Below are positions 1 to 64,000 of a DNA stretch of 64,000 bases, one piece after another. The DNA is taken from the NCBI GenBank assembly GCA_023374045.1, contig CM041782.1, forward strand, positions 251,247,810 to 251,311,809, read 5' to 3'. Made by a program: the position numbers and the translations under genes. The notes below the pieces were generated by a model. The model made no database searches, was not told where the DNA came from, and saw nothing but the letters and a program-made list of their open reading frames with translations. Positions within the stretch are counted from its first letter, which is position 1; every line of letters begins with the position of its first letter. The stretch comes from Limonium bicolor (taxonomy: Eukaryota > Streptophyta > Magnoliopsida > Caryophyllales > Plumbaginaceae).

Positions 1-119
1 ATGTAAGTGTGTTGTTAGTAATATATGGAAGTATTGTTTATAAGTGTTCCCGTGTTCTAATATTTAGGATATGTGGAAGTATGAACTTTGAGGACAAAGT
101 TCTTTTAAGGGGGGTAGAT
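1..119 (+). mobile_element. 3' tail of the internal region of a Ty3/gypsy-type element
   Basis: The last bases of an element whose body lies left of the window. It holds a hairpin at 83-102 (arms GAACTTTG and CAAAGTTC, loop AGGA) and then a polypurine tract directly abutting the LTR at 120. The block GAGGACAAAGTTCTTTTAAGGGGGG resembles the 3' end of plant chromovirus-like gypsy elements. No coding sequence can be recognised in this short piece. Confidence 0.75.
107..119 (+). other. Polypurine tract (plus-strand primer)
   Basis: AAGGGGGGTAGAT directly precedes the LTR start TGAAATACCCC at 120. The same tract, ending in C, precedes both complete family 3 LTRs (21288-21300 and 33295-33307). The position and purine run fit the primer for plus-strand DNA synthesis. 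Confidence 0.85.
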
Positions 120-742
120 TGAAATACCCCAAACCTTAATATATTGTTTAAACACTTAAATATGGTGTATTAAGACTAAAAAGAGTCTTAGAAACATTAG
201 TAAACAAATTTAAACAAAAGGAAACACAAAATGTGCTTTAAAGTCAATAAGAGCCAAAATGTGCTCTAAGCTTGGGATAAACTTGGTTAAGACCTAATGA
301 ACTTACCAAGACCTCATTTATACACTAATGAACATATTAAATCAATTACCAAAGAAAACCAAGCTTGAAAACAAGTTTAAACACAAAATGTGCTTTAAGG
401 AGTCTTAAAGCACATTTTTGAAAAATTGTCTTGTAAATGAGTTTTGAATGGCTAGATGTCCATCATTACTCTTAAATATATATGTGTACTATATAATATC
501 ACATTTGGGTGTCTATATTAGTGGGAAATCAAAAATTTCACTTCTATGTGCCTTGTTTTATGAATAGTAACTTTTAAAGCTATTTTGTAACATATGTTTG
601 TATAAGTATTTAAATTGACAAACAAAGACTATATTACCCTCCTACTACTATTTGGGCCGGTTTTTAAGGTTGGTGACACACCACCTTTGTTAGCTTGTTA
701 ACAAAATAAGTAAACTACTTAAGTACCCTTTTACTTTATAAG

Positions 743-750
743 TATAAATA
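743..750 (+). promoter_or_regulatory. Probable TATA box of the LTR promoter
   Basis: TATAAATA lies about 620 bp into the LTR, followed by a pyrimidine-rich stretch (CTCATTCTCTCATTTCC) typical of plant leaders. The matching place in the E LTR has TTTATAAG (54136-54143), and the minus-strand copy at 41016-45526 has a similar motif near 44800. The transcription start is inferred, not shown. Confidence 0.5.
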
Positions 751-2335
751 TCTTCATAAAGTAAATTCTATCTCATTCTCTCATTTCCTTCCTTGCTCAC
801 ACGGTTTCCCACCTCTCTTCTTCCTTTCTTCTTTGTTCTCTCACGATAGAACCACTACCACCATTAAAACACAAGCTTTGATCTCTTGTAAAACCTTGCT
901 CACTTGTCCAAATCAAAAAAAAACACCACCAATCTCTTCCTCTCCTCAAGCTCTTCATTTCTATCTTCTCCAAACTTCAAGACAACCATTTCGGTGCCAT
1001 GGAGTTTCTCCATTGAAGGAGCTTGAGCTTGTTTGACTACATTATTACTCTCCTTGGATTCTAGGTAAGGAATCTCAAATAAAAACTTCCTTTCCTCCTT
1101 GTTTTTGTCATGTCCGAAAATATGTATTGAAGGAGCTTTTTATGTGACTTTGTTCTAGCTTCATTCCAACTCTTCATGGACTAGGTGGAGTCCTCTCTTG
1201 CTAGATATTCAAACTCTCTTCAAAGAGCAAGGTAAAACAACTACATTAATGTTTTGAAACAATGTAAAACTAGGGTTTACAATGAGATGGAGCTTATAGC
1301 TTGAATACTCATTTCAATGTTTGTATATTGTTTAGAGCTTGTCAAAGAATCAAGTACTCTATTGGTTTTCTAAAGGAAACAAGAAAGAAGTTATTTTGCA
1401 AAAGAGGTAAATCTACTAACCTAATGTATTTTAATGCCTTAGGAGAAATGAGCTCATAAATGCTTATTAAACTACCTAAAGAGCCAATGGTGAATGACTT
1501 AGTAAAGTGTTCCAAGAGCTTAGTAAAAGGCATATGTGTTGTTGAGTGTATTTGCAGGTAAAGGCAAATATATTGTGGAAATTCAGTGTTTATGATTTGT
1601 GCATTTTAAGGGCCTAAGAGCCATGTCATTTAAGGGCCTAAGTGCCATGCAATTTTAATTGTGCACTATATTGTGATGTAGTGCTTTGTAAGTGAAGTTT
1701 GTGTATAATAAGTACTTGATGGATTTTTAGTGTTCTTGGTTGTTTGTTGGTAAAAACAATGTGTTTTGGGTTAGTAATGTTCTAGGAGAACCTATGTCGA
1801 AATTTGGGTAACAAATGTGAAGTTCTAAGTGTTAAAATGAGTTGATAAGTTAAGGAGTATTTAAAATGGTTAAGTGTTGTTCTTGTGTAGGAAACATGCA
1901 TTAAGGTGATTTAGGATGTAACAAGGACTTAGGCATGAGCTTGAGATTTAGTATGTACCAAAGTCATTTTGGGACTTAGTAAAGACTTAGGCAAACTTTG
2001 GTAAATAAGGAGAAAGTGTGAACTTGGAAAAAGAACTTCAAGAGTGATATAAGGAGTTGGTGTGAGAAATAATGCTTAAGAGATGGTGTTAAGATAAGGA
2101 GAAAGCATTTTGGGATAGTAGTTACCATAGGTGAGAAACACCACCTAGGAACCTAGTATAAAATAACATAAGTGTTAGAGGAATTTTACAAGGAAATAAG
2201 TAAAGGCTTAAGGAGTTAGAAAATGAGTTTCATGGATGTTGTATGTGGATGTAAGTTACCAAATGTTCTTGGAGCATTAAGAGGCCTTAGGAGAAGTTTG
2301 GTGAAGATTGGCAAAGTTTGGGTAAGTTAAGAAGG

Positions 2336-2667
2336 CGACCGACCCAGGGTCCGACCCAGTTTTGGGTCGGTCGAGCCTCTGTTAGATGTTAGGAAAAGTT
2401 TCGGTGATGGTCCGACCCAAAAGGGTGGGTCGGACATGGGTCGGTCGGTCAAATTTCAAAGGAGGGAAATGTTCGCACATGGTCCGACCCAGTGAGTGAG
2501 TCGGACGTGGGTCGGACGGCATGATTATGAAGAAGTAAAAGGGTTTCTGTAATGGACCGACCAGAAGGTTGGGTCGGACATGGGTCGGTCAGGTAAAGTT
2601 TTTCAGACCCGAAAACCACTGGGAGGGTCCGACCCAGTTGTGGGTCGGACGGTGGGTCGGTCGGACC
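2336..2667 (+). repeat. Mid-LTR palindromic hairpin array (CCGACCCA type)
   Basis: Five units, each with GGTCCGACCCA or GACCGACCCA on one arm and TGGGTCGGAC or GGGTCGGTCGG on the other, separated by unrelated spacers. Each unit can fold into a GC-rich hairpin in an otherwise AT-rich LTR. A poly-A run follows at once. The E LTR has an array at the same place with a different palindrome. Confidence 0.85.
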
Positions 2668-3608
2668 AAAACTTGTAAAAAAAAAAACAGAAAAGAATGT
2701 GACTTATGTAGTTAACCCTAGGGTGTATAATGAAGGTAACCTAGGGTAAGATAGGCATTAAAACATGTCATACAATCATGTTAAAACTTAGTAAGCTTGG
2801 AGTTAATAAATAATTAACCGACATTACTAATGTGTTAGGATTCTCGCAAGGTGGAAATCAGTCGAGGCAAGGACCAAGGTATGGTTTTCTTGCAGTCTGT
2901 TGTCTAGCGGTTTACACCGGTTTGTGTGTTGTATGTTTTTCTGTGTGTTTACAACGTTATAAGATTTAAACATGTAATGAGTTTACAGTTGTTCATATTA
3001 TTGTGATGTTTGTTGTGACTCATTTCCCTTGTGTGTGTCTAACATGACTTACCAATTGTGTGTTGGTTGTTAAGTTCCACTATGAACTTCTAACAAGTGT
3101 TAACTGGGAAGTGAGGAATCCGGTTGTCCGGTCATGCATGTAAGTTAAGAGTAGATATCTGAATCAGATTCGACTCTTATGTTGTTAAGATTGTTCACCT
3201 TAATTTGGCGTTCGATCTCCCGCTAGCTTCTTCCAAAGCTTACCTATTCTGACTTATGATCGGTTTAGTGGGAACCTGTGTTTGTGTGGTGTGTTCGGGT
3301 CACTAAATCCGAACCATCTGTGACTTAAGTTACTCGTTCGTCTAACAGAACGGTAATGAGTGTGTTTAACGAGCTTGACATGAGAGTGAATCACTCTCTA
3401 GGCTCTTATGTTATTTGACCCTTGTGGTTTGTTATCGTGGAGTGAAAATCCACTGTGTATGTGTTGTTGAGCTATGCACCATTGATGCCATGCTCCATGT
3501 TATGTTATGCTATGTATATAATGAATGCCATGTTATAATGACAAGTAGCTGCGCGTATCCCGGTAGCCGATGGGCTGCGCGTTAGCCATACCAGCCAAGG
3601 GTTGCTGA

Positions 3609-3620
3609 CCCCCTCGGGGG
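3609..3620 (+). repeat. CCCCC/GGGGG hairpin in U5
   Basis: CCCCC, TC, GGGGG, just after a GTTGCTGA motif. Counterparts with other sequences are at 56994-57005 (E), 50221-50230 (CCCC/GGGG in D), 59154-59165 (F, on the minus strand) and 14911-14923 (GGCCC/GGGCC in family 3). Confidence 0.6.
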
Positions 3621-3896
3621 ATCCATATTTCTTATACTGCAGGATGAGGATCGAAGAAGCGGAGTGGCTCTAGATCCTAGGGTGCAGGTTTACTTTTGTA
3701 TACTTTTGGGATGTTGGCCCGGGATGCGCCTGTGCTCCCGTGCGCGTTGTTGGATTTGGTTGTGACAGTTTACAGTGATGTTTAACAGTGAAGGTTGTAT
3801 ATGTAAACACTCGGTATTGTATATGATGTAATTATGGTTTAGTTTTATGCTCGGGAGTCTGATCATCAGACCGGTACAAGTGTATTGTTCTGCCTT

Positions 3897-3918
3897 GTCA
3901 ACCACGTGGGTGGTTGAC
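3897..3918 (+). other. Conserved U5 hairpin (9-bp stem, GUGG-type loop)
   Basis: Arms GTCAACCAC and GTGGTTGAC around loop GTGG, about 90 bases before the LTR end. All the families have a hairpin here with changed but still paired stems, so it is probably an RNA structure in the transcript leader. The motif TTCCGCTGC follows in most copies. Confidence 0.75.
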
Positions 3919-4009
3919 GGCGTTGTAGCACCGAAGCGTTAGTTACTGTTTAGTTGTTTTATTCCGCTGCGATTTCATTTAGTATCATGTGCGTATTAGG
4001 GGTGTTACA

Positions 4010-5165
4010 AAACCTATCTAGGATCAATAGATGAAAAAGACAACGTGTGGGTGCAAACGGATCCAAATCGGAGTTATGACACAGAAATAAGGTTTACAGT
4101 TGAGTAAGAATATGCGCCGACCTTGCATGTCCGAACACATGCGAGAGTAGAAATACAAATATTTGCTTATGTCCGACATACAAGTCCAAACACAAGTTTG
4201 GGACAGCCCTAAAAATGCAGCAGATTTACCACGGATTTGCAAAGGAAAAAAAGAAGAAGAAAGAAACAAGAACAAAGGCGAGAAAAATAAGAAAAAAGAA
4301 AAGAAATGTAGGGGCTCTACCTCTATTGAAGCTCCGCACCTCATCCATGGATGTTTCTCACCTTTTCTCCCCTCTCTCTCTAGTGCTTGAGTAGTCTCAT
4401 TTTGTATCTAGGGATGAGGATTTTGCCCCAAGTCCCTAAAACTTTATTGTTGAACCTTGAACTTATTTGAATGCTTTATTTTAGTCCTTGTTCTAAATGT
4501 ATGATAATATTAAGTGTTTAGGGTTTTTAAGCTTGTCTACATGGAAATTGAGTATTTGCTTAGGTTTTGCTCAATCTATTATCATTGTGTTAAATTAGTT
4601 GGTTTAACGTTTCCAACTAATTTACCATTAGTGTGGGTTTCTACCGTAGTTAATCAAAAGTAGAGATATATATGTTGGAGACTAAATCAATGTAACCGTA
4701 TCTCAAGTATTTGACATAGGTTCCATTGCAAGTTAGGGGGAATTTGTGCTTAATGCTATCGATTGAACCGGGTACTTGAACTAACATTAGAGTTTCAATT
4801 TTTTAGGATTAATTCACCAAGATTTGGTTGTTAGTTATTAAATATTCCTGTTGTTTAGCTACAAGTTCAAGAATTGACACTTGGTAGTAAAGGGTGATGG
4901 GTGCAAAGAGCCATATTCCCAGGTACATCTATCTTAGATAGTTAGCTTAGTTTTATAGCTTTCCTTTATTTACCCGTTTAACAACCAAAACCAAAAACCC
5001 TTGAATTTTTGGCCATTATATTTTTGTATATTATGCACACCTACTAAACTTATAAATAGTTAGATAGTATTGAAGTCCCTGAGGATATGACCTTGTTGAC
5101 TACAACGAATGGGTTCACTGCTATTTAATTAGCAAGATATATTCATTTTATTTTGCACAACATTG
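4010..5165. repeat. Unclassified repeat remnant, probably LTR or leader of another retrotransposon
   Basis: AT-rich sequence with no credible gene. The stretch 5070-5140 (CCCTGAGGATATGACC and following) is, on the opposite strand, a diverged copy of the motif at 40700-40760 (GCAAGTGCACC, GTATCCACAGG). The two remnants therefore probably belong to one or to related repeat families in opposite orientation. The A-rich frame at 4163-4390 (many Lys and Glu) looks like low-complexity sequence. I cannot name the family. Confidence 0.35.
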
Positions 5166-6551
5166 CTATGTATCAACCCTTGCACTTGGACCAGCCTGGT
5201 AAGCGCTAATTCTCATATATTGTATAGCAGGTTGTCCATTAGTCTGGACCCGTCGTTCTTCGTGATTTCTTATCCCTGTCAGTAGCGCGCTTGAACTCGA
5301 ACCATTCTTTTCCGATACCTTGCAAGAGCTCACCTCTTCAACACTTCCAATATTCTCCATACAATTCCTCCATATTGAAAATCTAGATCCATCATTTTCT
5401 TTCTCCATCTGAATATCTCTGAGCCTTTTTGTATCTTTTTTCCTTGCCGGGTTATACCTTCCCCTTAAAATTGTTTTGGGCTTCCCTCTTCTCTCATGAT
5501 TCCATCCTTTTGTTCTATACCACCGTCCAAGGGCCAAAATCCTCCACCACATGCTCTTCAATCAACCTTTCCTTCCTCACCATTGAGACCCCTTCCGTAT
5601 CGATCACTGCACCTTGGTTCTCATTCCTAGGGCAATCACTCTTTCCACGCCCGTAACAGCGGTAGTTAAAGCATATAAGATATAATCCTTCATACTCGAT
5701 CTTAATCACCTTTATTTTCAGTTTGTAATTTGCAAGCAAGGGTTTGGTTAAATCTACATTGATGCAAACTCAATCATACCTCGATCGTCCATAGTCATTT
5801 GACTCCAAATCAACTTTCATCCCTTTGCCTCATTTTTCTCCAATCAGCTTGAGGAAATCTTCATTGTAGTACTCAATCAGTAAATCTGGGAAACTAACCT
5901 ACACTTCCAAGTTCTTTAGGGCCTCCGTTTCAACATTGAAGTTAGGTCACCAGCGTCTAATTTGACGTCCTCCATTCAACAAAAATTCAGAGTCTTCATG
6001 ACTCTCAAATATGACCACAAAATAACCATTCCCAGTTTCAGACAGTTTAAAGTCACATCGCAGTTGCCACCTCTATTTCAGACGTCTCATCATTCCTAGA
6101 GGGAAGTTTTTCCCCAAGAGCTGGACAATCACTGAGTTGACCCATGGTTGCCGGATGTTTTCTTCAAATCACGAGGAATACAAATTGAGGGGCATCTCTC
6201 ATCATCCGCCTTCATCTAGGCTCTCTTCGTCATCCAATTTCTCACATTCAAATAGAGGATTCAGTGTTTCCCCAAGCATCAAATGACAGTGGAAGGACAT
6301 ACTTCCACCAGTACTAGCAGCCACCACTCTTGGCTCCTCTTCCATATATGTCGCCTTCTCATCTAGGGTTCTTCTTGATTTTTTCTGCTTTGGTTTTTCA
6401 GGCGGAGATGCAAGCGAAGATTCCCCCTTGAAGCAGTATTCATGGTTCCCCAAGTAGTAAAACACACCTGCAGATGAAAGGATAGATGGACCCTCTCACC
6501 AGGGGCAAGTACGCTAGCGAAGGGACAGCGAGACAACGCCGAACTCAGCAA
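5166..6551 (-). pseudogene. Decayed LINE ORF1 (DUF4283 domain plus zinc knuckle)
   Basis: Read on the minus strand, about 6144 to 5626 gives a chain typical of the nucleic-acid-binding ORF1 protein of plant LINEs. It begins WVNSVIVQLLGKNFPLG, continues with CDFKLSETGNGYFVVIFES (the DUF4283 core), and reaches IEYEGLYLICFNYRCYGRGK and then a terminal Cys. That last part is the zf-CCHC region, but the second Cys has become Tyr and the His has become Arg. I count five in-frame stop codons across the core, so the gene is dead. Further minus-strand open frames at 5166-5561 and 6202-6551 are probably the tail and start of the same ORF. No endonuclease or reverse transcriptase follows, so the copy is truncated. 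Confident as to family, less so for the exact limits. Confidence 0.75.
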
Positions 6552-6620
6552 ACCCTTGGAGAAATTTTAAATCATCGTTTTGACTTCTTAATTTTGAAAT
6601 TGTATTTTCCTCTCCCTCAA

Positions 6621-7354
6621 TGAAATACCCCAAACCTAAGTATGTTAATTAAACATCAAGTTATGATGTAATAAGGCTAAAATATGCCTTAGAAACATTG
6701 GTAGACAATCTAAAGCAAAGAAAATACAAGGAAACACCATAAAGGCAATCTAAGCAAAAACATGCTCTAAGCTTGGAGTAACTTTGGTTAACACCCAAAT
6801 ATCATTATTAGACCTTAGTAACATGATAATGGACATGTTAAACCAATTACCAAAGAAAACCAAGCTCAAAACAAGTTAAAACACAAATTGTGCCTTAAGG
6901 ACTCTTAAAGCACATTTTTGAAAAATTATCTTGGAAGGAGGTTTTGAGTGGCTAAATGCCCATGAGTACACCTTAATCAATATGTGTACTACTTAGTATC
7001 ACATTAGGAAGCCTAAAATAATGGGAAACCAAAAATTTCACAAATATGTGCACTAATTGTGAATAGTGATCAAATAGTGCCCAATTTAAGCTTTAGTCAA
7101 CTTTGTCTAATTAATTGGTCAACAAAGACCATAAATATCCCATTAATATGGAGGGGGGCAGGTTTGAAGTGGTGAGTCACCACATGTGCCAGCCAACTTA
7201 AGAAAAGAAGAGGGAAGTAGAAAAAGACTATTCACCTTTTAAAAAGAAAATATCTTACAACTAGCTTACCTCTCTCCTTCCTTCTTCATTCATTCTCTTT
7301 CCACAGTTTTTTCTTCATCTTCATCCTATCCAAACCGTGAGTTACAGCCCCATT
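6621..7354 (+). mobile_element. Family 1 LTR fragment (5' part)
   Basis: Starts TGAAATACCCCAAACC and follows the first ~730 bp of the 120-4009 LTR (shared AACCAATTACCAAAGAAAACC and CTTAAGGACTCTTAAAGCAC blocks). It is cut at 7354, where a minus-strand LTR begins. The rest of this copy is not found before the assembly gap. Confidence 0.8.
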
Positions 7355-10323
7355 TGTAACACCCCTAGTCCTAACCTGTTAAAAACGTCACAAGTCGTAG
7401 CAAAATAAATAACATCGCAACGGAAAGTAAAAACTATCTAACCTTGGTGTTACACGCCGTTACTCACCCTTGTGAGTAACAAGGCATTCTTACTCCATCC
7501 AACAACCTTACCTCCTCACACTGTGATGAACAGATACTGAGCACTCTAATTATTACAGACCAAATCCAAACTAAATGAGCAGCTAACTGAATACAACAAA
7601 CTCTTTATTACAATACCAAATAAAACTTAAGAGTGTTCATTAAAACACAGCAGCTACCCTGTTCCCCGCACTCCGGTTTGTGTCTTCTTCAGTAACCTGA
7701 AATGTTTTGCCCATTGAAGGGCTCAGCAATCGAAATGCTGGTATGCTAAATGTAGTCCTAAGTCATCTAGATTCCTTAAGTCGTTTTAGCCATCTTGATA
7801 TTAGATTCTTTACAAGATATACCGGTTTACAATAATAACAGACTTAACTATAATATCAAACATTCACACAATAGTCCACCTGCAAACATCAGTGCATAAT
7901 AATAACCACAACTTGTATTCAAATACCAACAATCCATAATAGAAATCAGCAAGATACGCATATTAAACTGTACTTGTTAGTTGGCCACCCGGCCCTTGTC
8001 CTTTAACCAACCATTTAAACTTTTACAATTAATTTCCACCTCAGGCGTCATGTCAAGACAACTCTTAAAACTTATTAATGGACAGTAGTCCCCTGGGTTC
8101 CAATGGAACCGTTACCAGCTGACCTTATGGCCCTGGATAATATATTGACCGATCTGGTCGAACCTGTGCACCAACGGCAGTGCCCTCCGCCATCGTCGAA
8201 TGTGGACAATGGATTCCCTTGAGTGACTCCCCATTGAAGTCTCTCGTAGATCTCGATGCGCAACCAGAAAGTCGAAACAGTCTGGATTCCTCTCTTTATA
8301 AGTTAGCCCTTTTGTCAGTGGTACAATAACCAATACTTGAATTAAGACTATAACAGTTGACCATCAGTTAGGTTCAATAATACCTAAATGTCAGTTAGTC
8401 TTCTTTTTTTTTTTTTATTTTACTTATGTATAAACTTCAGTTTAGATGTATAAATCATAAGACGTTCACGTATAAATAAACGCAGTGGTGTTGAGCAACA
8501 CATCATACAATAATAATACACATAAAATCACAGGTGTTGCTCTTAACAAGTAAGCACACACGTCTGGACCTTAGGAAAAACCTTAGGACATTCAGACCAC
8601 ACAATTAACATACCGTTCACCGTAATAACAGCTAGCTTGACAATTCACGCTCTAGTAATTCTTTCCCGTACGCTGTTATTTATACATGCAATAACGGGTA
8701 ATATTAATACGTCTGTCCACTAAATATTACAGTACTGTCACCGTAGAGTTTATACTCGTTGTATACTAACTCTGTATGTTATTTATTTTCCTCTGTTATT
8801 TTAACAGTGACTCTAGGTAGTTCAACAGTTCGTTATTTTATGTGATATCCACATGTGATAATGAATCTCTACCTTGTAGCATATTTCTATTTCCTTAATC
8901 ATATACCCATAATTATTTCCACTTATTCTTTATATTATACCATTTGGTTATTTTTATTATAACCACCTTTGTTTTATAAACTTTATATTATATTCCATAT
9001 TATGGCATATTACATAGTTTTAATTCCTTTCTTTATTAAATTACAAAACCATCCTTATTAATTCGGTATTTATATTTTATACCCAACAATCTTTATAAAT
9101 TACCTAATTATCATGTAACTTTATAATTTACTATCTAACCACTTAATATTTCGGTAATCACAAATGGAGTATTCTAATTTTATAAATTACAAAATATTCA
9201 CATTAACTTTCGGTAATTGTAAATTAAGCATATTAATTTTCGAAAATTACCATATAACCACATCTATATTTCGGTTTCAACATATATTTTCTATAATTAC
9301 ATTTTAACCCCAAAAACTTTATATAAGTTACATATTAACTTATAAACTATAGTTTTAATATTTTATTTTCTTTAAATACCGAAATGAACCCTTATACTTT
9401 CGTAAATTATGATTTTGCCCTCTTTCAATTCGGTTTTATATATATTCTTTCATAAATTACATATTCACCCCAAAACTTTTATAAACGTAATATTTTATGT
9501 CATAAATCATTTTAACCCAAAGTTTTTGGTCAACATTTTGTCCAAGACTTAATTTCATAATTAATACTTTATATACCCATAAATTTACTTGTAATTCGGC
9601 TACACTCCTAAACTTCTCAATAAATACAAAATAGCCCCAAAACTTTATAAAATGTTATTTTAACACTTATACACTTATTTAAATTCACCAAAATTCATAA
9701 TATAAATTCCTACCATATATTATATTATTAATACACCAAATTGACCCATTAGTCCTCGGCAATTAATATTAGTACCCTAAACTTTTCAAAATTTACATTT
9801 TAACCACATAACTTATTAAACTAGCCATTTAAATACTTGTAGCTATTTTTAATGTTCCCAAAATTTATAATATAAGCTAATATACTTATATACCTCAAAA
9901 ATCACCAATTAACACATTTCATTCTCGGCCTTAATAATACTTCACTATATAGTTTTTAAAACTTGATTTAAACTTTATAATATGTACATATAAATGTATA
10001 TAAGCCATATAACACTTCTAAAAATTATGTTAATGACTTAGAATGATTATAAGCTTAAAATAAAGCATTTCTCCCCTAGGATATTTGGCCTAATTATTTA
10101 TGCATCATAAATAAATTTTGTGACACATTTTTATACCTTAAGGTAATAATCTTACCTTATATGTTATAAATTTTTTTCTTGACAATATAACCCATTATAT
10201 TTCGGCCTTAATTTATTTAGAGGTTATACATAATTTTTATACCAAGTTTTGATGCTTAAATCAAACTTAAACTTAATAACCTTTAATTATAGAAACTTAC
10301 TCCTTAAATCAAGACAATTCTTG
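7355..10323 (-). mobile_element. Family 4 LTR, minus strand, runs into the gap
   Basis: Begins TGTAACACCCCTAG, the reverse complement of an LTR 3' end, and carries the reverse-complemented TTCCGTTGC-like motif and the U5 hairpin (7459-7480). It runs about 3 kb, increasingly AT-rich, with no coding signal. Its start (the expected GGGGTATTTCA on the plus strand) is not reached before the Ns. Whether it is a solo LTR or part of a longer minus-strand element cannot be decided. Confidence 0.7.
7459..7480 (-). other. Conserved U5 hairpin, family 4 version
   Basis: In the sense of the LTR the arms are GTTACTCAC and GTGAGTAAC, loop AAGG. Compared with family 1 (GTCAACCAC/GTGGTTGAC), several stem positions differ and each is matched by a change on the other side. 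Confidence 0.7.
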
Positions 10324-10823
10324 NNNNNNNNNNNNNNNNNNNNNNNNNNNNNNNNNNNNNNNNNNNNNNNNNNNNNNNNNNNNNNNNNNNNNNNNNNNNN
10401 NNNNNNNNNNNNNNNNNNNNNNNNNNNNNNNNNNNNNNNNNNNNNNNNNNNNNNNNNNNNNNNNNNNNNNNNNNNNNNNNNNNNNNNNNNNNNNNNNNNN
10501 NNNNNNNNNNNNNNNNNNNNNNNNNNNNNNNNNNNNNNNNNNNNNNNNNNNNNNNNNNNNNNNNNNNNNNNNNNNNNNNNNNNNNNNNNNNNNNNNNNNN
10601 NNNNNNNNNNNNNNNNNNNNNNNNNNNNNNNNNNNNNNNNNNNNNNNNNNNNNNNNNNNNNNNNNNNNNNNNNNNNNNNNNNNNNNNNNNNNNNNNNNNN
10701 NNNNNNNNNNNNNNNNNNNNNNNNNNNNNNNNNNNNNNNNNNNNNNNNNNNNNNNNNNNNNNNNNNNNNNNNNNNNNNNNNNNNNNNNNNNNNNNNNNNN
10801 NNNNNNNNNNNNNNNNNNNNNNN
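10324..10823. other. Assembly gap, 500 N
   Basis: Exactly 500 N, a size usually given to gaps of unknown length. It hides the 5' end of the family 4 LTR and about the first 1.57 kb of the first family 3 LTR, judged by alignment of 10824 with 22872. Confidence 0.95.
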
Positions 10824-13800
10824 GATACATGGGAACCCTTTTGAAGAGAAAGAAGAGCTAGACTGATCCATCGGTTGTTAGGAAATAACAGAGAAAAAAA
10901 TCTGTAACAGCTCCATCTTCTTTTTCAGTTATACCTAGTTCCGTATTACAAATTTCTGAGGGTGAACTCTCACTGTTTTTGGTAGTCTTGAGTCTAATAC
11001 GTTATGATCTTGTAATACACCTAACTCAGTCTATATATGTGAGGATGTTGAAGAAAAGAAGTGGAAACAGATCACAACAAGAAGAAGAAAAAAGAAAAAG
11101 AAAAAAAAAACAAGAACAGATGCAACAACCTATGCTTCTGTTCTGATAAAATTTACTACCTGCGGTGAAGTTTGGTTGTGTGTGTACTTACACTGCAGAA
11201 GAAATGTGAGGTTAGGAAAGTCTAGGTTAGAAACGTAACACTCAATCAAACGCTTAACTATCTAGGTTAGTAATGTGGGGAAATTGAAAGGAAAACTAAA
11301 ACTGAAGATTCTTAGAAAACAGAAGTAAGTCCTCAGTTTTGATGTTTCTGTTAGTCTTGAATTTTTGTATTTCTGCATAACTGGCACGTGATGTGGGTCA
11401 ATAAACTCAAACCACTTCTAACACACACCTAAATAAGGATAAGAATATCTTGGGTAAACAAAAACCCAACCTTTGCAAAATCGTGAAATAAGGAGAAAGG
11501 GAAATACAAGGAGCTAGTTTCTGTTTTAGGAATTCTGATTTCAGTAACACCGACAGTGTTGTCCTAGTTCATCTGCAAACCTAGGAACCACTAATCATCA
11601 AGATAATGATGAGAACCAACTAATACCTTGGGACTGAGATCAGAAGAAGAAGAAAGGAAAACTGGTGTAAGAAAGAACTCAAAACCTGAAATTTACACTT
11701 CTGTGTAATTGGTTCCAGAAGCTTGGTAGATGCTAAATCGATTAGTTGAGTATCCTAAGAACTCTGTAACACATTGCATTAAGAGTGATAAGCTGGGGGA
11801 AAAAGGTTCAGGAACCAGGGGACACGATAGAAGGGAATCAGTCAATTTTTCATTTCTGTTTTCTGTAACAGCATAGCCCAGCTTCTGTGTGGAGAGTTTC
11901 TGAGGAATGTCCTGAATGATTGAGGATTTGTTGTGAGGTAAAGTCAGAGTAGACCATTAGCTGATTGGGTAACTAATTCAAAAAAAAAGGGGAGTTAAAT
12001 GAGTGAACTATAAGAGAAACAGAAAAGTAGAGAAACACCAGTTTCAGATTTCAGTTTTATTCAGTTTCAGTTTTTCTCACCAGAACCGTGTCAGGCCATT
12101 TCTGCATCTGTAACAAGCTGCCTTGGGTTGTTCTTAAGTTTAAAGGTCTGATAAGATGTTAACTGAGTGGGTACAACAGCTATGAAGAGTTGTAAATAAG
12201 TTTAGAAAATAGGCAGAAAGCAAATTTAAGAGAAATTGTCGGTTCCTGACTATAGTTCAATTCCAGAAGTTTTATGTTTCTGTATAGATCTGTTACAGAA
12301 GATAAAAGTGTTGCAGTGGTTTGTTAAGAGTTTAAAACTATACTGAGACACATAAATGAATCATTAATTAAAGTTAGAAACACTGTGGGGAAGGTGGAAA
12401 TCGAAGTAAACAGAAAAGAAGAAAGGACAAGAGATGGTACACTGATTTCAGGTTATAGATTTTCAATACTAGGGTACTTCTGTATAACCCCATTTTCAGA
12501 GGAGTTAAGGAGGTTGAAGTGACATTGACTGGGATCTAGCACGTTTCTAAAACACTTTAGTAGGTGGACATGTTCTTGGGAGTAGTAGGAATAACTAGTG
12601 GTTTAACAGCAGGAATCGAAAAGAGATATACAAGTTGAGTTTCAGATTTTCCAACAGCAGGTTGTTTTGGTTTTATTGTGTACAGGAGCTGTATTGATGT
12701 GTTAATGGATTGAGAGTGAACTTAGAACATTGTGAGTAACTTAGCTAAGAGTGTGAACACGTGGGAGAAACAGGAAGTCAGTTTGGTGAGTAAACAAAAA
12801 GGCTAGAAGAGTAGATAATAGAAAGTAATTTCTGGTTTCAGTTTTTCTTCCTGAAACTTGTGCTCTCTGTGTAACCGCATTACAGAGGGCTTACAAGGGC
12901 AGTATTGAATGGTAATCAATCCTAAAACTTAACTAATACACTCAAGAAAGATACAAGCACTTTAGAGAAAAATTAGAGGCTAGAATAATTCACCATCTGA
13001 AAGAACCAAACAGAAACACAACTTCTGTTTTGGGTTTTGTCTCTCTTCCTGTAACTGTGTTTCTCTGTACAGCTGAAGCAATAATGTCATAAGAGCTTTG
13101 TATTGGTTATTATTTAACATACAACCCAGCCATTTCACCTAAGTGGATCTGTAGGAAATTGGGATGGGATTAGAAGCTGATAACCAAACTGCAAGGGAAA
13201 GAATGAAGAGGTTTGACACTGGATGTAGTTTCTGTTCAGATTGTTGGTGTTTCTGTATAATGAAGTACAGTAGAAGAGTGACTGTTAAAAGGGGGATTCA
13301 GATACCATGTAGTTGCAAAGTTATAAAGTATGGTGAATGCGGTATGACCTAACGTAAGTGGTAAAGATTAGAATGTTGAGAGTATGGGGTTTGATGAGAA
13401 ATGGAGTCGATATATGTGTACACTACCGGTAATTATGACAAGGATTATAAAACCTTGAGTTATAATCTGTCACAAGTTTTGATGTCATAGGATTTAGTAT
13501 CTACGACATGTGATAAGTATGTGATTATATTGTGACCAATGAGAATTATATGATAAAGAACACAAGTGTATCATATGTGTACCTTATTTTCGGTACATAC
13601 ATATAACTACCAAAACAAATATGTTATAAAGTTAAATGACACATAAAATGTCATGTTATATGACATTATGAAATAAGTGTAACGCTAAACAATATTATGT
13701 GATCCAAACCATAGTTACTAAAACTGTCATACTGAGTGTATGTGTATATGTAAATACACGTCAAGGATAAAGGTATAAATTATAGTATACCATGACGTAA

Positions 13801-15524
13801 AAACACTATAGTTAATATACGATTTTGATAGGATAAACAACCTTGAATGAAAAATAACAAGTGCATAATGTGAGATTCCATACCCCAATTTAAACCGAGT
13901 ACTAACTCACACTACGAGTAAGGAGCTTAAAGATAACGAACCGGAACTCATAGCAGTTGTATTACTGGGGTTACAGACATTATTAGGAAATACCGAATCG
14001 TACTGTCATGTGGATTGACATATAGCGTTCTTCGTATTGTTAGATCGCCTGTCAGACGTGCGCGCTCGAGGAAGCTTAGAGGCCTACACTACGCGACCGT
14101 GACACGGTGTACGGTATGTAAAGGGATTTGATCCGAGTTGTCCTGAGGAATTCCTCGGGCTCGGATTTGTTTGATAAATAACTTGTGTGAATGTATGTAT
14201 GTGATGTATGCATGTGTATGATGCGTAGTAATGTTCATTGCATTATTTACTTATGCACGAACGTCCTACGGGACTAATACTACGTCGACTATAGATCGAC
14301 TTATACAAAACTACATATGCGAAATGTGTGATTGTGACCACTATTGCTTGACTTAATACGCTAAGTATTACAAGTACGTAGTTATAACCTAAGTAAAATA
14401 CTTAGGAACGGGACACGACATTGTCGGTCTCTAGAGCTTTGACTCGAAAGTAAATGTTACCTAGAATAATTCTAGGCATGCGTAAGACCCATAGGGCAGC
14501 CAATAAATTAAGTGATGTACTCCATAACAAAAACTGTAACTGACTATCTAACTAACAAAGCTAACAGTGGAGTGTGAATGAATGTGATGATGTACCTTAA
14601 TCCAGACAGTCACTGGCTGCTGGTCGCGCGTAGAGATCTCTTGGGATATCCCGTATCGGGTTTTCCCTAGTTAAATCTTGATCGAGCCTAGATAGATAGA
14701 TCGTCAGGCGGAGTGTGCTACCGTTGGCACCAGGCCCTTGGCCACCTAAATGGACGCCTTTACAAAGGCAAAGTGAATAAGTCCCAGAGTCTTCGGATGA
14801 TCAGGGCAGTGAGCACCTTTGTGTGTACGTGGGACTACTGTCCAAGTGAGTATATTTCGGGTTGTCCTAACTGACGCCCGACTGTGCTAATCTATCAAAC
14901 GATATGTGAAGGCCCGGAGGGCCGAGTGATGTACTATATGTGATGATGTTAACATGCGATGAATGAGTTCTCAATACCATTGTATTGTATGATGTATGAC
15001 AGTAATGTGTGTATATATATATGACTGATTGGATTGGATGAATGATTATATAATCATGCATGTTGTTACAGTATTTATCATATTTGTAAAATGACAAAGC
15101 ATGAAATCAATCTAATATCAAGACGGTTAAAAATGACAAGTGACCAATAGGGTCCAGATCCGGCATACTCAGCGTCTATCGCTGATACTACACTTATTGC
15201 GCAGGTTGCTGAACCCGTTGAAGCCGAAGTGCGGGATTGGGTAGTTAGGACATTGTGAGATTTGGATTATGTTTAGATGCTCATAGTAGTTGTGCTTTTG
15301 ATACTTAGATAGAAATGTAGATGGTATCTCGTTGTCACTGCGGATTGTATTTTTATGTTTAATTTTGTTAAGATGATGTACTTACTGCTACATCACTCGT
15401 ATGGGCGAGTGGTGGCAAGTAACACCCATGTGAGTTCTATTACTGTAATTACTTCCGCTGTGAGACGCCTTTATTTCCTGTTCACGTGAGCGACTATTAC
15501 GTAATTGTTAGGAGGGGTGTTACA
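10824..15524 (+). mobile_element. Family 3 LTR, copy a (5' end lost in the gap)
   Basis: Matches 22872-27561 and 34875-39562 almost base for base, with scattered small indels. It ends GGGGTGTTACA at 15524 and is followed by a PBS, so it acts as a 5' LTR for the first internal region. It holds a long degenerate repeat array (about 10860-13290), then AT-rich sequence, a GGCCC/GGGCC hairpin (14911-14923) and the U5 hairpin (15394-15411). The frame at 13164-13352 recurs in all three copies but lies inside the repeat array and is not supported as a gene. Confidence 0.9.
15394..15411 (+). other. Conserved U5 hairpin, family 3 version
   Basis: Arms CACTCG and CGAGTG, loop TATGGG, about 115 bases before the LTR end. 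It stands where the other families have their 9-bp hairpin; the loop keeps a GG. Confidence 0.6.
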
Positions 15525-15528
15525 AAAG

Positions 15529-15540
15529 TGGTATCAGAGC
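15529..15540 (+). other. Primer-binding site for initiator tRNA-Met
   Basis: TGGTATCAGAGC, complementary to the 3' end of plant initiator tRNA-Met, four bases after the LTR end. It is built into a 10-bp hairpin (15533-15556: arms ATCAGAGCGG and CCGCTCTGAT). Confidence 0.9.
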
Positions 15541-18500
15541 GGAGTACCGCTCTGATGACGAGATACTAGGTTAAGACAGTGAGCTTAGGATTTGGGAAAC
15601 TTGGGAAACGTTTGTGAGGTACGAAACGTCTGTGTCTTAATGAAATTATGTGTTGGCAGAGCCTTTGGCCTGCAAGTGTTAGCCCATGGGGCACATAAAA
15701 GAGTTATTGTATTATGGTGTGTTATTGAGAAGACGAACGGTAATACCGACAGCTAGTGGTGGTGTGAGCCAGGAAGCTGACCAAGGGCATAAAGGCCCTG
15801 GAATATCACCCCTGTTAAGGTCCAGCTGAGAGCTCAGCCAGGAGGAGACACAAACGTCATGAGTACATTGGCGACAGTCCACTTTCATGTGGAAGTCCAA
15901 TACGAACTACCGCCGACAGTACCCCTCCCGCCACAACCCAATGGGTATAATACAACTAAGAAATAAAATCCCCGAATATAGGGAAAAGGGCTACCAAGCC
16001 CAACAGATTGTCTAAACACTCTCGTAGCGAATGAAAAATTCCTGCTCCTGTAACGTTAATACAACCTCAATGTCATACCTCCATTGACGACCAAGCGCCG
16101 TATCAATAGACACTGCCAGAGGCGAGCGTCACTACTACTATAACATCGGGGAAAGGGTCACCCAAGAACATCAGGGCAAGCGGACCGGGAGCACCATGAA
16201 CTCCGCGCGAGACCGTCGCCCGTAATGGGACCTTTAACCACTAAACTGTAAAAAGAAATTATCTTGAGAATGTGGAGGAACCTTGTGAGAATACCGCCCT
16301 GTTATGTTCAAACTTCAATCCTAAACTTGTGAGCACACAATACAGTGACACTAGGACCCTGTCGTGACGGTACCTCGTAGGGAGAGTCCAAAGTCCAATT
16401 TTACGCTATTATAAATACAATGTGAGGGAGGACTTGATTATTCTAATGACAATATGGTCAGGAAAATTTCCCAAATCCAAATATCTTCTTATTCATGAAC
16501 AATCTTTCTAACAGTGCTTAAACGACCAATGCAGCAGTGAGACAAACAAGTCGAGAACCGACAACTCTACCTGCATGGTGCGCTCGCCACTGCAAGCGCT
16601 GATTTAAACAATGTACCAGTAATTTCGTCTACCCCGCGCACTTGCCACTGCAAGTGCTGCAAACAATTACAACTGCAGTTACCACTGCTATTATCGTTAC
16701 AACGAATACTGTAAACTGTGTAGACCTATGGTACGACACCATGGCTACCAACAATCACCAAACAATTGTACACCTCTAGTATAAACTACATAACTACAAT
16801 TGTTACGATAAACCACTAAGATATGAGGACTACAACCTCTGAAAGACCTGACGAGTCCGGCTAATGTAATAAAAAGGGCACACCAGCCCATAACAAATTA
16901 TATCTACTAAACGAGAACGAATGCAATGACACAGGCTGAGAGCCAAGATAACATAATGTAATTATCAAAGCATTCAATGGCTGAATTGGAAGTGGACGGT
17001 GAAACCTGATTCTCGGGGATCAAGGGAAAACCAACCACAAATTGGGGTGAAAGGCTAGTGCAACACTGGTGCTGATCACACCAGAGTCGTATGACTCCTG
17101 AAACTCTTCACAAGTTCCCAACATTAATCATAGTAAGGATAAACAAAACTGCAGTATCCTAGTTACAAACAACTAGCAAAGGAAACTTGCGATTAACAGT
17201 TACGTTGTATATATATTAAAACATACAAATAAAACTATGAAGAAAATACGATCGTATAACGATCGCTGCCATACAATTTCCAACTATATCGTATGCGCAG
17301 TATTTATATTTATTCACTTACATTTATATCTCATGATTTATTCTCTTATACCTTATGACACATTTTCATCATCATCTTAATGTAAGATGATTATTCGATT
17401 TGATGCATTATATTATGCAACTTATATTAAGAATTTTATCTTAATATCTTGTCACATTTCAGGACATATATTATTAATTCCTAAGGTCTATTTTATATTA
17501 ACCTTAGGTTATAAATTCCATTTTCTCATTACATATACTATAACCCATACTTTTAATAAAACTATATTATTGCCAAAAGGCATGTACATCAAAATTCTTA
17601 CTTCCATCAACACTCCTAATACTTTTCCATTATTTCAGTATTGCCACATATTTAATAACTGTTATACACATCATACGTTATAACATTTTAACTTTAGAAT
17701 AAATGTAACTTATAGTTTACTAACTATATTCATGTATACGCCAACACGTGATGAACACAAGAGAATTAGTAAAGCGTATCAGTCCACTGATGGACCAAGA
17801 GTGAAAAGAACAATTCTACCGTAATACGGCCACTACCAATACCTTCGCAACAATGAACGCGAATCAACACTGAACACACGAATAATTACCACCTCTGAGC
17901 ACTACCTGTACCCATGAGTGCCATATACTGTTATGTACAATTACAACTAATCAACATCAAGATCAAGTTTATATGTATTGTCATAATCATACTAATTATA
18001 AACAAGTTCTAAGTAGAAGAAGGGCTACCGCCATGGGCGTCCCGTCATGTAAAGAAGATGATAAATATCAAAAAAAAAGTAGAAGACATGTCGTTTACTA
18101 CTGTGACGACTGTCAGTGATGAAGGAATGTGTAAATTGAATCATTGATGACCATCTAAATCGATATTACAGAAAAACACAAACCAAACGCTAAATAGCGT
18201 AAATAAGCAAGTACCTAATGTACAAACAAAGGGCACAAACTCAGGAGACCGGGAACACCGACTCCGGTTACCTTTCCAGGTATACTACTAACATAACAAT
18301 GTCTAAGTTAATATAATGAAGCAAAGGAGCTACGGTACATACCGTAAGCAATGGGAATAACAATGATGAATTACTAACAGGCGCCATACCGCGCACCTGA
18401 AATATAAATAACTGCAGTTACAAGTAACTAGCACTAAACAATAAGTAACAACAAAGACATTACTTACTAGCTGAACACCAGGAGTATATACCAGCATGTA

Positions 18501-20211
18501 ATGCTAATCACTAATAGTGATAAATGTTTAGTCCTAATGGACAAACCTAATCTTATGAGAAGTGGCATACCCTTTGAGGATGCAGTACCATCAATGAGAA
18601 ATTGGAAAGTGAAGAGCCAAATTGCTCAAGCAATCATACAATCTATAATACACCCGATTAAACGGGAGAAAGAACGCGTATAAATACCCAAGTATGAGAA
18701 CTTACCCCACGCCGTATCGGGGAGCATAGGTAAAATATGATAATGATTAAAACTGGAGGAAAGAACTATGTATGTACTCATGGAGATCGAGATAGGAGAA
18801 CTGACATTGCTACCTCAGCACCAATATTACATAAACGATTGCAACCATACAGACGAATCAACGTTTAACGTTCAACTGGTTAGCAACCAAGTGCTACCAC
18901 TAATATGTTACTAAGGACATGAGTCCAGGAACAAAAATAACGTTCCAACCACCTCACCACCATACTGCTAGAACATTAGAATCTACGACAAGATAACCAA
19001 CATTGCGGACCAATCAACATCAAACTACTACAAGGACATCCATCAAAAGGGAGATTGACAATAGAATACTTCACAATAGTCGTGTGACGGACGCTACCAG
19101 TTTACTAAACGAGACATGGGAACGACCGCACTCCGATAGGAGCATGTGGGCCTGACAGACTTATTTATAGGTTAGTCAGGTAAGTAGTAATGTATCAGTA
19201 TGGTACCCCATGCATGTAGACAAGTAGTGTTAGGAATACGAGAAGTAGTCAACTCCGTACTACGGACAGTGATGCAGACTACCTCGAAGATGGACGAGAA
19301 GAGCCGCAGTTAAACAAACGGGCTAGAGAAACCAAGAACCTACAACACAGAGTAGCAGACGATACACATTGAAGACGGGGAGATCCTTCGAAGATGACGA
19401 GGCAGACGACAGAAACAAGAAACCACTACATGGACGAACAATACATAGACCCCTCATAAGGATAATACAAGTTCTTGCAATCCAGAGGAATCTACCAAAT
19501 GATGTGAACATAAACGCGTGACTACGCAATGATGAGAGACAAGCTAAATGCTAGCAGATACCTTAAGAAGGAATAATGGACTTGGAATGTACCACTCACA
19601 TGATGATTCGCTCATCTTATCTGTTTGACTCTTTAGATATTAGCTACTGAGAGTTTACGCCTCTACACTCTGTGGGACTGAGTGTTTTGGTATTGCACTT
19701 GTGCAGTTATTAATCTAGTAGAAATACAGAAAGATGCAATGGATATCAACAAGAGTGTGTATCAAAGAACTACAACAGTGTATTACTCTGGAACAAAACC
19801 ACCAGGAGACACGGATGACAATCATCAACTACGTGGACATGTAGGCTGGTACGTCTTGGTATTACAAAGACAAGTGCAAAGAGCACCAAGTACTAACAAG
19901 AGCAAATGTCATATTATACCTCAAACTGAATATCAGTGGGAAAAGACACACGAATGTATGCTAGTGATCCAAATAAGAGGATACACAGTAATGAAAAGAG
20001 GAAATTGAGCCTATGTTCATGGGTCTGCACCTCATACAGAGCGAGTGGGCCCATTAGAACGAACTTGGAAGAGAGCACAAATACGTGCCTCACCCTTTAT
20101 ATATATATTTAAGAGCCCGAAGGGGCTAGAGTTATACCCGTCTCTCTGATATGAGAATAATCTACTCCAAAGGTGAAAACACCACATGAGAGTTAGAGAA
20201 CTCTATGTGAA

Positions 20212-20255
20212 CCAAGTATCCAGCGCTCCTTGTGGAGCGGCTGTCGAATACTTGG
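20212..20255 (+). other. Long stem-loop in the internal region
   Basis: Outer arms CCAAGTAT and ATACTTGG, then an inner stem of CAGCGCTCC with GGAGCGGCTG (one bulged base) and loop TTGT. The same structure is present in copy 2 at 32227-32270. The second polypurine tract follows about 25 bases later. Confidence 0.7.
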
Positions 20256-20280
20256 GGGGTACGGGGGCGTAACCCTTTTT

Positions 20281-20293
20281 AAGGGGGGTAGAG
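20281..20293 (+). other. Second, internal polypurine tract
   Basis: AAGGGGGGTAGAG, nearly identical to the true tract at 21288-21300, but about 1 kb further upstream. Copy 2 has it at 32296-32308. It could be a central polypurine tract or a relic of an older LTR boundary. Confidence 0.5.
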
Positions 20294-20335
20294 CCTCTTG
20301 GCTGTGCACATGTTTGCACTAAATTCTGTTATTTC

Positions 20336-20980
20336 GTATGCGGGGCATACAATAGTTGTGGGTATGTGGGGCATACGATGTTGATTGTTGGACGTTGTTT
20401 GTGATGTTGTTTGTTCATTTTCATTTTGTTGGCGTTGTTGGGTACGCGGGGCGTGCGTGGTTAATTTGTTGGTGTGAGATGTGCACTCGTATGTATGAAT
20501 TTGATGAAATACTTATTGGCGTGTTTACACCCAGGTGTGGTACTTCTTTCTTTAGGATACTGTGATAATTATATATTGTTGTACCTGATAGATTGATTAC
20601 TTAGGGTATCACTTAGATACGAAACGTATAATTAGATACGAAACGTATAATTAGATGCGAAACGTATAATTAGATACGAAATGTGGAATGGTGATATGGT
20701 ATGACACCTCGGGGAGGTTGTCAGAATTGGTAGAACTGATAGGAAATGATGGTGCTGATGGATCACCAATATCCATATATGTTTGAATTAACGCCACAAT
20801 AAAGGGCTATGTGCGGTATTAGCACAACACGATATACGTAAATGATATATCACCTAGATATACATTATGGGATTATAAGGGTAGTTACTAATACACCTAT
20901 TTAAGTAAGCGACTTCGGGACATACGTGTACTAATTGATTATCATGTGTGTCTATATGTGTATCTGTATGCGGGGCATAC
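20336..20980 (+). repeat. Short palindromes GTATGCGGGGCATAC and a 19-bp tandem repeat
   Basis: The palindrome GTATGCGGGGCATAC or close variants occurs at 20336-20350, 20362-20376, 20452-20466 and 20966-20980. Between them, from 20613 to about 20689, lie four tandem copies of TTAGATACGAAACGTATAA, the last one diverged. Copy 2 keeps the arrangement (tandem starting at 32619). Confidence 0.75.
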
Positions 20981-21006
20981 GTGTTTTGTGTTGTTGGTAG
21001 GTTGTT

Positions 21007-21120
21007 TGCGCATTGCGCATATGTGTATGTGGTGAACATGTATGTAAGTATCCTACGAGATACTCGGATGTATGAATTGTTTGCGCATTGCGCACATGTT
21101 TATGTTGTGAACATGTATGA
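21007..21120 (+). repeat. Two-copy repeat with TTTGCGCATTGCGCA palindromes
   Basis: TTTGCGCATTGCGCATATG followed by GTGAACATGTATG appears twice at about 75-bp spacing. GCGCATTGCGC is itself nearly palindromic. Repeated in internal copy 2 near 33010-33125. Confidence 0.6.
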
Positions 21121-21287
21121 ATGATTGACGATTGTTTATATATATATATAAATATGTGTACACTCCGTATGAATTCAGTTCAATTGTATCGTTTAGATAT
21201 CGTCACATCAAATAGATGTGCACCATGGCCATATGGGTAGTTGTTATAAATCACTCGAGAAAGACGACTTCGGGACGAAGTCTCCTT

Positions 21288-21300
21288 AAGGGGGGTAGAC
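21288..21300 (+). other. Polypurine tract before family 3 LTR b
   Basis: AAGGGGGGTAGAC abuts the LTR start at 21301. A hairpin (21266-21282; arms GACTTCG and CGAAGTC, loop GGA) lies just before it and matches in place the 83-102 hairpin of the first element. Confidence 0.85.
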
Positions 21301-21690
21301 TGAAATACCCCTAAGTAATTAAACGTATTTAAATATATAACTTACAACATTAAAGCATAAAATGAGTATGTACGTACATATACACCACGTTACAAAATTA
21401 TGACGTTGTATATATAATTAGAACACTACTATAAATAGTTGTACCCGTATAATGTTGTAATTAAAAACGTGACATAACGAACAGTTTATTATTACCGTAT
21501 TTACGTACATACGGATACATATGTAAATGTACATAACGTTACAAGATCATAACGTTGTACATATAACCAAAACGTGACAAATAAAAATAGTCGTATACGT
21601 ATATGTATACATACAACTAGTAACGCTACATATTAATATAGTCACTTATATATACAATAAATAGGCTTAATAGGGCTGAAACAAAAAAAA

Positions 21691-21774
21691 AGAGCAACTA
21701 TACTCTCTAGCCGGGATTCAAACCCAAGATCCCTCATATCCATCCCGAAACCTTAACCGTCTGAGCTGAGCTCG
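21691..21774 (-). other. tRNA-derived sequence with A- and B-box-like motifs, antisense in U3
   Basis: On the minus strand the order is an A-box-like TCAGCTCAGACGGTTAAGG, then a B-box/T-arm GGGTTTGAATCCC, about 84 bases in all. The T-arm can pair with a GGG/CCC core. It is not a clean tRNA: I cannot close a proper acceptor stem, so it is a tRNA relic or SINE head. An almost identical copy is in LTR c (33698-33781). Confidence 0.55.
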
Positions 21775-22189
21775 AATTCAGTCTATAACTCACGCAAATT
21801 TAAACTAATACCAAACTCATTAAGCTGACAGAAAAGAAAAGAAGCCAAACATGTCGGCTACTCCTCATTCTCCTCGATACGGTGAGATTGAGCTCAATCA
21901 AAGGAAAAAAAAAACAGAGAGACCATTCTCGTATTCCACACTTCAGGCGACAAGATGTGTTCTTTTCTCATCACCCATACCCCTTCTTGTAACTCGCACA
22001 CCATGAACGTTCTCAAGCCTCTTTGGAACCTACAACAGCAGTAGTTTATTCTCTGAGCCATATTCTCATGTCTCTACCCGCTAGTTAAGACTCTATCTCA
22101 GTCAAGTTTCTTTTCCTCGCTTGCATGCCCATGCCAACAGCAAGCCCAGGGACACTCATGTTTACTCCTGCGTGAAGGTAAACCAGAAA

Positions 22190-25100
22190 CGGCCCCTCTG
22201 TTTTACAATTCTTTCTGTTTCAATCCTAAGTTTTACTACGACACATAATCTCCATCCTTGAATCAGTATAGCCAGCACCTGCCTGCTCTCTACATTCCCG
22301 ACTGGTGTGGTTAGGCTTGCGCACCAGAACAATCCTGGAAAAAAAAACAGCAAGGTGAGAAGGAGAGTTTCAGTTACCGCGATCTCCTCCATTCTATCTT
22401 CTTGTGTACAGAAGTTATAGCCTGTAACTTCTTCCTCTGTCTTCTCTATTTTAGTGAGTCAAGTTCCCTTGCTGAGATCATTTGGAGACCGAACAGAAGC
22501 CCAGTCAATTAGCCTCTGATCAAGGTAAGAAGATCTACTAAAAGAGCAAGATTTCTACTTCCCATAATGGTTACCGAAACTGGAACAAGTAAACTGAATG
22601 TAACTTGTGGGTTACTGTCTAGCTGAAAAGAAATTTTGGAGAGCCTACATCGTGCCAAGAACTATCAAGGGAAACAACCAAGATAAGAAGGTGAGTCATT
22701 CGTAAACACACCTAGTAACCAGAAACTAAACTGGCTGTCAAGTTCTGTGTTACCAACGAACTTGTAGTTTCTGTGTTTCGATTGTGAATCTCTCAAAAAA
22801 AAAACAGTGCATGATCAATGTGGAGTAAAGAAAATATTTAAAACCTTATGGAGGCACTTATCTAGCCATTGATACATGGGAACCCTTTTGAAGAGAAAGA
22901 AGAGCTAGACTGATCCATCGGTTGTTAGGAAATAACAGAGAAAAAAATTGTAGCAGTAGCAGCTCCATCTTCTTTTTCAGTTATACCTAGTTCCGTATTA
23001 CAAATTTCTGAGGGTGAACTCTCACTGTTTTTGGTAGTCTTGAGTCTAATACGTTATGATCTTGTAATACACCTAACTCAGTCTATATATGTGAGGATGT
23101 TGAAGAAAAGAAGTGGAAACAGATCACAACAAGAAGAAGAAAAAAGAAAAAGAAAAAAAAACAAAGAACAGATGCAACAACCTATGCTTCTGTTCTGATA
23201 AAATTTACTACCTGCGGTGAAGTTTGGTTGTGTGTGTACTTACACTGCAGAAGAAATGTGAGGTTAGGAAAGTCTAGGTTAGAAACGTAACACTCAATCA
23301 AACGCTTAACTATCTAGGTTAGTAATGTGGGGAAATTGAAAGGAAAACTAAAACTGAAGATTCTCAGAAAACAGAAGTAAGTCCTCAGTTTTGATGTTTC
23401 TGTTAGTCTTGAATTTTTGTATTTCTGCATAACTGGCACGTGATGTGGGTCAATAAACTCAAACCACTTCTAACACACCTAAATAAGGATAAGAATATCT
23501 TGGGTAAACAAAAACCCAACCTTTGCAAAATCGTGAAATAAGGAGAAAGGGAAATACAAGGAGCTAGTTTCTGTTTTAGGAATTCTGATTTCAGTAACAC
23601 CGACAGTGTTGTCCTAGTTCATCTGCAAACCTAGGAACCACTAAACATCAAGATAATGATGAGAACCAACTAATACCTTGGGACTGAGATCAGAAGAAGA
23701 AGAAAGGAAAACTGGTGTAAGAAAGAACTCAAAACCTGAAATTTACACTTCTGTGTAATTGGTTCCAGAAGCTTGGTAGATGCTAAATCGATTAGCTGAG
23801 TATCCTAAGAACTCTGTAACACATTGCATTAAGAGTGATAAGCTGGGGGAAAAAGGTTCAGGAACCAGGGGACACGATAGAAGGGAATCAGTCAATTTTT
23901 CATTTCTGTTTTCTGTAACAGCATAGCCCAGCTTCTGTGTGGAGAGTTTCTGAGGAATGTCCTGAATGATTGAGGATTTGTTGTGAGGTAAAGTCAGAGT
24001 AGACCATTAGCTGATTGGGTAACTAATTCAAAAAAAAAGGGGAGTTAAATGAGTGAACTATAAGAGAAACAGAAAAGTAGAGAAACACCAGTTTCAGATT
24101 TCAGTTTTATTCAGTTTCAGTTTTTCTCACCAGAACCGTGTCAGGCCATTTCTGCATCTGTAACAAGCTGCCTTGGGTTGTTCTTAAGTTTAAAGGTCTG
24201 ATAAGATGTTAACTGAGTGGGTACAACAGCTATGAAGAGTTGTAAATAAGTTTAGAAAATAGGCAGAAAGCAAATTTAAGAGAAATTGTCGGTTCCTGAC
24301 TATAGTTCAATTCCAGAAGTTTTATGTTTCTGTATAGATCTGTTACAGAAGATAAAAGTGTTGCAGTGGTTTGTTAAGAGTTTAAAACTATACTGAGACA
24401 CATAAATGAATCATTAATTAAAGTTAGAAACACTGTGGGGAAGGTGGAAATCGAAGTAAACAGAAAAGAAGAAAGGACAAGAGATGGTACACTGATTTCA
24501 GGTTATAGATTTTCAGTACTAGGGTACTTCTGTATAACCCCATTTTCAGAGGAGTTAAGGAGGTTGAAGTGACATTGACTGGGATCTAGCACGTTTCTAA
24601 AACACTTTAGTAGGTGGACATGTTCTTGGGAGTAGTAGGAATAACTAGTGGTTTAACAGCAGGAATCGAAAAGAGATATACAAGTTGAGTTTCAGATTTT
24701 CCAACAACAGGTTGTTTTGGTTTTATTGTGTACAGGAGCTGTATTGATGTGTTAATGGATTGAGAGTGAACTTAGAACTTTGTGAGTAACTTAGCTAAGA
24801 GTGTGAACACGTGGGAGAAACAGGAAGTCAGTTTGGTGAGTAAACAAAAAGGGCTAGAAGAGTAGATAATAGAAAGTAATTTCTGGTTTCAGTTTTTCTT
24901 CCTGAAACTTGTGCTCTCTGTGTAACCGCATTACAGAGGGCTTACAAGGGCAGTATTGAATGGTAATCAATCCTAAAACTTAACTAATACACTCAAGAAA
25001 GATACAAGCACTTTAGAGAAAAATTAGAGGCTAGAATAATTCACCATCTGAAAGAACCAAACAGAAACACAACTTCTGTTTTGGGTTTTGTCTCTCTTCC

Positions 25101-25330
25101 TGTAACTGTGTTTCTGTACAGCTGAAGCAATAATGTCATAAGAGCTTTGTATTGGTTATTATTTAACATACAACCCAGCCATTTCACCTAAGTGGATCTG
25201 TAGGAAATTGGGATGGGATTAGAAGCTGATAACCAAACTGCAAGGGAAAGAATGAAGAGGTTTGACACTGGATGTAGTTTCTGTTCAGATTGTTGGTGTT
25301 TCTGTATAATGAAGTACAGTAGAAGAGTGA
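22190..25330 (+). repeat. Degenerate ~190-220 bp repeat array inside LTR b
   Basis: About 15-17 diverged units (counted by eye), each with a CAGAAAC-type arm, an ACTTCTGTTTT or TTTCAGTTTT centre and a TTTCTGTAACAG or TTTCTGTACAG arm. Some units still fold: ACAGAAACAC at 25061 pairs with GTGTTTCTGT near 25108. Equivalent arrays lie at about 10860-13290 (partial) and 34190-37330. It sits where the other families have short hairpin arrays. Confidence 0.65.
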
Positions 25331-27561
25331 CTGTTAAAAGGGGGATTCAGATACCATGTAGTTGCAAAGTTATAAAGTATGGTGAATGCGGTATGACCTA
25401 ACGTAAGTGGTAAAGATTAGAATGTTGAGAGTATGGGGTTTGATGAGAAATGGAGTCGATATATGTGTACACTACCGGTAATTATGACAAGGATTATAAA
25501 ACCTTGAGTTATAATCTGTCACAAGTTTTGATGTCATAGGATTTAGTATCTACGACATGTGATAAGTATGTGATTATATTGTGACCAATGAGAATTATAT
25601 GATAAAGAACACAAGTGTATCATATGTGTACCTTATTTTCGGTACATACATATAACTACCAAAACTATATTTATAAAGTTAAATGACACATAAAATGTCA
25701 TGTTATATGACATTATGAAATAAGTGTAACGCTAAACAATATTATGTGATCCAAACCATAGTTACTAAAACTGTCATACTGAGTGTATGTGTATATGTAA
25801 ATACACGTCAAGGATAAAGGTATAAATTATAGTATACCATGACGTAAAAACACTATAGTTAATATACGATTTTGATAGGATAAACAACCTTGAATGAAAA
25901 ATAACAAGTGCATAATGTGAGATTCCATACCCCAATGTAAACCGAGTACTAACTCACACTACGAGTAAGGAGCTTAAAGATAACGAAACCGGAACTCATA
26001 GCAGTTGTATTACTGGGGTTACAGACATTATTAGGAAATACCGAATCGTACTGTCATGTGGATTGACATATAGCGTTCTTCGTATTGTTAGATCGCCTGT
26101 CAGACGTGCGCGCTCGAGGAAGCTTAGAGGCCTACACTACGCGACCGTGACACGGTGTACGGTATGTAAAGGGATTTGATCCGAGTTGTCCTGAGGAATT
26201 CCTCGGGCTCGGATTTGTTTGATAAATAACTTGTGTGAATGTATGTATGTGATGTATGCATGTGTATGATGCGTAGTAATGTTCATTGCATTATTTACTT
26301 ATGCACGAACGTCCTACGGGACTAATACTACGTCGACTATAGATCGACTTATACAAAACTACATATGCGAAATGTGTGATTGTGACCACTATTGCTTGAC
26401 TTAATACGCTAAGTATTACAAGTACGTAGTTATAACCTAAGTAAAATACTTAGGAACGGGACACGACATTGTCGGTCTCTAGAGCTTTGACTCGAAAGTA
26501 AATGTTACCTAGAATAATTCTAGGCATGCGTAAGACCCATAGGGCAGCCAATAAATTAAGTGATGTACTCCATAACAAAAACTGTAACTGACTATCTAAC
26601 TAACAAAGCTAACAGTGGAGTGTGAATGAATGTGATGATGTACCTTAATCCAGACAGTCACTGGCTGCTGGTCGCGCGTAGAGATCTCTTGGGATATCCC
26701 GTATCGGGTTTTCCCTAGTTAAATTCTGATCGAGCCTAGATAGATCGTCAGGCGGAGTGTGCTACCGTTGGCACCAGGCCCTTGGCCACCTAAATGGACG
26801 CCTTTACAAAGGCAAAGTGAATAAGTCCCAGAGTCTTCGGATGATCAGGGCAGTGAGCACCTTTGTGTGTACGTGGGACTACTGTCCAAGTGAGTATATT
26901 TCGGGTTGTCCTAACTGACGCCCGACTGTGCTAATCTAACAAACGATATGTGAAGGCCTGGAGGGCCGAGTGATGTACTATGTGATGATGTTAACATGCG
27001 ATGAATGAGTTCTCAATACCATTGTATTGTATGATGTATGACAGTAATGTGTGTATATATATATGACTGATTGGATTGGATGAATGATTATATAATCATG
27101 CATGTTGTTACAGTATTATCATATTTGTAAAATGACAAAGCATGAAATCAATCTAATATCAAGACGGTTAAAAATGACAAGTGACCAATAGGGTCCAGAT
27201 CCGGCATACTCAGCGTCTATCGCTGATACTACACTTATTGCGCAGGTTGCTGAACCCGTTGAAGCCGAAGTGCGGGATTGGGTAGTTAGGACATTGTGAG
27301 ATTTGGATTATGTTTAGATGCTCATAGTAGTTGTGCTTTTGATACTTAGATAGAAATGTAGACGGTATCTCGTTGTCACTGCGGATTGTATTTTTATGTT
27401 TAATTTTGTTAAGATGATGTACTGCTACATCACTCGTATGGGCGAGTGGTGGCAAGTAACACCCATGTGAGTTCTATTACTGTAATTACTTCCGCTGTGA
27501 GACGCCTTTATTTCCTGTTCACGTGAGCGACTATTACGTAATTGTTAGGAGGGGTGTTACA

Positions 27562-30500
27562 AAAGTGGTATCAGAGCGGAGTACCGCTCTGATGACAGAT
27601 ACTAGTTAGACAGTGAGCTTAGGATTTGGGAAACTTGGGAAACGTTTGTGAGGTACGAAACGTCTGTGTCTTAATGAAATTATGTGTTGGCAGAGCCTTT
27701 GGCCTGCAAGTGTTCCCATGGGGCACATAAAAGAGTTAATTGTATTACGGTGTGTTATTGAGAAGACGAACGGTAATACCGACAGCTAGTGGTGTGTGAG
27801 CCAGGAAGCTGACCAAGGGCATAAAGGCCCTGGAATATCACCCCTGTTAAGGTCCAGCTGAGAGCTCAGCCAGGAGGAGACACAAACGTCATGAGTACAT
27901 TGGCGACAGTCCACTTTCATGTGGAAGTCCAATACGAACTACCGCCGACAGTACCCCTCCCGCCACAACCCAATGGGTATAATACAACTAAGAAATAAAA
28001 TCCCCGATATAGGGAAAAGGGCTACCAAGCCCAACAGATGTCTAAACACTCTCGTAGCGAATGAAAAATTCCTGCTCCTGTAACGTTAATACAACCTCAA
28101 TGTCATACCTCCATTGATGACCAAGCGCCGTATCAATAGACACTGCCAGAGGCGAGCGTCACTACTACTATACATCGGGGAGGTCACCCAAGAACATCAG
28201 GGCAAGCGGACCGGGAGCACCATGAACTTCGCGAGACCGTCGCCCGTAATGGGACCTTTAACCACTAAACTGTAAAAAGAAATTATCTTGAGAATGTGGA
28301 GGAACCTTGTGAGAATACCACCCTGTTATGTTCAAACTTCAATCCTAAACTTGTGAGCACACAATACAGTGACACTAGGACCCTGTCGTGACGGTACCTC
28401 GTAGGGAGACAAAGTCCAAATGTTTACGCTATTATAAATACAATGTGAGGGAGGACTTGATTATTCTAATGACAATATGGTCAGGAAAATTTCCCAAATC
28501 CAAATATCTTCTTATTCATGAACAATCTTTCTAACAGTGCTTAAACGACCAATGCAGCAGTGAGACAAACAAGTCGAGAACCGACAACTCTACCTGCATG
28601 GTGCGCTCCACGCCACTGCAAGCGCTGATTTAAACAATGTACCAGTAATTTCGTCTACCCCGCGCACTTGCCACTGCAAGTGCTGCAAACAATTACACTG
28701 CAGTTACCACTGCTATTATCGTTACAACGAATACTGTAAACTGTGTAGACCTATGGTACGACACCATGGCTACCAACAATCACCAAACAATTGTACACCT
28801 CTAGTATAAACTACATAACTACAATTGTTACGATAAACCACTAAGATATGAGGACTACAACCTCTGAAAGACCTGACGAGTCCGGCTAATGTAATAAAAA
28901 GGGCACACCAGCCCATAACAAATTATATCTACTAAACGAGAACGAATGCAATGACACAGGCTGAGAGCCAGATAACATAATGTAATTATCAAAGCATTCA
29001 ATGGCTGAATGGAAGTGGACGGTGAAACCTGATTCTCGGGGATCAAGGGAAAACCAACCACAAATTGGGGTGAAAGGCTAGTGCAACACTGGTGCTGATA
29101 ACACCAGAGTCGTATGACTCCTGAAACTCTTCACAAGTTGCCAACATTAATCATAGTAAGGATAAACAAAACTGCAGTATCCTAGTTACAAACAACTAGC
29201 AAAGGAAACTTGCGATTAACAGTTACGTTGTATATATATTAAAACATACAAATAAAACTATGAAGAAAATACGATCGTATAACGATCGCTGCCATACAAT
29301 TTCCAACTATATCGTATGCGCAGTATTTATATTTATTCACTTACATTTATATCTCATGATTTATTCTCTTATACCTTATGACACATTTTCATCATCATCT
29401 TAATGTAAGATGATTATTCGATTTGATGCATTATATTATGCAACTTATATTAAGAATTTTATCTTAATATCTTGTCACATTTCAGGACATATATTTTATT
29501 CCTAAGGTCTATTTTATATTAACCTTAGGTTATAAATTCCATTTTCTCATTACATATACTATAACCCATACTTTTAATAAAACTATATTATTGCCAAAAG
29601 GCATGTACATCAAAATTCTTACTTCCATCAACTCCTAATACTTTTCCATTATTTCAGTATTGCCACATATTTAATAACTGTTATACACATCATATGTTAT
29701 AACATTTTAACTTTAGAATAAATGTAACTTATAGTTTACTAACTATATTCATGTATACGCCAACACGTGATGAACACAAGAGAATTAGTAAAGCGTATCA
29801 GTCCACTGATGGACCAAGAGTGAAAAGAACAATTCTACCGTAATACGGCCATTACCAATACCTTCGCAACAATGAACGCGAATCAACACTGAACACACGA
29901 ATAATTACCACCTCTGAGCACTACCGTACCCATGAGTGCCTATACTGTTTGTACAATTACAACTAATCAACATCAAGATCAAGTTTATATGTATTGTCAT
30001 AATCATACTAATTATAAAACAAGTTCTAAGTAGAAGAAGGGCTACCGCCATGGGCGTCCCGTCATGTAAAGAAGATGATAAATATCAAAAAAAGTAGAAG
30101 ACATGTCGTTTACTACTGTGACGACTGTCAGTGATGAAGGAATGTGTAAATTGAATCATTGATGACCATCTAAATCAATATTACAGAAAAACACAAAACC
30201 AAACGCTAAATAGCGTAAATAAGCAAGTACCTAATGTACAAACAAAGGGCACAAACTCAGGAGACTGGAACACCGACTCCGGTTACTTTCCAGGTATACT
30301 ACTAACATAACAATGTCTAAGTTAATATATGAAGCAAAGAGCTACGGTACATACCGTAAGCAATGGGAATAACAATGATGAATTACTAACAGGCGCCATA
30401 ACCGCGCACCTGAAATATAAATAACTGCAGTTACAAGTAACTAGCACTAAACAATAAGTAACAACAAAGACATTACTTACTAGCTGAACACCAGGAGTAT

Positions 30501-33307
30501 ATACCAGCATGTAATGCTAATCACTATAGTGATAAATGTTTAGTCCTAATGGACAAACCTAATCTTATGAGAAGTGGCATACCCTTTGAGGATGCAGTAC
30601 CATCAATGAGAATGATTGGAAAGTGAAGAGCCAATTGCTCAAGCAATCATACAATCTATAATACACCATTAAACGGGAGAAAGAACGCGTATAAATACCC
30701 AAGTATGAGAACTTACCCCCCGCCGTATCGGGGAGCATAGGTAAAACATATGATAATGATTAAAACTGGAGGAACGAGACTACATGTATGTACTCATGGA
30801 GATCAAGATAGAGAACTGACATTGCTACCTCAGCACCATATTACTAAAACGATTGCAACCATACAGAACGAATCAAAGTTTAACGTTCAACTGGTTAGCA
30901 ACCAAGTGCTACCACTAATATGTTACTAAGGACATGAGTCCAGGGAACAAAAATAACGTTCCAACCACCTCACCACCATACTGCTAGAACATTAGAATCT
31001 ACGACAAGATAACCAACATTGCGGACCAATCAACATCAAACTACTACAAGGACATCCATCAAAAGGGAGATTGACAATAGAATACTTCACAATAGTCGTG
31101 TGACGGACGCTACCAGTTTACTAAACGAGACATGGGACGACCGCACTCCGATAGGAGCATGTGGGCCTGACAGACTTATTTATAGGTTAGTCAGGTAAGT
31201 AGTAATGTATCAGTATGGTACCCCATGCATGTAGACAAGTAGTGTTAGGAATACGAGAAGTAGTCAACTCCGTACTACGGACAGTGATGCAGACTACCTC
31301 GAAGATGGACGAGAAGAGCCGCAGTTAAACAAACGGGCTAGAGAAACCAAGAACCTACAACACAGAGTAGCAGACGATACACATTGAAGACGGGGAGATC
31401 CTTCGAAGATGACGAGGCAGACGACAGAAACAAGAAACCACTACATGGACGAACAATACATAGACCCCTCATAAGGATAATACAAGTTCTTGCAATCCAG
31501 AGGAATCTACCAAATGATGTGAACATAAACGCGTGACTACGCAATGATGAGAGACAAGCTAAATGCTAGCAGATACCTTAAGAAGGAATAATGGACTTGG
31601 AATGTACCACTCACATGATGATTCGCTCATCTTATCTGTTTGACTCTTTAGATATTAGCTACTGAGAGTTTACGCCTCTACACTCTGTGGGACTGAGTGT
31701 TTTGGTATTGCACTTGTGCAGTTATTAATCTAGTAGAAATACAGAAAGATGCAATGGATATCAACAAGAGTGTGTATCAAAGAACTACAACAGTGTATTA
31801 CTCTGGAACAAAACCACCAGGAGACACGGATGACAATCATCAACTACGTGGACATGTAGGCTGGTACGTCTTGGTATTACAAAGACAAGTGCAAAGAGCA
31901 CCAAGTACTAACAAGAGCAAATGTCATATTATACCTCAAACTGAATATCAGTGGGAAAAGACACACGAATGTATGCTAGTGATCCAAATAAGAGGATACA
32001 CAGTAATGAAAAGAGGAAATTGAGCCTATGTTCATGGGTCTGCACCTCATACAGAGCGAGTGGGCCCATTAGAACGAACTTGGAAGAGAGCACAAATACG
32101 TGCCTCACCCTTTATATATATATTTAAGAGCCCGAAGGGGCTAGAGTTATACCCGTCTCTCTGATATGAGAATAATCTACTCCAAAGGTGAAAACACCAC
32201 ATGAGAGTTAGAGAACTCTATGTGAACCAAGTATCCAGCGCTCCTTGTGGAGCGGCTGTCGAATACTTGGGGGGTACGGGGGCGTAACCCTTTTTAAGGG
32301 GGGTAGAGCCTCTTGGCTGTGCACATGTTTGCACTAAATTCTGTTATTTCGTATGCGGGGCATACAATAGTTGTGGGTATGTGGGGCATACGATGTTGAT
32401 TGTTGGACGTTGTTTGTGATGTTGTTTGTTCATTTTGTTGGCGTTGTTGGGTACGCGGGGCGTGCGTGGTTAATTTGTTGGTGTGAGATGTGCACTCGTA
32501 TGTATGAATTTGATGAAATACTTATTGGCGTGTTTACACCCAGGTGTGGTACTTTCTTTAGGATACTGTGATAATTATATATTGTTGTACCTGATAGATT
32601 GATTACTTAGGGTATCGCTTAGATACGAAACGTATAATTAGATACGAAACGTATAATTAGATGCGAAACGTATAATTAGATACGAAATGTGGAATGGTGA
32701 TATGGTATGACACCTCGGGGAGGTTGTCAGAATTGGTAGAACTGATAGGAAATGATGGTGCTGATGGATCACCAATATCCATATATGTTTGAATTAACGC
32801 CACAATAAAGGGCTATGTGCGGTATTAGCACAACACGATATACGTAAATGATATATCACCTAGATATACATTATGGGATTATAAGGGTAGTTACTAATAC
32901 ACCTATTTAAGTAAGCGACTTCGGGACATACGTGTACTAATTGATTATCACGTGTGTCTGTATGTGTATCTGTATGCGGGGCATACGTGTTTTGTGTTGT
33001 TGGTAGGTTGTTTGCGCATTGCGCATATGTGTATGTGGTGAACATGTATGTAAGTATCCTACGAGATACTCGGATGTATGAATTGTTTGCGCATTGCGCA
33101 CATGTTTATGTTGTGAACATGTATGAATGATTGACGATTGTTATATATATATATATAAATATGTGTACACTCCGTATGAATTCAGTTCAATTGTATCGTT
33201 TAGATATCGTCACATCAAATAGATGTGCACCATGGCCATATGGGTAGTTGTTATAAATCACTCGAGAAAGACGACTTCGGGACGAAGTCTCCTTAAGGGG
33301 GGTAGAC
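27562..33307 (+). mobile_element. Non-coding internal region of the family 3 element, copy 2
   Basis: About 5.75 kb, nearly identical to 15525-21300, with the same order of hairpins, blocks and repeats: long stem-loop 32227-32270, internal polypurine tract 32296-32308, 19-bp repeats from 32619. Differences from copy 1 are mostly one- to few-base indels. No gag or pol frame. It ends with its own polypurine tract at 33295-33307. Confidence 0.9.
27566..27577 (+). other. Primer-binding site for initiator tRNA-Met
   Basis: TGGTATCAGAGC four bases after the end of LTR b, again inside the ATCAGAGCGG/CCGCTCTGAT hairpin. Confidence 0.9.
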
Positions 33308-36300
33308 TGAAATATCCCTAAGTAATTAAACGTATTTAAATATATAACTTACAACATTAAAGCATAAAATGAGTATGTACGTACATATACACCACGTTAC
33401 AAAATTATGACGTTGTATATATAATTAGAACACTACTATAAATAGTTGTACCCGTATAATGTTGTAATTAAAAACGTGACATAACGAACAGTTTATTATT
33501 ACCGTATTTACGTACATACGGATACATATGTAAATGTACATAACGTTACAAGATCATAACGTTGTACATATAACCAAAACGTGACAAATAAAAATAGTCG
33601 TATACGTATATGTATACATACAACTAGTAACGCTACATATTAATATAGTCACTTATATATACAATAAATAGGCTTAATAGGGCTGAAACAAAAAAAAAGA
33701 GCAACTATACTCTCTAGCCGGGATTCAAACCCAAGATCCCTCATATCCATCCCGAAACCTTAACCGTCTGAGCTGAGCTCGAATTCAGTCTATAACTCAC
33801 GCAAATTTAAACTAATACCAAACTCATTAAGCTGACAGAAAAGAAAGAAGCCAAACATGTCGGCTACTCCTCATTCTCCTCGATACGGTGAGATTGAGCT
33901 CAATCAAAGGAAAAAAAAAACAGAGAGACCATTCGTATTCCACACTTCAGGCGACAAGATGTGTTCTTTTCTCATCACCCATACCCCTTCTTGTAACTCG
34001 CACACCATGAACGTTCTCAAGCCTCTTTGGAACCTACAACAGCAGTAGTTTATTCTCTGAGCCATATTCTCATGTCTCTACCCGCTAGTTAAGACTCTAT
34101 CTCAGTCAAGTTTCTTTTCCTCGCTTGCATGCCCATGCCAACAGCAAGCCCAGGGACACTCATGTTTACTCCTGCGTGAAGGTAAACCAGAAACGGCCCC
34201 TCTGTTTTACAATTCTTTCTGTTTCAATCCTAAGTTTTACTACGACACATAATCTCCATCCTTGAATCAGTATAGCCAGCACCTGCCTGCTCTCTACATT
34301 CCCGACTGGTGTGGTTAGGCTTGCGCACCAGAACAATCCTGGAAAAAAAAACAGCAAGGTGAGAAGGAGAGTTTCAGTTACCGCGATCTCCTCCATTCTA
34401 TCTTCTTGTGTACAGAAGTTATAGCCTGTAACTTCTTCCTCTGTCTTCTCTATTTTAGTGAGTCAAGTTCCCTTGCTGAGATCATTTGGAGACCGAACAG
34501 AAGCCCAGTCAATTAGCCTCTGATCAAGGTAAGAAGATCTACTAAAAGAGCAAGATTTCTACTTCCCATAATGGTTACCGAAACTGGAACAAGTAAACTG
34601 AATGTAACTTGTGGGTTACTGTCTAGCTGAAAAGAAATTTTGGAGAGCCTACATCGTGCCAAGAACTATCAAGGGAAACAACCAAGATAAGAAGGTGAGT
34701 CATTCGTAAACACACCTAGTAACCAGAAACTAAACTGGCTGTCAAGTTCTGTGTTACCAACGAACTTGTAGTTTCTGTGTTTCGATTGTGAATCTCTCAA
34801 AAAAAAACAGTGCATGATCAATGTGGAGTAAAGAAAATATTTAAAACCTTATGGAGGCACTTATCTAGCCATTGATACATGGGAACCCTTTTGAAGAGAA
34901 AGAAGAGCTAGACTGATCCATCGGTTGTTAGGAAATAACAGAGAAAAAAATCTGTAGCAGCTCCATCTTCTTTTTCAGTTATACCTAGTTCCGTATTACA
35001 AATTTCTGAGGGTGAACTCTCACTGTTTTTGGTAGTCTTGAGTCTAATACGTTATGATCTTGTAATACACCTAACTCAGTCTATATATGTGAGGATGTTG
35101 AAGAAAAGAAGTGGAAACAGATCACAACAAGAAGAAAAAAGAAAAAGAAAAAAAAACAAAGAACAGATGCAACAACCTATGCTTCTGTTCTGATAAAATT
35201 TACTACCTGCGGTGAAGTTTGGTTGTGTGTGACTTACACTGCAGAAGAAATGTGAGGTTAGGAAAGTCTAGGTTAGAAACGTAACACTCAATCAAACGCT
35301 TAACTATCTAGGTTAGTAATGTGGGGAAATTGAAAGGAAAACTAAAACTGAAGATTCTCAGAAAACAGAAGTAAGTCCTCAGTTTTGATGTTTCTGTTAG
35401 TCTTGAATTTTTGTATTTCTGCATAACTGGCACGTGATGTGGGTCAATAAACTCAAACCACTTCTAACACACCTAAATAAGGATAAGAATATCTTGGGTA
35501 AACAAAAACCCAACCTTTGCAAAATCGTGAAATAAGGAGAAAGGGAAATACAAGGAGCTAGTTTCTGTTTTAGGAATTCTGATTTCAGTAACACCGACAG
35601 TGTTGTCCTAGTTCATCTGCAAACCTAGGAACCACTAAACATCAAGATAATGATGAGAACCAACTAATACCTTGGGACTGAGATCAGAAGAAGAAGAAAG
35701 GAAAACTGGTGTAAGAAAGAACTCAAAACCTGAAATTTACACTTCTGTGTAATTGGTTCCAGAAGCTTGGTAGATGCTAAATCGATTAGCTGAGTATCCT
35801 AAGAACTCTGTAACACATTGCATTAAGAGTGATAAGCTGGGGGAAAAAGGTTCAGGAACCAGGGGACACGATAGAAGGGAATCAGTCAATTTTTCATTTC
35901 TGTTTTCTGTAACAGCATAGCCCAGCTTCTGTGTGGAGAGTTTCTGAGGAATGTCCTGAATGATTGAGGATTTGTTGTGAGGTAAAGTCAGAGTAGACCA
36001 TTAGCTGATTGGGTAACTAATTCAAAAAAAAAGGGGAGTTAAATGAGTGAACTATAAGAGAAACAGAAAAGTAGAGAAACACCAGTTTCAGATTTCAGTT
36101 TTATTCAGTTTCAGTTTTTCTCACCAGAACCGTGTCAGGCCATTTCTGCATCTGTAACAAGCTGCCTTGGGTTGTTCTTAAGTTTAAAGGTCTGATAAGA
36201 TGTTAACTGAGTGGGTACAACAGCTATGAAGAGTTGTAAATAAGTTTAGAAAATAGGCAGAAAGCAAATTTAAGAGAAATTGTCGGTTCCTGACTATAGT

Positions 36301-39300
36301 TCAATTCCAGAAGTTTTATGTTTCTGTATAGATCTGTTACAGAAGATAAAAGTGTTGCAGTGGTTTGTTAAGAGTTTAAAACTATACTGAGACACATAAA
36401 TGAATCATTAATTAAAGTTAGAAACACTGTGGGGAAGGTGGAAATCGAAGTAAACAGAAAAGAAGAAAGGACAAGAGATGGTACACTGATTTCAGGTTAT
36501 AGATTTTCAGTACTAGGGTACTTCTGTATAACCCCATTTTCAGAGGAGTTAAGGAGGTTGAAGTGACATTGACTGGGATCTAGCACGTTTCTAAAACACT
36601 TTAGTAGGTGGACATGTTCTTGGGAGTAGTAGGAATAACTAGTGGTTTAACACAGGAATCAGGAATCGAAAAGAGATATACAAGTTGAGTTTCAGATTTT
36701 CCAACAGCAGGTTGTTTTGGTTTTATTGTGTACAGGAGCTGTATTGATGTGTTAATGGATTGAGAGTGAACTTAGAACTTTGTGAGTAACTTAGCTAAGA
36801 GTGTGAACACGTGGGAGAAACAGGAAGTCAGTTTGGTGAGTAAACAAAAAGGGCTAGAAGAGTAGATAATAGAAAGTAATTTCTGGTTTCAGTTTTTCTT
36901 CCTGAAACTTGTGCTCTCTGTGTAACCGCATTACAGAGGGCTTACAAGGGCAGTATTGAATGGTAATCAATCCTAAAACTTAACTAATACACTCAAGAAA
37001 GATACAAGCACTTTAGAGAAAAATTAGAGGCTAGAATAATTCACCATCTGAAAGAACCAAACAGAAACACAACTTCTGTTTTGGGTTTTGTCTCTCTTCC
37101 TGTAACTGTTTTCTGTACAGCTGAAGCAATAATGTCATAAGAGCTTTGTATTGGTTATTATTTAACATACAACCCAGCCATTTCACCTAAGTGGATCTGT
37201 AGGAAATTGGGATGGGATTAGAAGCTGATAACCAAACTGCAAGGGAAAGAATGAAGAGGTTTGACACTGGATGTAGTTTCTGTTCAGATTGTTGGTGTTT
37301 CTGTATAATGAAGTACAGTAGAAGAGTGACTGTTAAAAGGGGGATTCAGATACCATGTAGTTGCAAAGTTATAAAGTATGGTGAATGCGGTATGACCTAA
37401 CGTAAGTGGTAAAGATTAGAATGTTGAGAGTATGGGGTTTGATGAGAAATGGAGTCGATATATGTGTACACTACCGGTAATTATGACAAGGATTATAAAA
37501 CCTTGAGTTATAATCTGTCACAAGTTTTGATGTCATAGGATTTAGTATCTACGACATGTGATAAGTATGTGATTATATTGTGACCAATGAGAATTATATG
37601 ATAAAGAACACAAGTGTATCATATGTGTACCTTATTTTCGGTACATACATATAACTACCAAAACTATGTTATAAAGTTAAATGACACATAAAATGTCATG
37701 TTATATGACATTATGAAATAAGTGTAAGCTAAACAATATTATGTGATCCAAACCATAGTTACTAAAACTGTCATACTGAGTGTATGTGTATATGTAAATA
37801 CACGTCAAGGATAAAGGTATAAATTATAGTATACCATGACGTAAAAACACTATAGTTAATATACGATTTTGATAGGATAAACAACCTTGAATGAAAAATA
37901 ACAAGTGCATAATGTGAGATTCCATACCCCAATGTAAACCGAGTACTAACTCACACTACGAGTAAGGAGCTTAAAGATAACGAAACCGGAACTCATAGCA
38001 GTTGTATTACTGGGGTTACAGACATTATTAGGAAATACCGAATCGTACTGTCATGTGGATTGACATATAGCGTTCTTCGTATTGTTAGATCGCCTGTCAG
38101 ACGTGCGCGCTCGAGGAAGCTTAGAGGCCTACACTACGCGACCGTGACACGGTGTACGGTATGTAAAGGGATTTGATCCGAGTTGTCCTGAGGAATTCCT
38201 CGGGCTCGGATTTGTTTGATAAATAACTTGTGTGAATGTATGTATGTGATGTATGCATGTGTATGATGCGTAGTTATGTTCATTGCATTATTTACTTATG
38301 CACGAACGTCCTACGGGACTAATACTACGTCGACTATAGATCGACTTATACAAAACTACATATGCGAAATGTGTGATTGTGACCACTATTGCTTGACTTA
38401 ATACGCTAAGTATTACAAGTACGTAGTTATAACCTAAGTAAAATACTTAGGAACGGGACACGGCATTGTCGGTCTCTAGATCTTTGACTCGAAAGTAAAT
38501 GTTACCTAGAATAATTCTAGGCATGCGTAAGACCCATAGGGCAGCCAATAAATTAAGTGATGTACTCCATAAAAAAACTGTAACTGACTATCTAACTAAC
38601 AAAGCTAACAGTGGAGTGTGAATGAATGTGATGATGTACCTTAATCCAGACAGTCACTGGCTGCTGGTCGCGCGTAGAGATCTCTTGGGATATCCCGTAT
38701 CGGGTTTTCCCTAGTTAAATCCTGATCGAGCCTAGATAGATCGTCAGGCGGAGTGTGCTACCGTTGGCACCAGGCCCTTGGCCACCTAAATGGACGCCTT
38801 TACAAAGGCAAAGTGAATAAGTCCCAGAGTCTTCGGATGATCAGGGCAGTGAGCACCTTTGTGTGTACGTGGGACTACTGTCCAAGTGAGTATATTTCGG
38901 GTTGTCCTAACTGACGCCCGACTGTGCTAATCTAACAAACGATATGTGAAGGCCCGGAGGGCCGAGTGAGTGATGTACTATGTGATGATGTTAACATGCG
39001 ATGAATGAGTTCTCAATACCATTGTATTGTATGATGTATGACAGTAATGTGTGTATATATATATGACTGATTGGATTGGATGAATGATTATATAATCATG
39101 CATGTTGTTACAGTATTTATCATATTTGTAAAATGACAAAGCATGAAATCAATCTAATATCAAGACGGTTAAAAATGACAAGTGACCAATAGGGTCCAGA
39201 TCCGGCATACTCAGCGTCTATCGCTGATACTACACTTATTGCGCAGGTTGCTGAACCCGTTGAAGCCGAAGTGCGGGATTGGGTAGTTAGGACATTGTGA

Positions 39301-39562
39301 GATTTGGATTATGTTTAGATGCTCATAGTAGTTGTGCGTTTGATACTTAGATAGAAATGTAGATGGTATCTCGTTGTCACTGCGGATTGTATTTTTATGT
39401 TTAATTTTGTTAAGATGATGTACTACTACATCACTCGTATGGGCGAGTGGTGGCAAGTAACACCCATGTGAGTTCTATTACTGTAATTACTTCCGCTGTG
39501 AGACGCCTTTATTTCCTGTTCACGTGAGCGACTATTACGTAATTGTTAGGAGGGGTGTTACA
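33308..39562 (+). mobile_element. Family 3 LTR, copy c (3' end of the tandem array)
   Basis: 6255 bp, TGAAATATCCCTAAG to GGGGTGTTACA, closely matching copy b. It is followed not by a PBS but by unrelated sequence (TTCAAAATG), so this is the right edge of the array. The left edge is in the gap, so target-site duplication cannot be checked. Confidence 0.95.
33698..33781 (-). other. tRNA-derived sequence, antisense in U3 of LTR c
   Basis: Copy of the 21691-21774 sequence with the same A-box-like and B-box-like motifs at the same distance from the LTR start (about 390 bp). Confidence 0.55.
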
Positions 39563-40660
39563 TTCAAAATGAAATTTTATCTTTGAAGATGCAGAATGCT
39601 TCTCTAGAAGCCAAAATTCATTGGGGTGCCTCGCAGCGTGACATTGAAAAAGCCCTTGAGGCTTCCAATGCTGGAAGAAATTTTTTGGAGGAAGAGTTGG
39701 TGTGTAGAGAATCAAATAAAATCTCTGGAAGAATAGTTATCCCAGCGTCAAGGTATGCTTTTTTATTTCCGGAAGTTTCTTATGGAAATTTTCTACTTCT
39801 ATTTTTGTTTGTTGCTTTGTCTCCTTTACTTTTTTGAGATTTTGAACTACTTTGTCTTTGCCTCTTTTAGATTATGATGTCTTGCTTAGCCGCCTTCGAA
39901 AGCTTTCCATAAAGAATACAGGTTTGAAGGACTAAGGAAATAATCTAGAGGGAGAACGAGATCACTACCATTAGTTGGCCATAAGATACGAGAGTTAGGT
40001 TGAGAGCTTCGATGAGTTCTACCGTAGGTCTTGTATTACTACACAAGAGAAGGACATGACTATTTCCTCCCTAAAGAATCTGCTTAAATCTTAATGCAAA
40101 AAAGTTAGTGAATGCATGTCGCCTGGTGGTAGGGAATTATTTTATGACAAGAAATGCATTCTTGGCAAGGCGTTGTCCGATAACTTATCCTTTGATGAGA
40201 TAGCAGGGCACACAAAGTTTTTTGAAGAGGTGGAGGCTCTTGACCGGAAGCCGGGAGGTACCTGCTTTTCTCCTCCCATGGATTTTTATGTGCGTCCGGT
40301 GATGGGAGGGATGCTCGCCTTCCAATGATAAATGAGGAAAAAGAGATGTTCAAGTATGACGAGAGTGTCGTTGCTTGCGGAAGAAAAGCTAGAGATTAGT
40401 AGTAAAATTTGTTGTTAGGTTTTGTAAGGGATCCTCTTTTTGTAAAAATGTGTTGTCTACCAAAAATGATTGTTTTGTAGTCGCTTACTTTGGGCTTTTT
40501 GGAGCAACCAATTAAGCCCAAAGATACTTTATTTTTTAAAAATATTTTTTTATAAATGAAACTACGAGGGCATCCCATGACCAGAGCTCTCTGTAGAACA
40601 TAGTTGGGGTTTTTTTACCGCTTCCCTTTCGTTGCTTATCATTAATGTTCCTGATGATAT
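39563..40660 (+). pseudogene. Unidentified gene-like remnant
   Basis: Two frames look more protein-like than the surroundings. One, near 39583-39752, reads LEAKIHWGASQRDIEKALEA and on. It ends at a possible donor (TCAAGGTATGC) and may resume after a TTTTAG acceptor near 39870. The other, near 40116-40328, includes SPGGRELFYDKKCILGKAL and ends in two stops. Stops and frame breaks separate them. I do not recognise the family; a decayed host exon set or a transposon protein are both possible. Confidence 0.25.
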
Positions 40661-41015
40661 CTGTTGGGATAAAACTACACGTTAATATATATAGATTTAT
40701 AGCAAACTAATAGGCAAGTGCACCTATTCGGAGTAGTATAACAAGTGTCGTATCCACAGGAAAATTGTTCAATTATCCTAGTCTTGGTAGTTAATTAAAA
40801 CTGTAAAAAGGGGTTTAGCCGGAGGCAAGCTTGATTTGTTGTTGGATTAGTACAGAAATAAAAAAACAGTAAAAATAGGTGAATTAAGTGATGTGGATGG
40901 AAAAGGTATCCTAGGATAGCGGGGGAATTGCCTAAATTACTTAAACAGATTTATAACCTTGTCTCAATTATTTATTGTCTATTAGAGTTAATAATTGTCG
41001 GTTACGAACTCTTAG
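40661..41015. repeat. Old repeat, left part (interrupted by a solo LTR)
   Basis: AT-rich repeat that may begin TGTTGGGATAAAAC at 40661. It contains GCAAGTGCACC (40714) and GTATCCACAGG (about 40750), a motif pair common in plant repeats and found in reverse near 5070-5140. It is broken at 41015 by the minus-strand LTR and resumes at 45532. Confidence 0.4.
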
Positions 41016-41107
41016 TGTAACACCCCATCCAACAACAAACACATAACAACATTCTGCAGCGGAAAATATACTACTTCACATTACTTAACTCGTTGGTGTT
41101 ACACGCC

Positions 41108-41129
41108 GTTAACCACCCACGTGGCTAAC
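41108..41129 (-). other. Conserved U5 hairpin in the solo LTR
   Basis: In the LTR sense the arms are GTTAGCCAC and GTGGTTAAC (one G-U pair), loop GTGG. Same position and size as in the other LTRs. Confidence 0.7.
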
Positions 41130-42930
41130 AAGGCTATTACATAAACATTGTACCGGTCTGATGGACTAGATTCCCGAGCGACTACACATTATTATCCCTT
41201 TCCATTAACAACAAAACATACACATACCTTCCAACTGTACCGAGTATTTACAACTGATGCCGATAACAACTTCGGTCTTACTACACCTACTGTATATATA
41301 CAACTTGCACGATTACCCATGTACAACGACTACCCCGTCCTATTCTCGAACGGCTTCCAGCTCTTGTACCTGAAATAGGAAAAGAAGAGAAAGGGTGGCC
41401 CCCAAGGGTCTCAGCACCTTTGCTGGTATGGTAATCCCGCAGCCCACATGCTACCGGGCCACGCACAACTAATTGTCGTCTTAGCATGCGATTGATTTTA
41501 TTTGAATCATGCATGTAACTTAAAACACACAACACGAATCATTCCGCCTCAATGGGCTCAACAACAGATAACATATCCATACTTTATAGGTCACTCATGG
41601 TATTCTTTACCCCTAGAGTGTTTCTCCTCTAATGGAGCTACTTCCTTAATAGACGACAACTACCCATTAATCGGGTTATCCTTAAACGCCTCTTATCACA
41701 AACTGGGATTCATATCCATGATCCACATACTCCACAATTTACAACGTATAACATACATCACACAACAACACATAACAACTCTGTTCACGTTACAACGTGC
41801 ACATAATAACATCGCAACAGATATTGCATCATATCAACAACACATAACATAACGGGTGCGGTTCTCTTAGGAGCCGACCCAAACATAGTTAATTCACTGG
41901 TGAGCCTAGTGAATGATGTCACCCCCATGGTAAGCTCGTTATACAACACTCATTACCATCCTAATAGTCGGACGAGTAACTTAAGTTAAGATGGTTAGGT
42001 TTTGTGGCTCTTCTCTGTGGCCCGAACACACCACACAAAACACATGTTCCCCCTAAACCGATCTAAGTCAGAATAGCTAAGCTTTGGAATAAGCTAATGG
42101 GAGATCATAACCCGTGAGGGAAACAACCATAACAGAGAGAAGGGTAAGGCTAAGAAGGATACCCACTCCCAAACAACGCGCGACCGGCCAAACCGGATTC
42201 CTCACCACTGTTAGTACATACTTACTTTAAGATATTAATTAGAACCCCACTATGGAGTCTATCACATCTACACACCATACAGTATTACAACTGGGTTTGA
42301 CACACAAGGGAGATCCCTACATTCACATACACAAATATCACATAATCAACACACGCATAGCCGTGATTAGAACGTCCCATGGTTCGGGTCGTTTAATCCG
42401 AATACCGAACTCTCATATGACCCTGGACTCAGTTAACTAAGGTTAACACTTCTGAGGTTAAACGGTATCGGAACTAGACACGTCACATATATGAATTACT
42501 GTAAACTCATTACATGTTTTATCTTACAACGTGGTAAACATACAGAAAAACACATTGGCATACAAGCCGGTGTAATCCGGTAGGACACAGGTTGCAAGAA
42601 AACCATACCTTTCACCGGAGTCCACTTTATCACGTCCCCTTATGTTCCTCGAGCAATTCTCGAACAACTATTAACATTACATGTACTTTTATTATCATCG
42701 GGGTAACATGATTGTTTAAAGTCTAATGCTTATAACTTTTCCCCGTTAACTTAGTTACATAACTTCACATTTTAACTTGTTTTACTTTTACATTTTAATA
42801 CAATTTTTCCCCTCTAAATTGTCATTATAACTCACTTAACATGTCCTTTGTAATCTTATAACATCATTACTTAATAATCCCCATCATCCTATAACCTTAA
42901 ACGAATTTTTTTTTTTTACATACTTTGGGC

Positions 42931-43178
42931 CGTCCGACCCACCGTCCGACCCACAACTGGGTCGGACCGTTCCAGAAACTTTTCCCGTCTTTTAAATACA
43001 CCTGTCCGACCCATGTCCGACCCAACCATCTGGGTCGGACCATTCCAGAGACTTAGAGCACACACGTCCGACCCATGTCCGACCCAAGCCCTCTGGGTCG
43101 GACCGTTCCAGAACCTATTACTGACGTCTAACAGAGGCTGTCCGACCCAAACTTGGGTCGGACCCCTGGGTCGGACGC
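42931..43178 (-). repeat. Mid-LTR palindromic hairpin array of the solo LTR
   Basis: Four units of GTCCGACCCA facing TGGGTCGGAC, spaced by TTCCAGAA-type spacers. Similar in sequence to the array at 2336-2667. Confidence 0.85.
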
Positions 43179-44795
43179 CACCAGAATATGCCCAAACATT
43201 GTCAAATCCTCTCCAAACTTCTCCTAAGGCCTCCAATTGTATCTTAACATCATTTGGTACACTTATATCCTCATACAACATCCATGAAACTCATTACCTA
43301 TCACCTTAAACACTTACTCATTTCATACCGAAATTCCTAATACTTATGTTATTTCCTCCTTAGTTTTCCAAGTGGTGTTTCATACCTATGATAACCACTA
43401 TGCCAACAATGTTTCCTCACCACTATACATCATCTCCCAAGCATCTTTTCTTTCTAAACAACTCCTTGAACATCTTTACAAGTTATAGCTTCCCATGCAA
43501 CAAATCACTTCATCCCTTTTTCACCAACAATACACAAGTCTTAAATACAATCTCACCATGAATCTTGAAATGTCCCAAAGCATTCTTTTGCATTCTAAAT
43601 CCTCTAGAACATTGCCTAAGCCCTTTTTACATCTTTAAACACCATAATACATGTTTCTTCCACTAGTTGAACACTTAACCATTTTAAACATTTCCTAACT
43701 TACCAAACTCATTTTAAACCCTTAGAACTTCTTGTTTATTACCTAAATTTTGACATGAACTCTCCTAGAGCATTACTAAACCAAGACACATTGTCTTCAC
43801 CATCAAACAACCAAGAACACTAAAATCCATCAAACACATTCTTATACACAAACTTCACACATTTAGCACTACATCACAATATAGTGCATAATTTAAATTG
43901 CATGGCACTTAGGCCCTTAAATAACATGGCTCTTAGGCCCTTAAGATGCATAAATCATAAACACTGAATTTCCCACATTGTATTTGCCTTTGACCTGCAA
44001 ATACACTCAACAATACATATGTCTTTTACTAAGCCCTTGAGAGCATTCTTCTAAGTCATTTTCCCTTGGCTCCTTAAATCATTTTCATAAGCAATACAAG
44101 CTCATTTCTACTAAGACTTTAAACCACATTAGGTTAGCACATTTACCTCTTTTCCTCACAAACTTCTTTCTTGTTTCCTTGACTAAATTGGCAAGGCTTT
44201 TAGTTGCTTGTCAACTTCTAAACATTATACAAATAATATAATGAGTATACAAGCTTTAAGCTTCATCTCATTGTAAACCCTAGTTACATATATTATCTTA
44301 AGGTATTAAAATGATTGTTTTACCTTGGAATGGAAAGAGAGCTTGAATGAGTATCAAGAGGGGACTCCTCCTAGCCCTTGGAAGATTCAAATGAAGCTAA
44401 AACAAGCAAGGTGAAAACACCATTGTGAGGTGAATTTTCGGACAACACAAAACATGAAGGAAACATCATTTTTCTTTGAGTTTCCTTACCTTGAAACAAA
44501 GGAGAACAACAAGGTGTGAAAAGATGAAGTCAAGCTCCATCAATGGGGAATCTCCTTGGCACCGAAATGAGGCTTTTGAAGATTTGAAAAGATAGAAGTG
44601 TAGAGCTTGCTCCAACTAGAAGAATGGTGGTCTTGAAATTGAATTTAGACCATGAAGCTAGGAGTTACAAGCATTCAAAGATGGAGTTCTTGTGTGGAAC
44701 TATAGCAAATCGTAAAAGAGAGAAAGAAGGAAGGTAGAAGACGGTGGGAACAAGAGAGGAATGAGAGAGTGAGTTCTAAGTTTGCTTTTGGAAGA

Positions 44796-44810
44796 TATTT
44801 ATGATATAAA
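44796..44810 (-). promoter_or_regulatory. Probable TATA region of the minus-strand solo LTR
   Basis: On the minus strand reads TTTATATCATAAATA, aligned with the TTTATAAGTATAAATA of the 120-4009 LTR. If still active it would drive transcription leftward. Confidence 0.4.
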
Positions 44811-45526
44811 GTAACTTTCTTCTTTTACTTACTTTTCCTTCCTTTCCTTAATTGATTTCTTTTACATGTTGGTGACTCACCATAACAAAAACCGGCCCCC
44901 AATAGTTACCTAGGGGTGTTTTAGTCTTTATTGATCAATTGTCTCACTTATAACAACATATGTTACAAACTAGCTTATTAAAGTTACTATTCATGAAAAC
45001 AAGGCACATAGAATTGAAATTTTTGATTTCCCATTGATATAGACTTCCAAATGTGATACTATATAGTACACATGTTAATTAAAGAGTAATGATGGACATT
45101 TAGCCACTCAAAACTCATTTACAAGACAATTTTTCAAAAACGTGCTTTAAGACTCCTTAAAGCACTTTTTGTGTTTTAACTTGTTTTCAAGCTTGGTTTT
45201 CTTTGGTAATTGATTTAATATGTTCATTAACTTATTTATAAGGTATAGGTATGACCATTGTTTGGTTTAACTATCTACCAAAGTTTCCTAAGGACTTAAT
45301 TAGCCTTATTAAATCATAATTGAATATTATTAAGTCTTGGTAGGCTCTTTGGGTCCTAACCAAGTTCACTTTTAGCTTAGAGCATGTTTTTGCTCAAACT
45401 GTATCTTAGTGCTTTTTTGCATTTACTATGGTTTAAATTGTTCACTGATGTCTCTAAGGCACTTTTTTAGCCTTTATATACCATAGTTTAATATTTAAAC
45501 CACATATCAAGGTTTGGGGTATTTCA

Positions 45527-46417
45527 CTTAGTAATAGCCTTAGTATTTTCCTGCTCAATCCGGAGTGTAAATACTAAGATTAATTCCTTTGTGGTACTTA
45601 GACTATCTCAAAATCATATGTTGATAGTTACCATAAAAATGCAGTTGTTTGTCACGCAAAGCATTTAACAATATTAGCTGAAAGGAATTAAAACAATTTA
45701 ATTAGAGAGACAGGTAATAAATACTGTTTTACATAATATTAGAATCAAACCCCCATCCTAGGATATAAAAGAAAATTACTCAGACATTAACAGGAATAAG
45801 AAGTTAGCACAGATAGAATTAGCCATTATTTCAGAAAAAGAACTGGTCTGCTCTCGCTCTCACTGCTGCTCTTCTATTTCTTTTGTTTCTGCGTGAGTAT
45901 GGAATGTTGTGGTGTTACGGGAGAAAATGAGTGGAAGAGAATGGATGAGTGTGGTGAATGATTTCTTCAGTCTCCCGTCGTGGTGTAGTTTTTTTTATGG
46001 TAGAAGGACTGGGTTTATATAGAGGCAGAGGATGAGGTTGAAGAGCTGGAGCATGCGTGCTAGTGGATGAACAAGATAAGGGAGGTAGATGGATTGAGGC
46101 TGCAGAACACGTGAGGATTTTCAGGACTGTCGGCCGCACCTGATCTTGTTGTCTGTAGGCGCCGCAACGAAGAAGATAAACAACTCTGTCGCGTTAATTA
46201 TTTCCTGTCCGTGCTTTTGTCCTGGCTTAATTCCACGGACTGGGCTTCAGTTTTGCCGCGTCCGGGTTTATGTCCGCCCTTTTAGGGCCGGACGTCTCAC
46301 GCGTCTATTTCCGCGGACGTGCCACGGTTGTTACTCACGTCCGCCCTCTGTCCGCCTTTCTTTCCACGGACACAGTGCGTCCGGGTCTCTGTCCGGATTT
46401 CTTTCCCCGGACGTGAC
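45527..46417. repeat. Old repeat, right part, with a GC-rich hairpin tract
   Basis: Continues 40661-41015 after the duplicated CTTAG. On the minus strand CTATATAAACCC near 46015 looks like a TATA box, suggesting a minus-strand promoter. From about 46207 to 46414 lie several GTCCG-rich palindromic units (GTCCGG or GTCCGC arms facing CCGGAC or GCGGAC). Element D is inserted at 46417/46418. Confidence 0.4.
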
Positions 46418-48565
46418 TGAAATACCCCAGACGTTAATGTGTTAATTAAATGTGTAATTATTATTTTCTAAGGCTAATTAAGTCCTTAAGATCATTGGTG
46501 AAGAAAATAAAAACCAAAAAGAAAAAGAAAATGCGTAAAAGTCACAAAACGTGAAAACGCGTTTTTAATTATTTTAGGAGGCATATAACCTTCATTAGGG
46601 TTATAAATATATTTTTATACCTTAACTATACACTAAGAACACGTGGGAAAAATTCCCGAAGAAAACGGATCCAAACAATGCGTTAAAATGCTAACGGAGT
46701 CTTAAAGCGTGTTTTCGAGGAACCCGAAAACGTGACTTTAAACAGTTAAACGACCCCGTAAAATTATAGTCAAATATATAACTATAATGAAACCTTAATG
46801 GAAGCCTAAGGGCTATCAAAATTTAAGAAACGAGAAAAATCCGAGAAACGGGCCCGGTTAGTGAATAGTGCTGAAACCGGGTAAATTAACGAGCGTTTTC
46901 TGTAAAAACCGAAAAACGCTCCAGCTGGTATTATATTAGTGGGGCCGGTTTTGTAACTAGTAAGCAGCCTCCCCTCTCTTTTACTAGTAAACAAGAAAGA
47001 AAAGAAAAGAAAGAGAAAAGCAAAAAGTAGAGAGAAAAGTACAAATCACTTTAACACTCTCTCTCTCCCATTCCTATTCTCTCACTCACGGTTTTTCCCC
47101 CCATCTGAACTCTCCTTCTTCCTCCAGCCAAGTATGGCGATTTTGAAGCTCCTCCATGGCAGCCTCACTTCCTCTCCTTGTACAAGCTCTATTCATGCTC
47201 CAAACTCAAAAATAATTACATATTTGTAATCCCTGCATCCACCTCTATCATTCCCTCTTTTCAAAATTCGAAAAGGATGAGTTTCATCTCCATGGGTTTT
47301 CCCCATTTGAAGAGAAAAGCACACCATTGTGAAGCTTGGAGTCTCCTCTTCATTCTAAGGTAAAAATTCCCAAGAAAAAGTCATCTTTCATTCACCTCTT
47401 GGTGTAATCGATTTTTCACCATTTTGATACCTTGTTTTTCTTCTTGTTCTTGAGCTCCAAATTAATCCTTCAATGGTGGAGTAATTCCCTTCTTGATTCA
47501 AGGGAGAGAATCCCTCTTAAAAGCTTCAAAAAGGTAAACCCTAACTTGTGTTCTAAGCCCTTTGATTGAATTGAGTTTTCTAAGGGTTTAGATAATTAAT
47601 TGAGTGTGTTTTGTGTTCTTGGATGTTGGGGTGGAGCTTGGAAACTCCACACCCTTTTAACCGACTTTGGAAGAGATGAGGAGCAAGAAGAGAATTAAAG
47701 AGACTTGTGAAATTAAGGTAAGGAATCCACCTTGAACCTTGTTTATAATTGTTTAAGTGTTTGGGGTGGGTAAACAAGGTAATGAACCCAAAATGATGGA
47801 TTGAAATATATGTTGAAAATGTGTTTAATTGGTTTGGAGAGGTTTGTGAATTAATGTTGAGTAAAGGGCCTTAAGAGCCAAATGTTGTGAGTTTGTGATT
47901 GATAATGTGGTTATTGAGATTATGGAGATTTTGGTGATTGTGTTGTTGTTGTTGGTGAATTTGAGGATTTTGTTATGTGCTGTTAGGACCCTTGAAAGGG
48001 TGTGGCTAGATTAGGGATGAGAAGGATGAAAGTTGATGAGGATGGATGTGTAAAGTTTATGGGGAGATTATGGCAAAATTTTGGTAGAAAGATGATGTTT
48101 GATGATGGTTGATGGATGAGAGAACTTAGGTATTCAAATGGGATGTTTAATGATAAGAGAGTACAAATCTGTAGCATAATGGTGCTAGGTAACTTGGAAT
48201 TTCAAGGAAAAGAGTTGGTGTTTGTAATTGGTGAAACGAAGATTGAATGTGGGTTTTAGAAGTGCATTTATGTAGGAATGATTTATAATGGTCATTGATG
48301 GTTTTGGTGAGATTGGTAGAAGGTAAGAACTATCAAAAGGAAATAGGAATGCACAAGTGTGCAAAATGCAAGAATGTGAAAAGTGAGTTTGTTGAATTTG
48401 AGCAAGAATTGGGTGGTGGATTAAGCCAAGGATTTGGAGTGGTTTAGAGTATGCTTTGAGGAGATTAATTATGTATAAAACTTGTGGAAAGATTAGGGAA
48501 AGTTTGAGTATGGTTTAAGGGTGGATTTGGGGCTTAAAAAGTACCTCAATAGCAGTTTTTAGCAG

Positions 48566-48747
48566 GGTCCGGGACTTAGGATATGTACCAAGTCCCGGAC
48601 CGCATCAAAAAACAAGCCGAGAGTGAGTGCAGGAATTGGTCCGGGACTTAAGTCCAGGACCAAGTCCCAGACCAGTGTATGAAAATAGGCCGAGAGTTCA
48701 TTCCTTTATTGGTCCGGGACCTAGGGTGAGGACCAAGTCCCGGACCA
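48566..48747 (+). repeat. Mid-LTR hairpin array, GGTCCGGGAC type
   Basis: Three units, each GGTCCGGGACTTA or close facing AAGTCCCGGACC or close, at 70-80 bp spacing. Same location in the LTR as the arrays of families 1 and F but with another palindrome. Confidence 0.85.
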
Positions 48748-50501
48748 CCCCCAGAATTGCCTAGAAAGTGTTTTTAAGGGTTCTAAACATGGGGGATTGA
48801 ATGGTATTGGTTTTAGATGTTGTATAGGAGTTGTTTGGTGACTTATAAAGGTCCTAAGAAGTATAAACAAGTGTTGTAAGTAAGTGAGTAAGTTAAGGAA
48901 TTAAGTACGCTAAGTTAAACCGAAATAACGGGATAACGGGGTAAGTACGGGGGTAGCGATTATGTGCATACCGTAGTGCCTTAATATTAATTGAACCGTT
49001 TGACATGTAAATAGTGGTTCAAGAGTAAGACACGAGGAACAAGTATGAACCAAGGAGCATGATAACCCCCGGTGAAGATAAATCCATGGTGTAAGGTATG
49101 GTTTTCTTGCAACCTGTGTCCTACCGGATTACACCGGCTTGTATGCCAATGTGTTTTTCTGTGTGTTTGCCACCTTGCAAGATAAAGCATGAAATGAGTT
49201 TATAGTAATTCATTATTGTGGCGTAATTAATTCCGATACCGCTTAACCCTAATTATGTGTTAAATAATAGTTAACCGACCTTAGGTTCACATAAGAGATC
49301 GGTATTCGGAATAAACGTCCCAACCCATGGGAACGTTCTAACTACGGCTATCCGTGCGTTTGTGTATGTTGTGACTATGTGTGGTGTATGTGACTTTGTT
49401 CTGTGTGTTGTTGCTATCGGATACAGTTATCCATGTTTGTTAAAAAGGGATGTTACTCCCCTTCTGGGCTAACAGAGTCAGTAACACTATGTGATGTATG
49501 TATGTGATGAGTTCCATAAAGGAACCTTTAACTAATATGTATATGTTATGTATGGTGAGGAATCCGGTCGTTAAAGTCGCGCGTATTGTTTGGGAGTTGA
49601 TGTATATATGTGAATTAACTCCCATCCTGTTATGTTAGGGTTGTTTTCCTTCATTGGATTTCGACCTCCCATTAGCTTAGCCAAAGCTTACCTACCCAAC
49701 TTCCAATCGGGTAGGGGGAAATCATGTGTAATATTGGTAGGGTGTTGATGCCTAAGTTCGCTTCGACTCCCTCTTTATTATGTTGCGGTTGTTTTTCCTC
49801 CTTGAATTACAACCACCCACAAGCTTAACCAAGGCTTACCTACCTCATCATTATTGGAGCTAGGGGGAAATTGTGTAAGGTGTGATCGGTCCTATATGAG
49901 GCCGCCACACCTAAGTAAAGGAAATGTATGTATGTTGTGCTCGGGCTTATATCACCCCGGCACTCCCCAAGTAAAGTTTATGTTCTCTAGGAAGAAAGGA
50001 ATTAAGTTTGTGTAGGTTATTAAGTGAAATGTGTTGTTATGTTGTGTGTGCTAACCTTGAGTTTATGTTCTGTTAACGGATGTGTGCTTTTAAGCATGAT
50101 GTATGTGTGTAATGTGTGCATGTTTTAAATAAAATCAACCGCATGCTAAGACGACAATTAGTTGTGCGTGGCCCGGTAGCATGCGGGCTGCGGGATTACC
50201 ATACCAGCAAAGGTGCTGAGCCCCTTGGGGGCCACCCTTTTCTTCCTTTTCTATTTCAGGTACAAGGAGCTGGAGGCCGTTCGAGAGTAGGACAGGGTAG
50301 TTGATTGTATGTGGGTAGTCATGAAAATTGTGGATGTGCTGTAGGTGTAGTAAGACCGAAATTGTATCGGCGTTAGTTGGTAATTACTCGGTACAGTTGT
50401 AATGTAAGTGTATATTGAATGTTGAACATGGAACAGGATTAATGTGTAGTTGCTCGGGAGTTTAGTCCATCAGACCGGTACGATGTATGTATGTTAGCCT
50501 T

Positions 50502-50523
50502 GTTAGCCACGTGGGTGGCTAAC
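50502..50523 (+). other. Conserved U5 hairpin, element D version
   Basis: Arms GTTAGCCAC and GTGGCTAAC, loop GTGG. Compared with family 1, an A-U pair has become G-C on both sides. Confidence 0.75.
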
Positions 50524-50621
50524 GGCGTGTAACACCAAGAGTTGAGTTATGTTGTGAGTTGTGATTTCCGCTGCAAAGAGTTGTTAAGTGTGTTATTTGT
50601 AGTTGGGGTGTTACAAAAAAG

Positions 50622-50633
50622 TGGTATCAGAGC
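50622..50633 (+). other. Primer-binding site of element D
   Basis: TGGTATCAGAGC six bases after the LTR end; it overlaps the hairpin 50626-50649 (arms ATCAGAGCG and CGCTCTGAT, loop AAGTAT). Confidence 0.9.
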
Positions 50634-52194
50634 GAAGTATCGCTCTGATGACTGAATTACCGAGCTTAGGAAGCACCGAGTTAGGAGTTTAAGACCTTGG
50701 GTTAAGGGTTGAGTGATAGCGTGAGAAGTACGCTAGTTAGGAAATACCAGTGTGTACTGGATACCTACAATATCCATCCCGCCCTCCACAAACCCTATTT
50801 TATAACTCGGAAAGAACGCCAGGGAGATGAAAAGTCCTCTCTTACTCGGGAATACCCGATGTGGCTGTTATTAAGTGTCCTTAAAGCACGGAGAACCTGT
50901 CTTACGGTAGATTCCGAAGGACGTGAATCCCGAAGACGGTTCCTGTTTAGCAATGTCTGCCGCTTGAGGTAGCGAAAAGTAAAGGATCTTAAGCGTAAGA
51001 AAAATAGAATTTCTGGCAACCTGGGTCGACATGCGGAGCAGTCGAGGACAACCAGCTTGCAACGCACCAACTGTGCAACAGGCAGGAAGCGAAGTAATGA
51101 AACCTGAGACGAGCGTCTACGGGACTACAATGTTAACTAGTACACCAACGGTATACCAACCGGATTAAGGAACTACAACGTTGTGCGAGGAGGATACAAT
51201 ATTAAGTAAAAAGGGGACTCTCAGAATGGGAGACACCCTAGTTAATGGTTATCATGTGAAGACAGTGAGAAGTACTCAGAAGATTGTTGTTAAGACTGTA
51301 AGATCAAGTTAGGGCCGGCAAGGCCACTGATGTTAGAGCGGGTCAAAGCAGTGCCGTAACCGATGTGTATTGAACCAGTAGCCAGTCAGCATGGCGCACT
51401 TGCCAAGGCAAGTGCTACTACAACAAGGCTGGCGGCAAATTATTAGCAACTATAAAGTACTTGGTAAAGTACCATGAAGTAAAGTGAGATCATCATAACT
51501 GTGGAAAGGCTTAGCAGCCTGACCTCTGTAATTGGAAATACACCAGTCAGCAAGAAGCTAGACTTGGTTAAGGCGAGAGAATGTTGTGAAGCCACGAAAA
51601 TTTTCTTTCAACCTAAATTTATTTTCAACTCTTTTTCCAAAACCAAATTTTCTTTCAAACCCAACCTGTTTTAATTCTTCTTTTAAAACCAGACCGGAAG
51701 ACCTACACCGGCCTCAGTGCCACAAGGTAGGTAATTTATACCCAGTTACTTTCGAATAACCGGATGGAAACCGGTAAACCCAAGGGTAACGACCCGAGGA
51801 ACGGATTGAGTTCATAATAATACAACGGTGGATAAACTTTCCCTGGATTAAGTTCGGGAACCACGGAATGCATATTATCACGGGATAATATAAGGGAGTT
51901 AACAATAGAATACTTCACCTAGGCGTGTGACGGACACTACGAGTGTACCAACAGTAATGTAGGACGACCACACTCCGATAGGAGCTTGTGGGCCTGACAG
52001 ACCCTCTTATGGGTTGTCGGTAGTAGCATGTACAAGATACCCCATGTATGTATACGAGTGGAGTCTGGAACACGGGAAGTAGTCGACTCCATACTACGGT
52101 CTGAAGTAAAAGTCAAGCAAGAGCAATGGAGTACCATCGAATGGTTGAAATAAAGGAACCCAGCTAAGTTAAGGAAGACTAAAGGAATTAGTAA

Positions 52195-52455
52195 GTTTAT
52201 TTTAAGGAAATGTTTAAAGGTGAACAAGTGCGAAGTATAAATAAAGACATAAAATATGTCTTAAGAATCCTGAAGGATGAATGTAATAGCTGGAGTAAGT
52301 ACCCAGCCCACACATGGTGAGGCAGATGCCTACTAGGAATACGTTAATGTGCAAGGATCGGGATGAGACTCCCGAGATGATCACTAGAGATATCAATCTC
52401 ACTAAAGAGAATATTCAACCCAGCCAAGAACGCAAGGCAATGTAGTTGATTACAC
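52195..52455 (+). pseudogene. Possible decayed reverse-transcriptase fragment in element D
   Basis: In the frame from 52195 to 52317 the translation starts VYFKEMFKGE and continues KDIKYVLRILKDE and SKYPAHTW. This recalls the region after the YxDD box of gypsy reverse transcriptases, where a V-Y-x-D-D-[IM]-L motif is followed by a helix of the type HLRYVLxILKxE and by SKCEFW. Here the catalytic Asp pair would be replaced by Lys-Glu. A further piece near 52418 (NPAKNA) could be the DPAKIEA box. The match is by eye and short; stops follow immediately. Confidence 0.35.
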
Positions 52456-54135
52456 GTACTCATAAGTGCAAGCTAGATGTAATGGCATGACCTAGTAACA
52501 CCCAGGAACTATCCTTAAAGGGTGTTTGGACCAACAATGGTTGAATGAGATAACATGACGGAAACGCAAGGGTTGAAACTAACACCCAGTTTAAGCATAA
52601 GTCGTCAGGACGAAGTCTGACATCCTTGGAGGGGCATACCATGAAAGGAACAACGACCTTGTCATGGAGCTCAATGCAACCTACAAGCCATGTAATATTA
52701 TATGGAGAAGTAAATGTGCGTGAACAGCCTACAACGAGCAGAGCTCGAGGCAATAAGGCTTAAAAGCCACAAATCAGATGTGTTAAGAAAATGTTATTGA
52801 TCACAGAAGTTTATGTTATATAAGTAAGTAAGCGGATGCCGAACCACTGCTTAAAGTGTGGGGATACCTCTTGATATTGTGAGGCCGCAACAGCGGTAAT
52901 TATGTGAACTAAATTCAGAGAATGTGCTAGGAGTTGACCATGTTGTTACTACGAAAAGAAGTATTCGTACCAGTTGTGCAGACTGAAGGGGTGATAAGCC
53001 TAATGGCAACCACCATAGGTGTGGGATGCTAAATATGTAATGAACAACGCTCAAGGAGCATGAAGACTCGAAGAATAGAGTATTCAGCAATCAGCCAAAC
53101 AAGTGGCGAAACACAGTGTAATGGCAGAAGCTAATATAATAGCGGATGCAGTGTAAGTTAATGTTATACAATGAATAAGAGCACGGTGCGCAGTAAGCGA
53201 CCGTTGCATAAGTATTGTTAAATAATAATGTGACAAATAAAACCAGTATGAGTTAAACTCAATGGACATACAAGTAAGTGATGATACACGACCGGGCAAT
53301 AAGCCAACGATCGGTACTATGTGATAAGGAACTCAGTGTGAATTCCTATTGCAATCGCATAAGAGATTTACTGACAAGAGTTTACGCCTATGCACGCTGT
53401 AGGACTGAGTGTTTTGGTATTGCGCTTGCGCGGTAATGACCAAGACTTATGGTGTGATAAAATCGATGCATAAGAGAAGCACGGTCGTACCAATCAAAGA
53501 GTACTTGATTGGCATTGAAATACCCCAAACCTTAGTATATTGTTTAAACACCTAAATATGGTGTATTAAGACTAAAAGAGTCTTAGAAACATTAGTAAAC
53601 AAATTTAAACAAAAGACAACATGAAATGTGCTTTAAGGTCAATAAGAGCCAAAATGTGCTCTAAGCTTGGGTTGAGCTTGGTTAAGACCTAATGAACTTA
53701 CCAAGACCTTATTTATATACTAATGAACATATTAAACCAATTACCAAAGAAAACCAAGCTTGAAAACAAGTTAAAACACAAAATGTGCTTTAAGGAGTCT
53801 TAAAGCACATTTTTGAAAAATTGTCTTTTAAATGAGTTTTGAATGGCTAAATGTCCATCTTTACTCTTAAATATATATGTGTACTATATAATATCACATT
53901 TGGATGTCTATATCAATGGGAAATCAAAAATTTCACTTCTATGTGCCTTGTTTTTATGAATAGTGATTTTATAAGCTAGTTTGTAACATATGTTGTATTA
54001 AGTAATTAAATTGACAAGAAAAGACTAAAATACCCACATTATATTATAGGGGGCCGGTTTTCTAAGTGTGGTGACTCACCACTCTCTAGTTAATATGATA
54101 AGTAAATAAGGAAAACTAATTAAGCTACTTTTTAC

Positions 54136-54143
54136 TTTATAAG
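54136..54143 (+). promoter_or_regulatory. Probable TATA box of element E
   Basis: TTTATAAG at the place of the 743-750 TATA motif of the other family 1 LTR, followed by a TC-rich leader. Confidence 0.4.
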
Positions 54144-55708
54144 AACAAATATCTTCTTAAAGCAAATTCTATCTTCATTCTCATTTCCTTCCTCCATTTC
54201 ACATGGTTCCAACTCCATCTCCTTCCTTCTTGCTGCTCTCTCACGGTAATACTCACCACCACCATTAAAACTTTAGCTTTGACCTCTTGTAAAATCTAGC
54301 TCACTTGTCCAAATCAAAAACAAACACCACCAATCTCTTCCTCTCATCAAGCTCTTCATTCCTATCTTCTCAAAACTTCAAGAGCCCCATTTCGATGCCA
54401 TGGAGTTCCACCATTGAAGGAGCTTGAGCTTGTATTTCTACATATTATTACTCTCATTTGCTTCTAGGTAAGGAATCTCAAATAAAAACTACATTTCCTT
54501 CATGGTTTTGCCTGGATCGAAAATGTACATTGATGGAGCTCTTTGTGTGACTTTGTTCGAACTTCATTCTAACTCTTCATGGACTAGGTGGAGTCCTCTC
54601 TTGATATATATTCAAACTCTCTTCGAAGATCAAGGTAAAACAACTACATTCATGTTTTTGAAACAATGTAAAATTAGGGTTTACAATGAGATGAAGCTTA
54701 TAGGTTGAATACTCATTATAATGTTTGTATATTGTTTAGAACTTGACAAGGAATCAAATACCTTACTGGTTTTATAAGGAAACAAGAAAGAAGTTGTTTG
54801 GAAAAGAGGTAAATCTACTAACCTAATGTTGTTTAATGCCTTAGGAGAAATGAGCTTATAATGCTTGTTAAAACTACCTAAAGAGCAAATGGTGAATGAC
54901 TTAGTAAAGTGTTCTCAAGAGACTAGTAAAAGGCATATGTGTTTTGAGTGTATTTGCAGGTCAAAGGCAAATATATTGTGGAAATTCAGTGTTTAAGAAT
55001 TATGCACTTTAAGGGCCTAAGAGCCATGCATTTTCAGGGCCTAAGTGCCATGCAATTTAAATTATGCACTATATTGTGATGTAGTGCTTTATTAGTGAAG
55101 TTTGTGTATAATAAAGTGCTTGATGGATTTTTAGTGTTCTTGTGTGTTTAATGGTGAAAACAATGTGCTTTGGTGTGACAAAATGCTAAGAGAACCTATG
55201 TCGAAATTTAGGAAATGCATAAGGAGTTCAAGATTTTTTAAAGGAATTTTGATGGACTAGGAAGTGTTCTAGAGTGTAACAAGGACTTAGGCATTATCTT
55301 GAGGTTTTAGTATGTACCAAAGTCATTTTGGACTTAGGTAAAGACTTAGGCAAACTTTGGTAAAATAAGGAGAAAGTGTGAACTTGAAAAAGGATTTCAA
55401 GAAATGACATAAGGAGTTGATGGTAAGAAATGATGCTTGAAAGATGATGTTAAAATGAACAGAAAGTATTTTGTGATAGTAGTTATCATAGGTATGAAAC
55501 ACCACTTGGAGACTAGGAGAAAACATTGTAAGTGTTAGGAATTTTGTGAAGACATAAGTAAAGGCTTAAGGAATTACAAAATGAGTTTTATGAGTGTTTA
55601 AGGATGTCTTAAGGTGTGTTTGAAGTGCCCAAATGAGGATAGGGGGTACTAGGTTATATGGGGTGAAGTTTGGAGTTGAATGTGAAAAGGAAAACAAGGG
55701 TCTGGAGC

Positions 55709-56038
55709 AGACCGAACTTGCGACCGAACTTGTAAGTTCGGTCGAGCCCAGTTTACCCTGCGAGAATTGGCTTCTGGAATGGACCGACCTTGGGGACCAG
55801 ACTTGCAAGGTCGGTCGGGCTTGTAATTTGTGTACGGATTGAGTTTCTGGAATCGACCGAACATGGGACCGGACTTGGCAAGTTCGGTCGGGCTGAATTT
55901 TCAAAGGGAAGAAACTCTCGGGAATAGACCAAACATGCGACCGAACTTACAAGGTCGGTCGGAGTAGAAAATTTTGACGGAAATGTGTTCTGGAATCGAC
56001 CGAACTTGGGTAAGTTCGGTCGGTAAGGTCGGTCGACC
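55709..56038 (+). repeat. Mid-LTR hairpin array, CCGAACTT type
   Basis: Five units of GACCGAACTTG or GACCGACCTTG facing AAGTTCGGTCGG or AAGGTCGGTCGG, with TTCTGGAAT spacers, then a poly-A run. Flanking sequence on both sides matches LTR 120-4009, whose array uses CCGACCCA instead. Confidence 0.85.
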
Positions 56039-57293
56039 TAAACTTGTAAAAAAAAACAGAAAGAATATGACTTATGTAGTTAACCCTAGGGTATAATGAA
56101 GGTAACCTAGGGTAAGATAGACATTAAAACATGTCATACAATCATGTTAAATATTTAGTAAGTTTGAAGTTAAATAAATAATTAACCGACGTTATTAACT
56201 ATGTATAGGAGTGACCTACGGAGGAAATCAATCGAGGCAAGGACCAAGGTATGGTTTTCTTGCAGTCTGTTGCCTACCGGTTCACACCGGCTTGTGTGTT
56301 GTTTGTTTTTCTGTGTGTTTATGACTTTGTAAGATTAAACCATGTAAAGAGTTTACAGTTGTTAAATATTATTATGTTGTTAAGTATGACTCTCTCTTCC
56401 CTTGTGTGTGTCTAACAAGACTTGACCCATTATTGTGAATTGTGTATTGAGTTCAATGATGAACTACTAACAAGTGCTAACGGGGGAAGTGAGGAGTCCG
56501 GTCTGTTCCGGCCACGCGTGTGAGTATGGGAGTCGATGTCATAACCGGTTCGATTCTCTTTGTATGTTATGGTTGTTTTCCAATTTGGTTTCCAACCTTC
56601 CCTTTAGCTTAACCAAGGCTATTTTACTGACTCACGTCGGGCCACAGGGGCATACTATGTGTTATTTCGGTGGGCTTGGATCACTATATCCGAGGCACCT
56701 TGTGTTAAGTTATCCGTTCAATCTAACAGGACGGTAACGAGTTATGTAACGAGCTTAGCATGAGCATGGCAACATTCTCTAGGCTCTCAATGGGGACTAA
56801 CTGTGTTGGTTCTCTTCCTAAAAGGAATTGTATGTGTGTGATGTGTGTGGTGATGTGTACGATACCCATGTTATGTTATATATGTATAAGCTGTGTGTTT
56901 TAAAATGAATGCCATGTCATCATGACAAATAGTTTGCGCGCATCCCGGTAGCCGATGGGCTGCGCGTTAACCATACCAGCCAAGGGTTGCTGACCCCCTC
57001 GGGGGATCCATATTTCTTTTACTGCAGGATGAGGATCGAAGAAGCGGAGTGGCTCTAGATCCTAGGATGTAGTTTACTTTTGAGTACTTTTGGATGTTGG
57101 CCCGGGATGCGCCTGTGCTCCCGTGGCGTGATATATAGTTGGTTGTGACGGTTTATAGTGATGGTTAACAGTGATGTGTTACAGTGAAGGATATATGTAA
57201 ACACTCGGTATTTTGTTAATGTATATATGTGGTTGTTAGTTCTATGCTCGGGAGTCTGATCATCAGACCGTACACTTGTATTTATTCAGCCTT

Positions 57294-57315
57294 GTTAACC
57301 ACGTGGGTGGTTGAC
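57294..57315 (+). other. Conserved U5 hairpin, element E
   Basis: Arms GTTAACCAC and GTGGTTGAC (one G-U pair), loop GTGG, about 90 bases before the LTR end. Confidence 0.75.
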
Positions 57316-57412
57316 GGCGTTGTAGCACCATTCGTTTAGTTACTGTTTAGTTGTTTATATTCCGCTGCGATTTCAAGTAATGTGATGTGCTTAGTAGGGG
57401 TGTTACAAAAAG

Positions 57413-57424
57413 TGGTATCAGAGC
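57413..57424 (+). other. Primer-binding site of element E
   Basis: TGGTATCAGAGC, five bases after the LTR end, complementary to the 3' end of initiator tRNA-Met. It overlaps hairpin 57417-57440 (arms ATCAGAGCG and CGCTCTGAT). Confidence 0.9.
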
Positions 57425-57623
57425 GAAGTATCGCTCTGATGACTAGAATACCAAGCTTAGGGATATACCGAGTTAGGAAACCTAACTACAGTTACCTAAG
57501 TGAATATTATGGAAAGGTTAACCACTAACTAAGTGTGGAGATACCTTATTATCGGGAAGCGTTACAACCGTTGGACCGATAAGTGTGCAAGCATAATGCT
57601 AATGAATATTCATGTGAATTCAG
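57425..57623 (+). other. Leader between PBS and gag of element E
   Basis: About 200 bases without a gene. It shares ACCGAGTTAGG-like words with the D leader and ends GTGAATTCAG directly before the gag ATG, which looks like a splice acceptor; a leader intron from a donor in the LTR is possible. Confidence 0.4.
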
Positions 57624-58301
57624 ATGTCAGGTAGACCGCGAGGTAGAGGCCGCGGAAGCGGTACTGGTGATATGGGTGACCAGGGCGAGAACACTACGGC
57701 TCAGGTTATGGCTGAGGCTGTAGCAGCCGCTGTAGCCCAAATGGTACCCCAACTTGTAGCTGCGATTCAGCAGGGGCAGACGCCCGGAGTTCAACTACCA
57801 CCACCGCCACCGCCACGAGAGACCAACTGGGTCAAGGCGTTGGCTGATTTGAGGCCACCCTCAATCAGTGGGGAGACCGATCCCCGTAAGCTGGAGGCGT
57901 ACATCTCCGAAATGGAGACCGCCTTCGAAACCTTAGCAGTACCTGAGCAGGTCAAGGTTCGACTTGCTGCATATTACTTGAAGGGCTCGGCACAGAGCTG
58001 GTGGAAGCTAGTGCGAGAGGGCAGAGTTGCTGACCCGACTTTTCTGTGGAGGGAGTACACGGCTCTGTTGCGAGCCAAGTACTACCCAATACATGTGCAA
58101 GAGGCCAAGCGCCTGGAGCTGGACAGTTTGAGGCAAGGGGATAAGATGACGGTAGATGAGTACTACTCAGCCTTCATCGGACTTATCCACCTGCTACCGG
58201 ATCTGGGTTATTCAGACCGGATCCTTGTGAACCATTTCTACAACGGACTGAACTATCGCCTACGCTATGGCATGGGGCCTACTGGATATACCACTTTGCA
58301 G
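57624..58301 (+). CDS. gag: Gag, exon 1 (Ty3/gypsy capsid region)
   Basis: 226 codons beginning MSGRPRGRGRGSG. An Arg/Gly-rich start is followed by an Ala/Gln helix region (about residues 27-50), a proline run (58-64) and, from about residue 75, the retrotransposon gag core. Recognisable words are LKGSAQSWWKLVREG, the LRAKYYP segment and LRQGDKMTVDEYYSAF, the usual order of PF03732-type gag of plant gypsy elements. Gag forms the particle that packages element RNA. The frame would run only a few codons past TTLQ into a stop, but TTGCAG/GTAATG is a good splice donor and the continuation is open after 58396. ATG at 57624 is the only good start; it follows a possible acceptor. GC-richer than the LTR. 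Family assignment is confident; lineage (Tekay/Del-like by its long LTR) is a guess. Confidence 0.9.
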
Positions 58302-58396
58302 GTAATGGGACTATAGTGTAATGTGAATAAGTGTGTACAATGTGTTAATGTGTTGTGAATTTAGTTGGCGGGGCATAACTGACACCCTAAATATAG
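58302..58396 (+). other. Predicted intron 1 of gag
   Basis: 95 bases, starting GTAATGG and ending CTAAATATAG, with an in-frame stop and AT-rich sequence between. Joins phase 0 codons: TTLQ to ECYHAAAIMEITVRL, which matches the usual gag sequence after TLQ (a helix with an acidic-basic pattern). Confidence 0.7.
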
Positions 58397-58655
58397 GAGT
58401 GCTATCATGCCGCTGCAATTATGGAGATCACCGTCCGTCTGAGGGACGAGGAGAGTGCGCTCAAGCGCAAGGCTATGAACGAGGGCCAAGGCACGAAAGG
58501 GCAGTGGGGAGGAAAGAAGAAGAAGTCATACCCCCAGTCCCAGAAAGGACAGCAACAGGGTGGCAAGGGCCAGACCCAGACCACCACAGCTGAGGAGCCT
58601 CTGCAGCTCACCTATGCGTATGCGGCCAAGCCCCTACGTTCTTACCCACCTAAGG
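58397..58655 (+). CDS. gag: Gag, exon 2 (linker and basic region)
   Basis: Continues gag in frame: ECYHAAAIMEITVRLRDEE, then a Lys/Gln-rich segment (GQWGGKKKKSYPQSQKGQQQ) and a proline-containing tail that ends before a donor at AAGG/GTAATT (58656). Basic low-complexity tracts between capsid and zinc knuckles are normal for plant gypsy gag. Reading straight through the donor gives an AT-rich tail quite unlike the rest, which supports the intron. Confidence 0.75.
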
Positions 58656-58736
58656 GTAATTATCTAATCCTGTGTGATAAGTTGAGGTGTATGTTGATAA
58701 GTTGTGAGACAAGTATTGATTGTGTGATTGTGATAG
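58656..58736 (+). other. Predicted intron 2 of gag
   Basis: 81 bases, GTAATTATC to GTGATAG, phase 1. Splicing restores the frame into ASTGSGPERHYYCK, the start of the zinc-knuckle region. Confidence 0.65.
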
Positions 58737-58780
58737 CAGCTAGCACGGGCTCTGGACCGGAGCGCCACTATTACTGCAAG
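58737..58780 (+). CDS. gag: Gag, exon 3 first part, cut by solo LTR F
   Basis: Encodes the lead into zinc knuckle 1, ending with its first Cys and a Lys (codons TGC AAG). The insertion of F follows base 58780, and GCAAG (58776-58780) is repeated at 63063-63067. The frame resumes exactly at 63068. Confidence 0.8.
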
Positions 58781-58884
58781 TGTAACACCCCAACCGTTAA
58801 TCTCGTCATTACCTCTTAAACCGTTACTAAATACTCCTACTCACGCAGCGGAACTCTAATTACAACGAGGGGTGGAACAACGCC

Positions 58885-58906
58885 GTTAGCCACCCATGTG
58901 GCTAAC
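58885..58906 (-). other. Conserved U5 hairpin in LTR F
   Basis: In the LTR sense, arms GTTAGCCAC and GTGGCTAAC with loop ATGG. Confidence 0.7.
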
Positions 58907-59439
58907 CAGGCCTTTCTTACTTACCGTAACGGTCTGATGAACTGGAACAACCGAGCACTTCATACAACACAATACTCAATTCCTTTCTTTACTATACCGA
59001 GTCTACAATATACGGATGCCGATAACATACTCGGACTTACACCTCATTCAAATGCATTAGTAATTACCATCTAACTACCCATGCTTCATAGCAGTCCCCG
59101 TCCTACTCTCTCGAACGGTGGTGAGCTTCAAGTACCTGCACACTAAAAACGTTCCCCCTAGGGGGTCAGCTTACGTTGAATATGAAATTCGCATATACCG
59201 CGTGCTAACCGCGGTACGCCGACTACTTAGGGTCGGATATACATGGAGTTCTTTTTAATCAAACAACATGCATCATGGGAATACAATATATATGTATATT
59301 ACACAAGGAATCTACATCCAAACAGGGAGCACAATCCCTAACCAACATAACAAGGTTGTTAGTTGTATATGTTTACTCTTAGGCCATGAGGGTTACACCT
59401 CACTATGCCTTGTTTACTTATTCAGTACCTCTCCCGCTC

Positions 59440-60320
59440 TCTCGGGTTACTTATTCAATTACACGCCCATTCTCTTGGGCTACTCGTACTATACTCACCC
59501 ACACTCTCGGGTTACTTATTCTCATTATCTCACCCATACTCTTGGGTTATTTACACTCATTATCTCACCCACACTCTTGGGTTATTTATACTCAAGCTCT
59601 TGTAGATTCTCGAGACACTACAGGTCTCCTACGTCACGCTTGTTACTCTTAATACATATTTAGGCCAAAACTCATGGCTCTCTAGCATAGTCTTACTTCC
59701 CCGGTTTCGACCCTACTCTGGGTCTAGCATGGTGGGAAGGCTCAACTAGCTCCTGGAACTTTCTCTTAGTTCCCATCTCTTTTTACATAGGTCCGACTAC
59801 TCTCGGACTACTCACTTTCCCATACGCTCCTCTCTCGGAGTTATAATAATTTTATGTATATTAGTCTAGAAGCATCACTCTTGATGTTTCTAATGACTTT
59901 GGGAACTTTACTTAAATTCGGGTAATCTTAAGTTTAAGGGTTACCCTCACAATCATATACTTATACATTCGGATATTTTCTTATACCGGGTAAGATCCTC
60001 ATATAGGAGGTCGACCATGTCTCAAGGGAGTTACATAGTCCCTTAGGTCTCTTTTACCTTTCTTATAAGTTCACATTATTGGACTAACTTCAATCCTCTC
60101 GATGGAGGTCATTTATCTCTCCACTCATATTTATTTCGTGGATTGTTTCAATAAGGTTCTCTAACCGTTATCGGGTATTTACTCAACCCGTACATCTCCT
60201 CACATTTTTAGGGAGTTCATATGTTTGTGTTATCGTTATACTTTAATCGATAGCTTGTGTGTGTTTGCATATTACCATTGTTCATGAGACTACCCGATCT
60301 ACGGGTTTCTAGTCAATCAC
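59440..60320 (-). repeat. Chain of short stem-loops with recurring AGAG loops in LTR F
   Basis: Plus-strand examples: GCCCA-TTCTCT-TGGGC (59465-59480), ACCCA-TACTCT-TGGGT (59532-59547), ACCCA-CACTCT-TGGGT (59567-59582), GACCC-TACTCT-GGGTC (59709-59724), GGAACT/AGTTCC (59755-59773), GTCCGA/TCGGAC (59791-59808), GCATCA-CTCT-TGATGT (59872-59887). In the LTR sense most loops read AGAGTA, AGAGTG, AGAGAA or AGAG. The first few also form a ~36-bp tandem repeat. Confidence 0.6.
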
Positions 60321-60842
60321 TACTCTCTATGAGTCGGTCTATGCACTATGTTAGACCACACCGGCGTACAAGTAGGTTAGTTCATACAACATACAATAAG
60401 GCATACATAATCAAACAAGGGATTATTTCCATGCTTTAATCTTGATTAAGCCGGCACACAAACACACAAATCAGAGTAACTCGGTTAGCATACGGGGCAT
60501 GAGAAAATCATACCTTTCACCGGGGTTTTTACTTTTACCGTGTCATCCCACCATGCTTGGTTCACACACGATCCACTGATAACATTCAAATGTTTTATTA
60601 ACATCAAAGCATTACGGTATGTAAAACCAATACTCCCGTACTTAACCCCGTTATCCTGTTTAACTTAGTTTTACTCATGTGTTCTTAAACTCACAACTTC
60701 CTCATTCACTTATCAAACTTGTTTACACTCCTAATGACCTTTAAACATCATTATTCATGTCCTAATTACCTTATATTATCATTACCATTCAATTCCCCAT
60801 CATTAGAATGCAAGAAAACACTTTCTGTTACATTTCTGGCCT

Positions 60843-61020
60843 GGTCCGGGTTTGTGTCCGGGGTTACAAACCCGGACCAAACACTGGAATCAGTTTCTGT
60901 CGTATTTTCATGTGGTCCGGGTTTGTGTCCGGGTTTACAAACCCGGACCATCCCCTGGGATGACCTTCTGCCATGTTTTTGCTATGGTCTGGGTTTGCAT
61001 TCCGATTTGCAAACCCGGAC
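60843..61020 (-). repeat. Mid-LTR hairpin array of LTR F
   Basis: Three units of GGTCCGGGTTTGTGTCCGG facing TTACAAACCCGGACC, the third diverged, about 70 bp apart. Same relative place as the D array but a different palindrome. Confidence 0.85.
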
Positions 61021-63067
61021 AACCCCTGGAACTGTCAAAACTTACAGTTTTTCACCAGTTTTCAACCCCTAAATCACCTCTAACCATTTCCTAATCATTC
61101 CATAAGTTTTCCACATGTTTAATCATCATAAAACATACTCTAACCCTCTTCAAAACATTGGTTTATTCCTTACTAAAGTTCTTGCTCAATCTCACACATT
61201 TTTCATTCTCACTTCACACTAATGCACACTTGTGCACTTCTAACTTCTCCTCAACACCTTGCATTATGCTCTCTTTCTTTTTGACCATTCCATATCTTCC
61301 AAGATAATGCACAACTCATACCAAGTTCCAAGACTCACTCTTAAAGCCTTATTTCTTCTTTGTTTCCTAAAAACTCCTAAGGCACTAAACCACTCTTATT
61401 TCTACACAAATTTTGCCATAACTTGGCTACTTTTCTAATTTTGCCCAAAACTCATTTCTTCACAAAAATCATCCTAGAACTAGCCAAACCTCAAGGGTTC
61501 TATCAGCACACATAAAACTACAAGACTCATCAAATTCTCCAAATGCAACACAATACATAATTAATAAAATGCATTGCTCTCAATCATACACTAAGTACAC
61601 AAATGTTTTCTCACTTGCATTATTTCTAAGCAAGCACATTATCACCACAGCTCAAGTGGGATCATTCATTTTAATTACCCCATCCCAAATTCTAATACAT
61701 ATAGAATATACTTTAGGGTTGGTTTCTTACCTTGCATTCTCTTAAGTTTCCTTGTTAATACACTTCTCCTCTTCTCATCTTCTCTTCATCCAAAATCGGT
61801 CAAGGCAACTCACTTGCCCCATTCTCTAGACCAATATACCAATGGACATGAGGAGTACTAGTTAGCTCTTTTAGTTAAGGCAACCTCTCATGAATTCAAA
61901 GAAAGGCTTAAGGCATAGAATTGGACATTACCTTAAGAAACCCTAGAATTGGTTTGCCCAAAAATCAAAGGAGGAGCTCCAACCCACCATTGGAGACTTG
62001 GAGAGTAGCTCAAAACAAAGAGAAGCAAGGCATTAACACATGCCAAAATCGGCCAGCACAAGGAAGTGAAGAAAAATGTATTTTTTTTTTGGATATTTTT
62101 ACCTTGGGTGGAAGAGGAGATGTCTAGCTCCAAGAACATGTGATTTCCTTCTCAAATGGAGTATACCCATGAATATGAACTTCTTCCTTTTTGAATTTTG
62201 AAAAGAGAGGGAGATAGGCCTTGGTGAGAGGAGCAAGAATCTATGCTCGGTTTTTAATTCGGAGCTTTAATGAAGCTTGTACTTGGGGAAGAAGTAAGGA
62301 AGCCATGGGAGCTCCTTTGTAGCAGCTCAAATCGTCAAAGGAGGAAGAAGAACCAGAAGAGAGGAAAGAGAGGATGTGCTCACGGTGGGGAAAGGAGAAT
62401 GAGAAGAGAGAGAAGAGGAAAGGTGAGTATAGTGTACCTTTTCCACTTTTACTATTTACTTTATGCTTTTTGACATAATATATTAATTAACTAGTTATGT
62501 GTGAGAGGGGAGTCACAAGACTCATAAAAATCGGCCCCCACCATATTAGTAAGCTGGAGCGTTTTTCGGTTTCTGACAGAAAACGCTCGTTATTTTACCC
62601 GGTTTGGCACTATTCACTCACCGGGCCCGTTTTTCGGATTTTTCTCGTCTCTTTATTTTTAATGGCTATTAAGCTTCCATTAATACTTATTTATAGTTAT
62701 TTAATCAACTATAATTTTTACGGGTCCGTTTGACCACTTAAAGTCACGTTTTCGGTATTCTCGAAAAGCGTGCTATAAAACTCCGTTAACATTTTTAATC
62801 CATTATTCGGATCTGTTTTCTTCGGGAATTATTCCCTCATATTAATTAAGCATAATTAAGCCTTAGGGGTCCATCTTGGACCCTAACGAGATCATATATC
62901 TCTTATACTCATTTAATGCGCGTTTTAGCGTTTTTCGCATTTTACGCATTTTCTCTTTTCTTTTGGTTTTATCCTCTTTACCAACACTCATTAGGCACCA
63001 TTAGGCCATTCATAATCATATTAGAGTAATTAAATCGCCATTTCTAGATCCGGGGTATTAAAGCAAG

Positions 63068-63368
63068 TGGTGCAACGGAGACCACCCCGGCAAGGACTGC
63101 AAGGGTAATGATGTGCAGTGCCGATACTGTAAGAAGATGGGTCACCGCGATTACGAATACTGGCAGAACCCAAACAGTAGAAGCTACAGGCCCAAGGGGC
63201 AATGGAAGGGTAAGGCCACTGCGACCACCGATGGCCAGAAGACGGCGAACCAGCCACCCCCAGATCAGAGGTACACAGAGTCCCAGAAGGGGAAGGGGTC
63301 GGGGTCCAACAAGGCCACCCTAAATGTGGTGGACCGGTCTGAGGCGCCAGGGCCCTCTTCTAGACCAG
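63068..63368 (+). CDS. gag: Gag, exon 3 second part (zinc knuckles and basic tail)
   Basis: Together with 58737-58780 this gives knuckle 1 of type C-x2-C-x3-H-x4-C (its visible remainder is WCNGDHPGKDC), followed by knuckle 2, CRYCKKMGHRDYEY, where the last expected Cys is Tyr. Knuckles bind the element RNA. A Gly/Lys/Pro-rich tail follows to about 63368. Read on, the frame stops at TAA 63377-63379 after GTA; alternatively a donor at CCAG/GTACCG (63369) leads to the AlkB frame. No protease motif is seen in this part. Confidence 0.85.
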
Positions 63369-63495
63369 GTACCGCCTAAACTGTTGGATGTAATAAGTGT
63401 TTGCATACCGCATTCCATGCATGTGTGTGAGTGAGTTTAAGTAAACAACCATGTGAGTAAATAATTAAAGTATAGTGTGAAAGACACCTAATTAG
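63369..63495 (+). other. Predicted intron 3, between gag and the AlkB frame
   Basis: GTACCG at 63369 and acceptors TTAG (63495), AAAG (63513) or TGAAG (63561); each of the three gives a phase-compatible join (phase 1) to the AlkB frame. A branch-point-like CTAAT lies at 63488-63492. The intervening sequence is AT-rich and has stops. Which acceptor is used, and whether it is used at all, is unknown. Confidence 0.4.
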
Positions 63496-64000
63496 AGTAC
63501 TCTAAACTTAAAGGAACCTTAAATATATGTTATCCAATCCCACCCTCACCAAACCCTGAAGAAACCACCATCAACATCACCGACTTTCCATTGGAGCAAT
63601 GTCAGGTTATCCAGCCAGGTATGATACTCTTAAATGGATACCTGACACCGGAAGCACAAATCCATATCATCAGACGATGCGACGAACTTGGAGCAAAACC
63701 AGGAGGTTTCTACACACCCGAATACCCGAACGGATCAAGAATGCAATTGAAGATGATGTGCATGGGTAAGGACTGGAACCCTTACACCAAGACATATCAA
63801 GAAGTGCGAGCTGAAGATGGAGCAACGGTACCAAGTATACCTGAGGAGTTCCTTGCGGTCGTTAACCACGCCGTGGGAATTGCTCAACAAGTTGAAACCG
63901 ATTCAATTCCAAGTGTGAAAGCAGATCTATGCATTGTGAACTTCTACCAGAAAGGTGGACGGTTAGGTTTACACCAAGACAAGGACGAGTCACCTGAGTC
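63496..64000 (+). CDS. ALKBH1-type AlkB 2OG-Fe(II) oxygenase domain, partial (runs off the window)
   Basis: The frame is open from 63492 to the end, about 169 codons. After a short Pro-rich lead come QPGMILLNGYLT (about 63612 on), IIRRCDELGAKPGGFYTPEY, then MQLKMMCMGKDWNPYTKTY, and at the end DLCIVNFYQK followed by GRLGLHQDKDES. This is the order of conserved blocks in plant ALKBH1 (AlkB-family) proteins. The last block has the N-x-Y motif and the first two Fe ligands, His (63972-63974) and Asp (63978-63980) of HxD. The distal His and the 2-oxoglutarate-binding Arg lie beyond the window. Such enzymes oxidatively remove methyl groups from nucleic acids. It stands on the same strand as gag, about 120-200 bases after its end. 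It could be a captured host domain in E's gag-pol or a host-derived pseudogene fragment. No clear start codon precedes it in frame, which favours translation as a downstream exon. Confidence 0.85.

What the first reader, a model, noticed from the sequence alone, without database searches (positions are those of the whole stretch)
57624..64000. LTR retrotransposon whose gag appears to continue into an ALKBH1-like demethylase domain
Seen: LTR, PBS, gag capsid and zinc knuckles, then, on the same strand and about 120 bases on, an open frame with conserved ALKBH1 blocks including HxD. A donor at 63369 and three alternative acceptors all keep the frame. Known: some plant RNA viruses encode AlkB domains, and ALKBH1 enzymes are reported to act on tRNA m1A58 (initiator tRNA-Met included) and on DNA 6mA. 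Inference: this element, primed by initiator tRNA-Met, may carry an eraser acting on its primer tRNA, RNA or DNA. m1A58 is thought to set the end of plus-strand strong-stop DNA in retroelements, so a link to the PBS would be direct. I do not know of a described gag-AlkB retrotransposon.
Basis: partly seen in the sequence, partly recalled or inferred. Interest (0 to 1): 0.92.

Follow-up and report, generated by a model that had tools for sequence, protein, structure and literature searches.

The report
Jumping gene carrying spliced DNA/RNA-demethylase exon
A common, recently active plant retrotransposon carries a conserved ALKBH1-type demethylase between its particle gene and its enzyme genes, and copies left in the genome suggest that alternative splicing either attaches the demethylase to the particle protein or skips it to make the enzymes.

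Summary
The finding is real. The window copy is a complete Ty3-type LTR retrotransposon running past the window edge: 5' LTR, PBS, gag, AlkB, then protease, RT, RNase H, integrase, PPT and a 98.8%-identical 3' LTR, with GGCAT on both sides. Of 39 other gag copies fetched, 34 carry the whole AlkB piece after gag; two diverged neighbours carry it too. AlkB is under purifying selection (dN/dS 0.11 against both neighbours, about as low as RT) and keeps its catalytic residues.

New here: gag has spliceosomal introns and AlkB lies inside one. The exact exon joints gag|AlkB (11 places) and gag|protease (13 places) occur in the genome, as expected of reverse-transcribed spliced RNA; reversed-pattern controls gave 0. 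One donor thus has two acceptors, giving Gag-AlkB or Gag-Pro-Pol. Another in-phase acceptor gave 0 places.

Precedent: an orchid Ogre-type element with a separate ALKBH5-like m6A demethylase ORF (PMC9289625). This one differs in AlkB type, position and expression mode. Substrate and particle packaging are inferred.

The parts
53511..53515 (+). target-site duplication GGCAT (left copy; right copy at L009:8432-8436, beyond the window)
53516..57407 (+). 5' LTR (TGAAATACCCC...GTGTTACA), 98.8% identical over 3836 aligned columns to the 3' LTR at about L009:4593-8431, K2P 0.0124
57413..57424 (+). primer binding site TGGTATCAGAGC (initiator tRNA-Met type by recall, not tested with a tool)
57624..58301 (+). 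gag exon 1 (capsid; Retrotrans_gag, Ty3_capsid)
58302..58396 (+). intron 1 (GT-AG); exactly absent from 3 of 39 other copies
58397..58655 (+). gag exon 2
58656..58739 (+). intron 2 (GT-AG); exactly absent from 1 of 39 other copies
58740..58780 (+). gag exon 3, first part (start of zinc knuckle), interrupted in this copy
58781..63062 (+). nested insert (solo-LTR-like, GCAAG on both sides), not part of the element
63063..63368 (+). gag exon 3, second part, the GCAAG repeat included (zinc-knuckle cysteines, basic tail), ends in phase 1 at CCAG
63369..63513 (+). intron 3a (donor 63369, acceptor AG 63512-63513): its removal joins gag to AlkB; junction present at 11 genomic places
63514..64000 (+). 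AlkB (ALKBH1-like) exon, cut by the window end; its C-terminus and stop lie at L009:750-752 in another frame of this copy; the whole AlkB exon lies inside intron 3b (63369 to L009:934), whose removal joins gag to protease (13 genomic places)

Best explanation
This is an abundant, recently active Ty3-type LTR retrotransposon (chromodomain match after integrase) that captured an ALKBH1-like dioxygenase and keeps it as an alternative exon of gag. Shown: one 5' splice site at the end of gag (63369) is joined either to acceptor 63514, giving an in-frame Gag-AlkB fusion that ends at AlkB's own stop, or to an acceptor before the protease (L009:935), removing the whole AlkB exon and giving an in-frame Gag-protease joint. 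RNA left unspliced at that donor would end Gag at the TAA at 63377-63379. Inferred: splice-site choice sets the ratio of the products; AlkB enters the virus-like particle as the C-terminus of some Gag molecules; there it oxidatively removes N-methyl groups from packaged nucleic acid (genomic RNA or single-stranded cDNA), which otherwise impair export, translation or reverse transcription.
For: Complete element with TSD, PPT and matching LTRs. Whole AlkB in 34 of 39 other gag copies; the other five break off before or inside AlkB. Two diverged neighbours carry AlkB in the same place. AlkB dN/dS 0.11 and 0.11 against the neighbours (about 175 codons before the frameshift), RT 0.13 and 0.16; shared polymorphisms 18 nonsynonymous to 22 synonymous against a neutral ratio of 2.45, p = 5e-4. 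HxD and distal His in 35 of 35 rows, the two Arg in 33 and 34 of 35. Exact gag|pro junction at 13 places and gag|AlkB junction at 11 places, reversed-pattern controls 0. All five junction copies read are open across the joint itself. One gag|pro copy is 98.1% identical on each side of the joint to an AlkB-bearing copy. Introns 1 and 2 are also exactly lost in some copies.
Against: No transcript or protein data. Junction copies show that such spliced RNAs were reverse transcribed, not how common they are; the number of copies unspliced at this donor was not obtained. Only five of the 24 junction places were read, and some lie close together (for example C2:386603597 and 386613666, C2:353436701 and 353445881), so there were probably fewer independent events than places. 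Of the four gag|pro copies read, two have a clearly different gag (about 75% identity) and one is at 81-84%, so for those an inherited AlkB-less lineage is not excluded. Frames break soon after the joint in some of the copies read (45 residues on in L072, 32 in L076). One stop codon in AlkB is shared by two or three copies. The short N-terminal piece before 63571 is too small to show selection (4 synonymous to 3 nonsynonymous in L070, 0 to 2 in L071). Nothing yet shows that Gag-AlkB enters particles or what it demethylates. The window copy itself is broken in AlkB (one frameshift) and in gag (insert).
Confidence: 0.62

Rival explanations
1. AlkB acts outside the particle as a free protein (cleaved from Gag or made from its own start), demethylating element or host mRNA, as proposed for the orchid ORF2.
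For: The orchid element's AlkB is a separate ORF and demethylates m6A RNA in vitro (PMC9289625). The rice relative acts on chromatin and 6mA (PMC10469495 abstract).
Against: The first in-frame ATG of the AlkB exon is at the PGM motif, about 36 residues in, behind a stretch (ICYPIP) shared in whole or part with P0001 and P0042; the spliced form is an in-frame Gag fusion in genomic copies.
Confidence: 0.25
2. AlkB acts on the element's own DNA or chromatin (6mA or Polycomb marks) to keep it transcribed.
For: Named relatives include DNA N6-methyladenine demethylase ALKBH1C and 1D; loss of rice ALKBH1 raises 6mA in R-loop regions, and the protein impairs PRC2 binding (PMC10469495 abstract).
Against: A Gag-linked protein is expected mainly in the cytoplasm; no data here.
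Confidence: 0.1
3. One reading: AlkB erases m1A58 on the initiator tRNA primer.
Against: m1A58 serves to stop plus-strand strong-stop DNA; cells lacking its writer give lower HIV-1 infectivity (passages of PMC13191261).
Confidence: 0.04
4. AlkB is a neutral passenger carried along by a successful element.
For: Many copies have broken frames (19 of 34 closed, 2 not scored).
Against: dN/dS 0.11 between subfamilies and catalytic residues kept; broken copies are expected after insertion.
Confidence: 0.02
5. Host ALKBH1 gene or pseudogene beside an unrelated gag fragment.
For: Similarity to plant ALKBH1.
Against: Pol and 3' LTR follow; same layout in 34 of 39 copies and both neighbours.
Confidence: 0.005

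Closest known systems
Gypsy_Pa_2799, Phalaenopsis Ty3/Gypsy element with 2-ODD (AlkB) ORF2 (PMC9289625; abstract, Methods, Results parts 1-2 of 3 and Discussion read)
   Same: Ty3-type LTR retrotransposon of a plant carrying an AlkB-family dioxygenase with complete cofactor residues, in high copy number.
   Different: There: Tat/Ogre lineage by RT tree, tRNA-Arg PBS, 25 kb, AlkB of ALKBH5 type in a separate ORF2, gag-pol one ORF without intron. Here: chromodomain match, TGGTATCAGAGC PBS, AlkB of ALKBH1 type between gag and protease, inside a gag intron and joined to Gag by splicing.
Intron-bearing or spliced plant LTR elements: Ogre and EVADE (passages of PMC12786077), BARE (abstract of PMC3735527)
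   Same: Splicing used to make different RNAs from one element.
   Different: Described there as making subgenomic RNAs (Gag-only for BARE); none of the passages read describes an enzyme exon as an alternative end of Gag.
Plant ALKBH1 (ALKBH1C/1D; PDB 5xeg, recalled as rice ALKBH1)
   Same: Mostly 42-53% identity in the listing; same Fe and 2-oxoglutarate residues.
   Different: Cellular protein; the element's AlkB with P0001-P0004 and P0042 forms a separate clade, not inside the 30-protein host clade of the tree.
AlkB domains of plant RNA viruses (Alphaflexiviridae, Betaflexiviridae, Closteroviridae; named in PMC9289625)
   Same: Mobile genetic element carrying AlkB.
   Different: RNA viruses, replicase-linked (recalled); no sequence comparison made here.

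Membership tests
Ty3-type LTR retrotransposon | Two LTRs, 5-bp TSD, PBS, PPT, order gag-pro-RT-RNaseH-INT | tested here: met
Chromovirus | Chromodomain after integrase | tested here: inconclusive
   PF00385 E 1.5e-4, 22.0 bits, below the curated cut-off 25.1; no RT tree with named lineages was made
AlkB dioxygenase | PF13532 domain | tested here: met
   4.2e-30, 105.8 bits (cut-off 31.2)
AlkB dioxygenase | HxD...H and RxxxxxR cofactor residues | tested here: met
   H, D, H in 35 of 35 rows; Arg 33 and 34 of 35
AlkB dioxygenase | Demethylase activity | not testable with these tools
   needs an assay
ALKBH1 subfamily | Closest to ALKBH1 rather than ALKBH5/9/10 | tested here: met
   Best solved relative 5xeg (6.1e-37); where the 120 listed hits name an ALKBH type it is ALKBH1C or 1D. 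Only the best-scoring candidates were listed, and no ALKBH5-type protein was put in the tree
Orchid AlkB element (Gypsy_Pa_2799) | ALKBH5-type AlkB in a separate ORF, gag-pol one ORF without intron | tested here: not met
   text; no orchid sequence was compared

The most novel reading that the evidence does not exclude
A retroelement that ships a nucleic-acid demethylase into its own particle as an alternatively spliced C-terminal extension of Gag, so that packaged RNA or cDNA is cleaned of methyl lesions or marks during reverse transcription; the same splice choice also sets the Gag to Gag-Pol ratio. The clade with P0001-P0004 and P0042 hints that such elements are older and wider than one genome.
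Probability: 0.42. Interest if true: 0.92.

Novelty: new variant of a known kind. Interest (0 to 1): 0.82.

Why it matters
It would be a second capture of an AlkB enzyme by plant Ty3 elements, of a different AlkB type and apparently in a different lineage, which makes a general role of base demethylation in retrotransposon life more likely. The splice arrangement ties the enzyme to the particle protein, which makes substrate questions (element RNA, cDNA, primer) directly testable. It also offers a simple genomic record of alternative splicing in a retroelement, since spliced RNAs were copied back into the genome.

Tried and rejected
Host-gene chimera: rejected. Acceptor 63496, which looked usable by phase: 0 junction places. 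An annotated gag-AlkB or AlkB-pol fusion among proteins of about 504-1605 aa: none at E <= 0.001 among 866 candidates. Host ALKBH1 gene of this plant: a search with a Senna ALKBH1 protein returned 144 scored matches, each one block with an open frame of about 213-313 aa, many of them 252; they look like element copies but were not checked one by one, and no intron-bearing host gene could be picked out. By hand count 107 of the 144 had no stop inside, but the list is ranked by score and so favours intact copies. Plant identity: only a 97-residue psaB piece could be read; its best matches are photosystem I chains that I recall as seed-plant ones, ahead of chains that I recall as moss and alga (the listing names no organism). 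This suggests a seed plant, nothing finer.

Errors and loose counts of mine: the gag exon 2 piece was read in the wrong frame (it started two bases early), so its values (4 nonsynonymous to 2 synonymous shared; 0.95 and 0.49) are discarded; the other coding pieces were in frame. In notes and scripts introns 1 and 2 were first placed one to two bases off; the coordinates in 'parts' follow the junction copies. Open AlkB frames depend on the criterion: 7 of 39 copies by an exact motif in one stop-free stretch, 13 of 35 rows, 15 of 35 rows from 63573 to NLTF and 13 of 34 copies from acceptor 63514 to NLTF. LTR distances: eight of ten attempted pairs gave K2P 0.006-0.047, and two had no 3' LTR in the fetched piece. 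Trees used 20 of the 24 proteins then held and 37 of 134, picked by hand; L071 was left out of the second because the script found no stop-free AlkB piece in it. The number of copies unspliced at donor 63369 and the 63562 junction count were never obtained. No structure prediction was run.
Full report
What was checked. The window is a stretch of a 2.92-Gb genome held as G000, contig C7. The finding lies at its right edge, so the following sequence (two 10-kb stretches, L009 and L010) was read. AlkB continues past the window end, breaks in this copy at one frameshift, and its last part (distal His, RxxxxxR) follows in another frame. Then come an aspartic protease (RVP_2, 9.2e-27), reverse transcriptase (RVT_1, 5.3e-34), RNase H (1.2e-34) and integrase (H2C2, 2.2e-16) with an SH3-type tail and a chromodomain match just under its cut-off. 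A purine tract AAGGGGGGTAGA leads into a 3' LTR that aligns with the 5' LTR at 98.8% (3836 columns, K2P 0.0124), and GGCAT flanks both ends. This is a complete element, not a host gene.

Copies. The gag piece gave 40 scored matches at 97-100% identity, the window's own included, from 6002 candidates of the first look. All 39 others were fetched from 100 bases before gag to 4200 after. AlkB spans fully in 34 of 39. Of the other five, three end before AlkB and two inside it; foreign sequence starts at the break, in two of the five with TGAAATACCCC, as this family's LTR does. The AlkB piece itself gave 40 scored matches, all 98-100%, from 2896 candidates. Eight LTR pairs of ten tried gave K2P 0.006-0.047, so the family moved recently; with a rate of 1.3e-8 per site and year (recalled) the window copy would be about half a million years old.

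Subfamilies. Two further elements lie beside the window: L070 just upstream (window 118-4012 is, by position and the PPT before it, its 3' LTR) and L071 about 21 kb beyond the window end. Both carry AlkB between gag and protease. DNA identity to the window copy is 83% (gag exon 1), 94% (AlkB) and 92% (RT) for L070, and 90%, 95% and 95% for L071. AlkB dN/dS by NG86 is 0.11 in both comparisons (dS 0.174 and 0.152; about 175 codons before the frameshift), against 0.13 and 0.16 for RT, 0.20 and 0.15 for protease, 0.10 and 0.14 for gag exon 1, and 0.04 to 0.06 for RNase H and integrase. dS differs strongly between pieces (0.76 in gag exon 1, 0.17 in AlkB for L070), so the elements are probably mosaics.

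Selection within the young family. Polymorphisms seen in two or more copies were counted against a neutral ratio weighted by the mutation spectrum of the element's non-coding parts: AlkB 18 nonsynonymous to 22 synonymous (ratio to neutral 0.33, p 5e-4), with one further shared stop; gag exon 1 11 to 25 (0.20); gag exon 3 8 to 12 (0.27); protease 14 to 36 (0.16). AlkB does not differ significantly from gag exon 1 (p 0.24) or protease (p 0.12). Shared counts treat sites as independent, so the p-values are rough. The iron ligands are kept in 35 of 35 rows, and 13 of 34 copies are open from the used acceptor to the C-terminus.

Introns. Gag is split by introns 58302-58396 and 58656-58739. Three of 39 copies lack the first exactly at GT-AG and one of 39 lacks the second exactly, as expected of reverse-transcribed spliced RNA. 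The three could share one event. Donor 63369 is in phase with an acceptor before the protease at L009:935, so that removing 1066 bases, including the whole AlkB exon with its stop, joins gag to protease. It is also in phase with acceptors before AlkB.

Test of the splice model. The exact gag|protease joint was searched in the whole genome with up to two mismatches: 13 places (5 exact), reversed-pattern control 0. The gag|AlkB joint with acceptor 63514: 11 places (3 exact), control 0. The joint with acceptor 63496, equally in phase: 0 places. One gag|AlkB copy and one gag|protease copy were read over 1.7 and 1.3 kb, and three more gag|protease copies over 500 bases. All five are open across the joint: SSRPG|TFNICYPIP in the one, SSRPG|CALGTGG or near it in the others; some frames break soon after. 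L074 is 98.1% identical on each side to the AlkB-bearing L071, so its AlkB was most likely lost by exact removal. L073 has a gag at 81-84%, and L075 and L076 one at about 75%, so an older AlkB-less lineage remains possible for those. L073 keeps intron 1 and L072 keeps intron 2, so single introns can be lost without the others. Splice sites are conserved in both neighbours although intron 1 is only 71% identical in L070.

Origin of the domain. By sequence the best solved relative is 5xeg (recalled as rice ALKBH1), 6.1e-37. Protein searches gave many plant proteins, some named ALKBH1C or 1D, mostly at 42-53% identity, and five closer unnamed ones (P0001-P0004, P0042; 58-71%) (one search scored 7994 candidates and listed 120). 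In a tree of 39 rows the element's AlkB sits with those five (96/86), as sister to a clade of 30 proteins that holds all the named plant proteins sampled (97/92), not inside it (midpoint root, two outgroup rows). P0001 and P0042 share the DICYP stretch, and what lies before it differs, near where the element's exon starts. Whether those five come from transposons could not be tested.

Mechanism. Shown: layout, selection, catalytic residues, and two alternative joints found as genomic copies. Inferred: Gag-AlkB in the particle and demethylation of packaged nucleic acid. Rice ALKBH1 prefers 6mA in single-stranded or unpaired DNA (PMC10469495, abstract), which would fit cDNA. The orchid enzyme removes m6A from RNA in vitro (PMC9289625), and ONSEN RNA needs ALKBH9B to leave stress granules (passage of PMC12786077), which would fit element RNA. 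Erasing m1A58 on the primer should be harmful (passages of PMC13191261).

Literature. Searches for AlkB or ALKBH1 with retrotransposon terms (20 of 22 papers shown) listed the orchid paper and a review that cites it; no other title or abstract start in those listings describes an AlkB-bearing LTR element, but the other papers were not opened. The orchid authors report the domain in no other of 121 angiosperm genomes than two Phalaenopsis. No element with AlkB as an alternative exon of gag turned up in those searches; the library lacks most subscription papers.

Noticed in passing
window 10824-39562: Three LTRs of about 4.7 kb with two internal regions between them (LTR-int-LTR-int-LTR, about 99% identical); the first internal region has no long open frame: a tandem non-autonomous element whose LTR end and PBS region resembles that of the AlkB element (61 bases at 90%).
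   Followed up: partly
window 118-4012 and L070: This LTR appears to be the 3' LTR of a second AlkB-bearing element lying just upstream of the window; a third (L071) lies about 21 kb beyond the window end.
   Followed up: yes
window 46415-50615 and L010:4464-8664: A 4.2-kb LTR-like repeat present twice at 98.4% identity, distantly similar (reverse strand) to the nested insert at 58781-63062.
   Followed up: no
L009:863-868, and the aligned sites in L070 and L071: AATAAA follows the AlkB stop by about 110 bases in all three copies aligned; a possible poly(A) signal for a short Gag-AlkB mRNA.
   Followed up: no
G000:C1:497439419-497470107: Four AlkB matches spaced about 10.1 kb apart on one strand, probably a tandem array of elements.
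   Followed up: no
L014 zinc-knuckle region: One copy has lost a zinc-knuckle stretch between a GT and an AG, possibly a cryptic splice or a deletion between short repeats.
   Followed up: no
window: 500 bases read N, an assembly gap somewhere outside 57400-64000.
   Followed up: no
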